Positions 1-64,000 of a stretch of DNA of 64,000 nt are shown in pieces (position 1 is the first letter of the stretch; every line of letters begins with the position of its first letter). The stretch comes from Pirellulales bacterium. Lineage in GTDB: Bacteria; Planctomycetota; Planctomycetia; Pirellulales; Lacipirellulaceae. The notes under the pieces were generated by a model. It was given only the letters and a program-made list of their open reading frames with translations. It ran no database searches and was not told the DNA's origin. A program made the translations under genes and the position numbers. Location of the stretch: positions 1 through 64,000 of the forward strand of contig JAHBXQ010000007.1 in NCBI GenBank assembly GCA_019636345.1, in the 5' to 3' direction.

Positions 1-84
1 CATGCCAATCGCGGCGACGACGGCGCACGCCGCAAAACGAGCCCTCAGTCGTCGGAACACAAGTGCGGCAATATTGCCCTTCAT
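1..84 (-). CDS. N-terminus of an exported protein, cut by the window edge
   Basis: Reading leftward from an ATG at 84, 28 codons stay open to the edge. They encode a basic start followed by a hydrophobic alanine/valine stretch, which looks like a signal peptide. The sequence GAAAGGCG lies about 10 bases upstream of the ATG and could be a ribosome site. Nothing of the mature protein is visible, so no function can be given. It could also be a chance open frame. Confidence 0.45.
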   Translation of the reverse strand, partial: MKGNIAALVFRRLRARFAACAVVAAIGM

Positions 85-331
85 CGTGGCGCCTTTCAGT
101 GTTGAGATCGGGCGAGCGGTTTAGTAACGAGATGAGTTGCCAGCGCACTTCCGTGCCGTCCCGCTTGCGCGCGGGTCAGCAACGCGCTTCCAATGAGATC
201 TGCCGAGAAGTCCGTTCATGAAAGTCCGAGAACCAGTTGCCGAATCTGACCGCGGCGAAGGAAGTCATTGACATCAGCGGACGCTTCGCTTGCGCGGCAG
301 TCGCGATCGGGGCTCTGCAACTGCTCCTCGC

Positions 332-760
332 CTATTTCTTCTTGGGGACGTCGAAGTTCAGTTCGATCGCGTCTTGGCCGGCCTCGACCACGAGCGGTTC
401 CGTCGTAAAGTCCGCAGGCACCCGCTCCAAGTCTTGCGGCGATTTGGACGCATCGTTGGGATCAATGCACGAGACGCTGACGTGGTACCTGCCGGGCAGC
501 AGTCCGTCTCCCGGCAGGTACGACCCGACCACGAACTTGCCGTCCGTCTTGAACGGCCCCGAACCGGGCCGGGCGGGGGTCGACGCCGAGGATTCAAAGG
601 GAGAAAACGTGACATATCCCGGAAAGGGCCACGCCCCGCCGCCGTAGGTGACGCGACCGGCGACCGGAACCAGCGGCTTGTCGTTGCCGCCGCATCCCGC
701 CGCTGCGGCCGCGGCGAACAACAAGGACCCTAATACAAGTTGGTTGGTTGTCTTGAGCAC
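332..760 (-). CDS. Small lipoprotein of the DUF1559-partner type
   Basis: This 142-residue protein begins with a lipoprotein signal: a hydrophobic alanine-rich segment ending in AAAGCGG, with the lipidated Cys near residue 22. The mature part, with VPVAGRVTYGGG followed by short beta strands and a GRYHVSVSCID stretch, resembles the carboxypeptidase-regulatory-like single beta-sandwich found in small planctomycete lipoproteins. It lies 42 bases after the DUF1559 gene on the same strand, so the two are probably co-transcribed. The start is GTG at 760, with no strong ribosome site. No enzymatic residues are seen. Its role is unknown, but the pairing recurs twice more in this window. Confidence 0.8.
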   Translation of the reverse strand: MLKTTNQLVLGSLLFAAAAAAGCGGNDKPLVPVAGRVTYGGGAWPFPGYVTFSPFESSASTPARPGSGPFKTDGKFVVGSYLPGDGLLPGRYHVSVSCIDPNDASKSPQDLERVPADFTTEPLVVEAGQDAIELNFDVPKKK

Positions 761-802
761 GAGGCGAACGATCAGGCAGGAAGGAAACGCATCCCAAACG
801 CA

Positions 803-1861
803 CTACTGCGACACGGCGCCGGATTCTCCGCCGGAAGTCGTGCCGAGAGCGTTGTACAGATAGTAGTCGATGTCCTCGCTCACAAAATGGACCGAAGCGT
901 CCCCCATCAGCAGATGAGCGCCGGAAGGGTGATGGCTCTTGTACCCGCTATTGCGCCAGTAATCTTCGATGACGTTTTCGTTGAGCGCGTTGAACGTGAT
1001 ATGAGTCGAGGCAAAGACGATGACGTTGCTGAACAGGGCGTTGCGGTTGTTGTGAGCCGGGATTGTTTCTCCGGCCATGATGGTGTTCGAGACCCCGTCC
1101 TCGACCTGCCGGAGCGTCACCGCCACCGTGGTGCGGCCGAACATCCCGACAAACGCCCCGTCCTGACCGCAAGGGCCGCTTCGGCCGGCCGGATAACAGG
1201 GATTCGACTCCAAGGCGCCGGTGGTGGAACCGTAGTTGAGCCCCATGCACACCAGGCGCGCCTGCTCGAACGCCAACCTCGGCGGGCCTGCCGACACGTA
1301 ACAACGGTCGGGTTGCGTCGGCCCCACCGAGGCGACGTACCAGTTGCCCTGCAGAGGGAACGGCGGTTGCGGCAGGAAGAAGCCCGAGCGATCGTACCGA
1401 TCGTTGAACAGGGGCTGGCCCGCCACGGGGTCGCTCGGACACACGAACTGCGGCAACTTCAGGCCGTCAAGCGCAGCTCGATTGGCCGCGGAACTCGGCG
1501 CCCAGCTAATGTCGCCGACGCTCTTGGGAACCATGTCGAAGCTGGCAACGACCGCAGCCAGTTCCATGTACGGCATGATCTGCGTGACGTAGTTCCAGTG
1601 ATTCACGGCGCCAGGCTTCATCAGCTCGTCGAACGACCTTCCGTTGTTCGGGTAAAACGCGCCGTAGGGCAACCTGCGGTTCGCGCTCTCGAAATTCGAA
1701 AAAGCGAGGCCGATTTGACGGAGGTTGTTGGCGCATTCCGAACGACGCGCCGCCTCACGCGCCGCCTGGATCGCCGGCAGCAACAGCGCGACCAAGACGC
1801 CGATAATGGCGATCACCACCAACAGCTCGACCAAAGTAAACGCCCGAGAAGTGCGTTTCAT
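803..1861 (-). CDS. DUF1559 family pseudopilin-like protein
   Basis: This 352-residue protein starts with a type IV prepilin-like signal: a short basic leader, then RAFTLVELLVVIAIIGVL, with the Glu at position 5 of the mature pilin. AIQAAREAARRSECANNLRQ follows, typical of DUF1559. Near the C-terminus lies the H-X9-D motif (HPSGAHLLMGDA), here with Ala after Asp rather than Gly. The family is greatly expanded in planctomycetes; members are thought to be processed by a prepilin peptidase and to form surface or secretion structures, but function is not established. The ATG at 1861 is chosen because it begins the leader peptide and has AGGAAA about 10 bases upstream. The open frame extends further back without support. 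Confidence 0.93.
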   Translation of the reverse strand: MKRTSRAFTLVELLVVIAIIGVLVALLLPAIQAAREAARRSECANNLRQIGLAFSNFESANRRLPYGAFYPNNGRSFDELMKPGAVNHWNYVTQIMPYMELAAVVASFDMVPKSVGDISWAPSSAANRAALDGLKLPQFVCPSDPVAGQPLFNDRYDRSGFFLPQPPFPLQGNWYVASVGPTQPDRCYVSAGPPRLAFEQARLVCMGLNYGSTTGALESNPCYPAGRSGPCGQDGAFVGMFGRTTVAVTLRQVEDGVSNTIMAGETIPAHNNRNALFSNVIVFASTHITFNALNENVIEDYWRNSGYKSHHPSGAHLLMGDASVHFVSEDIDYYLYNALGTTSGGESGAVSQ

Positions 1862-2537
1862 GATGCGCCGCTTTCCTGACGACTGCGAATGCGCAGTCCG
1901 CGTGAATAAGTCGGATCGGTGAATTGCGACGAGCAAAGCTTGGCAGCCCCGACGCGTCACCGAACGGATGATGAGAGGAACAAAGTTCGCGATTCCGGGT
2001 TGTCGGACGCCCCGCCGGCCGCGTTGAAGTCCGCGTTCGCCGGAAGCGTTCTGCAGGTCGCTCGAACTGCAATTTCAAATGTAACAACGACGGGCATCGG
2101 CGAAATTTTCAATTGCGCAAATCTGTTTCTGAATTGCGATCTTGCACACGACGACCGGGTGCGGGCTTGTGCCGCGCACGTTCGCCAGCGGCGAATCGCC
2201 CGGCCATGCGGTGCGCTCGACGCCGGACCTATGAGGCGACCAATCGCGTGGTTCCCTGAGGCAAACGCAGTTCGGTGCTGCACATTGCTCTCTTTTCCCA
2301 TGCTGGTTGCGGAGCCGACGTCCGGCTTGAAAGGACTGGGAGAGAGCGAACCGGTCAGAAAGATCGTCGGTCGCAAATGCAATATGTTTTTGCACAATTA
2401 CGACATTCTCCGTCGGCCTCGTCGCCGCAATTGCAGGTAAATTGTTGTGTGAATGGCGATCGACGGGTCCCGCGTCAGACGCGTTGCGAGAGTCGATCGT
2501 CCCGTCCTCTGTCTCCTCCTCGGCGCCCGTCGTCCCC
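1862..2537. other. Divergent intergenic region, DUF1559 gene / xylR-like gene
   Basis: This 676-base gap separates two divergent genes and must hold both promoters. It is more AT-rich than its surroundings. It has several TTGC/GCAA half-sites, including an 8-bp palindrome TTGCGCAA at 2113-2120 and an AT-rich stretch around 2380-2450. These could be regulator or promoter elements, but no single site can be assigned from one sequence. No credible gene or RNA was seen. Confidence 0.5.
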
Positions 2538-3746
2538 ATGCCTGAACAGCCTCGCGTCGCTCTGCTTGTCGAGACGGCCCGCGGATTCGGCCGCGATTTT
2601 CTTCGCGGCGTGGCCCGCTATGCGCAGCTTCACGGCCCGTGGAGCTTCCACATTACCGCGGGCGACTACCGCCACGCGGTGCCGAAGATGCGCACCTGGG
2701 GAGGGGCCGGCATCATCGCTCGCATTCCCGACGAGCAAACCGCTCGGGCGATTCTGGAAGCCAACGTCCCCACGGTCGCCCTAGGACTGACCGATCAACA
2801 AATGCAGCCCGACAGTCCGCTGGCCGCGTTCTCGGAGGTCAGTTCGGATCCGCGGCAGGTCGCGTCGATGGCGGCCGAGCATCTTCTGCAACGGCGATTC
2901 CAGCATTTCGCCTACGTGGGACTGGATGATCGGGCGTGGTCGCGACGTCGCGAGGTCGTTTTCGCGCAACTTTTGACGCAGGCAGGATACGGAGTCCACT
3001 CCTACAAGCAGCCGAAGCGCGCCCAGGATCGGGTTTGGGAGCGCGAACAAGCGATCCTCGCCCGCTGGCTGGACGATCTTCCCCGGCCGGTCGGACTGTT
3101 CGCCTGCAACGACGACCGTGGTCGCGAGGTGCTCGAAGCCTGCACGATCGCGGGGCTTCGGGTGCCCGAGGACGTCGCCGTCGTGGGCGTCGACAACGAC
3201 GAGGTGTTTTGCGCGTTGGCCAATCCTCCGCTCTCCAGCGTGGCGCTGAACGCCGAGACGGCCGGCTATCGAGCCGCGGAACTGCTCGACGGCATGATGA
3301 GCGGCAAGGTCCGCAAGCCGAAGCGGATCGTCGTCGAGGCTTTGCACGTGGTGACGCGGCGGTCGTCCGACATTGTGGCGGTCGAGGACCCCGACGTCGC
3401 GGCCGCACTGCAGTTCATCCATCGCGAGAAGGGATGCAACATCTCGGTCGATTCGGTCGTCGAGGAGGTCGCGGTGTCGCGCCGGCATCTTGAGAAGCGA
3501 TTCCGCGAGACGATCGGGCGGACGATCCTCGACGAAATCCAGCTCACGCGGCTCGAACGGGCGAAGCGACTGCTGTTGGAAACGACCTTTCCCGTGTCGA
3601 AGGTCGCCGATTTTTCGGGGTTCGGGACGGCGGCGTACTTCATCCAGTTCTTCCAACGGCGCGTCGGGGTCACGCCGCGGCGCTATCGTCAGGAACTCGG
3701 CTACACCGCCGGCGTCGCGCGCCCGCAGCCGCAGAACGCCCAGTAA
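2538..3746 (+). CDS. xylR: XylR-like transcriptional regulator (LacI-type sensor plus AraC HTH)
   Basis: This 402-residue protein has the architecture of E. coli XylR. The N-terminal 280 residues form a periplasmic-binding-protein-like sugar sensor (RVALLVETARGFGRDFLRGV, then FACNDDRGREVL and VGVDNDEVFCALANPPLSSV). Residues about 290-395 form an AraC-type double helix-turn-helix (VSRRHLEKRF and a second motif around FSGFGTAAYFIQFF). XylR-type proteins sense xylose or a related pentose and activate catabolic genes. The gene faces a xylan-degradation cluster tail to tail, so regulating that cluster is the natural inference. The ATG at 2538 is chosen because it begins the conserved domain; the open frame runs 32 codons further upstream without family similarity. 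A paralogue lies at 52412-53584. Confidence 0.9.
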   Translation: MPEQPRVALLVETARGFGRDFLRGVARYAQLHGPWSFHITAGDYRHAVPKMRTWGGAGIIARIPDEQTARAILEANVPTVALGLTDQQMQPDSPLAAFSEVSSDPRQVASMAAEHLLQRRFQHFAYVGLDDRAWSRRREVVFAQLLTQAGYGVHSYKQPKRAQDRVWEREQAILARWLDDLPRPVGLFACNDDRGREVLEACTIAGLRVPEDVAVVGVDNDEVFCALANPPLSSVALNAETAGYRAAELLDGMMSGKVRKPKRIVVEALHVVTRRSSDIVAVEDPDVAAALQFIHREKGCNISVDSVVEEVAVSRRHLEKRFRETIGRTILDEIQLTRLERAKRLLLETTFPVSKVADFSGFGTAAYFIQFFQRRVGVTPRRYRQELGYTAGVARPQPQNAQ

Positions 3747-3779
3747 GCTCGCAACCAGAGCGCGTCTTCCCAGCGGCGG

Positions 3780-4859
3780 CTACGGCGTGCGCTCGCCGGA
3801 AACGATCTGCAGAACGGCCCGGATATATCCCAACGCATACGCCATCCCCGCGTGCCACGGGGCGCTGCAGGCCATTTGCGGCGCGTGGTCGGGGATGACC
3901 ACCCCGTTGAAGCCGTTCTCGTGAAGAATTCGCAGCACGCGGGCGAGGTTCACGTCGCCGTCGTCGACGAACGTCTCGCGGTAGTCGGGGACTTTGCCCG
4001 CGACGTTGCGCAGATGGACGTATCCGACGGCGCCTTGCCGGGCGTACTTGGCGACCGTTTCGTAAACGTCCCCCTCGGTCATCTCGGCGATGGTGCCGAT
4101 GCAGAATTCCAGTTTGTTCGCCGGGCTGGGACGGCGGTCGAGAATCTGCTGGAACATGCGGGGCTGGAACACGAGTCGCGCCTGCCCGCGCATCGTCGGC
4201 ATCGGCGGGTCGTCGGGGTGAGCCGCCAGGGCGACGCCCGCCTCCTCGGCCACGGGGAGCACCTCGTCCAGAAACTCGCCGTGCCGCCGCCACAGCGTCT
4301 CGTGGTCGACCGGCGGCACGAACCCCTCCGCTGCATGCGGGTCGACCACCATGTTCCACGCCATGCCGCGCGGCATCGGTTCGTCGTAAGGGCCGTCCAT
4401 TCCCACCGACGTCGCCCCCCCGCGGGCAAAGGGCCCGGTCGTTCGCCCGCAGACTCCCGCGATGCTGAAGTTATATCCCATGATCGGGATGCCGGCCGCC
4501 CCGACGCGGCGGACCGTTTCCTTGACGTTCTCGTAGTGGACCGCTTTGCGCGGGCCGTCCAGCAGCACGTCGTGCCAGTGGGCGGGGTCGAAGTTCTCGA
4601 TCGCTTCGAGTTCGAGTCCCGCGTCGTTCACCCGCCGTCGCATCTCGACGAGCTGCTCGACGGTCCACAAGACGTCCGGGTCGCCGGCCAAGCCCCATCC
4701 GCCGAGCGCCCCGGTCGGTTGGTTGTCGTGGGCGCCGTGATCCCCGCCGCGAAAGTAATCGACCAGATGCGCCACGATGTGCGTACACCCCGCCTGCCGG
4801 GCGAACTGCAAGTTCTCCGGCGTGAGCATGTGACGATAGAGACCGAGACCGAGATGCAT
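3780..4859 (-). CDS. uxuA: Mannonate dehydratase
   Basis: UxuA dehydrates D-mannonate to 2-keto-3-deoxygluconate, a cytoplasmic step of hexuronate breakdown using a divalent metal. The 359-residue protein shows family motifs in order: FDPAHWHDVLLDGP, IPIMGYNFSIAGVCGR, AAHPDDPPMPTMRG (metal-binding His/Asp region), LEFCIGTIAEM and GYVHLRNV. No signal peptide is present. It is the last gene of the xylan cluster, 90 bases after the GH3 gene. A uronate enzyme here fits a substrate with glucuronic acid side chains, released by the GH67 enzyme at 13128-15755. Glucuronate isomerase (UxaC) is not in the window. The start at 4859 removes a 20-residue upstream extension that lacks family similarity. 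Confidence 0.93.
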   Translation of the reverse strand: MHLGLGLYRHMLTPENLQFARQAGCTHIVAHLVDYFRGGDHGAHDNQPTGALGGWGLAGDPDVLWTVEQLVEMRRRVNDAGLELEAIENFDPAHWHDVLLDGPRKAVHYENVKETVRRVGAAGIPIMGYNFSIAGVCGRTTGPFARGGATSVGMDGPYDEPMPRGMAWNMVVDPHAAEGFVPPVDHETLWRRHGEFLDEVLPVAEEAGVALAAHPDDPPMPTMRGQARLVFQPRMFQQILDRRPSPANKLEFCIGTIAEMTEGDVYETVAKYARQGAVGYVHLRNVAGKVPDYRETFVDDGDVNLARVLRILHENGFNGVVIPDHAPQMACSAPWHAGMAYALGYIRAVLQIVSGERTP

Positions 4860-4949
4860 GGAGGGGCGAGTGGCCAGGGGGAAGAGAGGTGAAGCTCGGC
4901 GGAGTGTCGCGCACGCCAATCGTCATGTCGCGTCGTTTGGCGGGGCGAC

Positions 4950-7241
4950 TCAGCCTACGACCAGGGTCGTCGATTGCAGTTCGACGGAATTCGGGCCGAC
5001 CATCACGGTGAACGCGCCCGGCTCGACGACGAACTGTTTGTCGATGTTCCAGAACGCCAGCCGGTCGGGGGTGAGGGGGAGCGCCACCGTGCGGGTCTCG
5101 CCGGGGGCGAGCGTGATCCGCTCGAACCCTTTGAGCTCCTTGACCGGCCGGGTCGACGAACTGACCTCGTCCCGGACGTACATTTGAACGACCTCGTCCC
5201 CGATGCACTTTCCGACGTTGGTCACGTCCACGAGCACGTGCGTCGACTCGCCCCGGGCGATTCGCGCTTTCTCTAACCGCGGCGGACTGAACTGAAACTG
5301 CGTGTAGCTGAGCCCGAAGCCGAAGGGGAACAACGGCGCCGTCGTGTCGAACAGGTACCCGCGCCGGGCCGAGGGGCGGTGGTTGTAGTACGCGGGAACG
5401 TGTCCCACGGAGCGGGGGAACGTGATCGACAGCTTTCCCCCCGGGCTGAAATCGCCGAACAACGCCTGGGCGACGGCGGGACCGGTTTCCTGGCCGAGGT
5501 ACCAGCACTCGAAGATCGCGTCGGCCTTCTCCGCCAGATTGCGAATCGACAGAGGCCGGCCGTTGAACACGAGCGCCACAATCGGCTTGCCGAGTTCGGC
5601 GATTGCGTCGACCAGTTCGTCCTGCAGGCCGAGCAGATCGAGGTCGGTGCGATCGCCCATGTGGACCGCGTCCCACGCCTCTCGCGAGGTTTGTTCATTC
5701 CCCCCGAGGGCGAGGACGACGACGTCGGCCCGGCGCGCAAGCTCGACCGCCTCGGCGATCGTGCGACGATCCTCGACCGGGTCGTTCGGGACGACCTCGT
5801 CCTGCCACCACGAACCTCCGATCGTGATCTTGCAGCCTTCGTGATAGAGGACGTCGACCGCGTCGCCGACCCGCTCGCGGATCCCCGACAGCACCGTCGA
5901 ACTCCGCTTCGGTTGGCCGCTGTAGCCCCCTAACAGCTCGCGATCGGCGTTGGGGCCGATCACGGCGATTGTCCGCACCGTCTCGGCCGACAGGGGAGCG
6001 ACGCTTCCTTCGTTCTTGAGCAGCGTGATCGTTTTCTTGGCCGCTTCGAGCGCCAGCGCCGCATGCTCAGGGCGTCCGACGACTCGTTCGGCTTCGGCCG
6101 GATCAACGTACGGGTCCTCGAACAAGCCGAGCTGAAACTTCTGGGCCAACAGCGGGGCGACCAGCGCGTCGAGTTCCGCTTCGGCGAGCGTTCCCTCCTC
6201 AACCAACTCGACAAGATGTTGATAGCAATCGGGCTCGGGGAGTTCGATGTTCACTCCTGCGCGCACGGCCAACAGGGCCGCTCCTTTGCCGTCATCGGCT
6301 AGGTGATGCCCGTACAACCCGGGCCGATCGGCCAATTCGCGGATCGCGTAGTAGTCGGAGACCACGGTCCCGGCGAATCCCCACTCGCCGCGGAGAACGT
6401 CGCGCAGCAGCCAGCGGTTGGCGTGCGAGGGGACGCCGTCGATCTCGTTGTACGAGGCCATCACGCTCATCGCCCCGGCTCGCTTGAGGACGGTCTGGAA
6501 CGGTGCGAGAAACGTCTCGCGAAGTACGCGCTCCGAGACGCTCACCGGGGCGCAGTTCGTGCCTGATTCGGGCTGTCCGTGGGCGGCGAAGTGCTTGAGC
6601 GTGGCGACGACCCGCGACTTGTCTTGGAAGGCGCGATCCCCCTGGAATCCCTGCACGGCGGCGACCCCCAACTCGCCGACGAGATACGGATCCTCGCCGA
6701 ACGTCTCCTCGACGCGTCCCCACCGCGGGTCGCGAGCGACGTCGACGACGGGGGTGAGGGCCTGATGGGCTCCGCGGACGCGAGCCTCGAGCGCCGTCAT
6801 GGCGTAGAGCCGCTCGACCAGATCGGGGTCGAACGTGGCGCCCAGTCCGATCGGCTGCGGGAAGCTGGTCGAGTCAATCGCCGCTTGGCCGTGGAGGCAC
6901 TCTTCGTGGAAGAAGACGGGGATCCCCAGCCGGCTGTTCTCGATGAAGAACTTCTGAATCGCGTTAGTCAATTCGGCGGTTTGCCGGGGCCCGAGTCCGC
7001 CGGCGGAGTCGCTGGGTCGTCCCACCTGCCCCAGCCCGTGTCCGTGCCCGAATCGCGCGCGGGCCTTCGCCTCGTCGAACTCGCCGGCCTCATCGACCAG
7101 ACAGTCGGCTTTCTCGCGCCAGACGCAGGTCATCTGCGCGGCCTTCTCTTCCAGCGTCATCCGCGACAGTAGATCGGCGACGCGCTCGGCGACGGGGAGC
7201 GAAGCATTACGAAACGGGACGATTTCGAGCACGGCGGACAT
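4950..7241 (-). CDS. Glycoside hydrolase family 3, probable beta-xylosidase/beta-glucosidase
   Basis: This 763-residue GH3 enzyme has the usual three parts: a TIM barrel (about 20-320), an alpha/beta sandwich (about 370-590) and a fibronectin-III-like C-terminal domain with the VTNVGKCIGDEVVQMYV pattern. The barrel shows the KH pair at about 216-217 and the nucleophile Asp at about 296 in VVSDYYAI. No signal peptide is seen, so it probably works in the cytoplasm on imported xylo-oligosaccharides, unlike the GH10 and GH43 enzymes upstream. GH3 specificity cannot be read from sequence alone; the neighbours favour xylosidase. The start is the ATG at 7241. The open frame continues 117 codons upstream as Arg/Ser-rich shadow sequence that overlaps the GH43 gene. 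Confidence 0.92.
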   Translation of the reverse strand: MSAVLEIVPFRNASLPVAERVADLLSRMTLEEKAAQMTCVWREKADCLVDEAGEFDEAKARARFGHGHGLGQVGRPSDSAGGLGPRQTAELTNAIQKFFIENSRLGIPVFFHEECLHGQAAIDSTSFPQPIGLGATFDPDLVERLYAMTALEARVRGAHQALTPVVDVARDPRWGRVEETFGEDPYLVGELGVAAVQGFQGDRAFQDKSRVVATLKHFAAHGQPESGTNCAPVSVSERVLRETFLAPFQTVLKRAGAMSVMASYNEIDGVPSHANRWLLRDVLRGEWGFAGTVVSDYYAIRELADRPGLYGHHLADDGKGAALLAVRAGVNIELPEPDCYQHLVELVEEGTLAEAELDALVAPLLAQKFQLGLFEDPYVDPAEAERVVGRPEHAALALEAAKKTITLLKNEGSVAPLSAETVRTIAVIGPNADRELLGGYSGQPKRSSTVLSGIRERVGDAVDVLYHEGCKITIGGSWWQDEVVPNDPVEDRRTIAEAVELARRADVVVLALGGNEQTSREAWDAVHMGDRTDLDLLGLQDELVDAIAELGKPIVALVFNGRPLSIRNLAEKADAIFECWYLGQETGPAVAQALFGDFSPGGKLSITFPRSVGHVPAYYNHRPSARRGYLFDTTAPLFPFGFGLSYTQFQFSPPRLEKARIARGESTHVLVDVTNVGKCIGDEVVQMYVRDEVSSSTRPVKELKGFERITLAPGETRTVALPLTPDRLAFWNIDKQFVVEPGAFTVMVGPNSVELQSTTLVVG

Positions 7242-7326
7242 GGCGGATTCAGGGCACGGGAGAGGATGCGCAAGGCGCGAGGATGCCAACACGATAGACG
7301 ATCGAGACCGGCGGGTCGCCGTAGGA

Positions 7327-8916
7327 TCAACGCTCGACGACCTCGAAATCAAACCAATCGAAATCAGCGGGCGTCGATGCCCGCTGGCCGGGGCCCGCGG
7401 CGAACATGCCGAGGTAAACGCCGGTGAAGCCGCCGATCCGCTCGCTGGACAGGTCCTGCGGCGAGGCGCCGCCCAGCGGCAACGCTTCTCCCCCCGCGGT
7501 GATGCAGAAGAACTGGTACTCCGTGGGCGACGCGATGACCTTGAGCACGACGTCTCCCGGCGGCAGAGGGCGGAGCTCCACCGGCCCGACAACCTCTCCT
7601 TTGAGCACCCGGCGGAGCGTCGCCGTGCGGCCGCCGTCGCGACGGGTCACGACCAACGCGTAGTAGTTCGCATCGTTGCCGCGCACGACGAGGCCCGCTT
7701 CTTCGCCGTCGCTCTGCGGATCGAACGACAGCTTCGTCTGCACGATGCAAGCGAGGGCCGTTTGCCGGCGCCCGACGAACGCCGGCGAGTCCTGCGCCCC
7801 GAGCGGGACCGCCGAGCCGTGCAGCCGGAGATACCCAGGGCGCTCGCTCAGCGACCAATCCTCGGCGCGGGGATTGCGGAGAAAGTTCCAGGCGAAGTCG
7901 AGTTTCGGGGCCTCGAACTCGTCGCGCTGCGGCAGCGTCGGCCAGGGGTGCGGCGGCAGCGCGGGGGCCGGGGTCTCGATCTCCATCTTTCCCGCCGTAC
8001 CGATCGTCGGCCAGCCGTCGTCGTCCCAGACGACCGGGGCGAGGAACGTCTCGCGGCCCAGGTGGTGCACCCGGCCTCCCTGCGGGCGGATGCCCAGGAA
8101 TACGGTCCACCACCCGGCGGGGGTCTCGACGAAGTCCGCGTGTCCCAGCGCCTGCACGGGATGTTCGGGCCGATCGACATGCGTCAAGATCGGGTTGCGG
8201 GGACACGACTCGTACGGTCCCCAGGGCGACTTGCTGCGAGCGATCGTCACCGCGTGGTTGAAGCTCGTTCCCCCCTCGGCGATCAGCACGTAGTACCACC
8301 CGTCGCGCTTGTAGAGGTGCGGTCCCTCGGCCCACACGCCCCCCGTGCCGCGCCAGATTTCCTTCATCTCGCCCACGAGCTTGCCCGCGGCGAGGTCGAG
8401 CTGCTGCAGTCCGATGTATCCGTCCCCTCCGCCGACATGCCGCATGTAGTAGACGGTCCCGTCGTCGTCGAAGAAGAGCGAGGGGTCGATTCCCTCGCGA
8501 TCGAGCCAAACGGGCTCGGACCACGGCCCGGCCGGGTCGGTCGCCGTGCAGAAGAAATTGCCTCCGCCCCAGACGTTGGTCGTAACCAGATAGAACACGC
8601 CGTCGTGATGGCGGATCGTCGGCGCGAAGATTCCCGCAGAGGGACGCATCTTCTCCAGGTTCAACTGCGACGGGCGATCGAGACAGTGCCCGATTTGTCG
8701 CCAGTGGACGAGATCGCGGCTGTGAAAGATCGGCGCCCCGGGAAAGTACTCGAACGTGCTGTGGACGAGGTAGTAGTCGTCGCCGGCGCGACAGACGCTC
8801 GGGTCGGGATAGAACCCCGCTTGAATCGGATTCTGAAACGTCGGCTCGGCCCCGCGGGAGGCGCCCGTCACGGCGAGGCAGGCGAACCAACCAGCGATGG
8901 CGATTGTGCGGAACAC
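7327..8916 (-). CDS. Secreted GH43 beta-xylosidase
   Basis: This 529-residue protein has a signal peptide (first ~23 residues, cleavage near SRGAEP). A five-bladed GH43 propeller follows: the catalytic base Asp38 in FYPDPS, the pKa-modulating Asp144 in IDPSLFFDDDG and the acid Glu197 in WAEGPHLY. Residues about 330-529 form the concanavalin-like domain typical of XynB-type beta-xylosidases. The enzyme would trim xylose or arabinose from xylo-oligosaccharides outside the cytoplasm. The start is GTG at 8916, supported by AAGGGAG about 11 bases upstream. It lies 42 bases after the GH10 gene and 85 bases before GH3. Activity on xylosides versus arabinofuranosides cannot be separated by eye. Confidence 0.92.
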   Translation of the reverse strand: MFRTIAIAGWFACLAVTGASRGAEPTFQNPIQAGFYPDPSVCRAGDDYYLVHSTFEYFPGAPIFHSRDLVHWRQIGHCLDRPSQLNLEKMRPSAGIFAPTIRHHDGVFYLVTTNVWGGGNFFCTATDPAGPWSEPVWLDREGIDPSLFFDDDGTVYYMRHVGGGDGYIGLQQLDLAAGKLVGEMKEIWRGTGGVWAEGPHLYKRDGWYYVLIAEGGTSFNHAVTIARSKSPWGPYESCPRNPILTHVDRPEHPVQALGHADFVETPAGWWTVFLGIRPQGGRVHHLGRETFLAPVVWDDDGWPTIGTAGKMEIETPAPALPPHPWPTLPQRDEFEAPKLDFAWNFLRNPRAEDWSLSERPGYLRLHGSAVPLGAQDSPAFVGRRQTALACIVQTKLSFDPQSDGEEAGLVVRGNDANYYALVVTRRDGGRTATLRRVLKGEVVGPVELRPLPPGDVVLKVIASPTEYQFFCITAGGEALPLGGASPQDLSSERIGGFTGVYLGMFAAGPGQRASTPADFDWFDFEVVER

Positions 8917-8958
8917 CGAGTCGTCACTCCCTTCTTAAGCAAGTCGGCGAGTCGCAGA

Positions 8959-10110
8959 TTACTCCCCCGCGGCGACTCGCAGCAGTGCGGCGTACGCCGG
9001 CTTTGGCTGCAACTTGCGATCGAACAACAGCGGATAGTTCTTCCGCCCGGGGGGGCGATTGTTGAGCCACGAATGGCCGTCGTGGACCCCCCAGAACGTG
9101 ACGCGCGACAGCTTGTCCTTGTGCTTCCTCAGCACGCGGAAGATCTCGGCGTACCGCTGGGCCAGCGCCGCTTCCAGTTCGGGGGGGAGTCCGTCGGGAT
9201 AGGGATTCGCCCGCGTCGCGCCCGGAATGTCGCTGATCTCGGCGCCGGTGTTCTCCGACTTGTCGCGCACGACGTTAATGTCGAGCTCGGTCACCATGAG
9301 CTTGACCCCCAGCTTGCCGTACTCGACGAGCATGTGGTCGATCTCATCGAGGCTGGGGTAATCCATCCCCCAATGTCCTTGCAGGCCGACGCCGTCGATC
9401 CGCACCCCTTTCGCCTGAAGCGAGGTCACCAATTCCGAGATCGCCCGGATCTTTCCCGGATACCACTCGTTGTAGTCGTTGTAGTAGAGTTCGGCCTCGG
9501 GATCGGCTTCGTGCGCCATGCGGAAGGCTTGCTCGATGAAATCGTCGCCGATCGCGGCATGCCACGGCGAGCCGGGCGCCCGACCGGGCCCGCCGGGGGC
9601 CGTGCCGGTGCGCCAGTCCCCGTTTTCGAGGATTGCCTCGTTGACGACGTCCCAGCCGTGGACGCGCCCCTGGTAGCGTCCGACGACCGCGTCGATGTGC
9701 GTCTTCATCCGCTCAATCGCCGTTTCGCGATCGAGCGCCCCGCCGTCCTTTCCCGCAAAGACCCACCCCGGGGTTTGGCTGTGCCACACCAGCGTATGCC
9801 CCACGACGAACATCTCGTGTTCCTCGGCCCAATCGACGTATTGATCGGCCGGTCCCCAGTTGTAGCGCTCGGGGTCCGGGTGAACCTCGGCCCATTTGAG
9901 CAAGTTCTCGGGGGTCACGGTGTTGTACTCCCGCGCGACCAGCTCCAGGGCGGCCGGTTCTCGCCCCAGAACATGCTGCGTCCCCAGCGCGGCGCCGACG
10001 AGGAAATCGTCGCGAAACGCGTCCTTGAGCGCCGGCGGTTCGGCGACGACGGCCGTCGACGCGCAGCAGACAAACGCAAGAGCGGCGGCAGGAAGCAGCA
10101 AGGCGTGCAT
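8959..10110 (-). CDS. xynA: Secreted GH10 endo-1,4-beta-xylanase
   Basis: This 383-residue enzyme has a signal peptide (cleavage near VVAEPP, residue ~23) and a single GH10 barrel. The acid/base is Glu158 in WDVVNEAI and the nucleophile is Glu275 in MVTELDI; substrate-binding motifs GHTLVWHSQTPGW and GLQGHWG are also present. It cleaves the xylan backbone outside the cytoplasm and begins the pathway encoded by this cluster. No carbohydrate-binding module is attached. The ATG at 10110 is preferred because a GGAG sits about 10 bases upstream and the signal peptide starts there. A frame extension to 10170 would overlap the transporter gene. The gene is 56 bases downstream of the GPH symporter gene. 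Confidence 0.95.
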   Translation of the reverse strand: MHALLLPAAALAFVCCASTAVVAEPPALKDAFRDDFLVGAALGTQHVLGREPAALELVAREYNTVTPENLLKWAEVHPDPERYNWGPADQYVDWAEEHEMFVVGHTLVWHSQTPGWVFAGKDGGALDRETAIERMKTHIDAVVGRYQGRVHGWDVVNEAILENGDWRTGTAPGGPGRAPGSPWHAAIGDDFIEQAFRMAHEADPEAELYYNDYNEWYPGKIRAISELVTSLQAKGVRIDGVGLQGHWGMDYPSLDEIDHMLVEYGKLGVKLMVTELDINVVRDKSENTGAEISDIPGATRANPYPDGLPPELEAALAQRYAEIFRVLRKHKDKLSRVTFWGVHDGHSWLNNRPPGRKNYPLLFDRKLQPKPAYAALLRVAAGE

Positions 10111-10166
10111 CGTATCAACTCCGTAGCGAGGTCCGTTGTGAAAGACCGACCGCAGGCTTCTCGGCG

Positions 10167-11573
10167 TCAAGCGTTTGCGGCACGTCGCGCGGTCAACTCG
10201 TCGTGCATGTCATGTTCGGCTTGGCGGTCGATTTGGTAGTACAGCAGGCAGACCGCCGCGGCGAAGAACGCCAGCGCGGGGTACAGACTCATGACTTTTG
10301 CGATTCCCGCCTTGGCCAACGGGGTTTGGACGCCGTCGGAGACGTAGCCGTGCATGGCCAGGATGTAGCCCTGCAGCGCTCCTCCCAGGCTCAGACCGAG
10401 TTTCAGGGCGAACACGGTCGCGGCGAAGGTCATGGCCGTCGCCCGGCGATTGTGCTTCCACTCGGTGAAATCGGCGACGTCGGCCATCATCGCCCACAAC
10501 AGCGGCACGCTGATCCCGTAAATGAACTGCATCAGGTACTGCACGGCGAACATCGCCTCGGTGGCGGTCGGGGGGAGCAGATAAAACGCCGTGATGCCGA
10601 CGGCCGAGAGGAAGATGCTCGTGCGGAAGACGTTGCGCTTGCCAAATCGCATTGCCAGCGGCTTCGAGAGGAGCACGCCGACGATCGTCAGCGCCGTGCT
10701 GATGCCGTTGAACCAGCCGACGAGTTTGTCGGTTCGCAGGGACGTTCCGAAGATCTCGGTTCGCTCGAGATAGTAGTTGAAATAGGGGACGGTCGATCCG
10801 CCGCGCATCGCCAGAGCGATGAAAATGAGCACCGTCGCCGCCGCCAGGACGACCCAATTGCGATTGCCCGCCAGGTCGCGAAGATCGGTCCCCAGCGACG
10901 ACTTCTGTTGAGCCGTGGGAACGATCCGCTCTTTGGTCGTCAGGAACGTGATGACAAAGAACAGAGCCGCCAGCGCAGCCCAGATCGCGATGGTGATTTG
11001 GTAGCCCCGCGCCGGATCGACGACTGTGCCGTCCTCGGCCGTTCCTCCGAAACGGGCGACGAGCGTCATGGTGTAGGCCCCGACGAGAAACTGCGCGGTC
11101 ATCGCCATGACAAATCGCCATTGGACCAGTTTGGCCCGTTCGGCGATGTCGCCCGTCATGACCCCGGTCAGGGCCGAGTAGGGGACGTTGTTCACCGTGT
11201 ACATCATCATGAGGGCGTTGTAGGTGACGACCGCCCAGATGATCTTGCCGGTGTGCCCCAAGTCCGGGGCCGTGTACGCCAGCACGAACAGCACGGCGAA
11301 AGGAAACGCCGAAGCGAGAATCCAAGGCCGAAACTTGCCCCACCGGGTCTCGGTGCGGTCGGCCAATCCCCCGATGATCGGGTCGTTGATCGCGTCCCAC
11401 AGTCGCGACGCCCAAAAGATCGTGCCGACCGTGAAGGCGCTCAACTTGAGCACGTTCGTGTAGAAATCGAACAGAAACATCATCTGCGTCATGAACACGA
11501 AGTTCGCGGCGCAGTCGCCCAGGCCGTAGCCGATCTTCTCCGAAATCGGCAACCGCTCGTTCTCGGCCGACAT
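10167..11573 (-). CDS. GPH-family sugar:cation symporter
   Basis: This 468-residue membrane protein belongs to the glycoside-pentoside-hexuronide:cation symporter family (MelB/XynB/YicJ type). It shows the family's first-helix motif (KIGYGLGDCAANFVF), the loop DAINDPIIGGLADRTETRWGKFRPWI and about twelve hydrophobic segments. It would carry xylosides, xylo-oligosaccharides or uronate-bearing products across the inner membrane; substrate choice is inferred from the neighbours. It is the first gene of the minus-strand xylan run. The ATG at 11573 has AAGGAA about 8 bases upstream and starts the conserved domain. Two candidate operator palindromes lie 130-160 bases upstream. Confidence 0.92.
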   Translation of the reverse strand: MSAENERLPISEKIGYGLGDCAANFVFMTQMMFLFDFYTNVLKLSAFTVGTIFWASRLWDAINDPIIGGLADRTETRWGKFRPWILASAFPFAVLFVLAYTAPDLGHTGKIIWAVVTYNALMMMYTVNNVPYSALTGVMTGDIAERAKLVQWRFVMAMTAQFLVGAYTMTLVARFGGTAEDGTVVDPARGYQITIAIWAALAALFFVITFLTTKERIVPTAQQKSSLGTDLRDLAGNRNWVVLAAATVLIFIALAMRGGSTVPYFNYYLERTEIFGTSLRTDKLVGWFNGISTALTIVGVLLSKPLAMRFGKRNVFRTSIFLSAVGITAFYLLPPTATEAMFAVQYLMQFIYGISVPLLWAMMADVADFTEWKHNRRATAMTFAATVFALKLGLSLGGALQGYILAMHGYVSDGVQTPLAKAGIAKVMSLYPALAFFAAAVCLLYYQIDRQAEHDMHDELTARRAANA

Positions 11574-11924
11574 CGCTGTTTCCTTATCGCGTCTGCAAGG
11601 GCGACGCTCTGACTGAGAAGAGCAATCGCCTCCCGTGGCCGAGGCCCGGAGGGGTGACGTTCCGAGTATTATCGAGCGAATCCACTTCGCCCATATGTAA
11701 TCGCGAAGAAAAGTTTTCGTATTGCGTCTGCAAATTGCCCTTTCTTCCCTTAGTGACGATGATGCCTTCACGGGCTCGATGAACCGGACGGTCCGGGGCA
11801 GTCGTCAATCCCGCCGAGGCGCGGCACGTTCTGCGACTCGTACGTTGTTCCCGCCTCCTGTTGGATCGCCGACGGTGCGAACCGAATTCGGTCGTGCTTG
11901 TCGCTGGTCGCGATTCGCTCCTTC
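11574..11924. promoter_or_regulatory. Divergent control region of the xylan cluster, with two palindromes
   Basis: These 351 bases separate the GPH-led operon from the divergent SDR gene. Two inverted repeats stand out: GAAAAGTTTTC at 11708-11718 and TTGC-GTCT-GCAA at 11722-11733, only three bases apart. Both lie in an AT-rich patch in otherwise GC-rich DNA, where an operator and promoter would be expected. Binding by the XylR-like protein is an inference; no experimentally known consensus was matched. No gene fits in the region. Confidence 0.4.
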
Positions 11925-12749
11925 ATGAAATCACCGCTTGCAGTATCGACGAACACGGCCGCCAGCGGACCGGAAACCAACGGCCGGAGCGACGCGGGGC
12001 CCTTTTCGCTCGTCGGCGAAACGGCGGTGGTGACCGGCGGCGGCACCGGGTTGGGATTGGGGATTGCACGGGCCTTCGTCGCCGCGGGGGCGCAGGTCGT
12101 ACTTGTCGGCCGCCGCGCTGAGATTCTTTCTCAATCGGCCGCCGATCTTGGCGAGAACGCGACTTGGGAAGTCCACGACGTCACGCTCCACGAGGAGCAC
12201 GGCGAGCTCGTTCAGCGGATCGTCGACCGCGTCGGTTCGCCGACGATTTTGGTCAACAACGCCGGCATCCATCTCAAGAAGCTGGCCGTCGAGATGTCGG
12301 CCGCCGAGTTCGCCGAAGTGCTGCAGACCAACCTCATCGGCGCCTTCAGCATGAGCCAGGCCGTGCTGCCGGGCATGATCCAGCGCGGGCGGGGGAACGT
12401 GTTGTTCGTGGCCTCGATGGCGTCGTTGATCGGGCTGCCAAAGGTGTCCGCCTATTCCGCGGCGAAGGCGGGGATCGTGGGGTTAGTCCGATCGCTGGCC
12501 GCCGAGGCCTCGCCCGGCGGGGTCCGAGTCAACGCCATCGCCCCGGGGTGGATCGAGTCGGATATGCTCCGCAACTCGATGAGCGGCGACCCGGAACGAG
12601 AAGCGAAGGTCATCGCCCGCACGCCGCTGAACCGGTTTGGCGCCCCCGAGGACGTCGGCTTGGCCGCGACCTTCCTTTGCTCCACGGCCGCTAAGTTTAT
12701 CACGGGCGTCGTGCTCCCCGTCGACGGCGGGGCGAGCATTGGGTTCTGA
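11925..12749 (+). CDS. Short-chain dehydrogenase, possibly mannonate oxidoreductase type
   Basis: This 274-residue classical SDR has the cofactor motif TGGGTGLGLG, NNAG, a catalytic Ser in the VASMASL region and YSAAK. It ends in the DGGASIGF pattern seen in sugar-acid SDRs such as KduD and SDR-type fructuronate reductases. It is transcribed away from the xylan operon and towards the GH67 gene. Because the locus also has UxuA but no UxuB-like gene, reduction of fructuronate to mannonate is an attractive role, but this is inference; 2-keto-3-deoxygluconate or general sugar oxidation are alternatives. The first ~25 residues are not part of the fold. The ATG at 11925 has no clear ribosome site, so the start is uncertain. 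Confidence 0.85.
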   Translation: MKSPLAVSTNTAASGPETNGRSDAGPFSLVGETAVVTGGGTGLGLGIARAFVAAGAQVVLVGRRAEILSQSAADLGENATWEVHDVTLHEEHGELVQRIVDRVGSPTILVNNAGIHLKKLAVEMSAAEFAEVLQTNLIGAFSMSQAVLPGMIQRGRGNVLFVASMASLIGLPKVSAYSAAKAGIVGLVRSLAAEASPGGVRVNAIAPGWIESDMLRNSMSGDPEREAKVIARTPLNRFGAPEDVGLAATFLCSTAAKFITGVVLPVDGGASIGF

Positions 12750-13127
12750 GGCAGGGGCTCGAGATGGGCGAGCCTCGGCCTGACTGGCTCGGCGGAGCCT
12801 CGTCCGCTCTGACGAGCCAGCCTCGTCGGTTGGGGGCAGAATCGCGATCGCGTATCTTAAGGGATCGCCGACGTCCTCGTCAGCCGCTTCCGTCACCCCT
12901 CCTCGCACGCCATTCTCCTGATGAATTCTTACGCTCGCGCGGGCCGTCGATTTGGCGAGAGAGTTGCGAAGCTCTTTGTCTGGGAACAGATCTCACGCAG
13001 AGGCGCAGAGTGCGCAGGCGCCGTCCCGAGAAGCGTCCGGAAATCGAGGCCGCCGGCTCCATCGCCAAGGCGTATCTCGCGCCAGGCGTTCGGCGGCATG
13101 AGGCGACCTCTGCAAGCCCAGTCCCGC
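12750..13127 (+). other. Intergenic region between SDR gene and GH67 gene
   Basis: 378 bases without a credible gene. Just after the SDR stop there are nested GAGGCT/CGAGCC inverted repeats, including an 8-bp stem at 12784-12791 / 12813-12820. They could form a hairpin but lack a following T-run. The region around 12990-13020 matches no motif I know. A promoter for the GH67 gene could lie here, but I could not place one. Confidence 0.4.
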
Positions 13128-15755
13128 ATGCCGCACAGTTCTGCGACCACTGTGCCTGTGCATGCGACTAGGCTTGAGTCGAGCGTGGTCGATCGCGCAT
13201 GTCTGTGGCGTCGATTCGCGCTTGTCGTCGGTTGGCTCTTGTGCGTTGCAGCAGACCCCGCCCCGACTTTCGCCGAGACGGGTTACGACGGCTGGCTGCG
13301 CTATTCCCCGTTGCCGACCGACCGATTGGAGCGCGTGCGCGCCGAGTTGCCTGCTGTGATCGTGGCGCCCGGGGACTCGCCCGTCGTGGTCGCCGCCGCC
13401 GAGGAGTTGGTCCGCGGGTTTCGCGGAATGACCGGCCGCGTGCTGCGCATCTCCGCAGAAGGCCCCGTCGGAGAGGCCGCCATCGTGCTGTCGCGGCTGC
13501 CTGACGTCGACCTGCAGGGGTCGCAGTCAGGCAACGCTCCGCGCCGACGGACCTCCGTCGAAGGGTTCAGCATCGACGCTGGCCATTACCACGGACAGCC
13601 GGCGATCTTCGTTCATTCGAGCTCTGACCGCGGGCTGTTGTACGGCGCGTTTGCGTTGCTGCGGCACGTGGCGCTCGAGGGGACGCTGGCCGACGTCGCC
13701 CTCATGGAGACTCCTTGCGCCCCCGTGCGAATCGTCAACCAGTGGGACAATCTCGACGGCTCGATCGAGCGCGGATACGGCGGGCGTTCGATCTTCTGGG
13801 AGAACGACCACGTCGCGACCGATTTGACGCGGATCGGCGACTACGCCCGCTTGCTCGCTTCCGTAGGGATCAACGGCTGCTCGATCAACAACGTCAACGC
13901 GGACCCGCGCGTCATCTCCGCGGAGTACCTTCCCGAGGTCGCTCGGATCGCCGCGGCGATGCGTCCCTGGGGGGTGCAGGTCTATCTGTCGCTCAGCTTC
14001 GCAACTCCCCGCGAAGTCGGGGGCGCGACAACCTTCGACCCGCTCGACCCCGTCGCGGTCGCCTACTGGAAGGATGCGATCGACGCCGTCTATCGCGCGG
14101 TCCCCGACCTGGGGGGCTTTGTCCTCAAGGCCGACTCCGAGGGGCGGCTCGGTCCGTCGCAATACAACCGCAGCCACGCCGACGCGGCCAACGTGATCGC
14201 CCGCGCCGCCCAGCCGCACGGGGGCGTGCTGTTCTACCGCGGATTCGTCTACGACCACCGGATGGATTGGCGCGACCTGTCGCTCGATCGAGCCCGAGCC
14301 GCGTACGAGAACTTCCGCCCGCTCGACGGCCAGTTCGAGAACAACGTCGTCATTCAAGTGAAACACGGGCCGATCGATTTCCAAGTTCGCGAACCCCCCT
14401 CGTCCTTGTTCAGCGGACTGGAAAAGACGAATCTCGCGATCGAGCTGATGGTGTCGCAGGAGTACCTTGGTCAGCAGAAGCACCTGGTTTACCAGCCGAC
14501 GATGTGGAATTGGGTGCTCGACTACGACTTGCAGGCCGGACCCGCGGACGATCCTGCCGGGACGCCGGTGAAGGAACTGGTCGCAGGGCGCACGTTCGGG
14601 CGCCCGCTGGGCGGATTCGTCGGCGTGGCGAATGTCGGCCGCGATGCGAACTGGCTCGGCCATCATCTGGCCATGGCCAATCTGTACGGCTTCGGTCGGC
14701 TGGCCTGGAACGCCGATCTCTCCGCAGAGTCGATCGCGCGCGAGTGGACCGGACTGACCTTCGGAACCGACGAAGAGGTCCTCGAGACGATCGTCGGCCT
14801 ATTGATGCGGTCGTGGGCGATCTACGAAAGTTACACTGGCCCGCTGGGAATCGGCACGCTGACCGACATTATTCACATCCATTTCGGCCCTGGGCCCGAA
14901 TCGAGCGAGTACAACGGCTGGGGGCAGTGGCATCGGGCCAGCGACACGGGCGTCGGCATGAACCGCACCGTGGCGACCGGCACGGGCTTCATCGGCCAGT
15001 ACCGGCCGCGCGTGGCCGCGGAGTTCGAGTCGCTCGACACGTGCCCTGACGATCTGCTGCTGTTTATGCACCATGTGCCGTACGTTCACAGACTCGCCAG
15101 CGGCAAGACGGTCATCCAGCACTTCTACGACGAGCACTACGCCGGCGCCGAAGCGGCGGCCGAAGCGGCTGAGATCTGGCGGACTCTCGCCGGCCGCGTC
15201 GACGAGCAGCGACATCGCGAGGTGCAGGCCCGCATGGACTTTCAAGCGGGGCACGCGGTCGTGTGGCGGGACGCGATCTGCCGTTGGTTCCACAAAAAGT
15301 CGGGCGTCGACGACGAGCAGGGGCGAGTCGGCGTCTACCCAGGCCGCCAAGAGGTCGAGGACGCGGATCTGGTCGGGTACAAGCCGACCCCGATCGCTCC
15401 CTGGGAAGCGGCCTCGGGGAGCAGTTCGGCCCAGCTCCCCGCCGGCGCCGCTCGCGGCACGGCGACGTTCCGCTTCGTCGGCGAGCCCGGCTGGTACGAC
15501 GTGCGGGTCCAGTACTTCGACGAGGAGGACGGCGTGAGCCGCTTCCGCGTGCGGCTAGGCGAGCAGTTGCTGGACGAGTGGCTGGCCGACGACCACGTGC
15601 CGACGCCGACCACGAAGCCCGATTCCCACTCGTCGACCCGCCGCACGATCCGCGGCGTGCCGCTGCGGCCCGGAGACGCGATTGTCGTCGAGGGAGAAGC
15701 CGACGCCGACGAACGGGCGGGGATCGACTACGTCGAGTTCGTTGCCGCGGAGTGA
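13128..15755 (+). CDS. aguA: Secreted GH67 alpha-glucuronidase with C-terminal beta domain
   Basis: This 875-residue enzyme removes 4-O-methyl-glucuronic acid from the ends of xylo-oligosaccharides. The GH67 signatures are clear: KADSEGRLGP (acid Glu338), GPIDFQVREP (Asp417) and VSQEYLGQ (Glu445), matching the Cellvibrio catalytic triad in order and spacing. An N-terminal hydrophobic segment ends in TFAETG, so it is exported. GH67 proteins are usually near 700 residues; here about 150 extra C-terminal residues (from ~725) form a beta-rich domain with YDVRVQYFDEEDG, like a carbohydrate-binding or sheath domain. Start choice is uncertain: ATG at 13128 is given, but GTG at 13185 would give a shorter, more typical signal peptide. 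It completes the glucuronoxylan pathway with UxuA. Confidence 0.93.
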   Translation: MPHSSATTVPVHATRLESSVVDRACLWRRFALVVGWLLCVAADPAPTFAETGYDGWLRYSPLPTDRLERVRAELPAVIVAPGDSPVVVAAAEELVRGFRGMTGRVLRISAEGPVGEAAIVLSRLPDVDLQGSQSGNAPRRRTSVEGFSIDAGHYHGQPAIFVHSSSDRGLLYGAFALLRHVALEGTLADVALMETPCAPVRIVNQWDNLDGSIERGYGGRSIFWENDHVATDLTRIGDYARLLASVGINGCSINNVNADPRVISAEYLPEVARIAAAMRPWGVQVYLSLSFATPREVGGATTFDPLDPVAVAYWKDAIDAVYRAVPDLGGFVLKADSEGRLGPSQYNRSHADAANVIARAAQPHGGVLFYRGFVYDHRMDWRDLSLDRARAAYENFRPLDGQFENNVVIQVKHGPIDFQVREPPSSLFSGLEKTNLAIELMVSQEYLGQQKHLVYQPTMWNWVLDYDLQAGPADDPAGTPVKELVAGRTFGRPLGGFVGVANVGRDANWLGHHLAMANLYGFGRLAWNADLSAESIAREWTGLTFGTDEEVLETIVGLLMRSWAIYESYTGPLGIGTLTDIIHIHFGPGPESSEYNGWGQWHRASDTGVGMNRTVATGTGFIGQYRPRVAAEFESLDTCPDDLLLFMHHVPYVHRLASGKTVIQHFYDEHYAGAEAAAEAAEIWRTLAGRVDEQRHREVQARMDFQAGHAVVWRDAICRWFHKKSGVDDEQGRVGVYPGRQEVEDADLVGYKPTPIAPWEAASGSSSAQLPAGAARGTATFRFVGEPGWYDVRVQYFDEEDGVSRFRVRLGEQLLDEWLADDHVPTPTTKPDSHSSTRRTIRGVPLRPGDAIVVEGEADADERAGIDYVEFVAAE

Positions 15756-15771
15756 TCGGGGGCGCCTCGTA

Positions 15772-15806
15772 CTTTGTCACAGATCGAAATGGTCGACCTG
15801 ACAAAG
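15772..15806 (+). repeat. 35-base palindromic repeat, copy A
   Basis: An inverted repeat CTTTGTCA ... TGACAAAG with a 19-base loop lies 16 bases after the GH67 stop. A second 35-base element with the same ends and 26 of 35 identical positions lies at 33708-33742, just after the PilT gene. The shared parts are CTTTG-CACAG on the left and CTGACAAAG on the right. It may act as a transcription stop or be a dispersed palindromic repeat; there is no T-run. Confidence 0.65.
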
Positions 15807-15965
15807 CTCTCGAGCGTTGATTGACGTCTTGCGCAAAGGCGCGAGGCGAATCGCAATCGTCCTATCTGACGAGCACGCGCCGTGCGAGTCGGCAGACTCC
15901 AATCCCCTTTGCGGCTTCGCGCGGGTGCGCGAGATTCCGCCCCGATGTGCGGCGATCAGTCAGCG

Positions 15966-16397
15966 CTAACTCTTCAGCACCAACACCGGGCAGTGGGCGA
16001 AACGTACGACGCGTTCAGCGACCGAGCCCATGACAATGTGCGAAAAGCCGGTGCGGCCGTGCGAGGGCATGACGATCAGCCCGGCCTTCAACTCCTGGGC
16101 GAAGTCGGAGATCTCGTGGGCCGGTTCGCCGAAGCGGACGGCGAACTGCATCCCTTTGTACCGTTCGTCGTGGTATCGTTCGTTGAACACTTCGCGCAGC
16201 CGGCCGAGGCGATCCTGATCGCTGACCATATCCCACACGACCCCGGGCTCGAAAGCCGCCAGCGGGGGCGCCACGTGCAGTGCCGTCACAAATTCGGGCG
16301 ACTTGGCCAGACTCAGCGCGAACAGCACGCCGCGATCCGCCTCCTCAGTAAAGTCAATCGGCGCGACAATCGGATGCTCGGACAATTGCGTGATCAT
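15966..16397 (-). CDS. Universal stress protein (UspA family)
   Basis: This 143-residue protein is a single Usp domain. The start IVAPIDFTEEADRGVLFALSLA is the usual first strand and helix, and the C-terminal GLIVMPSHGRTGFSHIVMGSVAERVVRFAHCPVLVL carries the ATP-binding pattern G-x2-G-x9-G-(S/T). It is cytoplasmic and probably binds ATP in stress adaptation. Its ATG overlaps the stop of the upstream CBS-domain gene by four bases (ATGA at 16394-16397), so the two are translationally coupled. The frame is open far upstream, but that part is the shadow of the CBS gene. Confidence 0.93.
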   Translation of the reverse strand: MITQLSEHPIVAPIDFTEEADRGVLFALSLAKSPEFVTALHVAPPLAAFEPGVVWDMVSDQDRLGRLREVFNERYHDERYKGMQFAVRFGEPAHEISDFAQELKAGLIVMPSHGRTGFSHIVMGSVAERVVRFAHCPVLVLKS

Positions 16398-16909
16398 CGG
16401 ATCCTCTTGGCCTGCCGGCCGGTTGCGTCGCGCGAGAGCTCTTGCCGTTCCTCGTCGGCGGCGGCCAGCACTGCGGCGACTATGTCGAGCGTGGTGAGCA
16501 CGCCCGCGGGGGCCCCGCGCTCGTCGAGCGCCACGACGCGGTGAATATGCTCCAGACACATGACGCGGGCTGCATGCATGAGCGATGCGCCGGCGTCGAT
16601 CGATTGGACGGCGGTGCTCATCATCTTGCGGACCGGGGTGAAGTCCTCGGCGGCCCAAGCCGAGCCGGGGGCGCCCTGCAGTCGGCAGGCGCGGGCCGTC
16701 TCGGACAGATAGTCGCGCGAGCTGAGCATGCCGACGCATCGGCCCGCCTCGTCGACGACCGGGGCTCCTGACGTCCCCGCGGCCACCAGCCGCGCGGCTG
16801 CCTCGCACGCGGTGTCGGATTGGGGGATCGACACGACGCTGCGTTGCATGACGTCGCACACGCGGAGGCCGCGGAGGCGGTCCATCGGATCGCAAGTAGC
16901 GGAGTTCAT
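16394..16909 (-). CDS. Two-CBS-domain protein
   Basis: This 171-residue protein consists of a tandem CBS pair (Bateman module). The first begins at about residue 17 with VCDVMQRSVVSIPQSDTACEAA and ends in VVDEAGRCVGMLSSRDYL. The second begins near VRKMMSTAVQSIDAGASL and ends in APAGVLTTLDIVAAVL. CBS pairs bind adenosine nucleotides and sense energy state. No enzyme domain is attached, so it may act on a partner, most simply the coupled Usp. The start at 16909 is an ATG with no competing upstream start that adds similarity. Confidence 0.92.
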   Translation of the reverse strand: MNSATCDPMDRLRGLRVCDVMQRSVVSIPQSDTACEAAARLVAAGTSGAPVVDEAGRCVGMLSSRDYLSETARACRLQGAPGSAWAAEDFTPVRKMMSTAVQSIDAGASLMHAARVMCLEHIHRVVALDERGAPAGVLTTLDIVAAVLAAADEERQELSRDATGRQAKRIR

Positions 16910-17592
16910 GAGTGGCGTGATGAGCAGAGGAGATGGGGCGAAAAGTCAGAAGCGGTCGGCCTCGTACGCGTCCGGGCGTCCGGGGTAATTATTGCAGGGC
17001 GTCGCCCGGCAGGGGACGCCAGTGCGCCAACTCCTCGGAACCCGTCGCGTTCGTCGCCTGGACACCGCCGTCGGATGGTGCGAAAACGGCGCCGAGCGTC
17101 GCACGAGCGAGGGACCGGTGCGCGACAGAGAGAAGCAAGTGCAAACCCGGCGCCGATGCGGCGCCTCGGCAGAGGAGCCCTCCCGCCAAGCCTGTGTGCG
17201 ATGCGGCGCACCAGGAATCGCCGGATGGGCCCGTTCGCTCAGCCCCGCGAGATTGTCGGCCGATGCTGCCAGTGCGAAGTCGACAAACCTGGGCTTGCGC
17301 AGTCGGAGGCTCGGGTTGGGCATAGCGGTTGCAACGGTCCCTCGCCGTGGGCTGCCGCGAGCATCCTGCGGGCGAGTCGATCAGGCGGTCGACAGTTCTG
17401 TTCCGAATGACGCCCCGCATTGGTTCTTTCCCCTCGATGGCTCGCGGCGAACGGGGCTGTCGGCAATCAACCGGCGGCCGGCGGCCAAGCGGGGATTCTC
17501 TCTGCACGTCGCCGGGCGCGGCGCGAGCGCCGGCAGTCGTCGCACTCGTCGGCCGCTGGCCGAGGCGTACTCAAAATCAGGAGGCTCGAGCG
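16910..17592. other. Long gene-free region between the CBS gene and phaA
   Basis: 683 bases between divergent genes. Several frames are open here but none shows start signals, family similarity or sensible composition; they are rich in Arg, Pro and Cys. A clear ribosome site (AGGAGG) precedes phaA at the right edge. I saw no strong hairpin or known riboswitch. Its length suggests control elements for the PHA operon, but none could be placed. Confidence 0.45.
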
Positions 17593-18774
17593 ATGGCGCG
17601 CCAAGTTGTCTTTCTCAGCGGCGTCCGCACCGCGATCGGCGGGTACGGCGGCAGTCTCAAGGACGTTCCCCCCGGCGATCTCGCCGCGACGTGCGTGCGC
17701 GAAGCGGTGAAACGCGCGGGGATCGACCCGACTGACGTCGGTCACGTGGTGTTCGGCAACGTCATTCATACCGATCCGCACGACCATTACTTGGCTCGCA
17801 TCGCCGGCGTGAAGGGGGGACTCCCGCATGAGGTCCCCGCCTTGACCCTCAACCGGCTGTGCGGCAGCGGCATGCAGGCGATCCTCACCGCGGCCCAAGC
17901 GATCATCCTCGGCGACGCCGAGGCGGCCGTCGCCGGCGGGGCCGAGAACATGAGCCGCAGCCCGTACTCGGCCCCCGCCATGCGGTGGGGCGCCCGCATG
18001 AACGACGCCAAGCTGGTCGACATGATGGTCGGCGCCCTCAGCGATCCGTTCGACGATTGCCACATGGGCGTCACGGCCGAGAACGTCGCCAAGAAGTGGA
18101 ACGTCTCGCGCGAGGACCAGGACGCGTTGTCCGTCGAAAGCCATCGTCGGGCCGCAGCGGCTATCGAGGCGGGGCGATTCGTCGACCAGATCGTTCCGGT
18201 GGACATTAAGGTCAAACGCGACACGGTTGCGTTCAATCGCGACGAAACTGTACGCGCCGACGCCACGCTGGAAGGGATGGCGAAGCTGCGGCCAGTGTTC
18301 GATCCGCAGGGGAGCGTCACCCCCGGCAACGCATCGAGCATCAACGACGCGGCCGCGGCAGTCGTACTGATGGAAGCGGAGCAAGCCGCCGCGCGCGGAC
18401 TGAAACCGCTAGGCCGACTGGCCGCGTACAGCTACGCGGGGGTCGATCCCAAGTACATGGGCATCGGGCCGGTGCCGGCAGTGCAGTCGCTGCTCAAGAA
18501 GTCCGGCCTGACGAACGACGACTTTGACCTGTTCGAGGTCAACGAGGCGTTCGCCGCGCAGGCCTTGGCCGTGTGCCGTGAACTGAACTTGCCCGAGGAT
18601 CGCACGAACCCCAACGGCAGCGGCATCTCGCTGGGCCACCCGATCGGGGCCACCGGGGCGATCCTTGCGGTCAAGGCGCTCTACGAGCTCCAGCGCACCG
18701 GCGGCAAACGGGCGCTGGTGACGATGTGCATCGGCGGCGGGCAAGGCATCGCCGCGATCATTGAGCGAGATTGA
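17593..18774 (+). CDS. phaA: Acetyl-CoA acetyltransferase (thiolase)
   Basis: This biosynthetic-type thiolase joins two acetyl-CoA to acetoacetyl-CoA, the first step towards polyhydroxybutyrate. The 393-residue protein has all three active-site signatures: nucleophile Cys90 in NRLCGSGMQA, His349 in GHPIGATGA and the acid/base Cys379 in MCIGGGQG. It is cytoplasmic. The ATG at 17593 is supported by AGGAGG about 8 bases upstream; an open frame extends 88 codons upstream without similarity. It heads a plus-strand run with phaB, a small synthase subunit and phaC, which argues for a role in storage polymer synthesis rather than fatty acid breakdown. Confidence 0.95.
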   Translation: MARQVVFLSGVRTAIGGYGGSLKDVPPGDLAATCVREAVKRAGIDPTDVGHVVFGNVIHTDPHDHYLARIAGVKGGLPHEVPALTLNRLCGSGMQAILTAAQAIILGDAEAAVAGGAENMSRSPYSAPAMRWGARMNDAKLVDMMVGALSDPFDDCHMGVTAENVAKKWNVSREDQDALSVESHRRAAAAIEAGRFVDQIVPVDIKVKRDTVAFNRDETVRADATLEGMAKLRPVFDPQGSVTPGNASSINDAAAAVVLMEAEQAAARGLKPLGRLAAYSYAGVDPKYMGIGPVPAVQSLLKKSGLTNDDFDLFEVNEAFAAQALAVCRELNLPEDRTNPNGSGISLGHPIGATGAILAVKALYELQRTGGKRALVTMCIGGGQGIAAIIERD

Positions 18775-18914
18775 ACCGGGACTCGCAAGCGGTCGGTTCT
18801 CGGCCGACCGCTCGCGAACCGGCGAACTGCATACCAAATCACGACAACCTCCCCTCACCGTTCTTGCTGAGAGTTCGGCGCGTAAATACGCCGGCTCCCA
18901 AAGGAGATTTCACC

Positions 18915-19658
18915 ATGGGCCGCTTGGATGGAAAAACTGCGTTAGTCACGGGCGCCTCTCGAGGGATCGGCCGAGCGATCGCGCTCGACTTGGCTCGCGA
19001 AGGGGCTAGGATCGCCCTGAACTACAACTCGAACGAAGCGAAAGCCAAAGAAGCCGCCGACGAAATCGCGGCCATAGGGGGCGAGTGCGTCCTCATTCAA
19101 GCGAACGTCGGCGTCCCCGCCGAGGCGCGGGCAATGGTCGCCAAGGCGATTGAGCAGCTTGGCCGACTCGACATTTTGGTCAACAACGCCGGCATCACGC
19201 GCGATCGATCGCTGAAGAAGCTCACCGACGAGGAGTGGGACGAGGTCGTCCGCACCAATCTCGGGAGTTGCTTCGCGTGCATCTCCGCGGCGATTCCGCA
19301 GATGATGGAGCAGCAGTACGGGCGGATTATCAACATCAGCTCGATGAACGGCCAAGTCGGCGCGTTCGGTCAGGCGAACTACAGCGCCAGCAAGGGAGGG
19401 ATCATCGCCCTGACCCGCACCGCGGCGCTCGAACTGGCCAGTTCCGGGATCACGGTCAACACGGTCGCTCCGGGATTCACGTTGACCGACATGTTCAACG
19501 AAGTCCCCGACAAGGTGCAGGAGCAGATCAAGACGCGCATCCCGCTGCGGCGTTTCGGCAAGCCCGAGGAAATCGCCAAGGCGGTCACGTTCCTTGCCGC
19601 GGACGGCGATTACGTCACCGGCCAACAGATCAATGTCAACGGCGGAGCGCATATGTAG
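18915..19658 (+). CDS. phaB: Acetoacetyl-CoA reductase
   Basis: This 247-residue SDR reduces acetoacetyl-CoA to (R)-3-hydroxybutyryl-CoA, probably with NADPH. It has TGASRGIG, NNAG, the Ser142 region (ISSMNGQVGAFGQ), Tyr156 and Lys160 in NYSASK, and ends GQQINVNGGAHM, typical of PhaB. The ATG at 18915 lies 8 bases after AAGGAG. The gap after phaA is 140 bases. The close relative FabG is an alternative by sequence, but the GQANYSASKGG stretch and the gene order phaA-phaB-subunit-phaC make PhaB much more likely. Confidence 0.92.
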   Translation: MGRLDGKTALVTGASRGIGRAIALDLAREGARIALNYNSNEAKAKEAADEIAAIGGECVLIQANVGVPAEARAMVAKAIEQLGRLDILVNNAGITRDRSLKKLTDEEWDEVVRTNLGSCFACISAAIPQMMEQQYGRIINISSMNGQVGAFGQANYSASKGGIIALTRTAALELASSGITVNTVAPGFTLTDMFNEVPDKVQEQIKTRIPLRRFGKPEEIAKAVTFLAADGDYVTGQQINVNGGAHM

Positions 19659-19701
19659 GGCCTGTCGGCCATCGGCTGTCGACTCTCGGCCGGCGCAACT
19701 T

Positions 19702-19738
19702 GCGATGGGCTGACCGCCGCAAGCGGCCAGCCCATCGC
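19702..19738 (+). terminator. Strong hairpin between phaB and the synthase subunit gene
   Basis: An 11-bp perfect stem (GCGATGGGCTG / CAGCCCATCGC) with a loop that can fold further starts 43 bases after the phaB stop. A short T-run (CTTTTC) follows about ten bases later. It could reduce read-through into the phaE/phaC part or stabilise the upstream message. Its place inside an apparent operon suggests partial termination rather than a full stop. Confidence 0.55.
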
Positions 19739-19797
19739 CAACGCGGCTTTTCAGCGGCGCAACCCTCAACAGAATCCCTTCATCCCCCGGTCGCCCT

Positions 19798-20139
19798 ATG
19801 AGCGATAAGACCACCTTCGATCCGCTCGATCCTACTGGCGTGTTCAAGACGATACGCGACAAGGGGATGGAGGCCTGGGCCAAGACGATGACCGAACTGG
19901 TCGGCAGCGACGCTTACAGCGAAGCGAGCGGGCAGATGCTCGATGCGTGGCTCAAGACGAGCGGGCCGTTCCGCGAGATCACGCAAAAGCTGATCGCCCA
20001 GTCGATGGCCAACTTGAATCTGCCGAGTCGCGAGGACGTGACGCGCCTCGCCGAGCGGCTGACTAACGTCGAGATGCGGCTCGACGATCTTGATGCAAAG
20101 CTCGACGAATGCTTGAGCCTGTTGCGCACCAGATCGTAG
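19798..20139 (+). CDS. Small polyhydroxyalkanoate synthase-associated protein (PhaE/PhaR-like)
   Basis: This 113-residue acidic, helix-rich protein lies between phaB and phaC. It has conserved-looking aromatic helices (GVFKTIRDKGMEAWAKTM, MLDAWLKTSGPFREI) and ends in a predicted coiled coil (about 76-109, LAERLTNVEMRLDDLDAKLDE). Class III and IV PHA synthases need a helper subunit, PhaE (about 40 kDa) or PhaR (about 20 kDa), whose C-terminal region has such a coiled coil. The present protein would be a very short version. A phasin-like granule protein is the main alternative. Assignment rests on position and general shape, not on a recognised motif. Confidence 0.7.
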   Translation: MSDKTTFDPLDPTGVFKTIRDKGMEAWAKTMTELVGSDAYSEASGQMLDAWLKTSGPFREITQKLIAQSMANLNLPSREDVTRLAERLTNVEMRLDDLDAKLDECLSLLRTRS

Positions 20140-20235
20140 GCCGGACCAACCAACGCCAATTCGGCGAGTTTCGGTGAAGCTCGCCTCCGTCGGCCCGGGA
20201 AGGGCCTGGGCAGCACCAGCAGGAGTCGCCTCGCC

Positions 20236-21345
20236 ATGTCCGCGACTGACACCAAGACCGATCACGACGGCCGCCCGACGCCAATGCTCGCCGACTACTG
20301 CGAGGCCGCCCACGACGCCGCGAAGAAGCTCGATCGCTTCAACGAGCTGCTGACGACCGACGCCTCGATCGCGATGACCCCGAAACGATGCGTCTGGAGC
20401 CTGAACAAGGCGAAGCTGTATCGCTACACGCCCGTCGTCCCCGAGGATCAACTGAAGCCCGTGCCGCTGCTGTTGGTCTTTGCGATCATGAACCGGCCGT
20501 ACGTGCTCGACCTGCGGCCTGGGCACAGCTTCGTCGAGTACATGTTGCGTCACGGGTACGACGTGTACCTCTTGGACTGGGGCATTCCCGGGCCCGAGGA
20601 CAAGGATCACCAATTCGACGATTACGCCCTGGAGTACCTGCCTCGAGTCGTACGCAAGCTCAAGGCGCTCACCGGGAAAGAGCAGTTCAGCATGCTGGGG
20701 TGGTGCCTGGGGGCGCTTATCAGCACGATCTACGCGGCCTTGCGGCCCGACGACGGACTGAAAAACCTCGTCCTGCTGACCGCCCCGCTCGACTTCGCCG
20801 ACAAGAAGGTCGGCGGCTTCGTCAAGTGGGTCAGCGATCCCGCATTCAACGCCGACCGCATCGTCGAGACCTTCGGCAACGTCCCGGGCGAGATGATCGA
20901 CGCCGGCGCCAAGATGCTTAAGCCGGTCGAAAATTACCTCGGCACGTACGTCGGCTTGTGGGAGCGGCTCGACGATCCCGGCTCGGTCGAGGCCTGGCAC
21001 GCGATGAACACCTGGGTCCGAGACATCATCCCCATGGCGGGGGCGGCTTATCGACAGCTCATCAACGAATTCTACAAGGAGAATCGCCTGATGGAGGGGA
21101 CCCTCGCCATTCGCGGCGAGAAAGTCGACTTGGCGCAGCTGCGGGCGAGCGTGCTCAATGTGATCGCAGAGGCCGACCACATCACCCCTCCCTGCCAAAG
21201 CGAGCGGATCATGAAGCACATCGGCGGCGACGACCATACCGTGCTTCGCGTCAAAGGAGGACACATCGGCATCATGGCCGGCCGCGGAGCCGAGAAGAAC
21301 ACTTGGCCGCATATCGACGAGTGGCTGGCAGCCCGATCCGGGTGA
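20236..21345 (+). CDS. phaC: Class III-type poly(R)-hydroxyalkanoate synthase
   Basis: This 369-residue alpha/beta-hydrolase polymerises (R)-3-hydroxyacyl-CoA into polyester. The lipase-like box is GWCLGA with catalytic Cys157; Asp314 (EADHITPP) and His343 (GGHIGIMAG) complete the triad. The length near 360 and the absence of the long N-terminal domain of class I enzymes place it with class III/IV synthases, which act with a second subunit. The small gene 97 bases upstream is the candidate partner. YVLDLRPGHSFVEYMLRHGYDVYLLDWG is also typical. The ATG at 20236 follows a purine-rich AGCAGGAG sequence. Confidence 0.95.
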   Translation: MSATDTKTDHDGRPTPMLADYCEAAHDAAKKLDRFNELLTTDASIAMTPKRCVWSLNKAKLYRYTPVVPEDQLKPVPLLLVFAIMNRPYVLDLRPGHSFVEYMLRHGYDVYLLDWGIPGPEDKDHQFDDYALEYLPRVVRKLKALTGKEQFSMLGWCLGALISTIYAALRPDDGLKNLVLLTAPLDFADKKVGGFVKWVSDPAFNADRIVETFGNVPGEMIDAGAKMLKPVENYLGTYVGLWERLDDPGSVEAWHAMNTWVRDIIPMAGAAYRQLINEFYKENRLMEGTLAIRGEKVDLAQLRASVLNVIAEADHITPPCQSERIMKHIGGDDHTVLRVKGGHIGIMAGRGAEKNTWPHIDEWLAARSG

Positions 21346-21507
21346 CGGCTTGGCCTGCGGGGGCGAATCGGCTCGCCCTGGGGCGTTTTGAGGCGTCGAT
21401 GCGGCGCAGCCGGGCGGGGCGTCATCGGACGAAACTTCGGATATAGTGACGCTCGGGAGCGACGCTCCCCCGTACGATTTCCGAGGCCTTTGTTGCACGA
21501 GGTGGCC

Positions 21508-22293
21508 ATGCCAGCCGATTTGCTCGCCGAAGCGATTCTCCCCCGACTTTCCACAATGTGGTTGGGCCGCAGCTATCATTGCCACGGCGAACTCAGCTCG
21601 ACGAACGACGAGGCCGTGCAGCTTGCCAAGACGGGAGCGCCGCACGGCACGGTCGTCGTGGCCGACGGCCAGACGAGCGGTCGCGGGCGGGTCAACCGAA
21701 GCTGGCACTCCCCCCCCGGCGAGAATCTGTACTTCTCGATCCTGCTTCGCCCCTCGTGGCAGGCGAGCGAGCCGCGTCCCGTCAGCTTGGCCGCCGGAGT
21801 CGGGCTGGCCGAGGCGCTTGCATCGCAGCTCCCTCAGCCGCCGCAGCTCAAGTGGCCCAACGATCTGCTGTACCGAGGTCGCAAACTCGCGGGGATCCTC
21901 ATCGAGGGTTCGATGCAGCTCGATCGGGTCGAGTACGTCATCGTCGGCATCGGCGTGAACGTGAACACGGCGGAATTCCCCCCGGAACTGGCCGACATCG
22001 CCGAGTCGCTGGGCCGAGTCGCAGGCCAAGCCATTGACCGCGGCGCGGTACTTGCAGCGATTCTCAATTCGATGGAACCGTGGCTGGAGACGTTGGCCGA
22101 GCAAGGTCCTGAGCCGATCGTCGCCGCTTGGTTGAAGCACGCCGCGAGTCTGGGCCAACCGATCCGCGTTACGGACGGCACGCGCGAGACGAGCGGCGTG
22201 ATGCAAGGAATCGACCCCGACGGCGCCATGCGGTTGCAAACTCCCGACGGTCGCGAGCACCGCATCGTTTCGGGCGACGTGCTCGTCGATTGA
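21508..22293 (+). CDS. birA: Biotin-[acetyl-CoA-carboxylase] ligase
   Basis: This 261-residue ligase activates biotin with ATP and attaches it to carboxyl carrier proteins. It has the substrate-contact segment SSTNDEA, the biotinyl-AMP loop TSGRGRVNRSW, LKWPNDLLYRGRKLAGIL, GIGVNVN and the C-terminal small beta domain. The N-terminal DNA-binding helix-turn-helix of E. coli BirA is absent, so it is a monofunctional enzyme and not a repressor. The ATG at 21508 begins the fold; upstream codons in the same frame lack similarity. It lies 162 bases after phaC and 95 bases before the ABC1-kinase gene. Confidence 0.93.
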   Translation: MPADLLAEAILPRLSTMWLGRSYHCHGELSSTNDEAVQLAKTGAPHGTVVVADGQTSGRGRVNRSWHSPPGENLYFSILLRPSWQASEPRPVSLAAGVGLAEALASQLPQPPQLKWPNDLLYRGRKLAGILIEGSMQLDRVEYVIVGIGVNVNTAEFPPELADIAESLGRVAGQAIDRGAVLAAILNSMEPWLETLAEQGPEPIVAAWLKHAASLGQPIRVTDGTRETSGVMQGIDPDGAMRLQTPDGREHRIVSGDVLVD

Positions 22294-22388
22294 GTCGGAA
22301 TCAAGGCGAGCGGCGATCGAAATCGCATGTTCGCCTGCGGTCGTTCGTGCAACGCCGCGGCTCGTCGCGAGCCCCGGGAGACGCGGCC

Positions 22389-23963
22389 ATGAACCATTGG
22401 CAGTCGCTGCTGGACGAAGGCGAACTCGCCGAGTTGCTGCCGGCGGAGCACCGCGAGTTTGCGCCGGCGGTCGTCGGCGCCTTGGCGGTCTTCCTGGACG
22501 GGCTGAGCGAAGCTCGTCAGGTCCGCGTGTTGGCTCGGCAGGCGGAGTTGGGGCCGCACGCTTCGGCGTCTGAGCGGATCGGCGCGCTTGCGCACTCGTC
22601 GCCCGTGCTCCACAAGTTGGGGCAGATTCTTGCCCGCGATTCGCGTTTGGCGCCTGCGCTGCGTCACCAGCTCGAGAAACTCGAATCTCTCCCCCCGGCC
22701 ATTCCGGTCGACGAGTTGCGACCGACCCTTTCCCAGGACCTGGGCGTCGCGTGGGAGCGGGAGATCGAATTGGCCGAGACTCCGCTCGCCGAAGCGAGCG
22801 TGGCGGTCGTCGTACCTTTTCGACAGAAACGCCCCCGACCGTCGGCTCTCAACGCTCGGTTTGGCGCCCAGGCGGCGCACGCGGATCCCCGAGAAGCAGC
22901 CGAGGCCCGCCGCTGCGACTTTCCCGGCGTGCTCAAAATCCTGAAGCCCGGCATCGAACAGCAACTCGGCGAGGAGTTAGCGTTGTTGGGGCGCGTGGGC
23001 GACTACCTCGACGACGCTTGCGGACGACTGGGGCTGATCCAGCTGGATTACGCCGAATCGTTTCGGCGGGTGCAAGAGAAGCTGGCCGGCGAGGTGCGGC
23101 TCGATCGCGAGCAGACCCATCTGCTCGCGGCGAGGCGGGAGTTCCTCGGCGAGCCGCGGGTGCTTATCCCCGCGCTCTTGCCCTACTCGTCGCCGCGAAT
23201 CACGGCGATGCAGCGCGTCTTCGGCCGGAAGATCACCGAGCGGCTGCCGAGCGAGACTTCGGCCCGACGGCGACTGGCCCGGCTCGTGGCGGCCGCGCTG
23301 GTGGCGCGACCGATTTTTGCGCCGCAGGCGCGGGCCGTGTTCCACAGCGACCCGCATGCCGGCAACCTGATGCTGGCCGACGACGGGAGACTGGCGATCC
23401 TCGACTGGAGCCTTGTCGGCGAACTGACCCACGGCGAACGAGCCGCGATCGTGCAAATGCTGCTGGCGGCCGCGGCGCTCGACGAGACGCGGATCGCCGA
23501 TTTGTTGGCGTCGCTGGCCGAGCGCGGATCGTTCGCCGCCGCCGCCGTACGCGTCGTCGTCCGCCGGTGGCTGGGCAAGATCATCGACGGAACGTTGCCG
23601 GCGATGGCGTGGCTGGTGGGAATGCTCGACGACGCCGTGCAAACGGCCGGCCTGCGCGTGCACGCCGAGTTAATGCTGTTTCGCAAGTCGTTGTACACCG
23701 TCGAGGGAGTGGTCGCGTCGATCGGGGGCGGGGCCGTCGACGTCGACGGCGTCCTGACGCAGGAGTTCGCCCGGCAGTTGGCCCTGGAGATGCCGGCTAG
23801 GTGGTTCGCCGCGCCGGCAAGCCGCGACTTCGCCACCCGGGCTTCCAACCTCGACTTGTTGGCACTCTATTTGCAAATGCCGAAGCTAGCCGCCTTTCAA
23901 ACCGCCGCAGCCGGTCGCCGCCTTTGGGCAAAGTGGGTCGAACCAGCGGCTCCCCGCAGATAG
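22389..23963 (+). CDS. ABC1/UbiB-family atypical kinase-like protein
   Basis: This 524-residue protein has the hallmarks of the ABC1/AarF/UbiB family. These are the KxGQ motif (HKLGQILARDSRLAP), a central kinase N-lobe ending VLKILKPGIEQQLGEEL, and the catalytic and metal-binding motifs HSDPHAGNLMLADDG and LAILDWSLVGEL. Family members influence ubiquinone or other lipid metabolism and have ATPase activity. It lacks an obvious C-terminal transmembrane pair, which many UbiB proteins have. The N-terminal region and an insert after residue 140 (PFRQKRPRPS) are divergent. The start at 22389 is an ATG 95 bases after birA. The specific substrate is unknown. Confidence 0.85.
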   Translation: MNHWQSLLDEGELAELLPAEHREFAPAVVGALAVFLDGLSEARQVRVLARQAELGPHASASERIGALAHSSPVLHKLGQILARDSRLAPALRHQLEKLESLPPAIPVDELRPTLSQDLGVAWEREIELAETPLAEASVAVVVPFRQKRPRPSALNARFGAQAAHADPREAAEARRCDFPGVLKILKPGIEQQLGEELALLGRVGDYLDDACGRLGLIQLDYAESFRRVQEKLAGEVRLDREQTHLLAARREFLGEPRVLIPALLPYSSPRITAMQRVFGRKITERLPSETSARRRLARLVAAALVARPIFAPQARAVFHSDPHAGNLMLADDGRLAILDWSLVGELTHGERAAIVQMLLAAAALDETRIADLLASLAERGSFAAAAVRVVVRRWLGKIIDGTLPAMAWLVGMLDDAVQTAGLRVHAELMLFRKSLYTVEGVVASIGGGAVDVDGVLTQEFARQLALEMPARWFAAPASRDFATRASNLDLLALYLQMPKLAAFQTAAAGRRLWAKWVEPAAPRR

Positions 23964-24031
23964 CAAGCCGCCGCCCTCCCCCGCTCGCCACCCGTAGATC
24001 ACCACTCGCCCTCCCCCCCAGGACTCTCCCC

Positions 24032-24451
24032 ATGCAACCCGTGAAAGCCGTCAACCACATCGGCATTGCCGTCGCTTCGATTGACGAGCAGCGGCCGTTT
24101 TACGAGGAGATGGGAGCCGTGTTTGAGCACGTCGAAGAGGTTCCCTCGCAGAAAGTTCGTGTGGGCTTTTTTCGCGTCGGGGACGTGCGGCTGGAACTGC
24201 TCGAGCCGACCGATCCAACGAGCACGATTGCCGCGTTCCTTGAAAAACGGGGTCCCGGTCTCCACCATGTGGCGTACACCGTCGACGATCTGCCGGCGCG
24301 GATCGCCGAGCTGAAGCAGGCCGGCGTCCGAATGATCGACGAGACCCCGCGGCCCGGGGCCCATCACATGAAGATCGCCTTCCTCCACCCCAAGAGTTCG
24401 CACGGCGTGCTCACCGAGTTGTGCGAACCCGCACAGAGGGGCGACTCGTGA
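24032..24451 (+). CDS. mce: Methylmalonyl-CoA epimerase
   Basis: This 139-residue vicinal-oxygen-chelate protein interconverts (2S)- and (2R)-methylmalonyl-CoA. It has two beta-alpha-beta repeats with metal ligands in NHIGIAV, GPGLHHVAYTVDD and GVLTELCEP, plus SSHGVLTE, all typical of the family. It is directly upstream of mutA and mutB, which confirms the pathway: propionyl-CoA derived methylmalonyl-CoA to succinyl-CoA, or the reverse. The start is the ATG at 24032; the frame continues upstream into the ABC1 gene's shadow. It is cytoplasmic. Confidence 0.95.
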   Translation: MQPVKAVNHIGIAVASIDEQRPFYEEMGAVFEHVEEVPSQKVRVGFFRVGDVRLELLEPTDPTSTIAAFLEKRGPGLHHVAYTVDDLPARIAELKQAGVRMIDETPRPGAHHMKIAFLHPKSSHGVLTELCEPAQRGDS

Positions 24452-24510
24452 GCGGTGATTGGTGATTGCAGCAGTGTCGCCCTGTCCAACCTCCTACTCC
24501 CCCGGCTGTC

Positions 24511-26631
24511 ATGCTTTCCGAAGAACTGACTCTCGACGAGTTTCCTCCGGTCGACTACGCGGCGTGGCGTGCGCTGGTCGACGTCGATCTTGCCGGAGCG
24601 CCATTTGAAAAGAAACTTGTCACCGGCGCCTATGAAGGAATCGCGATTCAGCCGCTCTACACGGCGGCCGATTGGCCCAGCGAGCGGGCCGCAATGCGCG
24701 GCGAGCCCGGCACGGCGCCGTTCGTCCGCGGTTCGCGATCGACGAGCGAAAGCGTCGCCGGTTGGCGACTCTGGCAGGAACACGCTCATCCCGACCTCGG
24801 CTCGACGCAGCAGGCGATTCGCGACGACGTCGCCGGCGGCGTCGACGGCGTGTTGCTGAGGCTCGACTGCGCGGCTCGCAGCGGAATCGATCCCAACGAC
24901 GCAGCGGCGATGGACCTCGCGGCCCGTGACGGCGTGGCGGCGTATTCGCTCGACGACTTCGACGCCGTCTTGGCGGGCGTCGATCTCGCGAAGGTCGCTG
25001 TGGCGCTCGAGGCGGGGGCGGCCTTCGTCCCGGCCGCGGCGCTGATGGTCCAACTCTGGCAACGGCGCAGCGTGGGACTTGATCGCGCCGTCGGGGCGTT
25101 CAACGCCGATCCGCTGGCCGTGCTCGCCCGCGACGGAGCGCTGCCGCTGGCGATCGACGAGGCGCTCGCCCTGTTGTCCGATCTCGCCGTCTGGACGGAG
25201 GCGCATGCTCCGCACGTCACGGCGGTGCGCGTCGGGACGGCCCCTTATCACCACGCCGGGGCTACGGCGGCGCAGGACCTGGGGTTCGCGCTGGCGACGG
25301 GGGTCGAGTATCTGCGGGCGATGACTGCCGCGGGGCTGGCGGTCGACGCCGCTGCGCTGCAGCTCGTGTTCAACATGGCCGTGGGGACGCATCATTTTCT
25401 GGCGATCTCCAAGCTGCGCGCCGCCCGGCGGCTCTGGTCGCGCGTCGTCGAGGCCAGCGGCGGCAGCCCGACCGCTGGCGCCATGCAGTTGCATGCGAAG
25501 ACCAGCAAGCGGGTTCTCACGACGCGCGATCCCCACGTCAATTTGCTTCGCAACACCGCGGCGGTCTTCGCCGCGGCGCTGGGCGGGGCCGAAACGATTA
25601 CTAGCGTGCCATTCGACGCTCCGCTGGGGCTGCCCGATCTCCACAGCCGGCGCGTCGCCCGCAATACGGCGATCATCCTCAAGGAGGAAGGCCACCTGCA
25701 TCGCGTCGCCGACGCCCCGGGCGGAAGCTGGTATCTCGAACGGCTCACCGACGAACTGGCCGAAAAAGGCTGGGGCGTGTTTCAGCAAGTTGAGGCGCAG
25801 GGCGGGATGCGGGCAGCGCTCGAATCGGGATGGATTGCCGCACAGATCGAATCGGCCTTCGCCCCTCGGGCGAAGAAACTGGCCGACAGGCGCGAAGGAA
25901 TCGTCGGCGTCAGCGAATTTGCCGACGCGAAGCATGTCCGCCTGGAACGGCCGGCGCCCGATCGCGCGGCGATCGCTCGTACGGCCGCCGAACGCATCGC
26001 CTCAATTCGCCGCGAACAAGCCTTAGAGGTCGGTTCGCTTGTCTCCGGGACCAAGCCCGGCGAGCGGACGGTCGGCGCGATTGCCGCGGCTGCGGCCGGA
26101 GCGACGATCGGTTCCCTGGCCGGCGCGCTCGGCTTCGGCGGCGCGAGCCCGTCGATCGCTCCCTTGGCCCTGTCGCCGTTCGCCCAGCCGTTCGAGGAGT
26201 TGCGCGACGCGTGCGACGCCTGGGCCGTCAAGCACGGCGCCCCGCCGCAGGTGCTGCTCGCGTCGTTGGGTCGGCCCGCGCAACACGGTCCGCGCAGCCA
26301 GTATTCCAAGAGCTTCTTCGAGGCGGGCGGGTTCCTGGTGATTCAGGACGAAGCGGCCGGCACGATCGACGCGGCCGTCGCGGCGCTCGACAAGCATCAA
26401 GCGCCGATCGCCGTGCTCTGCTCGACGGACGAAATCTACGCTGAACAGGCGGCGACGGCCGCCCAGCGGCTCAAGCAAGCGGGGGCCAAGACGGTCGTCC
26501 TGGCCGGGGTTCCGGGCGCCAACGAGGCTGCGTGGCGCGAGGCCGGGGTCGACCGCTTCATTTTCATGAAATGCGACGTGCTGGCGACGCTCCGCGAGTT
26601 GCTGGCCGGGTTAGGAGTGATCAGCGCATGA
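24511..26631 (+). CDS. mutA: Methylmalonyl-CoA mutase small (non-catalytic) subunit
   Basis: This 706-residue protein is the beta subunit of the heterodimeric coenzyme-B12 mutase. It has the barrel fold with motifs such as [46 protein letters not shown] and [16 protein letters not shown]. The C-terminal B12-binding-like domain (from about 580) lacks the DxHxxG motif: [12 protein letters not shown] occupies its place, as expected for the non-catalytic chain. Its stop overlaps the mutB start by four bases (ATGA), so expression is coupled. The ATG at 24511 lies 59 bases after mce. Confidence 0.95.
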
Positions 26632-28811
26632 GTGCGATTCCTTCGTTCGTCGACATCCCGCTCGAAATCCCCGCCAATGCGGCCGGGGGCGGAGCGGAGC
26701 ACAGCCCCGAGGGCGCCCACGTCGGGGCCCCGGCGTGGGAAACCCCCGAGCACATCGCCGTGAAGCCGCTCTACACGGCCGAGGATCTGGGGCCGGTGAA
26801 GCATCTCGACACGATGCCGGGACTGCCCCCCTACGTCCGCGGGCCGTACGCCACGATGTACGCGCTGCGTCCCTGGACGGTGCGCCAGTATGCGGGGTTC
26901 TCGACTGCCAAGGACTCGAACGCATTCTATCGTCGCAACCTCGCAGCGGGACAGATGGGGCTGTCGGTCGCCTTCGATTTGGCCACTCATCGCGGCTACG
27001 ATTCCGACCATCCACGGGTATTCGGCGACGTCGGCATGGCGGGGGTCGCCATCGACAGTATCCGCGACATGCAGACGCTGTTCGACGGCATCCCGCTCGA
27101 TCGCATGAGCGTGTCGATGACCATGAACGGCGCCGTGCTGCCGGTGATGGCGCTCTACATCGTCGCAGCCGAGTTGCAAGGCGTGCCGACGGAGAAGCTC
27201 TCCGGCACGATCCAGAACGACATCCTCAAGGAGTTCATGGTCCGCAACACGTACATTTACCCCCCGGGGCCCAGCATTCGGATCATCGCCGACATTTTCT
27301 CGTACGCCAGCCGGCATATGCCGCGGTTCAACAGCATCAGCATCAGCGGTTACCACATGCAGGAGGCCGGGGCGACCGCCGATTTGGAACTGGCGTACAC
27401 GCTCGCCGACGGGCTCGAGTACGTGCGGACAGGGATCAAGGCGGGCATGGCGGTGGACGACTTCGCCCCGCGGTTGTCGTTTTTCTGGGCGATCGGCATG
27501 AACTACTTCATGGAGGTCGCCAAGCTGCGCGCCGCCCGGCTGCTGTGGGCCAAACTGATTCGGCAGTTCGAGCCGCAGAATCCCAAGAGCCTCGCCCTCC
27601 GCACCCACAGCCAGACCAGCGGCTGGAGCCTGACCGCCCAGGACGTGTTCAACAACGTTCCGCGGGTCTGTCTGCAAGCGCTCGCCGCGGCCCACGGGCA
27701 TACGCAGTCGCTCCATACGAACGCGCTCGACGAGGCCCTGGCGTTGCCGACCGACTTCTCGGCCCGCATCGCGCGGAACACGCAACTGTTCATCCAGAAG
27801 GAGACAGACACCTGCGACGTGGTCGACCCGTGGGGAGGGAGCTACTATGTCGAGCGGCTCACTCACGACTTGGCTCGACGGGCGTGGCAGCATCTGCGCG
27901 AGGTTGAGGACCTGGGCGGCATGACGGCCGCGATCCAGGCCGGCATCCCCAAGATGCGCATCGAGGAGGCCGCCGCCCGAACCCAGGCCCGCATCGACTC
28001 GGGCCAGCAGATCGTCGTGGGGCTCAACAAGCACCGCCCCGCACACGAAGACGCGATCGAGGTTCTCAAGGTCGACAACACGGCCGTCCGCGAATCCCAG
28101 ATCGCCAGCCTCAAGCGACTGCGCGCCGAGCGCGATCAGGGGGCGGTCGACCGCGCGCTGGCGGCGCTCGAGGAAGCCGCGCGCAACGAAACCGACAATC
28201 TGCTAGAACTAGCGGTCGTCGCCGCACGGGCCCAGGCGACGGTCGGCGAGATGAGCGCGGCCCTGGAACGGGCGTACGGCCGGTATCAAGCCCCGGTCGA
28301 AGCGGTTCGCGGCGTCTATGCCGGCGAGATCGGTCAAGGCGCTGGCATGGTGCAAAATGTTCAACGACTCGTCGAACAGTTCGCCCAAGCCGAGGGCCGC
28401 CGCCCGCGGATCCTGGTCGCCAAGATGGGGCAGGACGGACACGACCGCGGCCAAAAGGTGATCGCCAGTGCGTTCGCCGATCTGGGATTCGACGTCGACA
28501 TCGGCCCGCTGTTTCAAACCCCCGCCGAAACAGCCCGGCAGGCAATCGAAAACGACGTCCACATTGTGGGAGTCAGCTCGCTGGCCGCAGGGCACCTGAC
28601 GCTGGTCCCCGCCTTGCGCGAGGAACTCGCCAAGTACGACCGCGACGACGTAATGATCGTCGCCGGAGGGGTGATTCCGCCGCAGGACTACGACGCCCTC
28701 TATCAGGCGGGCGCCGCGGCCGTTTTCGGCCCCGGCACCGTCATTGCCGACGCGGCCGAGAAACTGGTCCGCGACTTGGCGGAGCGATTGGGGCATAAGC
28801 TGACATCTTGA
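26628..28811 (+). CDS. mutB: Methylmalonyl-CoA mutase large (catalytic) subunit
   Basis: This 727-residue enzyme isomerises (2R)-methylmalonyl-CoA and succinyl-CoA with adenosylcobalamin. The barrel shows [53 protein letters not shown] and [12 protein letters not shown]. The cobalamin-binding domain has [10 protein letters not shown] with the axial-ligand His605, then [12 protein letters not shown] and [11 protein letters not shown]. All catalytic landmarks are intact. It starts inside the mutA stop (ATGA). Its stop lies four bases from the end of a convergent gene, leaving almost no room for a separate terminator. Confidence 0.97.
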
Positions 28812-28815
28812 GCGG

Positions 28816-31212
28816 CTACCGCCCTCGGCGATCGCCTCGCCATGCTGCTGCGGCTGCCATGACCAGCAGGCCGATCGTCGCCGGTTCAGGGACCGCGCCG
28901 CTCACGACGACGGCCGGGACGGAAGCGCCCAGCGTGGCTTGCCAGATCGCTAAATCGGCGGAGTCGACGACGCCATTGCGGTCGGCATCCCCTTGGGCGT
29001 GGGCGGCGCCGCCCGTCGTTCCGTAGCCGCGCTGCCAAATCAAAAAGTCGGCCCCGTCCACGCGGCCGTCAAGGTTGAAGTCGGCGTCGAGCGCGGGCCG
29101 CGCTTCGAGCGTGACGGCGGTCGGGGCGTACAGCACTGCGTAGGTCAACGCGGAGGGCAGCCCGGCGAACGTCATGTTGGCGAACGTGCCCGTCACGCTT
29201 GCGCCGCTGATGATTTCGAACTGGTCGCCGATTTGCGGCACGAACAGTCCCCCTCCGAAATCGACCTGGGCGACGGCCAGCGTCCCCCCCAGTTGCACGT
29301 CCGCTTGCGACAACACGCGGTCGTAGTTGTTGGGATGGGCGCCGCCGATCTCGATCTCCAGCGTAGCGGTCGGGGCGAGTTGATACAGGCCGTGGACCGG
29401 CACGGCGTTGTACGGGGCGAATCCGGGGCGGTGGACGTCGTTGATCCGCACGTCGCGCAACAGGCCGTCGCCGGCGAGCGGGCCGTTGACGGCCAGCACG
29501 TTTCCTCCGCCGGGTCCGCTGACGGTTCCGCGATTGACGAGGCTGCCGTTGATTTCTCCCAGGCCGCGAATCGTGTGGCCCGGTGCATTGGTGAGCGTCT
29601 TTCCCGCGGCGACGGAGACCTGTGCCCGAAAGCCGACGTTGACCAGCTCGATTTCGCCGACGCCGTCGAGCGTCATCGCCGTGGCGCCGTCGAAAAGAAG
29701 CCGGATCGTCGTATTCGCAAACGTCGGATTGACTCGAATCAGGCCGTCGTTCGTCAGCCCGGAGCCTCGCACCGTGACGCCGCTGCTGAGCACCTCAAGC
29801 AGCCCCTGATTGGTCACGTCGGTCAGTTTCGCCGACCCTGACGCCTGAATCCTGCCTGGGCCCGTGCTGTGGAGCCGTCCGTCGACGATCTCGACGCTGT
29901 CGCGCAGGCGAATCGTCCCCTCGTCGGCGACGATGATTCCGGCGGCGTGGTCCTGAACGACGACGACGTTGTTGACAATATCGAGCGTGTTGCCCGCCAG
30001 CGCGGCGATGCGGTTGTTGTTGACTTTGTTCTGGCCGGTCAGCGTCAGGAGGCTCGTGCTGGTTCCCGTAATGGCGGCCTCGATGACGCCGTCATTGACC
30101 AAATTGGCGAAGATCTGAAGCTTGCCGCGCAAGGCGTGGCCGGCTCCGTTGGTCAGCACGGAACTGCCCAGCGTGGAGATCGTGGAAGAAACCGAGCTTG
30201 TTCCGACAACGGCCCCCGTACCCGCGACGGTCATCGTGCCGTCGACTTGCAGCGACGTCGACAGGGCGACCGTGCCGTTGTTCGCGAATCCGCCTCCGTC
30301 GAGGACTAGCGTCGCGTTGGCCGTAAGGGCGCCGTTGTTCGTGACGCCGTGGAAGCGGGCGCCCCCGCCGCCCGACTGGATCACGACGTTGCCCGTGCCG
30401 GTCGTGCGGAGCTCTCCGCCGTGGAGGTGGAGACCGTTAAGTTGCACGGTCCCTCCGTCGGCTTGGATGATCCCGCCGCCGCCCTGCTGAACGCTGAGCG
30501 ATTGGATTTCGAGGATGCTGCCAGGCCCCGCGGCGAACGTGCCGTTGTTGAGATTGGTCGTCGCGGACAAGATCAGCCTGAGCGATCCCGAACCGATGGG
30601 GTTGTACGCAGCGACCATGCCGTTGTTGACGAGCGCGGCGTCGATTCGCCCCATGCCGCGAATCGTGTGGTTGGCGCCATTGGTCAGGGAACTGGCCGCT
30701 TCGAGCCGCGCCCCCGAAACGGGGATCGCCGGCGGGAACCCGGCACTGTAGACCCGATTGAGCGTCAGCGTCCCGACGCCCGCGATTGCTCCCCCCGCGG
30801 GAAAGACCAGCCGCGAAAGGAGCGCCGCATTGTCGCTGTTGACGACGATCTCGCCATCGTTGCGGAGGTCCCCTGCGGCCAGCGTCAGGGTCTTGCCCCC
30901 GAGGATGTTCAACAGCCCCGCGTCGATCTCCAGCGAATCAATCGTCCTGTCGAGATCGAGCACGGCGGGGGCTGGCGGTCCTATGATGGCGTGATCGCCG
31001 ACCGAAGGGGGCGGGCCCCCCTTCCAATTGAGGGCCGAACTCCAGGCGTCGCTCACGGGGTCGTCGCCAGTCCACTTCACGTCGGCCGCGCCGAGAGGTC
31101 TCTTGCCGCAGAACATGGTCAGCGCCAGAACCAAGGCTGGCGTCGCAAATCCTCGAATGCGTCGGAGTCGACGCAGACGCGGTAGCGGACGTTCGCTGCC
31201 GTTCGTGACCAT
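28816..31212 (-). CDS. Secreted beta-repeat protein with dockerin-like motif and PEP-CTERM anchor
   Basis: This 798-residue protein has an N-terminal signal segment after a long basic leader (residues ~1-45). A large beta-strand-rich body follows, built of repeats around L-T-N-(A/G)-P/N-G-H-x-(I/L)-R-G and LVNxGxV (for example at LTNAPGHTIRGLGEINGSLV), as in autotransporter-like passenger domains. Near the C-terminus lies a dockerin-like pair of calcium loops (DFNLDGRVDGADFLIWQ and DADRNGVVDSADLAIWQ). The end is VPEPATIGLL, a hydrophobic segment and an Arg-rich tail, the PEP-CTERM signal handled by exosortase. The ATG at 31212 has GAGGAGG upstream. It is probably an extracellular surface or matrix protein; ligand unknown. 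Confidence 0.88.
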   Translation of the reverse strand: MVTNGSERPLPRLRRLRRIRGFATPALVLALTMFCGKRPLGAADVKWTGDDPVSDAWSSALNWKGGPPPSVGDHAIIGPPAPAVLDLDRTIDSLEIDAGLLNILGGKTLTLAAGDLRNDGEIVVNSDNAALLSRLVFPAGGAIAGVGTLTLNRVYSAGFPPAIPVSGARLEAASSLTNGANHTIRGMGRIDAALVNNGMVAAYNPIGSGSLRLILSATTNLNNGTFAAGPGSILEIQSLSVQQGGGGIIQADGGTVQLNGLHLHGGELRTTGTGNVVIQSGGGGARFHGVTNNGALTANATLVLDGGGFANNGTVALSTSLQVDGTMTVAGTGAVVGTSSVSSTISTLGSSVLTNGAGHALRGKLQIFANLVNDGVIEAAITGTSTSLLTLTGQNKVNNNRIAALAGNTLDIVNNVVVVQDHAAGIIVADEGTIRLRDSVEIVDGRLHSTGPGRIQASGSAKLTDVTNQGLLEVLSSGVTVRGSGLTNDGLIRVNPTFANTTIRLLFDGATAMTLDGVGEIELVNVGFRAQVSVAAGKTLTNAPGHTIRGLGEINGSLVNRGTVSGPGGGNVLAVNGPLAGDGLLRDVRINDVHRPGFAPYNAVPVHGLYQLAPTATLEIEIGGAHPNNYDRVLSQADVQLGGTLAVAQVDFGGGLFVPQIGDQFEIISGASVTGTFANMTFAGLPSALTYAVLYAPTAVTLEARPALDADFNLDGRVDGADFLIWQRGYGTTGGAAHAQGDADRNGVVDSADLAIWQATLGASVPAVVVSGAVPEPATIGLLVMAAAAAWRGDRRGR

Positions 31213-31400
31213 CGCCGGCCTCCTCGAATGACGAGAGCAGGAGCGGGTTGCCGACGCCCGACGACAGGCGGCAAGACCAGAGCGGCGCTCCCTGCGGGCC
31301 TCAGCTTCGCTTCCTGGCCGCCGCAGTGCGCGTGCGACAAGCTCCCCCGCGACGCCCAGCAGCGGACCAACTGGAGCATGACGCCGAGAGGCGCTCCGCG

Positions 31401-31946
31401 TCAAGCGTTTGTCGCCGGCTCGTCGACCGACGGTTTCGTCGACGCAGTCCAGTGTCGGGCGAAGACGTAGGCGACGCACGCCGCCCCCAGGGCGTAGGTG
31501 ATTCCCGCGGCCCAGATAATCTGCTGCTTCTGGGCCGACATGTCGAGCTGCCGCAGCGAGAGCGACGCCGAGATCCCGAAGAAGACGAGAAACACGACAT
31601 TGAACCCGACCACGAACGCTCGGTCGACCTCGCGGTAGCGTCCATGGCTCTCCAGCCAGTGCTCCCAGCAGCTGAAGTCCTTGATGCGGGGCTCGACCAC
31701 CTCGCGCAGGTAACGGCCCGCGCGGCTGATGTTGCTCGATTCGGCGATGAACGACAGCATGAGCGCCAGGATCAACAGCGGAATCGACGCGTTGGCGAAC
31801 CCCGATGGCTGGGCCGCCGCCATGTAGCCGCCGACGATCACCAGCAGCATGCCGACGATCAACAGCCAGAAGATGCGGGCCTTCGACTCGCTGATTTCGG
31901 CCCGGAGGGCCACGTACTGCTGCTTCGAGAATTCATCGAGGTTCAT
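31401..31946 (-). CDS. Four-helix membrane protein of unknown function
   Basis: This 181-residue protein has four likely membrane segments (about 25-44, 53-69, 111-131 and 142-163). A charged cytoplasmic N-terminus (MNLDEFSKQQYVALRAEISE) precedes the first, and a loop with SCWEHWLES lies between the second and third. I do not recognise the family. The ATG at 31946 is preferred because upstream codons in the frame are low-complexity and unlike a protein. It sits 188 bases after the PEP-CTERM gene's start on the same strand and is divergent from the PilT-like gene. It may form an operon with neither. Confidence 0.75.
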   Translation of the reverse strand: MNLDEFSKQQYVALRAEISESKARIFWLLIVGMLLVIVGGYMAAAQPSGFANASIPLLILALMLSFIAESSNISRAGRYLREVVEPRIKDFSCWEHWLESHGRYREVDRAFVVGFNVVFLVFFGISASLSLRQLDMSAQKQQIIWAAGITYALGAACVAYVFARHWTASTKPSVDEPATNA

Positions 31947-32569
31947 GGTCGCAGCCTCCGCGGGGAGTAGAGAAGGCGAATAGAGGTGTGAAGAGGCGCG
32001 GCGGGGTCGTGCGTCGGCAAACGTCGCGCCGCTGTTGGGCGATCGTAGTCTTCTGCAAGCGCTTTCGCAACTCTTGGGCGCCGCTGTCGCGAGGCGTCTC
32101 GCGTTGAGGTGCGGAGGCGACCAGCCGCGAAGCAGTCGGCAACGCACCAATCGCATCGAGGTTCGCCTCCATGTCGCGGACCCTTTTGCACCGCCGCGGC
32201 CGGGCGCAAGTTCGCTTAGCCGATTTCCGCGAAATCAGCCGAGGGAAACTACACAAGGGCGTCGTGCGATTTCGCACAGCGGCAGCTCTTGGTTGCCTAG
32301 AAGAAGGGGGTTGGGGGCGCTTCCTTCGACCTTGGTAGCCTGTCGGTTCGCCCGGGGCCGCCCTTTATGAACGGCCCGAACCGGCCGGGGGGAGAAAACG
32401 CTCACGTCCGGCGTGGCGGCGAGTTATCGTGAATGGGGCGTCGCGAATCGGACCGGGATTTGCTTGTGACCCGTTCGTCGGTTCGCTCCGCTCTTGCGAC
32501 GGTCGCGACGGCCTTGGGCCGTTTAGCCGGCCATCGCCCCTCTTCTCATTTGCAGCAAAGGTCGGTTCC
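31947..32569. other. Gene-free divergent region upstream of the PilT-like gene
   Basis: 623 bases between divergent genes. Open frames here are arginine-rich shadows. I saw small inverted repeats (for example CGCGAG/CTCGCG near 32088-32103) but nothing like a known riboswitch, RNA gene or terminator. Promoters of both flanking genes must lie in it. Confidence 0.4.
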
Positions 32570-33697
32570 ATGAGCCAGCCGGCGGTTCCCTTCGACGAGA
32601 TGCGGCGGTTGCTGTTGTTTCTGGGGGAGCACGGGGCGTCGGACCTCCATCTGAAGGTCGGCTACGCCCCCTACGTGAGGATCGGCGGGCACTTGCGGCG
32701 GATGGAGTTGCCGGTCATTCCTGACACCGCGTGGATGCATGAGATGGTCGAACCGCTGGTGCCCTCCAAGCGGTGGCAGGATTTCGAGGCGAACGGCTCG
32801 CTCGACTTCTCCGCATCCGACGAGTCGGGAGATCGGTACCGGATCAATCTGTTCCGCTCGCACGGCGACATCCATGTCGCGGTGCGGCGGGTGCAGTCGA
32901 AGATCGCCGATTTCAACGATCTCAATCTCCCCGACGTGTATCGCGACGTCATCAGCAAGACAATGGAGGGATTGGTTCTCGTCTGCGGCGTGACCGGGTC
33001 GGGAAAGAGTTCGACCCTGGCGGCGATGATCGAGCACATCAACCAGAATCGCAGCCTGCATATCATCACGATCGAGGACCCGGTCGAGTTCGCTTTTCAC
33101 GGCAAGAAGAGCATCATTTCGCAGCGCGAGATCGGGCTCGACGTCGCCAATTTCCGCGACGCGTTGCGGTCGGTCGTCCGGCAGGACCCCGACTGCATCC
33201 TCATCGGCGAGATGCGCGACCGCGAAACGATGCTCGCCGCGATCCAAGCGGCCGAGACGGGTCACCTAGTCATGGGTTCGCTCCACTGTGCGGACGCCCA
33301 ACTGAGTTTTTCGCGCATTCTGGAATTTTTCGACCGGAGCGAACACGGATTCATCCGCTCGTCGTTGGCCAACAGCCTGAAGGCGATCATGGTGCAGCGG
33401 TTGCTGCCGGCCGTCGAGGAAGGAAAGCGATTCCCCGCCACCGAGGTCTTGCTGGCTAACGCGACGGTCAAGGACAAAATTCTCCGCGAGGAGGATGAAG
33501 ACCTGCCCGCCGTGCTCCATCAATGCCGGCACGAAGGGATGCGCGATTACACTCACTCCCTGTGCGAACTGGTGTTGCAGGACAAAATCCTGCGGACGAC
33601 CGCCATGGACTACGCCCCCAGCCGCGAGGGACTGCAGGCGGCGCTCAAGGGGATCGACTCGGCTGCCTCCAGCATCATTTCCCGCGTGCGGGGTTGA
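32570..33697 (+). CDS. pilT: PilT/PilU-type retraction ATPase
   Basis: This 375-residue AAA-type secretion ATPase would power type IV pilus retraction. The N-terminal PAS-like domain has ASDLHLKVGYAPYVRIGG. The motor domain shows Walker A GVTGSGKSST (near residue 147), the Asp box TIEDPVEF, Walker B DCILIGEMRDRET, and the His box GSLHCADAQ. The C-terminal part has a degenerate form of the PilT AIRNLIRE stretch (ATVKDKILREEDED). Where PilT usually has THTNSA after LVMGTL, this one has CADAQLSF, which may place it nearer PilU or a planctomycete subgroup. The ATG at 32570 begins the conserved fold. DUF1559 pseudopilins elsewhere in the window could be linked to the same kind of machine. Confidence 0.9.
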   Translation: MSQPAVPFDEMRRLLLFLGEHGASDLHLKVGYAPYVRIGGHLRRMELPVIPDTAWMHEMVEPLVPSKRWQDFEANGSLDFSASDESGDRYRINLFRSHGDIHVAVRRVQSKIADFNDLNLPDVYRDVISKTMEGLVLVCGVTGSGKSSTLAAMIEHINQNRSLHIITIEDPVEFAFHGKKSIISQREIGLDVANFRDALRSVVRQDPDCILIGEMRDRETMLAAIQAAETGHLVMGSLHCADAQLSFSRILEFFDRSEHGFIRSSLANSLKAIMVQRLLPAVEEGKRFPATEVLLANATVKDKILREEDEDLPAVLHQCRHEGMRDYTHSLCELVLQDKILRTTAMDYAPSREGLQAALKGIDSAASSIISRVRG

Positions 33698-33707
33698 GAG
33701 TCTAGCG

Positions 33708-33742
33708 CTTTGACACAGCCCAAAAAACTCGTGCTGACAAAG
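33708..33742 (+). repeat. 35-base palindromic repeat, copy B
   Basis: CTTTGACACAG ... CTGACAAAG, 35 bases, starts 11 bases after the PilT-like stop. The stem extends outward to AGCGCTTTG / CAAAGCGCT (33704-33712 and 33738-33746). It is the partner of the element at 15772-15806, with 26 of 35 positions equal and the same length. Both lie just after a plus-strand gene. Confidence 0.65.
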
Positions 33743-33965
33743 CGCTCGCCTCGACCTGTCCAAGAGCGCAGGCGACCCTCGCACGTCCTGAAGCAAACGC
33801 AGCGCCTCGCACCGGCACAGTCGCGGGTCGAGGTCGCACAGGGGGCGACCTCCTGGGCGGAGTCGCATCGCTGTGGCGGCTGCCGGGGCGCACGGTCGCG
33901 TGGAACGCCAGTTGCTGCAAGGCTATCCAGTCGATCAGCGATCCCTTCCTGCGGAGGGCGGCGAC

Positions 33966-34721
33966 ATGTGCGGGCGAGAATCTCGTGAGTTTTGGTTTCA
34001 TCCGGCCCACCAGGGATGCGGCGAAGCATCCGGCGGCCGCGCGGAGTCGATCCGGCTGGTCCTGATCGGTCCCCCCGGAGTGGGCAAGGGGACGCAAGCC
34101 GCGCTGTTGTGTCGCCGTTATCGAGCCTGCCACCTGTCGACCGGCGATCTGTTTCGCGCGGCGGCGTGCGAGTCGGAACTGAGCGCCGCGATGCAGGCCG
34201 CCCTGGTCGCCATGCGGCGCGGCGAGCTCGTGTCGGACGAGTTGGTGATGGATCTGGTGCGCGAGCGATGCGCGTGTCTGGCCTGCCAGGGCGGATTTCT
34301 GCTCGACGGCGTGCCGCGCACCTTGCCGCAGGCCCGGGCGCTCGTCGAGCTGCTCGCCGAGCTTGAGGCGACGCTCGACGGGGTCGTGCTCTACGAGTTG
34401 GCCGAGACTGAGATTGTCGCACGCATCTGCGGCCGGCGAACGTGCGCGACTTGCAAGGCGGTCTACCACGAGTCGGCCTGCCCCCCGGCGAAGCCGGGCG
34501 CGTGCGATCGGTGCGGCGGATCGCTGATGCAGCGCGACGACGATCGCCCTGAGGTTGTCGTCGCCCGACTGGCGGCGTACCGCGCGGCGACCCGCCCGCT
34601 GAGCGACTTCTACGCGGCTCGCGGCGAGCTGATCCCGGTCGCGGCGCACGGCTCGCCGGAGGAAATCTGCGAGCGCACGTGCCAAGCCCTCGCCGCGCGC
34701 CGGACCGCGCCGCGCTGTTAG
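33966..34721 (+). CDS. adk: Adenylate kinase with four-cysteine LID
   Basis: This 251-residue nucleoside monophosphate kinase transfers phosphate between ATP and AMP. It shows the P-loop GPPGVGKGTQ (about 35-44), the AMP-site segments HLSTGDLFR and GFLLDGVPRTLPQA, and a LID with Cys160, Cys163, Cys180 and Cys183 placed to bind zinc, as in Gram-positive Adk. An extra ~28-residue N-terminal stretch (from MCGRESREFW) precedes the fold; a start nearer VLIGPP is not obvious. A GGAGG-like site supports the ATG at 33966. Because the LID and the tail are divergent and planctomycetes often have more than one Adk, this could be a secondary copy. Confidence 0.88.
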   Translation: MCGRESREFWFHPAHQGCGEASGGRAESIRLVLIGPPGVGKGTQAALLCRRYRACHLSTGDLFRAAACESELSAAMQAALVAMRRGELVSDELVMDLVRERCACLACQGGFLLDGVPRTLPQARALVELLAELEATLDGVVLYELAETEIVARICGRRTCATCKAVYHESACPPAKPGACDRCGGSLMQRDDDRPEVVVARLAAYRAATRPLSDFYAARGELIPVAAHGSPEEICERTCQALAARRTAPRC

Positions 34722-34732
34722 CGCGCCCCCCG

Positions 34733-37180
34733 TCAAGGCGCCGTTTTCGTCTTGATCACCGTAACCGAGTACGGAGCGAACGACCGCCGCCAGGGGAGCG
34801 AGTCGATTCGCTCGGTCGAGGAAATCGGCGCAACGCGACGCGGCTCGTCGAGGGAATTCTCGGCTTCGGCGCCTTCGGCGGTCAACTCGACGACTTGTGC
34901 CTCGCCCTTCACGAGCGTACGGCCCGTCGTCGTGACAGGAGTCGTCACGGCGTCGCCGGTCGGATTGACGACCAGGATCACGGCCTCGTGGTCGGCGGAG
35001 TTGTAACCCGCGGCGGCGTACAGCGCGGGACGCGGCTTCAAGGCGAACTCCTGGACGAGCTTGTCGTCCAGGTAGCAGCGGACTTCGGCGCCCGCGATCT
35101 CGATCCGGATCGAATACCACCGGCCGGTCTCGATTTGCCCGGGGACCTGCGCGGCGGTCGCCCCGCGCAGTTCCAAACCGTGGAGTCGGTTCCGCCACCC
35201 GCCGAGGTTCCACCAATTGGCCGTTCCCGGGTCGGTCGAGGCGAACGAGACGAGGAACCCTTCTTCGCCCCCCAGTTTGCGAGCCTTGAGCGAGAGCGTG
35301 TAATTCTCCCAATTCGGGTCGCCGACGAACAGCCGGACGTTCTCGGCGCGCGAGCTTTGCCGGAGCACTCCGTTGGCGCATGACCATTGGCCGTTGTGCG
35401 TCTCCCAGCCGGCCAGCCCTGCTTCGGGGTCGAATTCGTACAGCGTTTCGCCGCTGCGAACGACCTTGACGTCTTTGAACTCGGCCTCGGTCAGCCACGT
35501 GCCGATGCCGATCCGCCCGCGGAACGGCGTCGGAGGCTGCTGCGGCAAATCGCTCCGCACGGGCGCCATCAACTCGGGCAGGTGGGTTGAAAAGACCTGC
35601 TGCACGTAGTACGACGGCGAGCCGAACGAGCGTTCGTTGTCGAACCAGATCAGGTCGGGCGCCCACTGGGCGTGGCCGAAGCGGCCGAACAGAGGGGCGT
35701 AGCAGGCCATTGCCACGACGTCGGCGTTGCGCCACAGGCCGGTCATGAACGCGGCCTCGGCGAGGGCGGCTTCCATGTTGTTGCGGCGTCCGGAGCCGTG
35801 GGCGGCGAATTCGCCGGCGAACACCTTGGGCCCGTTGCGACGGAACGAGTCGTAACGGCGATGATTGTCCAGGAACCACTGCGGCGGGCGGTAGTAGTGC
35901 TCGTCGACCAGATCGGCCGGCAGCCCCGCGTAAAACCGGCGCCAGGCGTCGTCGTACTCCCTGCCGTCGGCCCCGGCGCCCGAGGTCGAGATGAGCTTGA
36001 TCTCAGGATGCCGTGCGGCGAGTGTCTTCTGAAACGCCTCGTACCGCGCAAAGTAATCCGCTCCCCATTGCTCGTTGCCGATGGCGACGTATTTCAAGTC
36101 GAAGGGCTCAGGATGCCCCATCGCGGCGCGCTTGGCGCCCCAGGTCGTCTCCGGCGCGCCGTTGGCGAACTCGACGAGGTCGAGCGCGTCCTGCACCCAG
36201 GGGTCGAGTTCCTCCAGCGGCACGAGCCCCCCGCCGCGGAACTGACACGCCATGCCGCAGTTCAGCACGGGCAACGGCTCGGCGCCCATGTCCTCGCACA
36301 GTTGGAAGTACTCGAAGAACCCCAGGCCGTAGGTCTGGTGGTACTGGGGCGATTCGTTGTTGCTCCACAGATTCCAGTTCTGGCGCCGCCGCCAGGGCTC
36401 GTCGATCGTGTCCTTCCAGCGATATGCGTTGGCCAGCCCGTTCCCCTCGACGATGCACCCCCCGGGAAACCGCATGAATCCCGGACGCATGTCGGCCAGC
36501 AGTTGAGCGAGATCCGCGCGGAGCCCGTTGGCACGACCGTGGAACGTGTCGGTCGGGAAGAGCGAGACCATGTCGAGTTCGTAGCGCCCCGGCGCGGCGA
36601 CGAGCACCCGCAGCCGAGCGGCGGCGTGCGAATCGTCGGCCGTGATCGTGCCGGACAAGGACTGCCACGTCTGCGAGTCGCCGGCGCGGAGCACGACCTC
36701 GCCCAGGCTCCGGCCCTCGTCGTCCACGAGCGCCGCGGTCGCTTGGGCGCCGGCGATCGCCGTTCGCAGAAAAAGCGAAAATCGGTAGCTCTTCCCCTTT
36801 TCAACCCGAATGCCGTCGAAACCGGAGTTCGAGACGCCGATCGCGGGAGCTGCGGCTTCCAAGACCAAGTAGTGCTCGTTGTTGGGATCGAGCGGCTCCG
36901 CGTCGCCGATCGAGATCTTCGCTTGCTCGGCGCCCTCGGCTTGCCAACTGGTGAGCCGGTTGCGGTGCTCGAACGAGCGATTCTGAACCAACTCGGCGTA
37001 GAGCCCCCCGTCGGCCGCGTAGTTGATGTCCTCGAAGAAGATGCCGTGCATCGTCCGAGGATAGGCAGGTCCGGGGTTCGTCAGGTCGACCACGATCGAC
37101 CCCGTTGGTTCGGCGGCGATCGCCGTACCGGACGTCAGGAGCGCCAGCAGCAGCCAGCAGGAGAGCTTCACAGGAGACAT
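34733..37180 (-). CDS. Secreted GH51 alpha-L-arabinofuranosidase with inserted lectin-like domain (copy a)
   Basis: This 815-residue protein has a signal peptide (cleavage near AIAAEP). An N-terminal beta-sandwich like CBM4/9 (about 85-210) is followed by a GH51 barrel with acid/base Glu370 in AIGNEQWG and nucleophile Glu457 in FAGEFAAHG. Between barrel and final beta domain lies an insert of about 170 residues (about 575-745, with WSCANGVLRQSS and RLHGLELRGA). It resembles a concanavalin/LamG-like sugar-binding fold, as found in the DUF1080 family. This explains the length, which exceeds the usual 500-660. It would release arabinose from arabinan or arabinoxylan outside the cytoplasm. It is last in a four-gene minus-strand run and converges with adk. 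Confidence 0.92.
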   Translation of the reverse strand: MSPVKLSCWLLLALLTSGTAIAAEPTGSIVVDLTNPGPAYPRTMHGIFFEDINYAADGGLYAELVQNRSFEHRNRLTSWQAEGAEQAKISIGDAEPLDPNNEHYLVLEAAAPAIGVSNSGFDGIRVEKGKSYRFSLFLRTAIAGAQATAALVDDEGRSLGEVVLRAGDSQTWQSLSGTITADDSHAAARLRVLVAAPGRYELDMVSLFPTDTFHGRANGLRADLAQLLADMRPGFMRFPGGCIVEGNGLANAYRWKDTIDEPWRRRQNWNLWSNNESPQYHQTYGLGFFEYFQLCEDMGAEPLPVLNCGMACQFRGGGLVPLEELDPWVQDALDLVEFANGAPETTWGAKRAAMGHPEPFDLKYVAIGNEQWGADYFARYEAFQKTLAARHPEIKLISTSGAGADGREYDDAWRRFYAGLPADLVDEHYYRPPQWFLDNHRRYDSFRRNGPKVFAGEFAAHGSGRRNNMEAALAEAAFMTGLWRNADVVAMACYAPLFGRFGHAQWAPDLIWFDNERSFGSPSYYVQQVFSTHLPELMAPVRSDLPQQPPTPFRGRIGIGTWLTEAEFKDVKVVRSGETLYEFDPEAGLAGWETHNGQWSCANGVLRQSSRAENVRLFVGDPNWENYTLSLKARKLGGEEGFLVSFASTDPGTANWWNLGGWRNRLHGLELRGATAAQVPGQIETGRWYSIRIEIAGAEVRCYLDDKLVQEFALKPRPALYAAAGYNSADHEAVILVVNPTGDAVTTPVTTTGRTLVKGEAQVVELTAEGAEAENSLDEPRRVAPISSTERIDSLPWRRSFAPYSVTVIKTKTAP

Positions 37181-37225
37181 ATCGAGGCTCGCTCGTTGGT
37201 GAACAGGAGAATGGTTCGTCGGAAG

Positions 37226-39226
37226 TCAGTCCGCTTCGACGACGGCGCCGGACAGTTCCATTTCGTCGCCGACTTGGGGCCAGCCGTCAGCGTCCCAACT
37301 CAGGCGGTTGACGCCCAGTTGGGGCAGCCCCTGGCGATCGCCGGCGTAGTAGTGGTAGCTCAGCATCTGTCGGCCCTCGTGCGCGAAGATTCCGGCGTGG
37401 CCTGGGCCGATCGCCTTGCCGCGCGTCGCGAGGACCGGGGCGCCGCCGCCTTCGCGGAGATCGACCCCGCGCTTGTCCACGTAGGGGCCCGTGACCTCGC
37501 GGCTGCGGCCGACGCGGATCTCGTACGTGCTGTTCACTCCCCGGCAGCAGTGGCCCCAGTTGACGAACAGGTAGTAGCAACCGTCGTGATGCCAGAGCGT
37601 CGCCGCTTCGATCTCGGACTTGCTGGCGAGCGCGTAGATCGGGCCGTCGGGATCCTTGCGTTTGCCCGTGGCGGGGTCGAGTTCAACAAGCTTGATTCCT
37701 GTCCAGTACGAACCGTACGCCAGCCAAAGCGTTCCGTCGGGCGCGGCGAGGACGCTCGGGTCGATCGCGTTGTGGTCGTACTTGCCGCTGTCGTCGGTGC
37801 GGACGACCAGCCCCTCGTCGGTCCAGCCGAAATCAGCGGCCTGCGGATCGAGCGTCGGCGATGACGCCAGCCCGATGGCGGACGTCTGCTTGCCGAACGT
37901 CGACACGGAGTAATAGACGAAGTACTTGCCGTCGCGTTCGATCAGGTCGGGAGCCCACAGATGATCGCGATGCTCCGGCACGGCTTCGCGGAACCATTCC
38001 GGCAATTTGGCGAACAGCGGCGGTTCGAGTCGCCACTCGCGCAAGTTCGTCGACGACTGGACTTGGATCCCCGTGCCGGTCGAAAAGCACCAGTACCGGC
38101 CGGCGCGGTGCAGGATTGTCGACGGGTCGTGAATTCGCGCCGGGCGGCGGAACCGCAGACTGACGTACGTCGGCGCATCGCGATCGCAACCGAGGGCGCC
38201 GTCGACGTAGGTCAATTCGGCGACCTGGATCGAACTGCGACGAAGCTCGTACCCGCTGGTCGCTGCGCCCTCGGCGCCCGTGCGCCCTGGGTGAGTGAAG
38301 TAGAACAGGTACGCCCGATCATCGATCGCGACGACGTCGGCGTGCTGGCCGATGACTCCGTCGTCGACCCCGGCGCCGGGCTGCTGCAGCAATCGCTCGG
38401 ACTGCCGAGTCCACTCCGTCGCGTCGTCCGAGCGATAGACGGCCAGCCCGCCCCACTCGTCGATGATCATCCAGTACTTGCCCTGCCAGGCAAAGACCTT
38501 GGGCCCTTCCCCGCCCCGCAGGTCGGGCAGGAGAACCTTGCCCTTGTCGTGCCAAGCGGCCAGATCGTCGCTGTCGGCGCAGTAGATCGATTTCTTGTCG
38601 GCCTCGTTGTTGTACCACATGCGGTACTTGCCGTCGGGCAGGCGGAGGACCGAGGCGTCGATCACTTTCGGCGACGCGAGTTCGAGAGTCGACTCGTACT
38701 TCCAATCGCGCAAGTTCCGGCTTGTCAGGTGAACGATCGACCGCGGATGGCCCCAATCGCGAAACACTCCGGGCACAAGCGTGAGATACATGTGGTACTG
38801 CCCATTGCCGAAGATCACCTCGGGCGCCCAGTAGGTGGCGTCTTCGCCGCCGAAGTCGATGTTCGCCGTTCCGACGTACTCCCAATGAGCGCCGTCGCTC
38901 GACTCGGCGATGCCGATTTTCGTGCCATGCACCCAGTTGACGCCGTCGATCTGATCCTCCGGCAACTTCGCCCGGCGGTTGGTGTAGAACATCCACCACT
39001 TCCGCTCGGCGAAGTTGTAGATGATCGTCGGATCCGCGGCGCCGTCGAACTCGGGGTCCCGGAACAGGGGCTTGTCGGCCAAGCCGCCGCGGCGCGCCGG
39101 CTGCGCCGACGCCAAGTCGGCGCCCAGCGCGACGCACGCCATGACGAACAAGCCGAGCGCCGCGACCCTGCGCGACCTCCGTTCGGAGGGGCGGGGCGTC
39201 GAAGCGGAATCTGCGAGGTCGTTCAC
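37226..39226 (-). CDS. Secreted double-GH43 enzyme, arabinanase-like second module
   Basis: This protein of about 666 residues has an N-terminal export signal (RRVAALGLFVMACVALGADLASAQ) and two five-bladed propellers. The first (about 50-335) is GH43/GH32-like, with GAADPTIIY, YWAPEVIF and PKVIDASVL; its acid residue is not clear. The second (about 360-666) has the GH43 endo-arabinanase landmarks: base Asp367 in IHDPS, Asp489 in AIDPS and acid Glu540 in SEIEAATLW, plus NWGHCCRG. It probably cleaves alpha-1,5-arabinan. Start: GTG at 39226, with GGAG nine bases upstream, is preferred over TTG at 39241. It lies 45 bases upstream of the GH51 gene and 49 bases after GH127. Confidence 0.88.
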   Translation of the reverse strand: MNDLADSASTPRPSERRSRRVAALGLFVMACVALGADLASAQPARRGGLADKPLFRDPEFDGAADPTIIYNFAERKWWMFYTNRRAKLPEDQIDGVNWVHGTKIGIAESSDGAHWEYVGTANIDFGGEDATYWAPEVIFGNGQYHMYLTLVPGVFRDWGHPRSIVHLTSRNLRDWKYESTLELASPKVIDASVLRLPDGKYRMWYNNEADKKSIYCADSDDLAAWHDKGKVLLPDLRGGEGPKVFAWQGKYWMIIDEWGGLAVYRSDDATEWTRQSERLLQQPGAGVDDGVIGQHADVVAIDDRAYLFYFTHPGRTGAEGAATSGYELRRSSIQVAELTYVDGALGCDRDAPTYVSLRFRRPARIHDPSTILHRAGRYWCFSTGTGIQVQSSTNLREWRLEPPLFAKLPEWFREAVPEHRDHLWAPDLIERDGKYFVYYSVSTFGKQTSAIGLASSPTLDPQAADFGWTDEGLVVRTDDSGKYDHNAIDPSVLAAPDGTLWLAYGSYWTGIKLVELDPATGKRKDPDGPIYALASKSEIEAATLWHHDGCYYLFVNWGHCCRGVNSTYEIRVGRSREVTGPYVDKRGVDLREGGGAPVLATRGKAIGPGHAGIFAHEGRQMLSYHYYAGDRQGLPQLGVNRLSWDADGWPQVGDEMELSGAVVEAD

Positions 39227-39275
39227 GATCTCTCTCTCCAAGAAACTTACTGCTGCCGCGATGACGGAGCCTCGG

Positions 39276-41630
39276 CTATGGCTGCGAGGTTGCGGGCTCG
39301 TCGCCGTCGCGGCGGACGACGCGCACGCCGAACACTCCGCCGGCGGTGTTGCGGGGCTCGGCCTGGAACTTGACGGTCGCGGTCTTGCGGCCCGTCGTTC
39401 GCTCGAGCGGCAGTTCGTACGTGCGGTCCCAAAACTTGCCGGGCTGATCGCGATCGAGCGACTCGGACGCGAACTTCTCGCCGTCGATCAGGACGTCGAA
39501 CTTGCGGGCCCCTGAATCGCTCCCCCAATAGGTGACGATCAAATCGGCGGCCCCGTCGTCGGGGAGCTTCACGTCGAACGAGAACCAGCCCCCGTCCCAG
39601 GCATGGCGGAACTTCTTCCCGCCGAAGTCTCCCGGCCCCGTCTTCTCCCCCTGGAAGTTGTGATCGCGCTCGGACTGCATCTCGCCAATGGCGAACAGAT
39701 CGACCGTTCGGGCGTCGAGCTGCTTGAGTCGCCGCCGCTGTTCGTTGTATTCGCGTTCCCGGGCGCGCCATTGGTCCTCGGTGAAGACGTCCCAGTAGAC
39801 GATGTAGCGCTCGTCACGGACCGCAAAGAACGGCTCCAGCGGCAGATCCCGTGGGCGGCCGACGCCAGCGGTTTCGAACCGCGCCGGTCGATCCGCCGCG
39901 GGCTTGAGCCAATCGTCGACCGGCCGATCGCTCGTCACCAGCACCGGCAGCATCTCCTCGGCGTCTTGCCCCACGATCCCGACGTACATCGCCGGTCCGT
40001 AGAACGCCGCGACGCGGCCAGGATTGTCCGGCATGGGCTCCAGTCGCAGCGACGGCGGCAAATCGACTTCGACGACGTCCCCGGCGTTCCATGTCCGTTC
40101 GACGGTCGCGAACGATCCCGGCGTGGCGTCGGTCTCGACCTCCGCGCCATTGACGCGAATGCGAAATCCCTCGCCGCACCACCGGGGGCGCCGCACGTGC
40201 AGGGCGAACTCGCGCGGCTCTTTGCAGGAGATTTCCAGCCGCGTCGCCCCCGTGGTCGGCAGCTCGGTCTGCTGGCGAAGCTTCACCCCGGCTCGGGTCC
40301 AATCGAGCTCCGACGAGATGAACTGGTTCACGTACAGGTCGTCGGCCGACCGAGCGTAAACGTACTCGCCGTAGCGGGCGTGGTTCTCCATCCCCGAGCC
40401 GCTGCAGCAGGTGAACGCCTCGGGGTCCATGAACGGCTTGGTCGACCCCGCGGCCAGCGGCACGAAGTAGCAGACCATGCCCGTCGCCGAGTTCTGCGAT
40501 GCCAGGATGTGATTCCACAGCGCCCGCTCGGCGTACTCGACGTACGCGGCGTCGGGCTTCTGCGAGAAGAGGGCCGAGGTCAGCTTGAGCATGTTGTAGG
40601 TGTTGCAGGTCTCGGCCGTGTCATGGCTGAGCCGGTCGTTGAGCTTGCGCGGCGGGCCGAGGTGCTCGCGCATGCTGTTGCCCCCCATGGCGTAGGTGTG
40701 GTTGTCGACGATCGTCGACCAGAAGAAGCGGGCGATCACGGCGAACTTGGCCTCGCCGGTGAGTTCGGCGATCTTCGCCGCGCCGATGATCTTGGGGACC
40801 TGCGTGTTCGAGTGCTTCCCCTCCAATTCGTCGCGCTCGGCGGCGAGCGGATCGAGGATCTGCTTGTGGTAGAACTTCTTCGCCAGCTTGAGGAACTCTT
40901 CGTCGCCGGTGAGTTGATACAGCTCGGCCAGCGACTCGTTCATGCCGCCGTGCTCGCAGGCGAGCATCTGCTGCCACTGTTCGGGCGTCAGGTCGGCGGT
41001 CGTCTCGATCGCCCATCGCCCCAGGCGCGACGCCACGTCGAGCGCCTGCTCGTTGTCGCACAGGCGGTAGGCGTCGATCAGCCCTGCGAACAACTTGTGA
41101 AGCGTGTACCACGGGACCCAGGACCCGTTGAGGTCGAACCCTCGGGAGCGGATGTCGCCGCGGGCCACCTCGGCAAACACTTCGCGGCCCCGCGGCATGG
41201 CGCCGACGAACCCGTCCCCTCCCGCCTCCTGACAGGCGGCCAATTCGGCGACGACGTAATCGACTCGGCGGCGAAACTCCTCGTCGCCGTCCGCGTGGTG
41301 CATCCGGGCGCAGGCGCTCAGGTAATGTCCCAGGCTGTGCCCGGCGATCCCCATCGCTTCCCACCCGCCGTACTGTTCGGCCTTCGGCTCCAGTCCGGCG
41401 TCTTTGCGGTACCAGCTCAGCAGGCGATCGGGCTTGAGCGTCAGCAGGTACGCCGCGTCGGCGTCCTGCGCCTCCTTGAACGGGCCGTCGAGCAACTTGA
41501 CCTGCCGTACGTCGAACGGCCGCACGACCGGCGGCGATTTGGCCGCGACCTGGGCTCGACAGACGGGGGGCGCCAACGGGGCCATGAATACGATCGCAAG
41601 GAACCCAAACTTCAAGGCGGAAACGTTCAC
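39276..41630 (-). CDS. Secreted GH127 beta-L-arabinofuranosidase (DUF1680)
   Basis: This enzyme of 784 residues has the (alpha/alpha)6 barrel of GH127, with WYTLHKLFAGLIDAYRLC and ACEHGGMNESLAELY. The zinc-thiolate active site is intact: Glu340 and Cys342 in TAETCNTYNM and the pair Cys408-Cys409 in FTCCSGSGMEN. In the Bifidobacterium enzyme HypBA1 the corresponding residues are E338, C340, C417 and C418. C-terminal beta domains follow, including a DUF4986-like region and an extra sandwich after ~650. A signal peptide (LKFGFLAIVFMAPLAPPVCRAQ) indicates export. The start is GTG at 41630; a TTG 63 bases further upstream lacks support. The gene follows GH51 copy b after an 84-base gap with a perfect hairpin. 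Confidence 0.9.
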   Translation of the reverse strand: MNVSALKFGFLAIVFMAPLAPPVCRAQVAAKSPPVVRPFDVRQVKLLDGPFKEAQDADAAYLLTLKPDRLLSWYRKDAGLEPKAEQYGGWEAMGIAGHSLGHYLSACARMHHADGDEEFRRRVDYVVAELAACQEAGGDGFVGAMPRGREVFAEVARGDIRSRGFDLNGSWVPWYTLHKLFAGLIDAYRLCDNEQALDVASRLGRWAIETTADLTPEQWQQMLACEHGGMNESLAELYQLTGDEEFLKLAKKFYHKQILDPLAAERDELEGKHSNTQVPKIIGAAKIAELTGEAKFAVIARFFWSTIVDNHTYAMGGNSMREHLGPPRKLNDRLSHDTAETCNTYNMLKLTSALFSQKPDAAYVEYAERALWNHILASQNSATGMVCYFVPLAAGSTKPFMDPEAFTCCSGSGMENHARYGEYVYARSADDLYVNQFISSELDWTRAGVKLRQQTELPTTGATRLEISCKEPREFALHVRRPRWCGEGFRIRVNGAEVETDATPGSFATVERTWNAGDVVEVDLPPSLRLEPMPDNPGRVAAFYGPAMYVGIVGQDAEEMLPVLVTSDRPVDDWLKPAADRPARFETAGVGRPRDLPLEPFFAVRDERYIVYWDVFTEDQWRAREREYNEQRRRLKQLDARTVDLFAIGEMQSERDHNFQGEKTGPGDFGGKKFRHAWDGGWFSFDVKLPDDGAADLIVTYWGSDSGARKFDVLIDGEKFASESLDRDQPGKFWDRTYELPLERTTGRKTATVKFQAEPRNTAGGVFGVRVVRRDGDEPATSQP

Positions 41631-41660
41631 CGGCAGGATCTCGCAAGGGGGGGCGGGCTG

Positions 41661-41685
41661 CTGCGGGAGCCTCGCGCTCCCGCAG
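41661..41685 (-). other. Perfect intercistronic hairpin between GH51-b and GH127
   Basis: A 10-bp perfect inverted repeat CTGCGGGAGC / GCTCCCGCAG with a 5-base loop lies between the GH51-b stop (41715) and the GH127 start (41630). It lacks a T-run on the transcribed strand, so it is not a classic terminator. A message-processing or stability element, or partial attenuation, is possible. Confidence 0.6.
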
Positions 41686-41714
41686 CGGGACAAAGCCGAC
41701 TCCGGAGCCGTTCC

Positions 41715-44228
41715 CTATTGGACCGGAAATCGGAGAACGGTCAACGAATGCGGGGCGAATTCATGCACGAATACGGGGCCCGCGAGTTTCGCCGTGCTCG
41801 TTTGCGGGGCGATCGCCTCGGGTTCGTCGAGCGAGTTGACCGCATCGGGATCGCCCGCGAGCACGACGATTCGGGCCTCGTCCCCGGCGAGCTTGGCGGA
41901 TCCCAGGTCGATCTGTCCTGTCACAGGCTTGTCGCCCACGTGCACCGCCTTGACGACGACCTCGCGGGTCGCGGCATCGCGACCCGCGACGGCGTACAAC
42001 CAGGGCAGCTCCAAGGCCGGAATCGTCGCCTCGTGGACGAGCTTGTCGTCGAGGTAGCACCGCACGTCAGGGCCGCTCAGCTCGATCCGGACGTCGTACC
42101 AGCGTCCCTCCTCGATGCTTCCCGGCGTCGCGGCCACTTGCGGATTCTCGGTGCTATGCCGGGCGAGAAACGCTTGCAGCGTGTGCTGCGTGTTGCCCGC
42201 GGCGCCAATGTTCCACTGCACGAACGATCCCCCCGGCGTCCCGCGGACCAGCGCCGCAAAGCCCCCCGGGCCCCCCGTCTTGCGGGCCTGGAATCGCACC
42301 ACGTAGTCGCGCCAATCGCAGTCTCCCAACAAGGCGCGGCAGGTCGCCCGCGGCGCCGTTTGGGCGAGCGTGTCGCCATCAAGTTCCCACCGCCCACGGA
42401 AGCGTTCGAGCACGTCGACGTCGGCAAGCTGGTCGGCCCGCCACAGCGTTTCGCCCTCGCGCGCGACCGTGATTCCCCGGAACTCGACCGTCGCGTCGTT
42501 GGCGCCGACGCCAATTCGTCCCCCCGCGGGCGCCCGGGGGCGCGGGTCGACGAACTCGATCGGCAGCACGACGTCGGCCCGATGCCGGCTGAACAATTGC
42601 TGGACGTAGTAGTTCGGGGTCGCGTACGAGGTCAGGCTGTCGAACCAGATCAGATTCGGCCGCCACTGCCACGCCTCCTCGTGCCCGAACAGCGGGGCGT
42701 AGCACGACATGACCACCACGTCCGAGTTGCGCTCGATCCCGGTGAGAAACGCCGCCTCGGCCAAAGCGCAGCGCAGGTTGTTGCGGTTGTCGGGCGAGCA
42801 GATGTCGATCGACTGGGCCGCGTATTCGCCCATGAACACTTGCGATCCGCCGCGGGGGTAGGAATCGTAGCGCGTCGCCTCGCGCTGGAACCAATCGGGG
42901 CAGGCGTAACAGTGCTCGTCGACCGCCTCGGCCTTCTGCGGGCGGAGCCGCGACCAGGCGTAATCAAAGTCGGCGCCGACCGGGAACGGTCCGGAACCCG
43001 AGACGAGCCGAATCTCGGGATGCTTCTCCTTGAGCACGGCCGCGATTCGCTCGTATCGGTCGAGGTACTGCGGGCCCCACTGTTCGTTGCCGATCCCCAG
43101 CATCGTCAGACCGAACGGCGCGGGATGCCCGAGCGCGGCCCGGCGGGCGCCCCACGGGGTCTCGGGGCCGCCGTTGGCGAACTCGATTAGATCGAGCACG
43201 TCGTCGATGTACGGTTCCAGGGCATCGAGCGCAACGAGCTCCTTCGAGTTGAACTGGCACGCCATGCCGCAATTGAGGATCGGCAGCGGCGCGGCTCCGA
43301 GGTCCTCGCTCAACTGGAAGAACTCGAAGAACCCGACGCCGAACGACTGAAAATAGTCGGGCGTAAGCCGATGGGCGAACTCGGCGTTCCAGCGGTTCAA
43401 CAACAACCGCCGCTCGGCCAAGTCGCCGATGGTCGTTTTCCACTGATAGCGGTACTTCAACTCCGGCCCTTCGACGATGCACCCCCCGGGGAAGCGGAAG
43501 AACGCGGGTTGCAGCTCCGCGAGCTTCTGCACGAGATCGGCCCGCAGCCCGTGGGGGCGTTCCCGCCAGGTACGTACGGGGCAGAGCGACGCCATGTCGA
43601 GATCGATCAGCCCGGGCCCGGCGAGCAGCAACTGCAGCGAGCCGCGCCCCTCGTCCGCGGTCGGGACGAGCTCCGTCTCGACCGCGCGCCATTCCGACCC
43701 GGCGACGTCGACGGCGGATTCGGCGAGCGCCTTCCCCTGCGGATCGACCAGTCGCACCACAAGCAGGGCGGTCCGTCCGGCGACCGAGCGCGCCTGGGCC
43801 GTGAAGCGGTACGGTTCGCCCGCGCGGAACCCCATGCCGCGGAACCCTTCGTTCGCGGCGCCGTAGGGGCCTTGCTCGCTGGTTTCGATCCGCAGGAAGA
43901 CGGCGTTGGTCGTTCGCCAGGGGGCGTCGTTGCTCGTGCTCAGTCGACCCCGCGACCCGCCGCGGACCTCGCTCCAGCCAAGCAGCGCCCGGGGAAACTC
44001 GAAACCGCCGTTCTTCACCAACTCGGCGTTGAGCCCCCCGTCGCCGCCGAAGTTGATGTCCTCGAAGAAGATGCCGTAGAGCTGCGGACTGACCGTGTGG
44101 CCGGGGCGGTCGACGGCGACGCGCAATTGAACCTCGGCCGCCGCAGCGATCGAGGCGAGCAAAGCCGTCAGGGCCGATAGCGCACCGCACCTCAACAGAC
44201 ACCGCAGGTTACCCGCGGGCGCTGGCAT
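41715..44228 (-). CDS. Secreted GH51 alpha-L-arabinofuranosidase with inserted lectin-like domain (copy b)
   Basis: This 837-residue paralogue of the enzyme at 34733-37180 shares its whole layout. It has a signal peptide (LTALLASIAAAAEV), an N-terminal beta-sandwich, a GH51 barrel with GIGNEQWGPQY and FMGEYAAQS as acid/base and nucleophile sites, a concanavalin-like insert (WELDGDTLAQTAPRAT to CYLDDKLVHEATIPAL) and a C-terminal beta domain. It is the first gene of the minus-strand arabinan run. The start at 44228 is an ATG with GGAG just upstream; the open frame extends further back only as shadow sequence. Having two secreted GH51 enzymes in one run suggests different linkage preferences, for example arabinan versus arabinoxylan. 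Confidence 0.92.
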   Translation of the reverse strand: MPAPAGNLRCLLRCGALSALTALLASIAAAAEVQLRVAVDRPGHTVSPQLYGIFFEDINFGGDGGLNAELVKNGGFEFPRALLGWSEVRGGSRGRLSTSNDAPWRTTNAVFLRIETSEQGPYGAANEGFRGMGFRAGEPYRFTAQARSVAGRTALLVVRLVDPQGKALAESAVDVAGSEWRAVETELVPTADEGRGSLQLLLAGPGLIDLDMASLCPVRTWRERPHGLRADLVQKLAELQPAFFRFPGGCIVEGPELKYRYQWKTTIGDLAERRLLLNRWNAEFAHRLTPDYFQSFGVGFFEFFQLSEDLGAAPLPILNCGMACQFNSKELVALDALEPYIDDVLDLIEFANGGPETPWGARRAALGHPAPFGLTMLGIGNEQWGPQYLDRYERIAAVLKEKHPEIRLVSGSGPFPVGADFDYAWSRLRPQKAEAVDEHCYACPDWFQREATRYDSYPRGGSQVFMGEYAAQSIDICSPDNRNNLRCALAEAAFLTGIERNSDVVVMSCYAPLFGHEEAWQWRPNLIWFDSLTSYATPNYYVQQLFSRHRADVVLPIEFVDPRPRAPAGGRIGVGANDATVEFRGITVAREGETLWRADQLADVDVLERFRGRWELDGDTLAQTAPRATCRALLGDCDWRDYVVRFQARKTGGPGGFAALVRGTPGGSFVQWNIGAAGNTQHTLQAFLARHSTENPQVAATPGSIEEGRWYDVRIELSGPDVRCYLDDKLVHEATIPALELPWLYAVAGRDAATREVVVKAVHVGDKPVTGQIDLGSAKLAGDEARIVVLAGDPDAVNSLDEPEAIAPQTSTAKLAGPVFVHEFAPHSLTVLRFPVQ

Positions 44229-44452
44229 CCGCTCCAGGCTCTGAGCGGACGGCGCTCGCCGCCGGTGCAGCACGCGAGGCTCCTGCACAACCCGCCATCG
44301 TTGTTTGCTCGGGACTGGCGCCTGCGGCTCGTGATCGGGGGCAAAGCCTGACATGACACGTAACAAGAGGGCTGTCGATGGTGAAGGCAAGCGAGCCGGC
44401 ACGACAGGCCTGGCGATCGCGCTTGCAGGACGATAGCGAGGACAAAAGACCA

Positions 44453-44485
44453 AGGCGCCGGCGAAGCGCGACGCTGCCGGCGCCT
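44453..44485 (-). terminator. Terminator after the second DUF1559 gene
   Basis: A 10-bp perfect stem AGGCGCCGGC / GCCGGCGCCT with a 13-base loop lies 34-66 bases past the DUF1559 stop at 44519. On the transcribed strand it is followed by TTGGTCTTTTG, a short T-run. It should separate this unit from the downstream arabinan genes, whose promoter would then lie in 44229-44452. Confidence 0.65.
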
Positions 44486-44518
44486 GAATCGATGGCCGTC
44501 GTCGCCTAGCGGCAGCCG

Positions 44519-45598
44519 TCAGTTCCCGATGCTGACCGTCTCGCCCCCGGCGGCGCTCGTGAGGGCGTTCCATACAAAGCGATCGATGCTGTCGGTGTAG
44601 AACGCAACGGAGGCGTCGCAGCGCGACGCGTTGACGCCGCCGGGATGCCGACTGCGAGCGCTCACATAGTTTTGTTTCGTACCATGCTGGTTGTCCACTC
44701 TGGCTTCGGCAGGGACGTCATTGCTCCGAGGAATGTTCAGAGGAGATGCAGGGGGGCTTGGCAATTCTGCGGCGGCCCAGGCGTCCCTCACGTCTTGGTT
44801 AGGCGACCACCACCATGACTGCCGATCGAGGCCATCGGGAACCGTTGTGTTGGGAGTTTGGTAGCCTGTGAACATCTGACCTCCCAAAGCCGTCTGGGCG
44901 TCCGAGTAGGGCCCGCCCCAGTTCGCGGTTTCGGGTAGGACGAAGACCTCTGACATCATAAGAGTGTTGGCCGTACCATCAGTGATCGCGGCGAGTTTCC
45001 CTTCTTTCTTCGGTATGAACGGGGCCCCGCCAAAGGTGATGCAGTTGGGGAATTCCCCTGGGCAACCTCCAAGAAGATGTTGGCCGTAAACCGTATTGCC
45101 GCCGTTGACGACATAGTTGCTTCGTACGCGAGCCCAATATACGCTGCCCCATTCGTTGCGTTGCAGCCCAATGTCAGTTGGGCAGGCATAGAGCGGGACG
45201 AAAGCTCGCCGAGCGGCTTCGTTAGCGGCATGGCTAAACGATTTGGTCACGTCGACAACAGCGACGATTCCTTGTTGCTCGATGTAGGGCATGAGGGGCA
45301 GATACCATCCATGGTCGTCATACCAACTGCCTTGAACCCCGCCGGCTCCGTAGGTTGCGGTCATCTCGGCATTGGACCAGTGCTTCGCCAGATGCGGCAA
45401 TCCCTTCTTGGCCGACTCGTAGTTGAGCATAGCCACGCTCAACTGCCTCAGGTTGTTGAGGCACTGCGAGCGGCGGGCCGCCTCGCGGGCCGCTTGGATC
45501 GCCGGCAACAACAGCGCGACCAGCACGCCGATGATGGCGATCACCACCAGAAGTTCGACCAGCGTGAAGGCCCTCGATTGGCTAAGTCGATGTTTCAT
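44519..45598 (-). CDS. DUF1559 family pseudopilin-like protein
   Basis: This 359-residue protein begins with SRAFTLVELLVVIAIIGVLV, then AIQAAREAARRSQCLNNLRQ, the DUF1559 start. The C-terminal motif is H-X9-D (RHPGGVNASRCDASVAF), again with Ala after Asp. The middle part differs from the first DUF1559 protein in this window (GSWYDDHGWYLPLMPYIEQQ, ACPTDIGLQR). ATG at 45598 gives the natural 10-residue leader. The gene follows a small lipoprotein gene by 73 bases, the reverse of the gene order in the other two pairs. The gene's base use is noticeably more AT-rich than that of its neighbours. Confidence 0.93.
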   Translation of the reverse strand: MKHRLSQSRAFTLVELLVVIAIIGVLVALLLPAIQAAREAARRSQCLNNLRQLSVAMLNYESAKKGLPHLAKHWSNAEMTATYGAGGVQGSWYDDHGWYLPLMPYIEQQGIVAVVDVTKSFSHAANEAARRAFVPLYACPTDIGLQRNEWGSVYWARVRSNYVVNGGNTVYGQHLLGGCPGEFPNCITFGGAPFIPKKEGKLAAITDGTANTLMMSEVFVLPETANWGGPYSDAQTALGGQMFTGYQTPNTTVPDGLDRQSWWWSPNQDVRDAWAAAELPSPPASPLNIPRSNDVPAEARVDNQHGTKQNYVSARSRHPGGVNASRCDASVAFYTDSIDRFVWNALTSAAGGETVSIGN

Positions 45599-45671
45599 GT
45601 CCGTTTTCCTTGTTGCCCCGAATCAAAGGGCGGCTTGACAATCCGTCACAATAAACGGCGAACGGATGCTG

Positions 45672-46130
45672 CTAAAGATCGAAATGTTGATCGAGATTCT
45701 CGCCTGAGACGACAACTTCAACCCCAGTCGATGTCTTGGGCGGCACCAAGTTGACTTCGTCGCGATACTCACCCCCTGTCCGCTCGTTCTTCTTAAGCGG
45801 ACCGACCTCACGGGTAATGTTGAAATAGGCTCGCAATGTGCCCACCGGCGTCGCCGGCGAGTCGTACTCGCCGTTGACGATCGGGACCGATACGGCCTTC
45901 GTTTCGGACCCGCCGGGGGGGGCGAACGTGATCGACGCCTTCGCGTCCGCCGGGATCGGCTGGCCTCCCAGGGTCACCTTCCCGTGCAGGTGCACCGTGG
46001 AGTTCGAGCCGCCGCAACCGGCCAACAGCCCCAGCGCCGCGAGCGTCGCCCAAGCGCGGCGACCGGCGCGACCTCGCACAGGCGCGGATCCGACCGGGGG
46101 ACATGCTGCGGGACGCGAACAAGTGATCAT
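45672..46130 (-). CDS. Small lipoprotein of the DUF1559-partner type
   Basis: This protein of about 152 residues has a lipobox LAALGLLAGCGGS, a STVHLHGKVTLGGQPIPADAKASITF strand and GTLRAYFNITREVGP, like other carboxypeptidase-regulatory-like small lipoproteins. The N-terminus is unsure: ATG at 46130 gives a long leader before the lipobox and has no clear ribosome site; GTG at 46079 would give a more usual signal peptide. It lies directly upstream of the DUF1559 gene. Function unknown. Confidence 0.75.
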   Translation of the reverse strand: MITCSRPAACPPVGSAPVRGRAGRRAWATLAALGLLAGCGGSNSTVHLHGKVTLGGQPIPADAKASITFAPPGGSETKAVSVPIVNGEYDSPATPVGTLRAYFNITREVGPLKKNERTGGEYRDEVNLVPPKTSTGVEVVVSGENLDQHFDL

Positions 46131-46379
46131 GCGCGGGACGACGGTCCTGGAAACGAGGAGCAACCGAATCGGACGAGACAACGTGAACGCAATCGCAAGT
46201 CTGCGTCGCTCCCGGCGCGATGGCGCATGGCGCGGGAGCGATCGGCACCCGCGGTCCGTCGGCGAGGACAGGACCGTGGGGCTCGGCAGAGGATGATGAG
46301 CTACCTAAATAATCGCCGGTTTGCGTCCCGGAGTCACTACAATGATGCGTATAAAAAAAACAGAAAATGCGCAGCAGAC

Positions 46380-46401
46380 ATGTCGAATCCCGACATTTTT
46401 T
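46380..46401. terminator. Possible terminator between two minus-strand units
   Basis: A short stem ATGTCG / CGACAT with a five-base loop and a T-run next to it (46396-46401) lies just past the stop of the gene at 46405-48603. On the minus strand a T-rich tract follows about 25 bases later (46352-46359). The stem is only 6 bp, so this is tentative. Confidence 0.35.
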
Positions 46402-46404
46402 AGC

Positions 46405-48603
46405 TCACTTGTCTCTTGATCGGAACCGCTTGGCGGGTCGGCGGCGACCTTGCCAGCCGACCGCGCACGCCGCGGCTGCGGCCAAAGCCGTCGCCGACGG
46501 CTCGGGGACCGTCGCTCCCAGTAGGGCCGACGAGCCCGGCCCGTGGACCGCCTCGTAGTCGGCCTTGAACAGCCGGAAGTCGGCGACGTCGTTGTCGCCG
46601 TCGCCGTCCAGATCGCCGGCGCGGTACGCGGCGACCGGAGACAAGCCCGTCAGGCTGGTCAGGTGATTGTCGCGCAGCGCCGGCCAGTCGGCCGCGTCGA
46701 TGACGCCGTCGGCGTTCAAATCGCTGCGGGCGAAGCGGTTGCCGTCGTTGCCGACGTACTTCACGGTCCCGGGGATGGTCGAGCCGTCGCCCAGCGTGAT
46801 CGTCAGCAACAGGTCCTCGGTCGGCGAGGCGAGCCACCCACCCGCCGAGCTGAGCGTCACGCTTTGAGCGTCGTCGAGAAGCCCGGCGGTCCCTAGCGAG
46901 CTCTCGGCGAACGAGTAGAAATCGCCCGCCGGCGAGGTGATCTGCCAGTTGTTCGTCTGGTCGACGGCGCCGGTTCCCGCCGCGTCGGCAAAACCCGTGA
47001 TCGGCGTGTCGAACCCGGCGGCGTTGATCGCCCCCGCGGGGGAGGCGAGCGCGTAGCCGCGAATGTCGACCGCGGCGCCGGTGGGGTTCGACAAGGCCAT
47101 TCCCCCCGTCATGCGATCGACCGTGAGAGTCACCGTCAGGTAGGGGACGAGCTTGAAGATCTCGCCCAAGCCGGCGGCGGGATACTGACCGTCGAAGCTG
47201 TTTTGCGTCCCCGAGCGGTTGCCGAAGTCGACGATGTAGAGATTCCCGGCGTTGTCCTCGCCGAACGACACGATCTTGTCGAGCCCGGGCAGATCGTTTT
47301 GATTCGAACTGGGCATGTACGTCGGATCGGTCGGGTCGTAGACCAGCGATTGCCACAGCGAAGTCAACTCGGTGACGACGCCGTTGTTGCCGTTGGGGGT
47401 CTCGTTGCGATCGTATTCGAGCGACCAGTACCGTGACCGGACGAAGTCGGCGTAAAAGTACTTCCCCTGCAATTCTTCGATCGGCCCGCGGTAGACGTAT
47501 CCGCCGATGACGGCCAGGCCGTCGGCGTGGGAGTACTGCTGGATCGGATCGAGCGATTCGACGCCCGTGAACGGGTTGGTCGGCAAGTGGGGGGCGCCGG
47601 AGACGTTGCTCTCGAACGTCCCCTCCCATTGCGGCCAGCCGAGATCGACGGGGGGACCGCCGAGGTTGGAACCCTGCTTGATGAAATGGACCTCCTCGAC
47701 GGCGTTCTCGCCGACGTCGCCGTAGTAGAAGTCGCCGGTCTCCCGGTCGAAGCTGGCGCGGTAGCCGTTGCGGACCCCGGTGATCCAGACCTCCCCCAGC
47801 CCGGAGATCGGCGAACCGGGGTTCGCCGCGTTGTAGGCGGGGATCGGATTGGTCGACGGAATCGAGAAGTTCTTGTTCCCGTTGCCGAGATACGAGTCGC
47901 CCGAGACGTCGACGCGCAGGATCTTGCCTTGCAGGTCGGCGGGGTTTTGCGACGGCCGGCCCGTGGGGCTCGTCCCCCCGTTGTACGCGTTGCCGAACGA
48001 GCCTTCGCCGGCGGAGATGTAGAGATGATTGCGCTCGGCCCCCGTCGCTGTAGGATCGAACCCGATCCAGTTGACCGTGTGGTTGTTCTGCGCGTTGTTG
48101 TTGTAACGGAGGATGGTCCGCACCGAGCCGAACGTGCCGTCGGGGTTCATCGTGTACTCTTCGACCCGATTGATCGCGGTGGTGCTGCGCTCGCTGCTGG
48201 AGACGTACATCTTGCCGTAGGTCGGGGCGCCGGGCGTGTTGAAATCGGGGCTGAAGGCGATCGTCTGCAGACCCGTGTCGTTAGTGACCGACCGGTGCGA
48301 CAAGTCGAGCACGACCGTTTTGGTCCGCGTGTCGACGTCGTATCGCCAGACCTTGCCCATCTGGTTGATCGCCGAAAAGCCGCCGATCGTGTTGGAGGTT
48401 CGCTCGGCAAAGTAGAGGATGTTCGCCGGGTCGCCGGGGGCCTGCGTGACGTAGGTCGGCTGGCTGAGGCCCGAGGCGATTCGTTCGAGTCGGTAGCCCT
48501 GGGCGTCGGCGTCGGCGGCGCCGATCGTCAACAGGCAGGCGAACAGAAACTTCGCCGGCGAGGAGTCCGGGCGAACCCGGCGCGATCTTGCAAGGATGTC
48601 CAT
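46405..48603 (-). CDS. Secreted sorbosone/glucose dehydrogenase-like propeller protein with dockerin-like motif and PEP-CTERM
   Basis: This 732-residue protein has an N-terminal export signal (KFLFACLLTIGAADADAQ). A six-bladed propeller of the glucose/sorbosone dehydrogenase type follows (about 38-470): LERIASGLSQPTYVTQAPGD, LYISAGEGSFGNAYN, ITGVRNGYRASFDRETGDFYYGDVGENAVEEV. Members of this fold may bind PQQ and oxidise sugars; many planctomycete versions are untested. An undescribed linker domain comes next (about 490-625, beginning VTLTVDRMTGGMALSNPTG). Then two calcium-loop repeats (DLNADGVIDAADW, DLDGDGDNDVADF) and VPEPSATAL, the PEP-CTERM end, follow. It would act at the cell surface. 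The ATG at 48603 is the only reasonable start. Confidence 0.9.
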   Translation of the reverse strand: MDILARSRRVRPDSSPAKFLFACLLTIGAADADAQGYRLERIASGLSQPTYVTQAPGDPANILYFAERTSNTIGGFSAINQMGKVWRYDVDTRTKTVVLDLSHRSVTNDTGLQTIAFSPDFNTPGAPTYGKMYVSSSERSTTAINRVEEYTMNPDGTFGSVRTILRYNNNAQNNHTVNWIGFDPTATGAERNHLYISAGEGSFGNAYNGGTSPTGRPSQNPADLQGKILRVDVSGDSYLGNGNKNFSIPSTNPIPAYNAANPGSPISGLGEVWITGVRNGYRASFDRETGDFYYGDVGENAVEEVHFIKQGSNLGGPPVDLGWPQWEGTFESNVSGAPHLPTNPFTGVESLDPIQQYSHADGLAVIGGYVYRGPIEELQGKYFYADFVRSRYWSLEYDRNETPNGNNGVVTELTSLWQSLVYDPTDPTYMPSSNQNDLPGLDKIVSFGEDNAGNLYIVDFGNRSGTQNSFDGQYPAAGLGEIFKLVPYLTVTLTVDRMTGGMALSNPTGAAVDIRGYALASPAGAINAAGFDTPITGFADAAGTGAVDQTNNWQITSPAGDFYSFAESSLGTAGLLDDAQSVTLSSAGGWLASPTEDLLLTITLGDGSTIPGTVKYVGNDGNRFARSDLNADGVIDAADWPALRDNHLTSLTGLSPVAAYRAGDLDGDGDNDVADFRLFKADYEAVHGPGSSALLGATVPEPSATALAAAAACAVGWQGRRRPAKRFRSRDK

Positions 48604-49256
48604 CGTGAGTGGCGGCCAGAAGCGATGGTCCGGGCGGCGTCGGTCGCTCGGACGCGCGGAAGACATCTCGACCGAAGGTACGACGACCGTCGGCGACGCA
48701 GAGCGGACAGCGACCGAGGTCGCAAGCAGAAGTCAGGCGGCGAATGCGATGAAGACAAGGCGGCGGCGTGTCGCCGAAATGCATCTCGACGACTTCTCCT
48801 TCAGTCACCTTAAGCGCTCTAGTCGCCGCGAACAAACGTCCTGCGCGATATCTAAAGATGTTGTGCGGAGAGTTGGTTGGCGTCCGCGCGCTCGGCAGTT
48901 CATAATCGGGCCCGAACGCGAAGGGCTGCAGACGGGCAGGTCTTCCCGCTTTTCGTTCAGGACAGGCCACGGCGGGCTTCCCTGCTTGCTGTTGCACGGA
49001 CGCGAAGCTGCTTAAGCGACTCTTCAAACGGCGACGTTCTTCTCGTTGCTCGCAGCTGCGCGAGATTTCCGTGGATTTGGGTTTGATCCTCGAGGACGCT
49101 TTTCGGCAACCCGCAGGCGAGCCTGCTTAGCCCGCAAGAGTCAAGCGACCGACCGTTCCTCGGAAATCAGGACATTACCGGCGTTTTCTTGACTGAGGGG
49201 CGCGGTCAAGACGGCGATCGACACACCATTGCTTCAGACGACAAGGAGACGGAATT
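48604..49256. other. Divergent region between two PEP-CTERM genes
   Basis: 653 bases with no credible gene. It contains several inverted-repeat fragments (for example GGGCAGG / CCTGC near 48938-48990) and an AT-richer patch at 48780-48860, which includes GATATCTAAAGATG. Both flanking genes must be transcribed from here. I found no known riboswitch. Confidence 0.4.
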
Positions 49257-50759
49257 GTGAATCGACGATTGTTGACAGGCGTCGCGGCGGTCCTCGTTTC
49301 GGCGACGAATGCTTGGGGGGCGGTCACGCACCTTTACACCTTTAACGACGGCACGGCGAACGACTCGGTCGGCGGCGCCCACGGCACGCTCGTCGGCGGC
49401 GCCACGATTTCGGGGGGAGAAGCGATTCTGGGCGGCGGGCCGATCAACACTCCCGACACCTCGGCCAACAACATGGGCCCCCACGTCAGCTTCGACGCGG
49501 CGACGATCGCCATCAACACCTACACGGCCGCGAGCATCGAGGTGTGGCTGAAGTCGGACACGTCCAACGCGATTCCGACCGGCCAGTTCACGATGGCCGC
49601 GGCGCTCGGCCGGCACACGACCAACACGGGCGGAAACGAGGCCCCCTGGTCCGGCCACCAGTACATCATGATGCAGCCGACCCGCGGCGGCGGACCGGCC
49701 GCTATGCGGGCTGCGATCACCAACGATCGGTTCGAGAACGAGACCGGCGTCAATGGCGTGGCCCAAATCGCCGACAATCTGCTCCACCATTGGGTGGTGA
49801 CGATCAACTCGACGACGATCAGTTCGTATCTCGACGGCGTGCTGCAGGGTTCGACGGCGCTAGGAAGCAACTCTCTGTCTCAACTCAGCAACGAGGTCGT
49901 CTACCTCGGGCGATCGCTCTACAACGACCCCTTCTTCAAGGGATCGATCGACCAATTTGCGATCTACAATACGGCATTGACCCAGACCGAAGTGACGACC
50001 AACTTCAACACCGGCCCGGTGGGCACCGGCAGTCCCGGGGTGGCCACGCTGACGATCGACCGCGACACCGGCGCGATGACGCTCAGCAAGCAGGGCGCCC
50101 CGCATGAAATGTTCCGTTACGAGATTAACTCCGCCAGCGGGGCTCTCAACCCGGCCCAATGGCGCACGATCGCCGACAACGCCGACTCTGACAGCGGCTC
50201 GTCGTTCGACGATAACGACGTCTGGAACGTTCTGACTGCGACGAACTTCACGTGGTCGGAGGAAGAGCCGATCGACGGCGGCGGCGACAACGGCGGTCTT
50301 CTGGGAGCCGGCGGCACGACCTCGCTCCCCCTCTCGACAGCCGGCGGGTGGCTCAAGTCCTACCGCGAAGACGTCACGATGACCCTGGGCATTCTCGTCA
50401 ACGGCATCGAGGCGACCACCCCGGTCAACGTCGTCTACACCGGCAACGGCGGTGAGCCGTTCAAACGAAGCGATTTCAACTTCGACAATGAGATCGATGA
50501 GGTCGACTACCAGATCCTGCTGAGCAACCACCTGACGACGCTCACGGATCCGAATGCGGCTTCGACGTACCTCAAGGGCGACGTCAACGGCGACCTGCGC
50601 AACGACGTCCTCGACTTCCGGCTGTTCAAGGAGGACTTCATCGCCGTCAACGGTTTGGCGGCGTTCAACGCTTTGGTCGGCGCGGTTCCCGAGCCGGGTT
50701 CCGTCGCGCTGGCGGTCCTCGCGGCCGCGACCGTGGTCGGACTTCGGCGCCGACGTTAG
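49257..50759 (+). CDS. Secreted LamG-domain protein with dockerin-like motif and PEP-CTERM (copy 1)
   Basis: This 500-residue protein starts at GTG 49257 with AAGGAG about 10 bases upstream. After a signal peptide (VSATNAWGAV) comes a concanavalin-like LamG domain (about 22-255) starting THLYTFNDGTANDSVGGAHG and ending GSIDQFAIYNTALTQTEV. An uncharacterised ~135-residue linker follows (VATLTIDRDTGAMTLSKQG to the WLKSYREDVTMTLG region). Two calcium-loop repeats (DFNFDNEIDEVDY, DVNGDLRNDVLDF) and VPEPGSVALAVL with an Arg-rich tail close the protein. It is probably an extracellular carbohydrate-binding surface protein. A paralogue follows 88 bases downstream. Confidence 0.9.
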   Translation: MNRRLLTGVAAVLVSATNAWGAVTHLYTFNDGTANDSVGGAHGTLVGGATISGGEAILGGGPINTPDTSANNMGPHVSFDAATIAINTYTAASIEVWLKSDTSNAIPTGQFTMAAALGRHTTNTGGNEAPWSGHQYIMMQPTRGGGPAAMRAAITNDRFENETGVNGVAQIADNLLHHWVVTINSTTISSYLDGVLQGSTALGSNSLSQLSNEVVYLGRSLYNDPFFKGSIDQFAIYNTALTQTEVTTNFNTGPVGTGSPGVATLTIDRDTGAMTLSKQGAPHEMFRYEINSASGALNPAQWRTIADNADSDSGSSFDDNDVWNVLTATNFTWSEEEPIDGGGDNGGLLGAGGTTSLPLSTAGGWLKSYREDVTMTLGILVNGIEATTPVNVVYTGNGGEPFKRSDFNFDNEIDEVDYQILLSNHLTTLTDPNAASTYLKGDVNGDLRNDVLDFRLFKEDFIAVNGLAAFNALVGAVPEPGSVALAVLAAATVVGLRRRR

Positions 50760-50847
50760 GCTCGCTGGCTGCACACGCGCCAGCTCGAGGACGTCATCAA
50801 CAGGACCATCTCATTCGCAACTCCAATTGAAATAAGGTTTCCCCACG

Positions 50848-52236
50848 ATGAATCTGCGGACTGCAATGAATTGGGCGACTCGCGCCGCGGCCGGTTTGGC
50901 CGGGACGGCGGCGGTTGCAATTTTGACCGGCGTGACGCCCGCCTACGGGGCGTTGACCCATAAGTACACCTTCAACGACGGCACGGCGAACGACTCCGTC
51001 GGCGCGGCCCACGGGACCTTCGTCAACGGTCCGACCGTCACGTTCGACGGCCAAGTCGATCTCGACGGAGTGAACGACTACGTCAGCCTTCCCGGACCGA
51101 CGATCGCGATCAATACGTACTCGGCCGTCACGCTCGAAACGTGGTTCACGATGGACGTCGCGCAAGGGTGGCAACGCATCTACGACTTCGGCGACACGAG
51201 TCCGGACAATCTGGGCAGGAACTACATCTTCTACTCGCCGAGCAGCGGGCCCGGCGACCATCGGGCCGTGATTTCCGACGCTGATCCCGGCTACTTAAGC
51301 GAGGAACTCGCCGTCGGGGGGCCGACGCTCTCGACCGGTATCGAGCATCACATCGCGGTCACGATCGCCAATGGCGGCAACATGACGCTGTACCACAACG
51401 GCGTCCAAGCCGGAACGGTGGCGCTGACCAAGTCGCTGGCGTCGGTCAGCAATGCGTTCGCCTTGCTGGGCGAGGCGGTGTATCCCGGCGACCCGAACTT
51501 CAACGGGCGCATTGACGAGTTCCGGATTTACGACACGGCCTTGTCCGCCTCGGAGGTCCAGGCCAGCTATGCGCTCGGGCAGGATTTCAAGCAGACGCTC
51601 GTGTTGGACGTCAACACGGTCACCGGGGCCGTGGGGCTGCGCAACGCGACGGCCGTCCCGCTCTCGTTCGACTACTACCAAATCACCAGCGCCGCAGGGA
51701 CGCTGAGCACCACGAACTGGAACAGCCTGAGCGACCAGAACATCGACGCGGTCGGCGGCGGCCAAGGGGAGAGTTGGGACGAAGCGGGCGGGGTGACCAG
51801 CAACGTGCTTAGCGAGTTGTTTCTCGGCGGCTCGACGACGCTTGCCCCCAACGCCACGCTCAGCCTGGGCAACGCCTTCAACACGGGCGTCGGGGCGACG
51901 GATCTCCGGTTTCAGTATTCGTTGACCGACGGAACGGTCGCCAAGAGCGCGGTCAACTACGTCACGGGAGCGACCGATTCCGATTTCAACAACGACAACA
52001 TCGTTAACGGCAGCGACTTCCTGATCTGGCAGCGTAATTTCGGCGCGACCAGCGGGGCCACCAACGCCCAGGGCGACACCAACAATGACGGGGCTGTCAA
52101 CGCCGCCGACTTGGCCAACTGGAAGACCAGCTACGGTCAGCCGTCGGCGACCGCCGTGGCCGCGGGAGTCCCCGAGCCGTCGGCAATGCTGATCGCGTTG
52201 GCCGGTCTGTCGTTGTTGGGCTTCGCCCGTCGCTAA
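50848..52236 (+). CDS. Secreted LamG-domain protein with dockerin-like motif and PEP-CTERM (copy 2)
   Basis: This 462-residue protein shares a near-identical opening with the upstream gene product (THKYTFNDGTANDSVGAAHG), showing tandem duplication. Order: signal peptide (GVTPAYGA), LamG domain (about 36-245), the same linker type beginning LVLDVNTVTGAVGLRNATA, two calcium loops (DFNNDNIVNGSDF, DTNNDGAVNAADL) and VPEPSAMLIALAGLSLLGFARR. The middle of the LamG domain differs strongly from copy 1, so ligand choice may differ. The ATG at 50848 has AAGG upstream. The gene is followed by a clear terminator. Confidence 0.9.
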   Translation: MNLRTAMNWATRAAAGLAGTAAVAILTGVTPAYGALTHKYTFNDGTANDSVGAAHGTFVNGPTVTFDGQVDLDGVNDYVSLPGPTIAINTYSAVTLETWFTMDVAQGWQRIYDFGDTSPDNLGRNYIFYSPSSGPGDHRAVISDADPGYLSEELAVGGPTLSTGIEHHIAVTIANGGNMTLYHNGVQAGTVALTKSLASVSNAFALLGEAVYPGDPNFNGRIDEFRIYDTALSASEVQASYALGQDFKQTLVLDVNTVTGAVGLRNATAVPLSFDYYQITSAAGTLSTTNWNSLSDQNIDAVGGGQGESWDEAGGVTSNVLSELFLGGSTTLAPNATLSLGNAFNTGVGATDLRFQYSLTDGTVAKSAVNYVTGATDSDFNNDNIVNGSDFLIWQRNFGATSGATNAQGDTNNDGAVNAADLANWKTSYGQPSATAVAAGVPEPSAMLIALAGLSLLGFARR

Positions 52237-52283
52237 GGGTTCGGCTTCGCACCGGCGAAGCGACTCCCGCCCTAAAATCGAGT

Positions 52284-52342
52284 CCCCGTGCGGTTCGGCG
52301 CCGACGCGTCGAGGGGGCAGGCCGCACGGGGATTTCTTTTTT
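52284..52342 (+). terminator. Rho-independent terminator after the LamG pair
   Basis: A perfect 10-bp stem CCCCGTGCGG / CCGCACGGGG with a 28-base loop that can itself fold is followed directly by ATTTCTTTTTT. It ends the two-gene LamG unit and isolates the following XylR-like gene. Confidence 0.85.
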
Positions 52343-52411
52343 CACCGCCGGTCGGTATCACAAACGGTCCAGTCAGGCGTCACGGTCCTATTGACTCCGT
52401 CGCAGCGGTCT

Positions 52412-53584
52412 ATGCCACTTAAGACGCCGAAGGTCGCCCTGCTCATCGAAACGTCGCGGGGTTACGGGCGAGGGCTGCTGCGCGGCATTTCGCGCTACGC
52501 CAAGCATCACGGGCCGTGGGAGTTCTACATCACTCCGGGCGATTTCGCCCAGCATTTGCCGCGAATCAAACAGTGGAGCGGCGACGGGATCATCGCCCGG
52601 CTCGAAACGCCGGCGATCGCTCGCGACGTGTGCGCCGCCAATCTGCCGACGATCATTCTCGACGTGTCGCAGAACATTCCGCTCGACATGCCCGAGCTGC
52701 AACGATTCAGCGAGGTGGCGTCCGACTCCGTCGAAGCGGGCCGGATGGCGGCCGAGCATTTGCTCGACCGCGGTTTCAAGCAATTCGCCTATGTCGGCGA
52801 GCACGGTCGCATCTGGTCGCACAACCGAGAGGCGGGTTTCCGCTCCGCTCTGCAGAAGCGAGGTTTCGACGCCCTGGTGTACGAAGGCCCGCGCAACAAG
52901 CAGAAACAATTTTGGGAGCGGGAGCAGGCCGTGCTGGCCGAGTGGTTGGCGGCGCTCCCCAAACCGATCGGAGTGATGGCGTGCAACGACGATCGCGGGC
53001 GGCAAGTGCTCGACGCCTGCCTGACGGCGGGGGTGAAGTCGCCGCTTGAGGCGGCAGTCGTCGGGGTCGACAACGACGAACTGCTGTGCGAGCTTGCCAT
53101 GCCGCCATTGTCGAGCGTGGCCCTGAACTCCGACGCCGGGGGATACCGGGCCGCGGCGTTGCTCGACGACCTGATGGCGGGCCGGCGTCGCAAGCCGCAG
53201 CGGGTGACCGTCGAGCCGATCGGCGTCGTCGAGCGCCGCTCCACGCAGGCCACCGCGCAGTACGACCCCGACGTTGCGGCGGCGATTCACTTCATCCACG
53301 ATCATGCGGGGCAGAACATTGGCGTCGACGACGTGGTGCGGCACGTGCACATGTCGCGGCGAACGCTCGAGATTCGGTTCCGCGACGTCGTCGGGCGATC
53401 GCCTTATCACGAGTTGCAGCGGGTGCGAGTCGAGCGGGCGCGCCGGTTGCTGATGGAAACCGACTTGCCGATCCCCCGCGTGGCCGCCGCCGCCGGTTTC
53501 AGCAGCAACGCCTACTTGGCGCAGGTCTTCCAGAAATGGGTCGGCAAGACCCCCTCGCAAATCCGCCGGCAGCATCGAACGTAG
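52412..53584 (+). CDS. Second XylR-like regulator (LacI-type sensor plus AraC HTH)
   Basis: This 390-residue paralogue of the regulator at 2538-3746 has the same design. The sensor domain has KVALLIETSRGYGRGLLRGI, MACNDDRGRQVLDACL and VGVDNDELLCELAMPPLSSV. The C-terminal AraC HTH (about 280-388) has MSRRTLEIRF and a second motif around AAGFSSNAYLAQVFQ. The ATG at 52412 is chosen over the TTG at 52391. It stands alone, between a terminator and a glycosyltransferase gene. Its closest sugar locus is the arabinan run 8 kb to the left, so L-arabinose sensing is possible but unproved. Sensor residues differ from copy 1 throughout, so the two probably bind different sugars. Confidence 0.9.
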   Translation: MPLKTPKVALLIETSRGYGRGLLRGISRYAKHHGPWEFYITPGDFAQHLPRIKQWSGDGIIARLETPAIARDVCAANLPTIILDVSQNIPLDMPELQRFSEVASDSVEAGRMAAEHLLDRGFKQFAYVGEHGRIWSHNREAGFRSALQKRGFDALVYEGPRNKQKQFWEREQAVLAEWLAALPKPIGVMACNDDRGRQVLDACLTAGVKSPLEAAVVGVDNDELLCELAMPPLSSVALNSDAGGYRAAALLDDLMAGRRRKPQRVTVEPIGVVERRSTQATAQYDPDVAAAIHFIHDHAGQNIGVDDVVRHVHMSRRTLEIRFRDVVGRSPYHELQRVRVERARRLLMETDLPIPRVAAAAGFSSNAYLAQVFQKWVGKTPSQIRRQHRT

Positions 53585-53769
53585 CGCCGGTTTCGGCAGG
53601 CTCGCGAGTCGTCTCTCGGGAGCAAGCGGTCGGCGCGACAATCGCCCAAGCTGCCATGAAGTGGAGAAACTCGTGCGCAAACTGACAGTCTCCTCGCCGA
53701 TTGTTCGCCGGAAAGGGCGGCGGTAGCATGGGGGGCTGTTGACGTGTTTGCAGTCACGAGACCTCTGCC

Positions 53770-55248
53770 ATGACCTTGATCGCCGCGGCGTTGGCCCTGG
53801 ACGGGGACGCTCACGAAGTCGCTGCTTGGGAGCGGTTGGCCGCTTCGCCCCTCCTCGGCAGCGTGGCAGCGACGGTTCCGCCGGGGAACAAAGCTCCTTT
53901 CGCCGCTTGCGCCCGGCTGGACGCCCCGTCGTTGCGATCGGCTGCCGGAGTCGTCGAGACGTTGCAGTGGTTCGCCGGGACCAAGGCGTCTCATTTGCTG
54001 TGGGCGCCGTCCCCGGGAATCGAACTGACCGCGTCCGGACTGCTCCGTCTCGCGCAAGCCGCCGAGGACTCGCGGGCCGCGATTCTCTACTCGGACTACT
54101 ACGACATGCAGGCCGACGGCGCCGCGACGCTTCACCCGCTTATCGACTATCAGGCAGGGAGCATTCGCGACGATTTCGATTTCGGGCGCGTCGTGTTGCT
54201 CAGCCGAGACGCCGTCGCCGGGCTTGCCGAGGCGATCCGGGCCGACGGCGTCTCGGACGCCTTTGGCGGCTGGTACGACCTGCGTCTGCGGGCAAGCGAG
54301 CGCGGCCCGGTCGTTCGGCTTCCGGAGCCGACCTACGCAGTGTGCTCCGTCGAGCAGCGAACCGCGGGCGAGGCTCACTTCAGCTACGTCGATCCGCGGA
54401 ACCGAGATTATCAGCTTGAGATGGAGCGAATCGCCACGGCGCACCTTCGCCGCATCGACGCGTGGCTGCCGCCGCCGACTGCGCCGCCCGTCGAGGGAGG
54501 GGAGTTTCCCGTGGAATGCAGCGTCGTGATTCCGGTGCGGAACCGCGTGCGCACCGTCGCCGATGCGGTCCAGAGCGCTCTGTCGCAACTCGCCGACTTC
54601 GCCTTCAACGTGATTGTCGTCGACAATCACTCGACCGACGGGACGACGGACGTGCTGCGCGAATTGGCCGCGACGAGCGAACGGCTCGTCCACCTGATCC
54701 CCGCTCGGGTCGATCTGGGGATCGGCGGCTGTTGGAACGAAGCGATTCACGCCGCAGTCTGCGGGCGCTACGCCGTGCAACTCGACAGCGACGACATCTA
54801 CTCGAGCCCCGACGTGCTGACCCGGTTCGTGACGGAGTTTCGTCGCGGAGGATACGCCCTTGTGGTCGGCTCGTACACAATCTGCAACTTCGAGTTGCAG
54901 CCAATTCCGCCGGGGCTGATCGACCATCGCGAGTGGACTCCCGAGAACGGGCACAACAACGCCCTGCGGATCGCCGGGCTCGGCGCCCCGCGGGCGTTTC
55001 ATGTGCCGACCTTGCGGACGATCGGGTTTCCGAACGTCAGTTTCGGCGAAGACTACGCGGTCGCGCTGCGAATGAGCCGGCAGTATCCGATCGGCCGCAT
55101 CTACGATTCGCTCTATTGGTGTCGCCGCTGGGAAGGAAACACCGACCATGCCCTGCCGCTGGAAACGCAGAACCGATATGCGTCGTACAAGGATCGCGTC
55201 CGAACGATCGAGCTGGCCGCTCGTCGGCAGGCGGCGAAGACCGGGTGA
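53770..55248 (+). CDS. Glycosyltransferase family 2 protein
   Basis: This 492-residue protein has a C-terminal GT2 domain (about 255-450) with VECSVVIPVRNR, VIVVDNHSTDGTTD, QLDSDDIYSSPD (the metal-binding DxD) and NVSFGEDYAVALRM. The N-terminal 240 residues resemble a second, degenerate GT-A-like fold (AAILYSDYYDMQ, FGRVVLLSRDAV), so it may be a two-domain enzyme. No membrane segment is visible. It transfers a sugar from a nucleotide sugar; acceptor unknown. It is followed by a DUF4922 gene 220 bases on. GT2 and DUF4922 genes are also neighbours in some other bacterial genomes, which hints at a shared pathway. Confidence 0.88.
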   Translation: MTLIAAALALDGDAHEVAAWERLAASPLLGSVAATVPPGNKAPFAACARLDAPSLRSAAGVVETLQWFAGTKASHLLWAPSPGIELTASGLLRLAQAAEDSRAAILYSDYYDMQADGAATLHPLIDYQAGSIRDDFDFGRVVLLSRDAVAGLAEAIRADGVSDAFGGWYDLRLRASERGPVVRLPEPTYAVCSVEQRTAGEAHFSYVDPRNRDYQLEMERIATAHLRRIDAWLPPPTAPPVEGGEFPVECSVVIPVRNRVRTVADAVQSALSQLADFAFNVIVVDNHSTDGTTDVLRELAATSERLVHLIPARVDLGIGGCWNEAIHAAVCGRYAVQLDSDDIYSSPDVLTRFVTEFRRGGYALVVGSYTICNFELQPIPPGLIDHREWTPENGHNNALRIAGLGAPRAFHVPTLRTIGFPNVSFGEDYAVALRMSRQYPIGRIYDSLYWCRRWEGNTDHALPLETQNRYASYKDRVRTIELAARRQAAKTG

Positions 55249-55468
55249 TGCGGCGGTTCGCCGTGGAGGACCCAGGACCTGCGGACAGCGCGGATTGCGT
55301 CGTTGAGATTGCGTCGAGTCGGACGACCGGTTGAAGTCGGTCGTCTCGGCCCGTCGCGTCGGATCTGCTGCAACGCAAGTTGGCGACGATCCGGTTTCTC
55401 CTCGCGTCGGCCTTTTCGGCTGTGCGTCGAATTGAGTTGCAGAGTCGCTTGCTTTCCGACGAACGCCC

Positions 55469-56431
55469 ATGCCCTGGCGAAACATCCTCGAAATCGACCC
55501 AGGCCCGACCGTCCCCCTGCGGCAGCGCATTGACGGTTTGTTCGTCCAACAGCGAGCGACTTGGCCTGCGCTGCGCGACGGAGAAGCCGCGCTCGCCCAT
55601 TTGCAGCGGAAGACGCTGTCGACGGACATTTCGACCGTGATCGTGCAACGCAACCCGGCGCGGCGCGGCTCGACCTTGGCCAAGACCGACGCGAAAGCAG
55701 TCGCGGCCAGGGCCTGCTTTCTTTGCCCGGACAAGATGCCAGCCGAGGAGCGGGGCGTGGCGTTCGAGGACTTCGTCGTCCTTCCGAATCCCTTTCCGAT
55801 TCTGCCGCTCCACGCCACGATCGCCTCGCGCGATCATCAGCCCCAGCGGATCATGGGGCGGGTCGACGCGTATTTGCGACTCGCTCGGGACCTGAGCCCC
55901 GATCTTGCGGCGCTCTACAACGGTCCTCGCTGCGGCGCCTCGGCGCCGGATCACCTTCATTTCCAGGCCGCCGTGGCGAGCGAGATCCCGATTCTTGCCC
56001 AGTTCCCGCCCAAGCAGCGTCGTCCGCACTTCGCCCACACGAGCCGGAGTCGCCGGATGGTCGTTTTCGCCGGCGCCGACCCGGCGCGGATCCAGCGCGA
56101 CGTCGACGTCACGATTGCTGCGCTTGCCGAACTCGACCCAAGCGACGCCGAGCCGATGCTCAACCTCATCGCTCGCTTCGACGGTCGGCAGTATCTGGTC
56201 GTGCTGTTCCCGCGCGCCGCCCATCGGCCGGTGTGCTACTTTCAGCCGGAGCCGGACCAGATCCTGATCAGCCCGGCGATCCTCGAGATGTGCGGGATCG
56301 TGGTCGCCACCGAAGAAGCCCACTACTCCCGGGTCGACGATCGCGTCGTCGAGGAGATCTACGAGGAAGTGAGTCTGGCCGGCCCGCAGTTCGAGCGGCT
56401 GATCGCGGCGCTGTCGATCGGCCCCCGCTGA
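55469..56431 (+). CDS. DUF4922 protein, HIT-superfamily nucleotidyltransferase-like
   Basis: This 320-residue protein has CFLCPDKMPAEERG (a Cys pair that may bind metal), VLPNPFPILPLHATIAS, and GPRCGASAPDHLHFQA. The latter matches the H-x-H-x-Q catalytic pattern of the galactose-1-phosphate uridylyltransferase / ATP adenylyltransferase branch of the HIT superfamily. By that analogy it would transfer or phosphorolyse a nucleotide-sugar or dinucleotide bond through a His intermediate. DUF4922 proteins have no assigned function that I know of. The ATG at 55469 begins similarity. The preceding GT2 gene suggests a nucleotide-sugar role. Confidence 0.82.
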   Translation: MPWRNILEIDPGPTVPLRQRIDGLFVQQRATWPALRDGEAALAHLQRKTLSTDISTVIVQRNPARRGSTLAKTDAKAVAARACFLCPDKMPAEERGVAFEDFVVLPNPFPILPLHATIASRDHQPQRIMGRVDAYLRLARDLSPDLAALYNGPRCGASAPDHLHFQAAVASEIPILAQFPPKQRRPHFAHTSRSRRMVVFAGADPARIQRDVDVTIAALAELDPSDAEPMLNLIARFDGRQYLVVLFPRAAHRPVCYFQPEPDQILISPAILEMCGIVVATEEAHYSRVDDRVVEEIYEEVSLAGPQFERLIAALSIGPR

Positions 56432-56567
56432 GCCGCTGAGACGCTGAGACATCGAAAAACACGCCACTTTGCCGCTTTCCCGCTATTCGGGCTATATTAG
56501 AGGAAGTCGTCGATCGCATGCCCTGCGTCGCCAGCCCGCTGGACGATTCTTGCCGGAATATTCGCCG

Positions 56568-57626
56568 ATGGTCCCCTCCTCCGTGTCGAGCGCCCGTTCT
56601 TCCCGCTTGCGGTCGGCGACCGCTGTGCGCCGCAGCGGCTTCACTCTCATCGAGTTGCTCGTCGTGATCGGCATCGTCGCTGGGCTGATCGCGCTGCTGT
56701 TGCCGGCCGTGCAAGCGGCTCGAGAGGCGGCGCGGGCGACCCAGTGCCGAAACAACCTGCGGCAAATCGGGCTGGCGACTCTGCACCATCACGACGCCCT
56801 GGGGCACTTTCCCCCGGCCCGGCTGCGAATCCGCAATTGGGACGAGATTGAGTGCGAGACGACGCAACCCTCCTGGTTCGCTCGCATCCTCGGGTACCTC
56901 GAGCAGGGTTCCGCCCACGCCCAGTGGGACTTCAGTCTGCCTTACGAGGAGCATCCCACGGAGCTGCGCGAGTTCGGGCCCGACGTGTTCGTCTGCCCGT
57001 CGCGACGCACGTTGAGCGAGTCGGTCATCGCCTCGGGCGCAACCGAGGAAGTCGTGACCTATCCCTGCGGTTGCAGCGGATTGGAAACCACGTGGCTCAC
57101 CAGCGGAGTGACCGGCGATTACGCCGGCAATCACGGCGACTTCACCGGCGGGTCCTACGGCAGTCAAACCGACTACTGGCGCGGGGGAAACGGGACGGGC
57201 GTGATTATTTCCAGCCGGCCTGAATGCCGCGGTCTTCGTCCCGGCGGGGCGCGCGACAAGGTGCGGCTGAAGGACGTGCTCGACGGAGCCAGCAACACGT
57301 TCCTCGCCGGCGAGATGCACATTCCTGCCGAGCGACTCGCACAAGCTCCCGAGAACGGGCCGCTGTACAACGGCAAAGATCTGACCGCGTTCGCGCGGAT
57401 CGGAGGACCGAGCGTCCCCCTCGCCCGCGGCCCCGAGGACGCGTCGGTCGGCATCTTGGGGTTCGGCAGTTGGCACCCGCAGAACTGCCCCTTCGTGCTC
57501 GCCGACGGTTCGGTCCGCAGCATCGACGTGCTGATCGACACGGTCGTACTCAAAGGGTGGTGCCACCGTTCCGACGCCTCCGGCGCCGACGAGGTCTTTC
57601 CCGACTGGTGGCCGGGGCTGCTATGA
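56568..57626 (+). CDS. DUF1559 family pseudopilin-like protein
   Basis: This 352-residue protein has a longer Ser/Arg-rich leader, then RRSGFTLIELLVVIGIVAGL and AVQAAREAARATQCRNNLRQ. The C-terminal motif is complete H-X9-DG (WHPQNCPFVLADGSV), unlike the H-X9-DA of the two other copies here. The ATG at 56568 is the best start. Its stop overlaps the start of the following lipoprotein gene by four bases (ATGA), giving translational coupling. Confidence 0.93.
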   Translation: MVPSSVSSARSSRLRSATAVRRSGFTLIELLVVIGIVAGLIALLLPAVQAAREAARATQCRNNLRQIGLATLHHHDALGHFPPARLRIRNWDEIECETTQPSWFARILGYLEQGSAHAQWDFSLPYEEHPTELREFGPDVFVCPSRRTLSESVIASGATEEVVTYPCGCSGLETTWLTSGVTGDYAGNHGDFTGGSYGSQTDYWRGGNGTGVIISSRPECRGLRPGGARDKVRLKDVLDGASNTFLAGEMHIPAERLAQAPENGPLYNGKDLTAFARIGGPSVPLARGPEDASVGILGFGSWHPQNCPFVLADGSVRSIDVLIDTVVLKGWCHRSDASGADEVFPDWWPGLL

Positions 57627-58135
57627 ATCGCCTGAGGACGAAGCGACTGCTGCTGTCGCTGATGGTCGCTCTTGGGTCAGGGTGCGGCGACGGCCGCGAG
57701 CCGACCTATCCCGTCAGCGGGACGGTCACGTTTCGCGACGGTTCGCCGGTGCGGTTCGGCAGCGTGGAATGCCGATCGGAAGCCTCCGGCAAGATCGCCC
57801 GCGGCGTGCTCGATCGGCAAGGGCGGTTTCGGCTCGGCGTCTACGCCAACGACGACGGGGCCGTCGCAGGGTTCCATCAGGTAATCGTCGTGCAGTTGGC
57901 GCGGCCGGAGAGCGTTCCGTTGGCTCCCCCCGCCGACGTCGCCGAAGCCGATCGCGCAGCCCACGCCGCGCACGGCGCCGTGCCGCTGGTTTCCCCGCTC
58001 TACGCACAATACGCGACCTCTCCGCTGCGGATCGAGGTCAAGGCGACGGCGTCAAATCAGGCGGACCTGATCGTCGATTCGTTGGCTCCGCCGAGGAGCG
58101 ATCCGGCTCCCCGCCGCTCGGGGCGGGCCGAGTAA
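57623..58135 (+). CDS. Small lipoprotein of the DUF1559-partner type
   Basis: This 170-residue protein has a lipobox VALGSGCGDG and YPVSGTVTFRDGSPVRFGSVECRS, the single beta-sandwich of such partners. KIARGVLDRQGRFRLGVYANDDG and a strand GFHQVIVVQLARP follow. Its ATG lies within the DUF1559 stop. The C-terminal 40 residues are Ala/Pro/Arg-rich. Function is unknown; coupling suggests it works with the preceding DUF1559 protein at the outer membrane. Confidence 0.85.
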   Translation: MNRLRTKRLLLSLMVALGSGCGDGREPTYPVSGTVTFRDGSPVRFGSVECRSEASGKIARGVLDRQGRFRLGVYANDDGAVAGFHQVIVVQLARPESVPLAPPADVAEADRAAHAAHGAVPLVSPLYAQYATSPLRIEVKATASNQADLIVDSLAPPRSDPAPRRSGRAE

Positions 58136-58175
58136 AGTCGTCGCCTCTCCGAGCGCGGTCGGCAGAATCGTTGCA

Positions 58176-58194
58176 TTTGCAATCTTAATGCAAA
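58176..58194. promoter_or_regulatory. Candidate Zur/Fur operator upstream of the Fur-family gene
   Basis: TTTGCAATCTTAATGCAAA contains the 15-base box TGCAATC-T-TAATGCA (58178-58192), a 7-1-7 layout typical of Fur-family sites. It lies 66 bases before the regulator start and matches two boxes upstream of the CobW gene. It suggests autoregulation. Confidence 0.6.
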
Positions 58195-58259
58195 GACGCA
58201 AGAATGCTTTTTAGACGCTGGCTTGTCCCATCGCCCTTGTCCCGACGGGAGTCGTTTCC

Positions 58260-58709
58260 GTGAAATCCGCTGCCGCCAAGCACGACGTAACATGGGCGAA
58301 GGGACTGCTGAAAGGCGCCGGGATGCGCAGCACGGCCGCCCGCGTGGCGGTGCTGCAGCAATTGGCGGCTGCGACGCAACCGACCAGTCACGCCGACGTG
58401 GTCGCAAAGCTCGAGGATTTCGGCTTCGACCAATCCACGATCTTCCGCTCGCTGCAGGAACTGGCCGAGGCGGGGTTGGTCAGTCGACTGGATCTGGGCG
58501 ATCAGGTGCGCCGTTTCGAGCTTCGGCACGAAACGGGGGACGATCGGCTGGAGCATCCGCACTTCATGTGCATCGACTGCGGCAAGGTCTCGTGCCTCGA
58601 CGATTTCTCGTTTCGTCTCGCCCCCAGCCGCGGACCGCGGCGTGATCAGTTGGGCGAAATCACCGAAGTGCTCCTCAAGGGTCACTGCGGGACTTGCCTC
58701 GGCAAATAG
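58260..58709 (+). CDS. zur: Fur-family metalloregulator, probably Zur
   Basis: This 149-residue repressor has the Fur winged helix (about 20-90; STAARVAVLQQL, TIFRSLQELAEAGLV). The dimerisation domain has structural zinc cysteines Cys104, Cys107, Cys143 and Cys146, and likely sensory His99 and His101 in HPHFMC. The start is GTG at 58260 with GGGAG upstream. Fur, PerR, Zur and Mur cannot be told apart from this alone, but the next two genes (CobW-type metallochaperone and His-rich PEP-CTERM protein) are typical zinc-starvation targets, and similar operator boxes precede both this gene and the CobW gene. Zur is therefore favoured. Confidence 0.85.
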   Translation: MKSAAAKHDVTWAKGLLKGAGMRSTAARVAVLQQLAAATQPTSHADVVAKLEDFGFDQSTIFRSLQELAEAGLVSRLDLGDQVRRFELRHETGDDRLEHPHFMCIDCGKVSCLDDFSFRLAPSRGPRRDQLGEITEVLLKGHCGTCLGK

Positions 58710-58912
58710 CGGCTTGTCGCGCGACGCCGGCGCTGCTCGACCGGCTTGAGGTCCGCTCGCTTCGGGTCCGCCCCGCTCGGCATGCCGGCGCAGTCCGGAC
58801 GCGCCATGGCCGGAGTTCTCGAACCGGGGTCCTGAACCGCCCCGCCTGACCCGGCGTGCCTGGGCCGGAAAGGCGTTTTCTTCGTAACGAGAAGAATTTG
58901 CAATTATCTATT

Positions 58913-58956
58913 TGCAATCCAATTGCATTGCGGGTATTCTTTGCAAAGCAATTGCA
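58913..58956. promoter_or_regulatory. Two candidate Zur operators upstream of the CobW gene
   Basis: Two 15-base boxes lie 14 bases apart: TGCAATC-C-AATTGCA (58913-58927) and TGCAAAG-C-AATTGCA (58942-58956). Both have 7-1-7 symmetry, agree with the box at 58178-58192 and sit in an AT-rich patch. A TACTAT hexamer at 58961-58966 could be part of a promoter. Additional TTTGCAAT half-sites start at 58898. Confidence 0.65.
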
Positions 58957-59001
58957 CATGTACTATGTATGCTTATTCACTTCCGTTGCCGAAAAGCCGC
59001 C

Positions 59002-60309
59002 ATGTCCGCCTCTCTCCCCGACTTGCCCCGACTCCTCCCCGTCACGGTCCTCTCCGGCTTTCTCGGGGCAGGCAAGACGACTGTTCTCAACCACGTCTTG
59101 GCGAATCGAGACGGTCTTCGCGCGGCCGTCATCGTCAACGACATGAGCGAGATCAACGTCGACGCCGCTCTGGTCCGCGGCGGTCAGGCGGCTCTCAGCC
59201 GTTCGGAAGAAAAGCTCGTGGCCATGACCAACGGTTGCATTTGCTGCACGCTCCGCGAAGACCTTCTCAAGGAAGTCGCCCGCCTGGCCGACGAGGGACG
59301 GTTCGACTGCCTGCTGATCGAATCGACGGGCGTCAGCGAGCCGATGCCGGTCGCCGAAACGTTCACGTTCGCCGACGAGCAGGGGCGTCGCCTCGGCGAC
59401 GTCGCCCGACTCGACACGATGGTCACCGTCGTCGACGCCTGCAACTTCCTGACAGACTTCGGAAGCATCGACGATTTGGCCGATCGCCGAATCGGACTAG
59501 GGGAAGAGGATCGACGCAACGTCGTCGATCTGTTGGTGGATCAGATCGAATTCGCCGACATGCTCCTGCTCAACAAATGCGACCTCGTCTCCGAGGACGA
59601 GTTGACCGCCCTCGAGGGAGTGCTCCGCAATCTCAACCCCCGAGCGGAGGTGATCCGCACGGTACGCGGACGCATCGAGCCGCGACGGCTGCTCGACACG
59701 GGACGGTTCGACCTCGAATCCGCCGGCGCCCAGCCGGGTTGGCTCGAGGTTCCCCGCGGCGCGGAGGAGCCCGAAACCGACGAGTACGGCATCACGAGCT
59801 TCGCGTATCGGGCCCGGCGGCCGTTTCATCCGCAGCGTCTCTGGGAACAGCTCGATCGCGAGGACGGAGTGCTGGCCGGGGTGATCCGCTCGAAGGGGTT
59901 CCTCTGGATCGCCTCGCGGCATGATTGGGCTTACTCGTGGTCCCAAGCCGGCGTGTCGGTGCAACTCAACCCGGTCGGCACTTGGTGGGACGCGGCCGAC
60001 GAGTGCGAGTGGCCGGAGGATCCGGAACTCGTCGCCGAAATCCGCAGCGATTTCGCCGGTCCGTACGGCGATCGACGCCAGGAACTTGTGTTCATCGGCA
60101 TCGAGATGGACCGAGTCGTCATCGAGAGCTGCCTAGAAGGCTGTCTGCTGACCGACGAGGAATTCGCCGCCGGGCCGGACGGGTGGAGTCGCTTCGTCGA
60201 CCCTCTGCCGGCCATCGAGACGGCCAGCGACGACGACACGATCGTCATGGACGAGTCGCCGGCCGAACCGCCCGCCGCTTTTCGCGACGGCGATCAATCG
60301 CGGAACTGA
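59002..60309 (+). CDS. CobW/COG0523 GTPase, probable zinc metallochaperone
   Basis: This 435-residue P-loop GTPase has GFLGAGKTT (about 19-27), the CxCC metal motif NGCICCTL (Cys79, Cys81, Cys82), IESTGVSEP and LLLNKCDLV (the base-recognition NKxD). The C-terminal CobW domain (about 290-405) follows. An acidic tail with [10 protein letters not shown]-like Asp/Glu stretches ends the protein. COG0523 members of this type insert zinc under starvation; some insert other metals. Candidate Zur boxes upstream favour zinc. The ATG at 59002 is preferred because further upstream codons lie over the operators. The His-rich PEP-CTERM gene follows after 72 bases, probably in the same transcript. Confidence 0.9.
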
Positions 60310-60329
60310 ACCTTTCGCCCGGCCGGGTG

Positions 60330-60348
60330 GCGTTCCGTGGCGGAACGC
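60330..60348 (+). other. Intercistronic hairpin between the CobW and PEP-CTERM genes
   Basis: An 8-bp perfect stem GCGTTCCG / CGGAACGC with a three-base loop lies 20 bases after the CobW stop. No T-run follows, so it is more likely a message-stability or partial-termination element than a full stop. A good ribosome site (GAGGAG) precedes the next gene. Confidence 0.5.
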
Positions 60349-60381
60349 AGCGGCGGGCGAATCACCTGAGGAGTTGATCTC

Positions 60382-61194
60382 ATGAATGTCCAGTTGGCAC
60401 GGTCCTGCGCGCTGTTGGCGGCGCTGCTGGGGATCGGAATCGGGTCCGCGCGAGCCCAACTTGCCGAGTACTACGTCGGCATCGATTCGCGCACGGCGCC
60501 GTTCTCGGCTCCCTTGGCCGATGGCGGGGGGTTCTATCCCGATAATCCCAATTTCAATCGGCTCACGTTGCTCTACAACCACGGCGACCACTACCATGGC
60601 ATCGGCCAGTACGTGTATTCGGGACCGTCAGCGACGCCGACGCTCAACGACACCAACGCCAACAACCGCCTGCCGGAGACCTCCACGGGACAACCAGGGT
60701 TGCCTCTATTGCCGGGCTCCGGGGCCTACGCGGGCAAGAACGCGACCAAGCACGTGCTCGGTCTTGACTACTCGAATCTGGAGTTGCGAAACGTCCATTC
60801 GCTCGCTGGCGTCGACCCGATCCTCTACGGCAGCAGCGGCGGACGGTGGGACGACCCGTTCGGCGCGGCCGACGTCCACCTGGAACTGCTTAGCGTCAGT
60901 TCGCCCCACTTGAAGGTCGGCTCGCTGACCGACCCTGACGCCCTGCTCGTGGGCGGCGACGTCCATGTGGGCGAGGGGGACGAACTGTTTTCGTTCACCC
61001 CCGTGCTCTGGGTCGACGCCGCGGCGCCGGTCGGCAACTACTGGGCCGAGTTCCGGCTCACCGACGCCTCGGGGACGTTCGGCAATTCGGGCCGCTTCTT
61101 CCTCGACGTCCGCCAGGTTCCTGAGCCGACCGCGATCGGTTTGGGGGCGGTCGCCGTGCTGGTCCTCGGGGCGGTGCGGCGCCAGCTTGGCTGA
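60382..61194 (+). CDS. All3515-like, probably Zur-repressed PEP-CTERM protein
   Basis: This 270-residue secreted protein has a signal peptide (GIGSARAQ). The body has a histidine cluster NHGDHYHGIGQY (His67, His70, His72) and LPETSTGQPGLPL, and it ends in VPEPTAIGLG, a hydrophobic stretch and a basic tail (PEP-CTERM). It resembles the family named after cyanobacterial All3515, a Zur-repressed PEP-CTERM protein. The His cluster could bind zinc at the surface. The position after the CobW GTPase, downstream of Zur-type boxes, agrees with this. How it acts is not known. Confidence 0.8.
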   Translation: MNVQLARSCALLAALLGIGIGSARAQLAEYYVGIDSRTAPFSAPLADGGGFYPDNPNFNRLTLLYNHGDHYHGIGQYVYSGPSATPTLNDTNANNRLPETSTGQPGLPLLPGSGAYAGKNATKHVLGLDYSNLELRNVHSLAGVDPILYGSSGGRWDDPFGAADVHLELLSVSSPHLKVGSLTDPDALLVGGDVHVGEGDELFSFTPVLWVDAAAPVGNYWAEFRLTDASGTFGNSGRFFLDVRQVPEPTAIGLGAVAVLVLGAVRRQLG

Positions 61195-61205
61195 ACTCGC
61201 CAGAG

Positions 61206-61242
61206 GCCCCGGCAGGTTGTGCGCCTGCCGGGGCTTTCGTCT
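61206..61242 (+). terminator. Terminator after the zinc module
   Basis: An 11-bp perfect stem GCCCCGGCAGG / CCTGCCGGGGC with a seven-base loop (61206-61234) is followed by TTTCGTCT. It begins 12 bases after the stop of the preceding gene. Confidence 0.8.
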
Positions 61243-61312
61243 ACTGCAGCAAAACTCGCTCAAGATTGCCGAATCCTCTGACAGCAGGAGCTTGCTTTGC
61301 TCAACGCAGCGC

Positions 61313-62041
61313 TCACGGATTGCCAAAGACAAGGAAGTAATTCTCTTTGAACTCGCGGACGAGAACCTCTTCCTTGAAGCGAAAGCCGGCCGCTTCAATC
61401 TCGCTGCGAAAGACCTCCTTGCCGGCGCGGACGTGCTCGAACGTCCACTCGCGCGAGACTCCGGCAATGCGCTCGAAATCGATCACCACCAGCCGACCGC
61501 CCGGCTTGAGCGCCCGCCGCAACGAGGCCAGCGACGCCTGCGGTTGCTCGAAATGGTGATAGACGTCGCAAATGAAGGCGACGTCGATGCTGTCGGGAGG
61601 CAAACGGACGTCGTCCTGCGCGGCGAGGACGGGCGTCACGTTCGTCAGCCCGCGGATCTCGGCCATGGCGCCGATTCGTTCGAGGAACGTGGGGGCGATT
61701 TCGATCGCGTAGACCCAACCGTCGGGACCGACCCCGCGTGAGAAGGATTCGATGAACAGCCCCGTGCCGGCGCCGACGTCGGCGATTCGTTCTCCCGGCT
61801 GCAGCTTGAGTCGCGAGACGATCGTCGGATAGGCGCGGAAGATCTCGCGGCTCTCGACCTCGAACCGCCGCACCCACTCCTCGACGTCGATGTCTCGGGC
61901 CAGAAACGGGGCGTTGATGTCCGCCGGGACGGTCGCCGCAGCGGCGTCGGCGGGCGCCTGGGGCGTTTGCCCGACGGTGCGAACGACTCCGACCAAGGCG
62001 AGCAGGACGGCGAAAAATCGCACAATATTCCGTGCTGGCAT
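61313..62041 (-). CDS. Exported or membrane-anchored SAM-dependent methyltransferase
   Basis: This 242-residue protein combines a hydrophobic N-terminal segment (FFAVLLALVGVVRTVGQ, about 8-24), which is like a signal peptide or anchor, with a class I methyltransferase fold. Motif I is IADVGAGTGLF, then YAIEIAPTFLERI, VAFICDVYHHFEQP and LKPGGRLVVIDFER. It looks like a UbiE/methyltransferase-11 type. An export signal is odd for a SAM-dependent enzyme, because SAM is cytosolic; the segment could be an anchor that leaves the domain inside, or the start could be wrong. The ATG at 62041 precedes the hydrophobic part. It converges with the zinc module. Substrate unknown. Confidence 0.85.
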   Translation of the reverse strand: MPARNIVRFFAVLLALVGVVRTVGQTPQAPADAAAATVPADINAPFLARDIDVEEWVRRFEVESREIFRAYPTIVSRLKLQPGERIADVGAGTGLFIESFSRGVGPDGWVYAIEIAPTFLERIGAMAEIRGLTNVTPVLAAQDDVRLPPDSIDVAFICDVYHHFEQPQASLASLRRALKPGGRLVVIDFERIAGVSREWTFEHVRAGKEVFRSEIEAAGFRFKEEVLVREFKENYFLVFGNP

Positions 62042-62128
62042 GACGAATCGGCTCCTTGGCGACGGCCCTGAATTGACTCTGGCAGGATACTGCCGGTGGC
62101 GCCCAGCGGCAACCAAGCTCGCCGGACG

Positions 62129-62259
62129 GTCGTGATACCATTTGCGATCTTGAAAGGGTGGCTGGGGTCGCAGCGCAGCGGAGCCCCCAGGGGATCCCCT
62201 GGGGGCTCACTTCGTTCGATCCCAGCCACCCCCGTCAAATTGGCAAATGGTATCACGAC
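62129..62259. repeat. 131-base nested palindromic element
   Basis: This element is symmetrical at three levels. The outer arms are GTCGTGATACCATTTGC and its exact reverse complement (62129-62145 and 62243-62259). The inner arms are GGGTGGCTGGG and CCCAGCCACCC (62156-62166 and 62221-62231). At the centre is a perfect 28-base palindrome built on GGGGATCCCC (62181-62208). No open frame is inside. It has the form of a REP/MITE-like mobile palindrome; a strong cruciform or RNA hairpin is possible. It lies upstream of two divergent genes. Confidence 0.8.
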
Positions 62260-62468
62260 TTGCCGGACGAGTTCGATTCTCCGCAGCCGCTTCTCGCACC
62301 TGCGCAGCAATCGCCGTCGCCGGCTGGCATCGCCGACGACGGTGATCTAGTCTGAACCGCGTTCTGGTTCGGGCAAGTCGAATCGGTCGTCGCACCGACC
62401 GCGACCAGCTCCGTTCGCTCCGCCAAGACCGTTCGCAGGTGAACGATCCGTTTGCACGTTGAGTTGCC

Positions 62469-63626
62469 ATGAGAGACCTTCCGTTGTTGGCTCTGATGTT
62501 GCTTGTCGCGGCTCTGATTCGAGAAGAGGCCATGTCGCAGGTTGTTCCGCCTCCCCCGTCGACGAGCGGTCTGGAGCGTTTCGCCAAGCAGATCGAACCC
62601 GATCTCCAAGGCCGGCCCGAGCGATTGCCGCAGTACGTCGCTCACTTTCGCGCGCAGGCGGCCAACGATCCGCGTCTCGTCGCTTTTCGCGTTGAACCCA
62701 CGATTGCGGACGACGGCCGCGTGACGCTCGTCGGGTTTGTCGAGTTTCCCGAGACTCGCAGCGGATTGCAGGAGTATCTCGAACTGCTGGGATTTGCAGA
62801 CATCGACAACCGACTGGAGACGCTTCCTGCGGCGACCCTTGGCGACAAACGGTACGGCGTCGTCAAGACGACGCACGCGCTCAGTTACGATCGCCCGCAA
62901 CGGCCGCGCGAGGTCGTCACCGATTGTCTCTTCGGCGAACCGCTCTACCTGCTGCGGGAGGACGGGGACCACGTGTTGGTTCACAGCGGCGAGGGCTACT
63001 TGGGTTACGTCGCCGCCGCCGCGATCGAGTGCGTCGGGCGGGATGAATTTGATGCGTACGTCGCGGGGCCGCATGTGCGAATGATCGCCGACCACGCGGT
63101 CGACAAAGGGCTGACGCTGCCCGTCGGCGCGATTCTCAAGGTCCAACCGGGCGACGCCGGCGTCTGTGAATTGCCGACCGGAGCGACTGTCGCCGTCCCG
63201 GCGGAAAAGCGACAGCCCGTCGAGCCCCCTGCCGCCGAGATCGAGCAGGCGATCGCCGCGGCCGTTCGACTGCTGGAGACTCCCTACCATTGGGGAGGCA
63301 AAACGGCCGCGGGAATCGATTGCTCGGGGCTTGTTCAGATCGCCTTCGCCTCGATCGGTTTTCATTTGCCGCGCGACGCGAACCAGCAGTTCTATCTTGG
63401 CCGCCTGACCGCCACGCGCTGGCATCGCGCAGGGTTGCGCCGCGGCGACACGCTGTACTTCATCAGCCCCGTCGGAAAGATCTCGCACACGGGCCTGTAC
63501 CTAGGCGACGATCGATTCGTGCACGCCGAACTGCCGCAGGTGAAGATCAGCAGCTTCAATCCCGAGCACGACCAGTACGACCCCAAACGCGACGCGTCGT
63601 TCGCGTTCGCCAAGCGGTTATGGTAG
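62469..63626 (+). CDS. Exported NlpC/P60 cysteine peptidase with SH3-like domains
   Basis: This 385-residue protein starts with a hydrophobic export segment (LLALMLLVAAL). Residues about 30-240 contain beta-rich regions like bacterial SH3 domains (CLFGEPLYLLREDGDHVLV, EGYLGYVAA). The NlpC/P60 domain (about 255-385) has Cys285 in GIDCSGLV, His340 in ISHTGLYLG and His352 in FVHAELP, the usual catalytic set. It resembles YkfC-type gamma-D-glutamyl-diamino acid endopeptidases that cut cell-wall peptides. Planctomycetes have thin peptidoglycan, so a role in recycling or remodelling fits. The ATG at 62469 begins the signal segment; an ATG at codon 22 would remove it. Confidence 0.9.
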   Translation: MRDLPLLALMLLVAALIREEAMSQVVPPPPSTSGLERFAKQIEPDLQGRPERLPQYVAHFRAQAANDPRLVAFRVEPTIADDGRVTLVGFVEFPETRSGLQEYLELLGFADIDNRLETLPAATLGDKRYGVVKTTHALSYDRPQRPREVVTDCLFGEPLYLLREDGDHVLVHSGEGYLGYVAAAAIECVGRDEFDAYVAGPHVRMIADHAVDKGLTLPVGAILKVQPGDAGVCELPTGATVAVPAEKRQPVEPPAAEIEQAIAAAVRLLETPYHWGGKTAAGIDCSGLVQIAFASIGFHLPRDANQQFYLGRLTATRWHRAGLRRGDTLYFISPVGKISHTGLYLGDDRFVHAELPQVKISSFNPEHDQYDPKRDASFAFAKRLW

Positions 63627-63651
63627 CGAGGCGGACTTGACCGCCGACGGC

Positions 63652-64000
63652 TCAAGAGACCAGCCAGCAGAGCAGCGCCGCCAGATAGCCGGCGAAGTTG
63701 CCGATCGCGTAGCCCAACAAGGCCATCAGCACCGCGGCCGGCACGAGGGATTCCTGGTGGTGCGAGGCCACGATCGTGGCTGACGCCGCTCCGCCGATGT
63801 TCGCCGCGCTGGCGATGGCCGCCGTATGGACGTCGACCTTCAGCAACTTGGCGCCCAATAGGCAAAACGCCCCGTGGATGAAGATCCACACGCTCGCCCC
63901 GAGCAGGAAAGGCAGCGCCTGCCCGGCCGCCTGAGCCAGATCGGCCGTGGCGCCCATCCGCGCCACGAACAAATAGACCAGGGCCATCCCCAATTCGTGG
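63652..64000 (-). CDS. C-terminal part of a DUF819 membrane protein, cut by the window edge
   Basis: 116 codons are open from the right edge to the stop at 63652. Several hydrophobic segments are visible, with VDVHTAAIASAANIGGAASATIVA and LVPAAVLMALLGYAIGNFAGYLAALL, the typical end of DUF819 (YjcL-like) integral membrane proteins. The start lies outside the window. DUF819 proteins are presumed transporters without known substrate. It converges with the NlpC/P60 gene. Confidence 0.8.
   Translation of the reverse strand, partial: HELGMALVYLFVARMGATADLAQAAGQALPFLLGASVWIFIHGAFCLLGAKLLKVDVHTAAIASAANIGGAASATIVASHHQESLVPAAVLMALLGYAIGNFAGYLAALLCWLVS

Follow-up and report, generated by a model that had tools for sequence, protein, structure and literature searches.

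Three neighbouring secreted proteins in the window

The window (the whole stretch of 64,000 nucleotides that was analysed) contains three adjacent open reading frames, P1, P2 and P3, which were found at the positions named in an earlier note on this DNA. Their parts and the relevant genes around them are listed here, with the basis of each assignment in brackets.

46405..48666, minus strand: P1, secreted; GSDH-type propeller, class A domain, dockerin-like module and PEP-CTERM (ORF, Pfam, class profile)
47401..48360, minus strand: P1 head, glucose/sorbosone dehydrogenase-like propeller, PF07995, residues 103-422 (Pfam, E 7.3e-13)
46726..47145, minus strand: P1 shared domain, class A, residues 508-647, with GGWL (alignment, AlphaFold2, class profile)
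46564..46725, minus strand: P1 dockerin-like module (Pfam, 16.6 bits against a cut-off of 22.9)
46441..46512, minus strand: P1 PEP-CTERM sorting signal (Pfam, 19.5 bits against a cut-off of 20.7; pattern)
49257..50759, plus strand: P2, secreted; LamG head, class A domain, dockerin-like module and PEP-CTERM (ORF, Pfam, class profile)
49482..49994, plus strand: P2 head, LamG/ConA-like lectin domain, PF13385 (Pfam, E 5e-19)
50037..50468, plus strand: P2 shared domain, class A, residues 261-404, with GGWL (alignment, class profile)
50469..50630, plus strand: P2 dockerin-like module (Pfam, 21.7 bits against 22.9)
50682..50753, plus strand: P2 PEP-CTERM sorting signal (Pfam, 19.7 bits against 20.7; pattern)
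50848..52236, plus strand: P3, secreted; LamG head, class B domain, dockerin and PEP-CTERM (ORF, Pfam, class profile)
51064..51561, plus strand: P3 head, LamG/ConA-like lectin domain, PF13385 (Pfam, E 2.4e-25)
51586..51978, plus strand: P3 shared domain, class B, residues 247-377 (alignment, AlphaFold2, class profile)
51982..52116, plus strand: P3 dockerin module (Pfam, 28.8 bits against 22.9)
52168..52233, plus strand: P3 PEP-CTERM sorting signal (Pfam, 19.9 bits against 20.7; pattern)
41715..44573, minus strand: alpha-L-arabinofuranosidase
39276..41693, minus strand: GH127 beta-L-arabinofuranosidase
52391..53584, plus strand: XylR-type sugar regulator, with a relative also in loci L053 and L125

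The N-terminal heads had been described as a propeller and, twice, LamG, and the Pfam assignments agree. The dockerin exceeds the Pfam cut-off in P3 only, and PEP-CTERM lies slightly below it in all three proteins. The PEP motif, the hydrophobic stretch and the basic end were all found by pattern match in each of them.

The shared domain and its remote relatives

The linkers of the three proteins were compared by local alignment. The scores were 168 for P1-P2 (z 20.2), 97 for P1-P3 (z 8.4) and 70 for P2-P3 (z 5.5), none of them reached in 2,000 shuffles, and P1 and P2 are 34% identical across 143 aligned columns. This bears out the claim that these adjacent secreted proteins have a linker of a common type. 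The start motif with TG is present in all three and GGWL in P1 and P2 only, as the earlier note had it, and no Pfam or NCBIfam model scored over its cut-off in any of the three linkers, in keeping with its remark that the domain had no name. AlphaFold2 predicted a beta-sandwich both for the P1 domain (pLDDT 88.8, pTM 0.83) and for the P3 domain (pLDDT 90.0, pTM 0.85). The best reading of these models is that the linker would fold on its own as a beta-sandwich domain of some 130 residues, one that belongs to no named family yet. Boundaries have now been given to it, and tens of copies occur in many genomes of one family.

When 40 copies were searched, the best match of any Pfam family was the lamin tail domain (PF00932), with eight of the 40 matching at E ≤ 1 and a best E of 9.2e-5, which as an E-value falls under that family's 34.3-bit cut-off. 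Five of ten copies scanned singly also matched it, the best at 18.1 bits. The profile-profile score against PF00932 was 25.5, compared with 10.4 ± 1.8 for column shuffles (maximum 16.2; 0/200 reached it), and classes A and B (see below) taken separately gave z values of 6.5 and 7.5 (60 shuffles); the hhalign probability was only 24.5%. A lamin structure, 6ghd_F, aligned with the domain model over 86 residues (Z 5.7, rmsd 2.8), tied with many other sandwiches, and no lamin structure was among the best 50 VIA-align matches listed for the P1 model. By profile comparison the domain is a remote relative of the lamin tail domain, below the threshold of that family, and the link is weak. Like the lamin tail domain it is a beta-sandwich in the models; both profiles contain a core of the type xLxNxxxxxVDLxGYxI, and both occur in the same genomes. 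The window-type domain differs, however, in its size of about 130 residues, in its variable insertion loop and in its fixed coupling to dockerin and PEP-CTERM; true lamin tail domains are present separately in the same genomes, and the copies score under the curated cut-off.

Other searches were less specific. No solved relative was found by sequence for a three-row profile up to E 10; a 40-row profile gave a carbohydrate-binding module fragment (best E 0.15) followed mostly by FimH fragments, all regarded as chance matches. Neither the P1 nor the P3 model had a Foldseek match at E ≤ 0.001, and the top matches (the N-terminal region of GH20, cohesins and Ig-like folds) were middling and unspecific. 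Assignment to a family from VIA-align matches of Z 5-8 was rejected, such values being too common, as was LamG as the origin of the domain, its profile showing no similarity (z 1.8).

The domain was found in at least 33 of 43 sampled genomes of Lacipirellulaceae and in at least 11 of 253 other genomes of the order Pirellulales, with up to 14 candidates scored per genome. This sample was relied on instead of a first one across the phylum (at least 3/392 genomes), in which ten candidates per genome were scored with a narrower profile. A scan of named genomes gave seven loci, all in Pirellulales (one a MAG titled Pirellula sp.), the narrow patterns used being no proof of restriction to that order.

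Two classes of domain, their dockerins and their pairing

From 95 ORFs 132 copies of the domain were collected, and after four short ones had been dropped the remaining 128 were sorted with profiles, which replaced a rough sorting by regular expressions. This gave 62 copies of class A and 66 of class B, with a smallest margin of 22.8 bits; P1 and P2 are of class A and P3 of class B. GGW is scarcer in class B (4/66) than in class A (13/62), and an EF-hand-like loop, DxxGDGSVDxxD, is found in 16 of the 62 class A copies and in none of the 66 of class B; the loop of P1 is degenerate. Calcium binding by the domain itself is no more than a lead.

In 113 of the 132 copies a dockerin-like module comes directly after the domain; in the other 19 the dockerin is nested in the domain (7), the domain is the first of a tandem (6) or neither holds (6). 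The proposed link to dockerin and PEP-CTERM thus stands, with such a module after or inside 120 of the 132 copies and a PEP motif within the last 60 residues of 93 of the 95 ORFs. The dockerin type follows the class of the domain, as was seen in 114/114 held-out tests (two half-splits, 113 dockerins). The best reading of these patterns is that the domain and the dockerin-like module would together make up a tail of two parts, of which there are two paralogous versions, A and B. The X module of cellulosomal X-dockerin pairs is likewise a beta-sandwich right before a dockerin, with which it forms a fixed two-module unit; it packs against the dockerin and promotes the binding of cohesin. The likeness is one of module order and predicted fold. 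The present tail differs in ending in PEP-CTERM, and no Pfam cohesin was found in the genome of the window.

The two classes tend to occur together. Among 34 reading frames with two copies the order was A then B in 27, B then A in one and BB in six, and among neighbouring single-copy genes on one strand it was A then B 19 times and B then A four times, with one further pair on opposite strands; as the loci were chosen from high-scoring matches and pairs share ancestry, these counts are not independent. Of the 26 genomes from which stretches were read, 15 had A-B frames; other genomes had A-B neighbours. Partner heads were similar in 21 of 46 pairs, a rate about five times that of mismatched combinations (189 of 2,070), and showed no similarity at E < 1e-3 in the other 25; the own partner was the best head match in only seven of the 46. 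Outside Lacipirellulaceae, five class B copies in three genomes had no A in the stretches read. Because of these and the BB frames, class B does not always need A.

It may be inferred that mature A and B proteins act as a pair on the cell surface. Overall, with a probability of roughly 55%, we favour a domain-dockerin tail that serves as a stalk for sugar-binding heads, with A and B working together. Signal peptides would export the proteins, and exosortase would cut them at the PEP motif and hand them on; the tail would then be a rigid stalk keeping the sugar-binding head (LamG or the sugar-dehydrogenase-like propeller) off the envelope, and A and B members would cooperate at the cell surface. 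The pair in the window would be P2 (A) with P3 (B), and P1, with its propeller head, would be a further A member. With such pairing, many PEP-CTERM genes that had been anonymous can be tested as partners. What goes beyond the first reading of this DNA is the division into two classes with their pairing, the remote likeness to the lamin tail domain and the fused versions in relatives (see below).

The main competitor, unlikely though to be taken seriously, is that the domain is a passive spacer, a simple beta-sandwich stalk, and that A-B cassettes are copied as a unit while the mature proteins make no contact. The BB frames, class B without A outside the family and the 25 pairs of dissimilar heads would all be expected of it; the spread of A-B frames and neighbours over the genomes read, the tracking of domain class by dockerin type and the raised similarity of heads within pairs speak against it. 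We consider it improbable that the domain is instead a diverged cohesin which binds the dockerins of its own or neighbouring proteins to give surface chains. Many cohesins of similar beta-sandwich size do appear among the fold matches (Z 5.2-6.7, rmsd 3.3-4.4), nearly all copies lie beside or around a dockerin-like module, and Pfam cohesins were found in only two of ten genomes and not in that of the window, which leaves dockerins without a known partner. However, a protein other than a cohesin gave the best structural match, no Z value was better than middling, none of 40 copies had a Pfam cohesin match (PF00963), and hhalign against three cohesins of the family gave a score of 8.5 (z -1.0, 60 shuffles; a thin profile), so that no sequence or profile similarity to cohesins was found. 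The Planctosome proposal (PMC6461901) also describes planctomycete surface complexes with dockerin and lamin tail domains; its model is based on cohesin-dockerin binding and peptidases, and PEP-CTERM and exosortase are absent from its main text.

The earlier note had suggested a scaffold or processing domain for exosortase cargo. The scaffold half, as a stalk, fits better because each class of the domain comes with its own type of dockerin. A general role in processing, with the domain recognised by exosortase or a partner protease, now seems very improbable: the PEP motif near the end of almost every ORF with the domain would suit it, but the dockerin-like module usually intervenes, and in a systematic sample (evenly spaced 1.2 Mb from three related genomes) only six of 50 PEP-CTERM frames carried the domain and 44 did not, one frame, L164, being doubtful. 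Sorting therefore seems not to need the domain.

Fused reading frames and the arabinose-glycan locus

In the fused frames an internal PEP-CTERM signal is followed by an arginine-rich loop, a new signal peptide and the next protein. A second hydrophobic segment follows the internal signal at all 48 junctions; the loops have a median of 13 residues and contain 266 K/R against 26 D/E. According to PMC1569441, the PEP-CTERM signal lies close to the extreme C-terminus, and the few proteins with much longer tails may be non-functional. The present frames share with that cargo the PEP motif, hydrophobic stretch and basic end, and exosortase is present, with two genes in the genome of the window and exosortase genes in 13/13 Lacipirellulaceae genomes tested (0/2 of another family). 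They differ in that signals are found repeatedly inside the chain, and after each one comes a new hydrophobic segment resembling a signal peptide. No report of PEP-CTERM/exosortase polyproteins, or of planctomycete PEP-CTERM together with dockerin, was found in the open-access full-text literature.

We infer that the fused frames look like polyproteins and would be cleaved. One long precursor would cross the membrane as hairpins, and signal peptidase and exosortase would cut it, yielding as much A protein as B protein. The fuller proposal, in which Lacipirellulaceae polyproteins carry two or three exosortase cargos per frame and, cut equally into A and B, pair their lamin-tail-like domains in a two-headed surface glycan receptor, is tentative, at a little under even odds. 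The frames could instead be recent losses of stop codons, their units mainly translated separately, which we think rather doubtful. An in-frame start codon with a purine-rich upstream site at 19 of the 48 junctions would allow separate initiation, a difference between L059 and L063 spans about 20 residues and ends just ahead of a Met at the junction, and by codon position the GC content of the loops does not show the excess at the third position that the flanking coding sequence has (0.586 against 0.718). On the other hand, 33 of the 48 loops have 15 residues or fewer and 27 junctions have no in-frame ATG, and fused frames are found in single-contig genomes (e.g. G402 and G404) as well as in a named record, that of Aeoliella straminimaris (L124, 1272 aa). 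Moreover, in the systematic sample the frames with copies of both classes are the same three that have a second membrane segment in addition to an internal signal. Two copies were less clear: the second in L167 reads as two pieces, A-like (36.8 bits) and B-like (44.7), and the B copy of L208 (23.5 bits) is truncated where the stretch ends. If cleaved polyproteins they are, exosortase would act in mid-chain, which bears on the recognition and release of cargo, and the fused frames would add a new kind of bacterial polyprotein.

In L064, L080 and L112, where the propeller head is in a fused frame, no arabinofuranosidase was found in the stretch read. An arabinofuranosidase of one of the two kinds was present in nine of 11 trio loci compared with none of 60 background stretches. 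The trio of the window, in the class order A, A, B, lies in an arabinose-glycan locus that recurs in relatives, and it probably serves the use of arabinan or arabinoxylan. The link to this locus indicates a function that can be assayed.

Makeup, classes and distribution of the shared domain

The three adjacent proteins have the makeup described in the earlier note, as borne out by ORF positions and a Pfam scan, and alignment confirmed its claim of a common type of region between head (the N-terminal domain) and dockerin, at 131-144 residues in each:

46405-48666, minus strand: P1, GSDH propeller head, shared domain at residues 508-647
49257-50759, plus strand: P2, LamG head, shared domain at residues 261-404
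50848-52236, plus strand: P3, LamG head, shared domain at residues 247-377

The P1-P2, P1-P3 and P2-P3 alignments all exceeded 2,000 shuffles, and no Pfam or NCBIfam model scored over its cut-off in the shared region. Another dockerin-like and PEP-CTERM frame of the window (28819-31932, minus strand, 1,038 residues) is without the domain.

An even sample of the order contained the domain in 44 of 296 genomes: 33 of the 43 genomes from the window's planctomycete family, taken as Lacipirellulaceae, versus 11 of 253 elsewhere, as counted from the listing. Among relatives, 35 of 59 had matches, with 0 to 45 per genome apart from two genomes with at least 70 and at least 71, for which scoring covered 70 first-look candidates; in the window's own genome the number is 11 or 12, depending on the profile. 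Two copies (G398:C9:119957-120331 and G409:C1:5124408-5124800) lie in frames with an in-frame TAG and are probably decayed genes.

Architecture was read from 132 copies in 95 reading frames, taken from the window and 60 stretches chosen around high-scoring matches. A dockerin-like module follows directly in 113 copies and is nested in 7; of the rest, 6 are the first of a tandem and 6 are otherwise arranged. Among these last six, the module begins 63 residues on in L094, inspection by eye shows dockerin-like sequence in L096 and, in L072, between its two pieces, and one copy is cut off at the stretch end. A PEP motif lies within the last 60 residues of 93 frames, preceded by V, I or L in 85 and by A or T in 8; one of the two remaining frames is cut by the stretch end. 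The heads of 54 single-copy proteins included LamG in 28 and GSDH in 11 (Pfam).

Profiles sorted 128 long-enough copies into two paralogous classes, A (62) and B (66), every copy lying at least 22.8 bits from the border; four short matches were dropped, two of them in L101, leaving its first copy unclassified. P1 and P2 belong to class A and P3 to class B. A dockerin directly follows all 62 class A copies and 51 of class B, and held-out tests on 113 dockerins, divided in half two ways with related sequences on both sides, placed the dockerin in the class of its domain in 114 of 114 cases. Outside the family, only class B was seen in the stretches that were read (5 copies, 3 genomes).

Fold and kinship

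AlphaFold2, with input including 22 related sequences, modelled the domain as a confident beta-sandwich of 8 strands in P3 and 10 in P1. Solved structures gave middling matches only. A GH20 N-terminal region scored Z 8.1, cohesins 5.2-6.7 and lamin 5.7 (rmsd 2.8), and complement and adhesins were also among the matches. The Pfam lamin tail domain was weakly matched by 8 of 40 copies (best E 9.2e-5), and among ten copies scanned singly the top score was 18.1 bits, short of the 34.3-bit cut-off. A profile built from 40 copies scored 25.5 against a lamin-tail profile made from 21 domains of 10 of the 12 genomes searched (8 of 10 of the window's family), while 200 column shuffles gave a mean of 10.4 and a maximum of 16.2. 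Profiles of class A alone and of class B alone both show this similarity. As the hhalign probability is only 24.5%, the domain is, judging by its sequence, a remote relative of the lamin tail domain and not a member.

Lamin tail domains themselves abound in the window's family, where each of the 10 genomes tested (12 overall, G000 among them) had 3-33 matches, many in frames of 1,200-2,200 residues; two genomes of another family had one match each.

Gene pairing and gene fusion of the two classes

Two-copy frames comprise 27 with A then B, one with B then A (L061) and six BB, five of the latter being tandem copies inside one protein. Neighbouring single-copy genes on the same strand run A then B in 19 cases and B then A in 4, where another class A propeller gene lies past B; one pair is on opposite strands. 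The other class lies within 4 kb of 30 of 34 single-copy A genes and 20 of 26 B genes, and 8 of the 10 exceptions are within 4 kb of a stretch edge. Heads are similar in 21 of 46 partner pairs versus 189 of 2,070 mismatched combinations, and the own partner is the best head match in only 7 of 46; these neighbour and head figures are inflated by shared ancestry of the pairs.

Fused frames encode complete cargo proteins one after another, which makes them candidate polyproteins. One or two internal PEP-CTERM signals occur in 36 of the 95 domain-bearing frames, versus 1 of 51 frames in the same stretches that have a PEP signal without the domain. A second hydrophobic segment follows at all 48 junctions, after a loop of median 13 residues holding 266 K/R versus 26 D/E. 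Such a charge bias is expected in cytoplasmic hairpin loops, and the predicted loops agree with it. GC by codon position in the loops is not coding-like and an in-frame ATG is absent from 27 of 48. A purine-rich stretch lies upstream of some start codon at 19 of 48 junctions, so separate initiation is possible. The first PEP-CTERM paper (PMC1569441) considered that the few PEP-CTERM sites followed by far longer tails might not be functional.

An evenly spaced systematic sample (1.2 Mb, three genomes) held 50 PEP-CTERM frames, one (L164) doubtful. Six bear the domain, and three of these combine an internal signal, a second hydrophobic segment and both classes, although the second copy of L167 was read as two pieces (A-like 36.8 bits, B-like 44.7) and the B copy of L208 is cut by the stretch end (23.5 bits). 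The other 47 frames have no such junction.

Many fused frames also carry an extra unit that starts near a DRxYxxGD motif and ends in PEP-CTERM, apparently a conserved third cargo protein. It was found by pattern in L076, L090, L105, L082, L089 and L067, with similar starts in L060, L078, L087, L102 and L110.

Gene context and proposed working

The window trio is flanked by two arabinofuranosidases and a XylR-type regulator, which recurs in L053 and L125. An arabinofuranosidase of either kind was present in 9 of 11 loci where an A-B pair is accompanied by a separate gene for a class A propeller protein; it was absent from the stretches read for the other two (L054, L074), from those of three loci with the propeller head in a fused frame (L064, L080, L112) and from all 60 background stretches. 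The adjoining enzymes and recurring regulator thus support a role for this subset of pairs in using arabinose-rich plant glycans. A-B pairs outside it have different heads.

By analogy with known families, the proteins would be exported via the signal peptide, cut at PEP by exosortase and displayed, and on the best reading the domain-dockerin tail would serve as a stalk. The pairing and fusion of their genes, the match in dockerin type and the partial match in heads suggest that A and B proteins may meet each other. The domain may instead have a cohesin-like role, but this has no support from sequence; in profile comparison neither cohesin nor LamG showed similarity to the domain. Of 10 genomes from the window's family, only 2 contained Pfam cohesins; at G404:C1:2374297-2375274 (L217) they lie within a 3,520-residue frame also bearing dockerin-like loops.

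Four exosortase genes (G402:C1:3441252, G412:C91:533714, G404:C1:1484638 and G398:C2:93067) lie within open frames some 1,740-1,770 residues long, suggesting an exosortase joined to a large second part.
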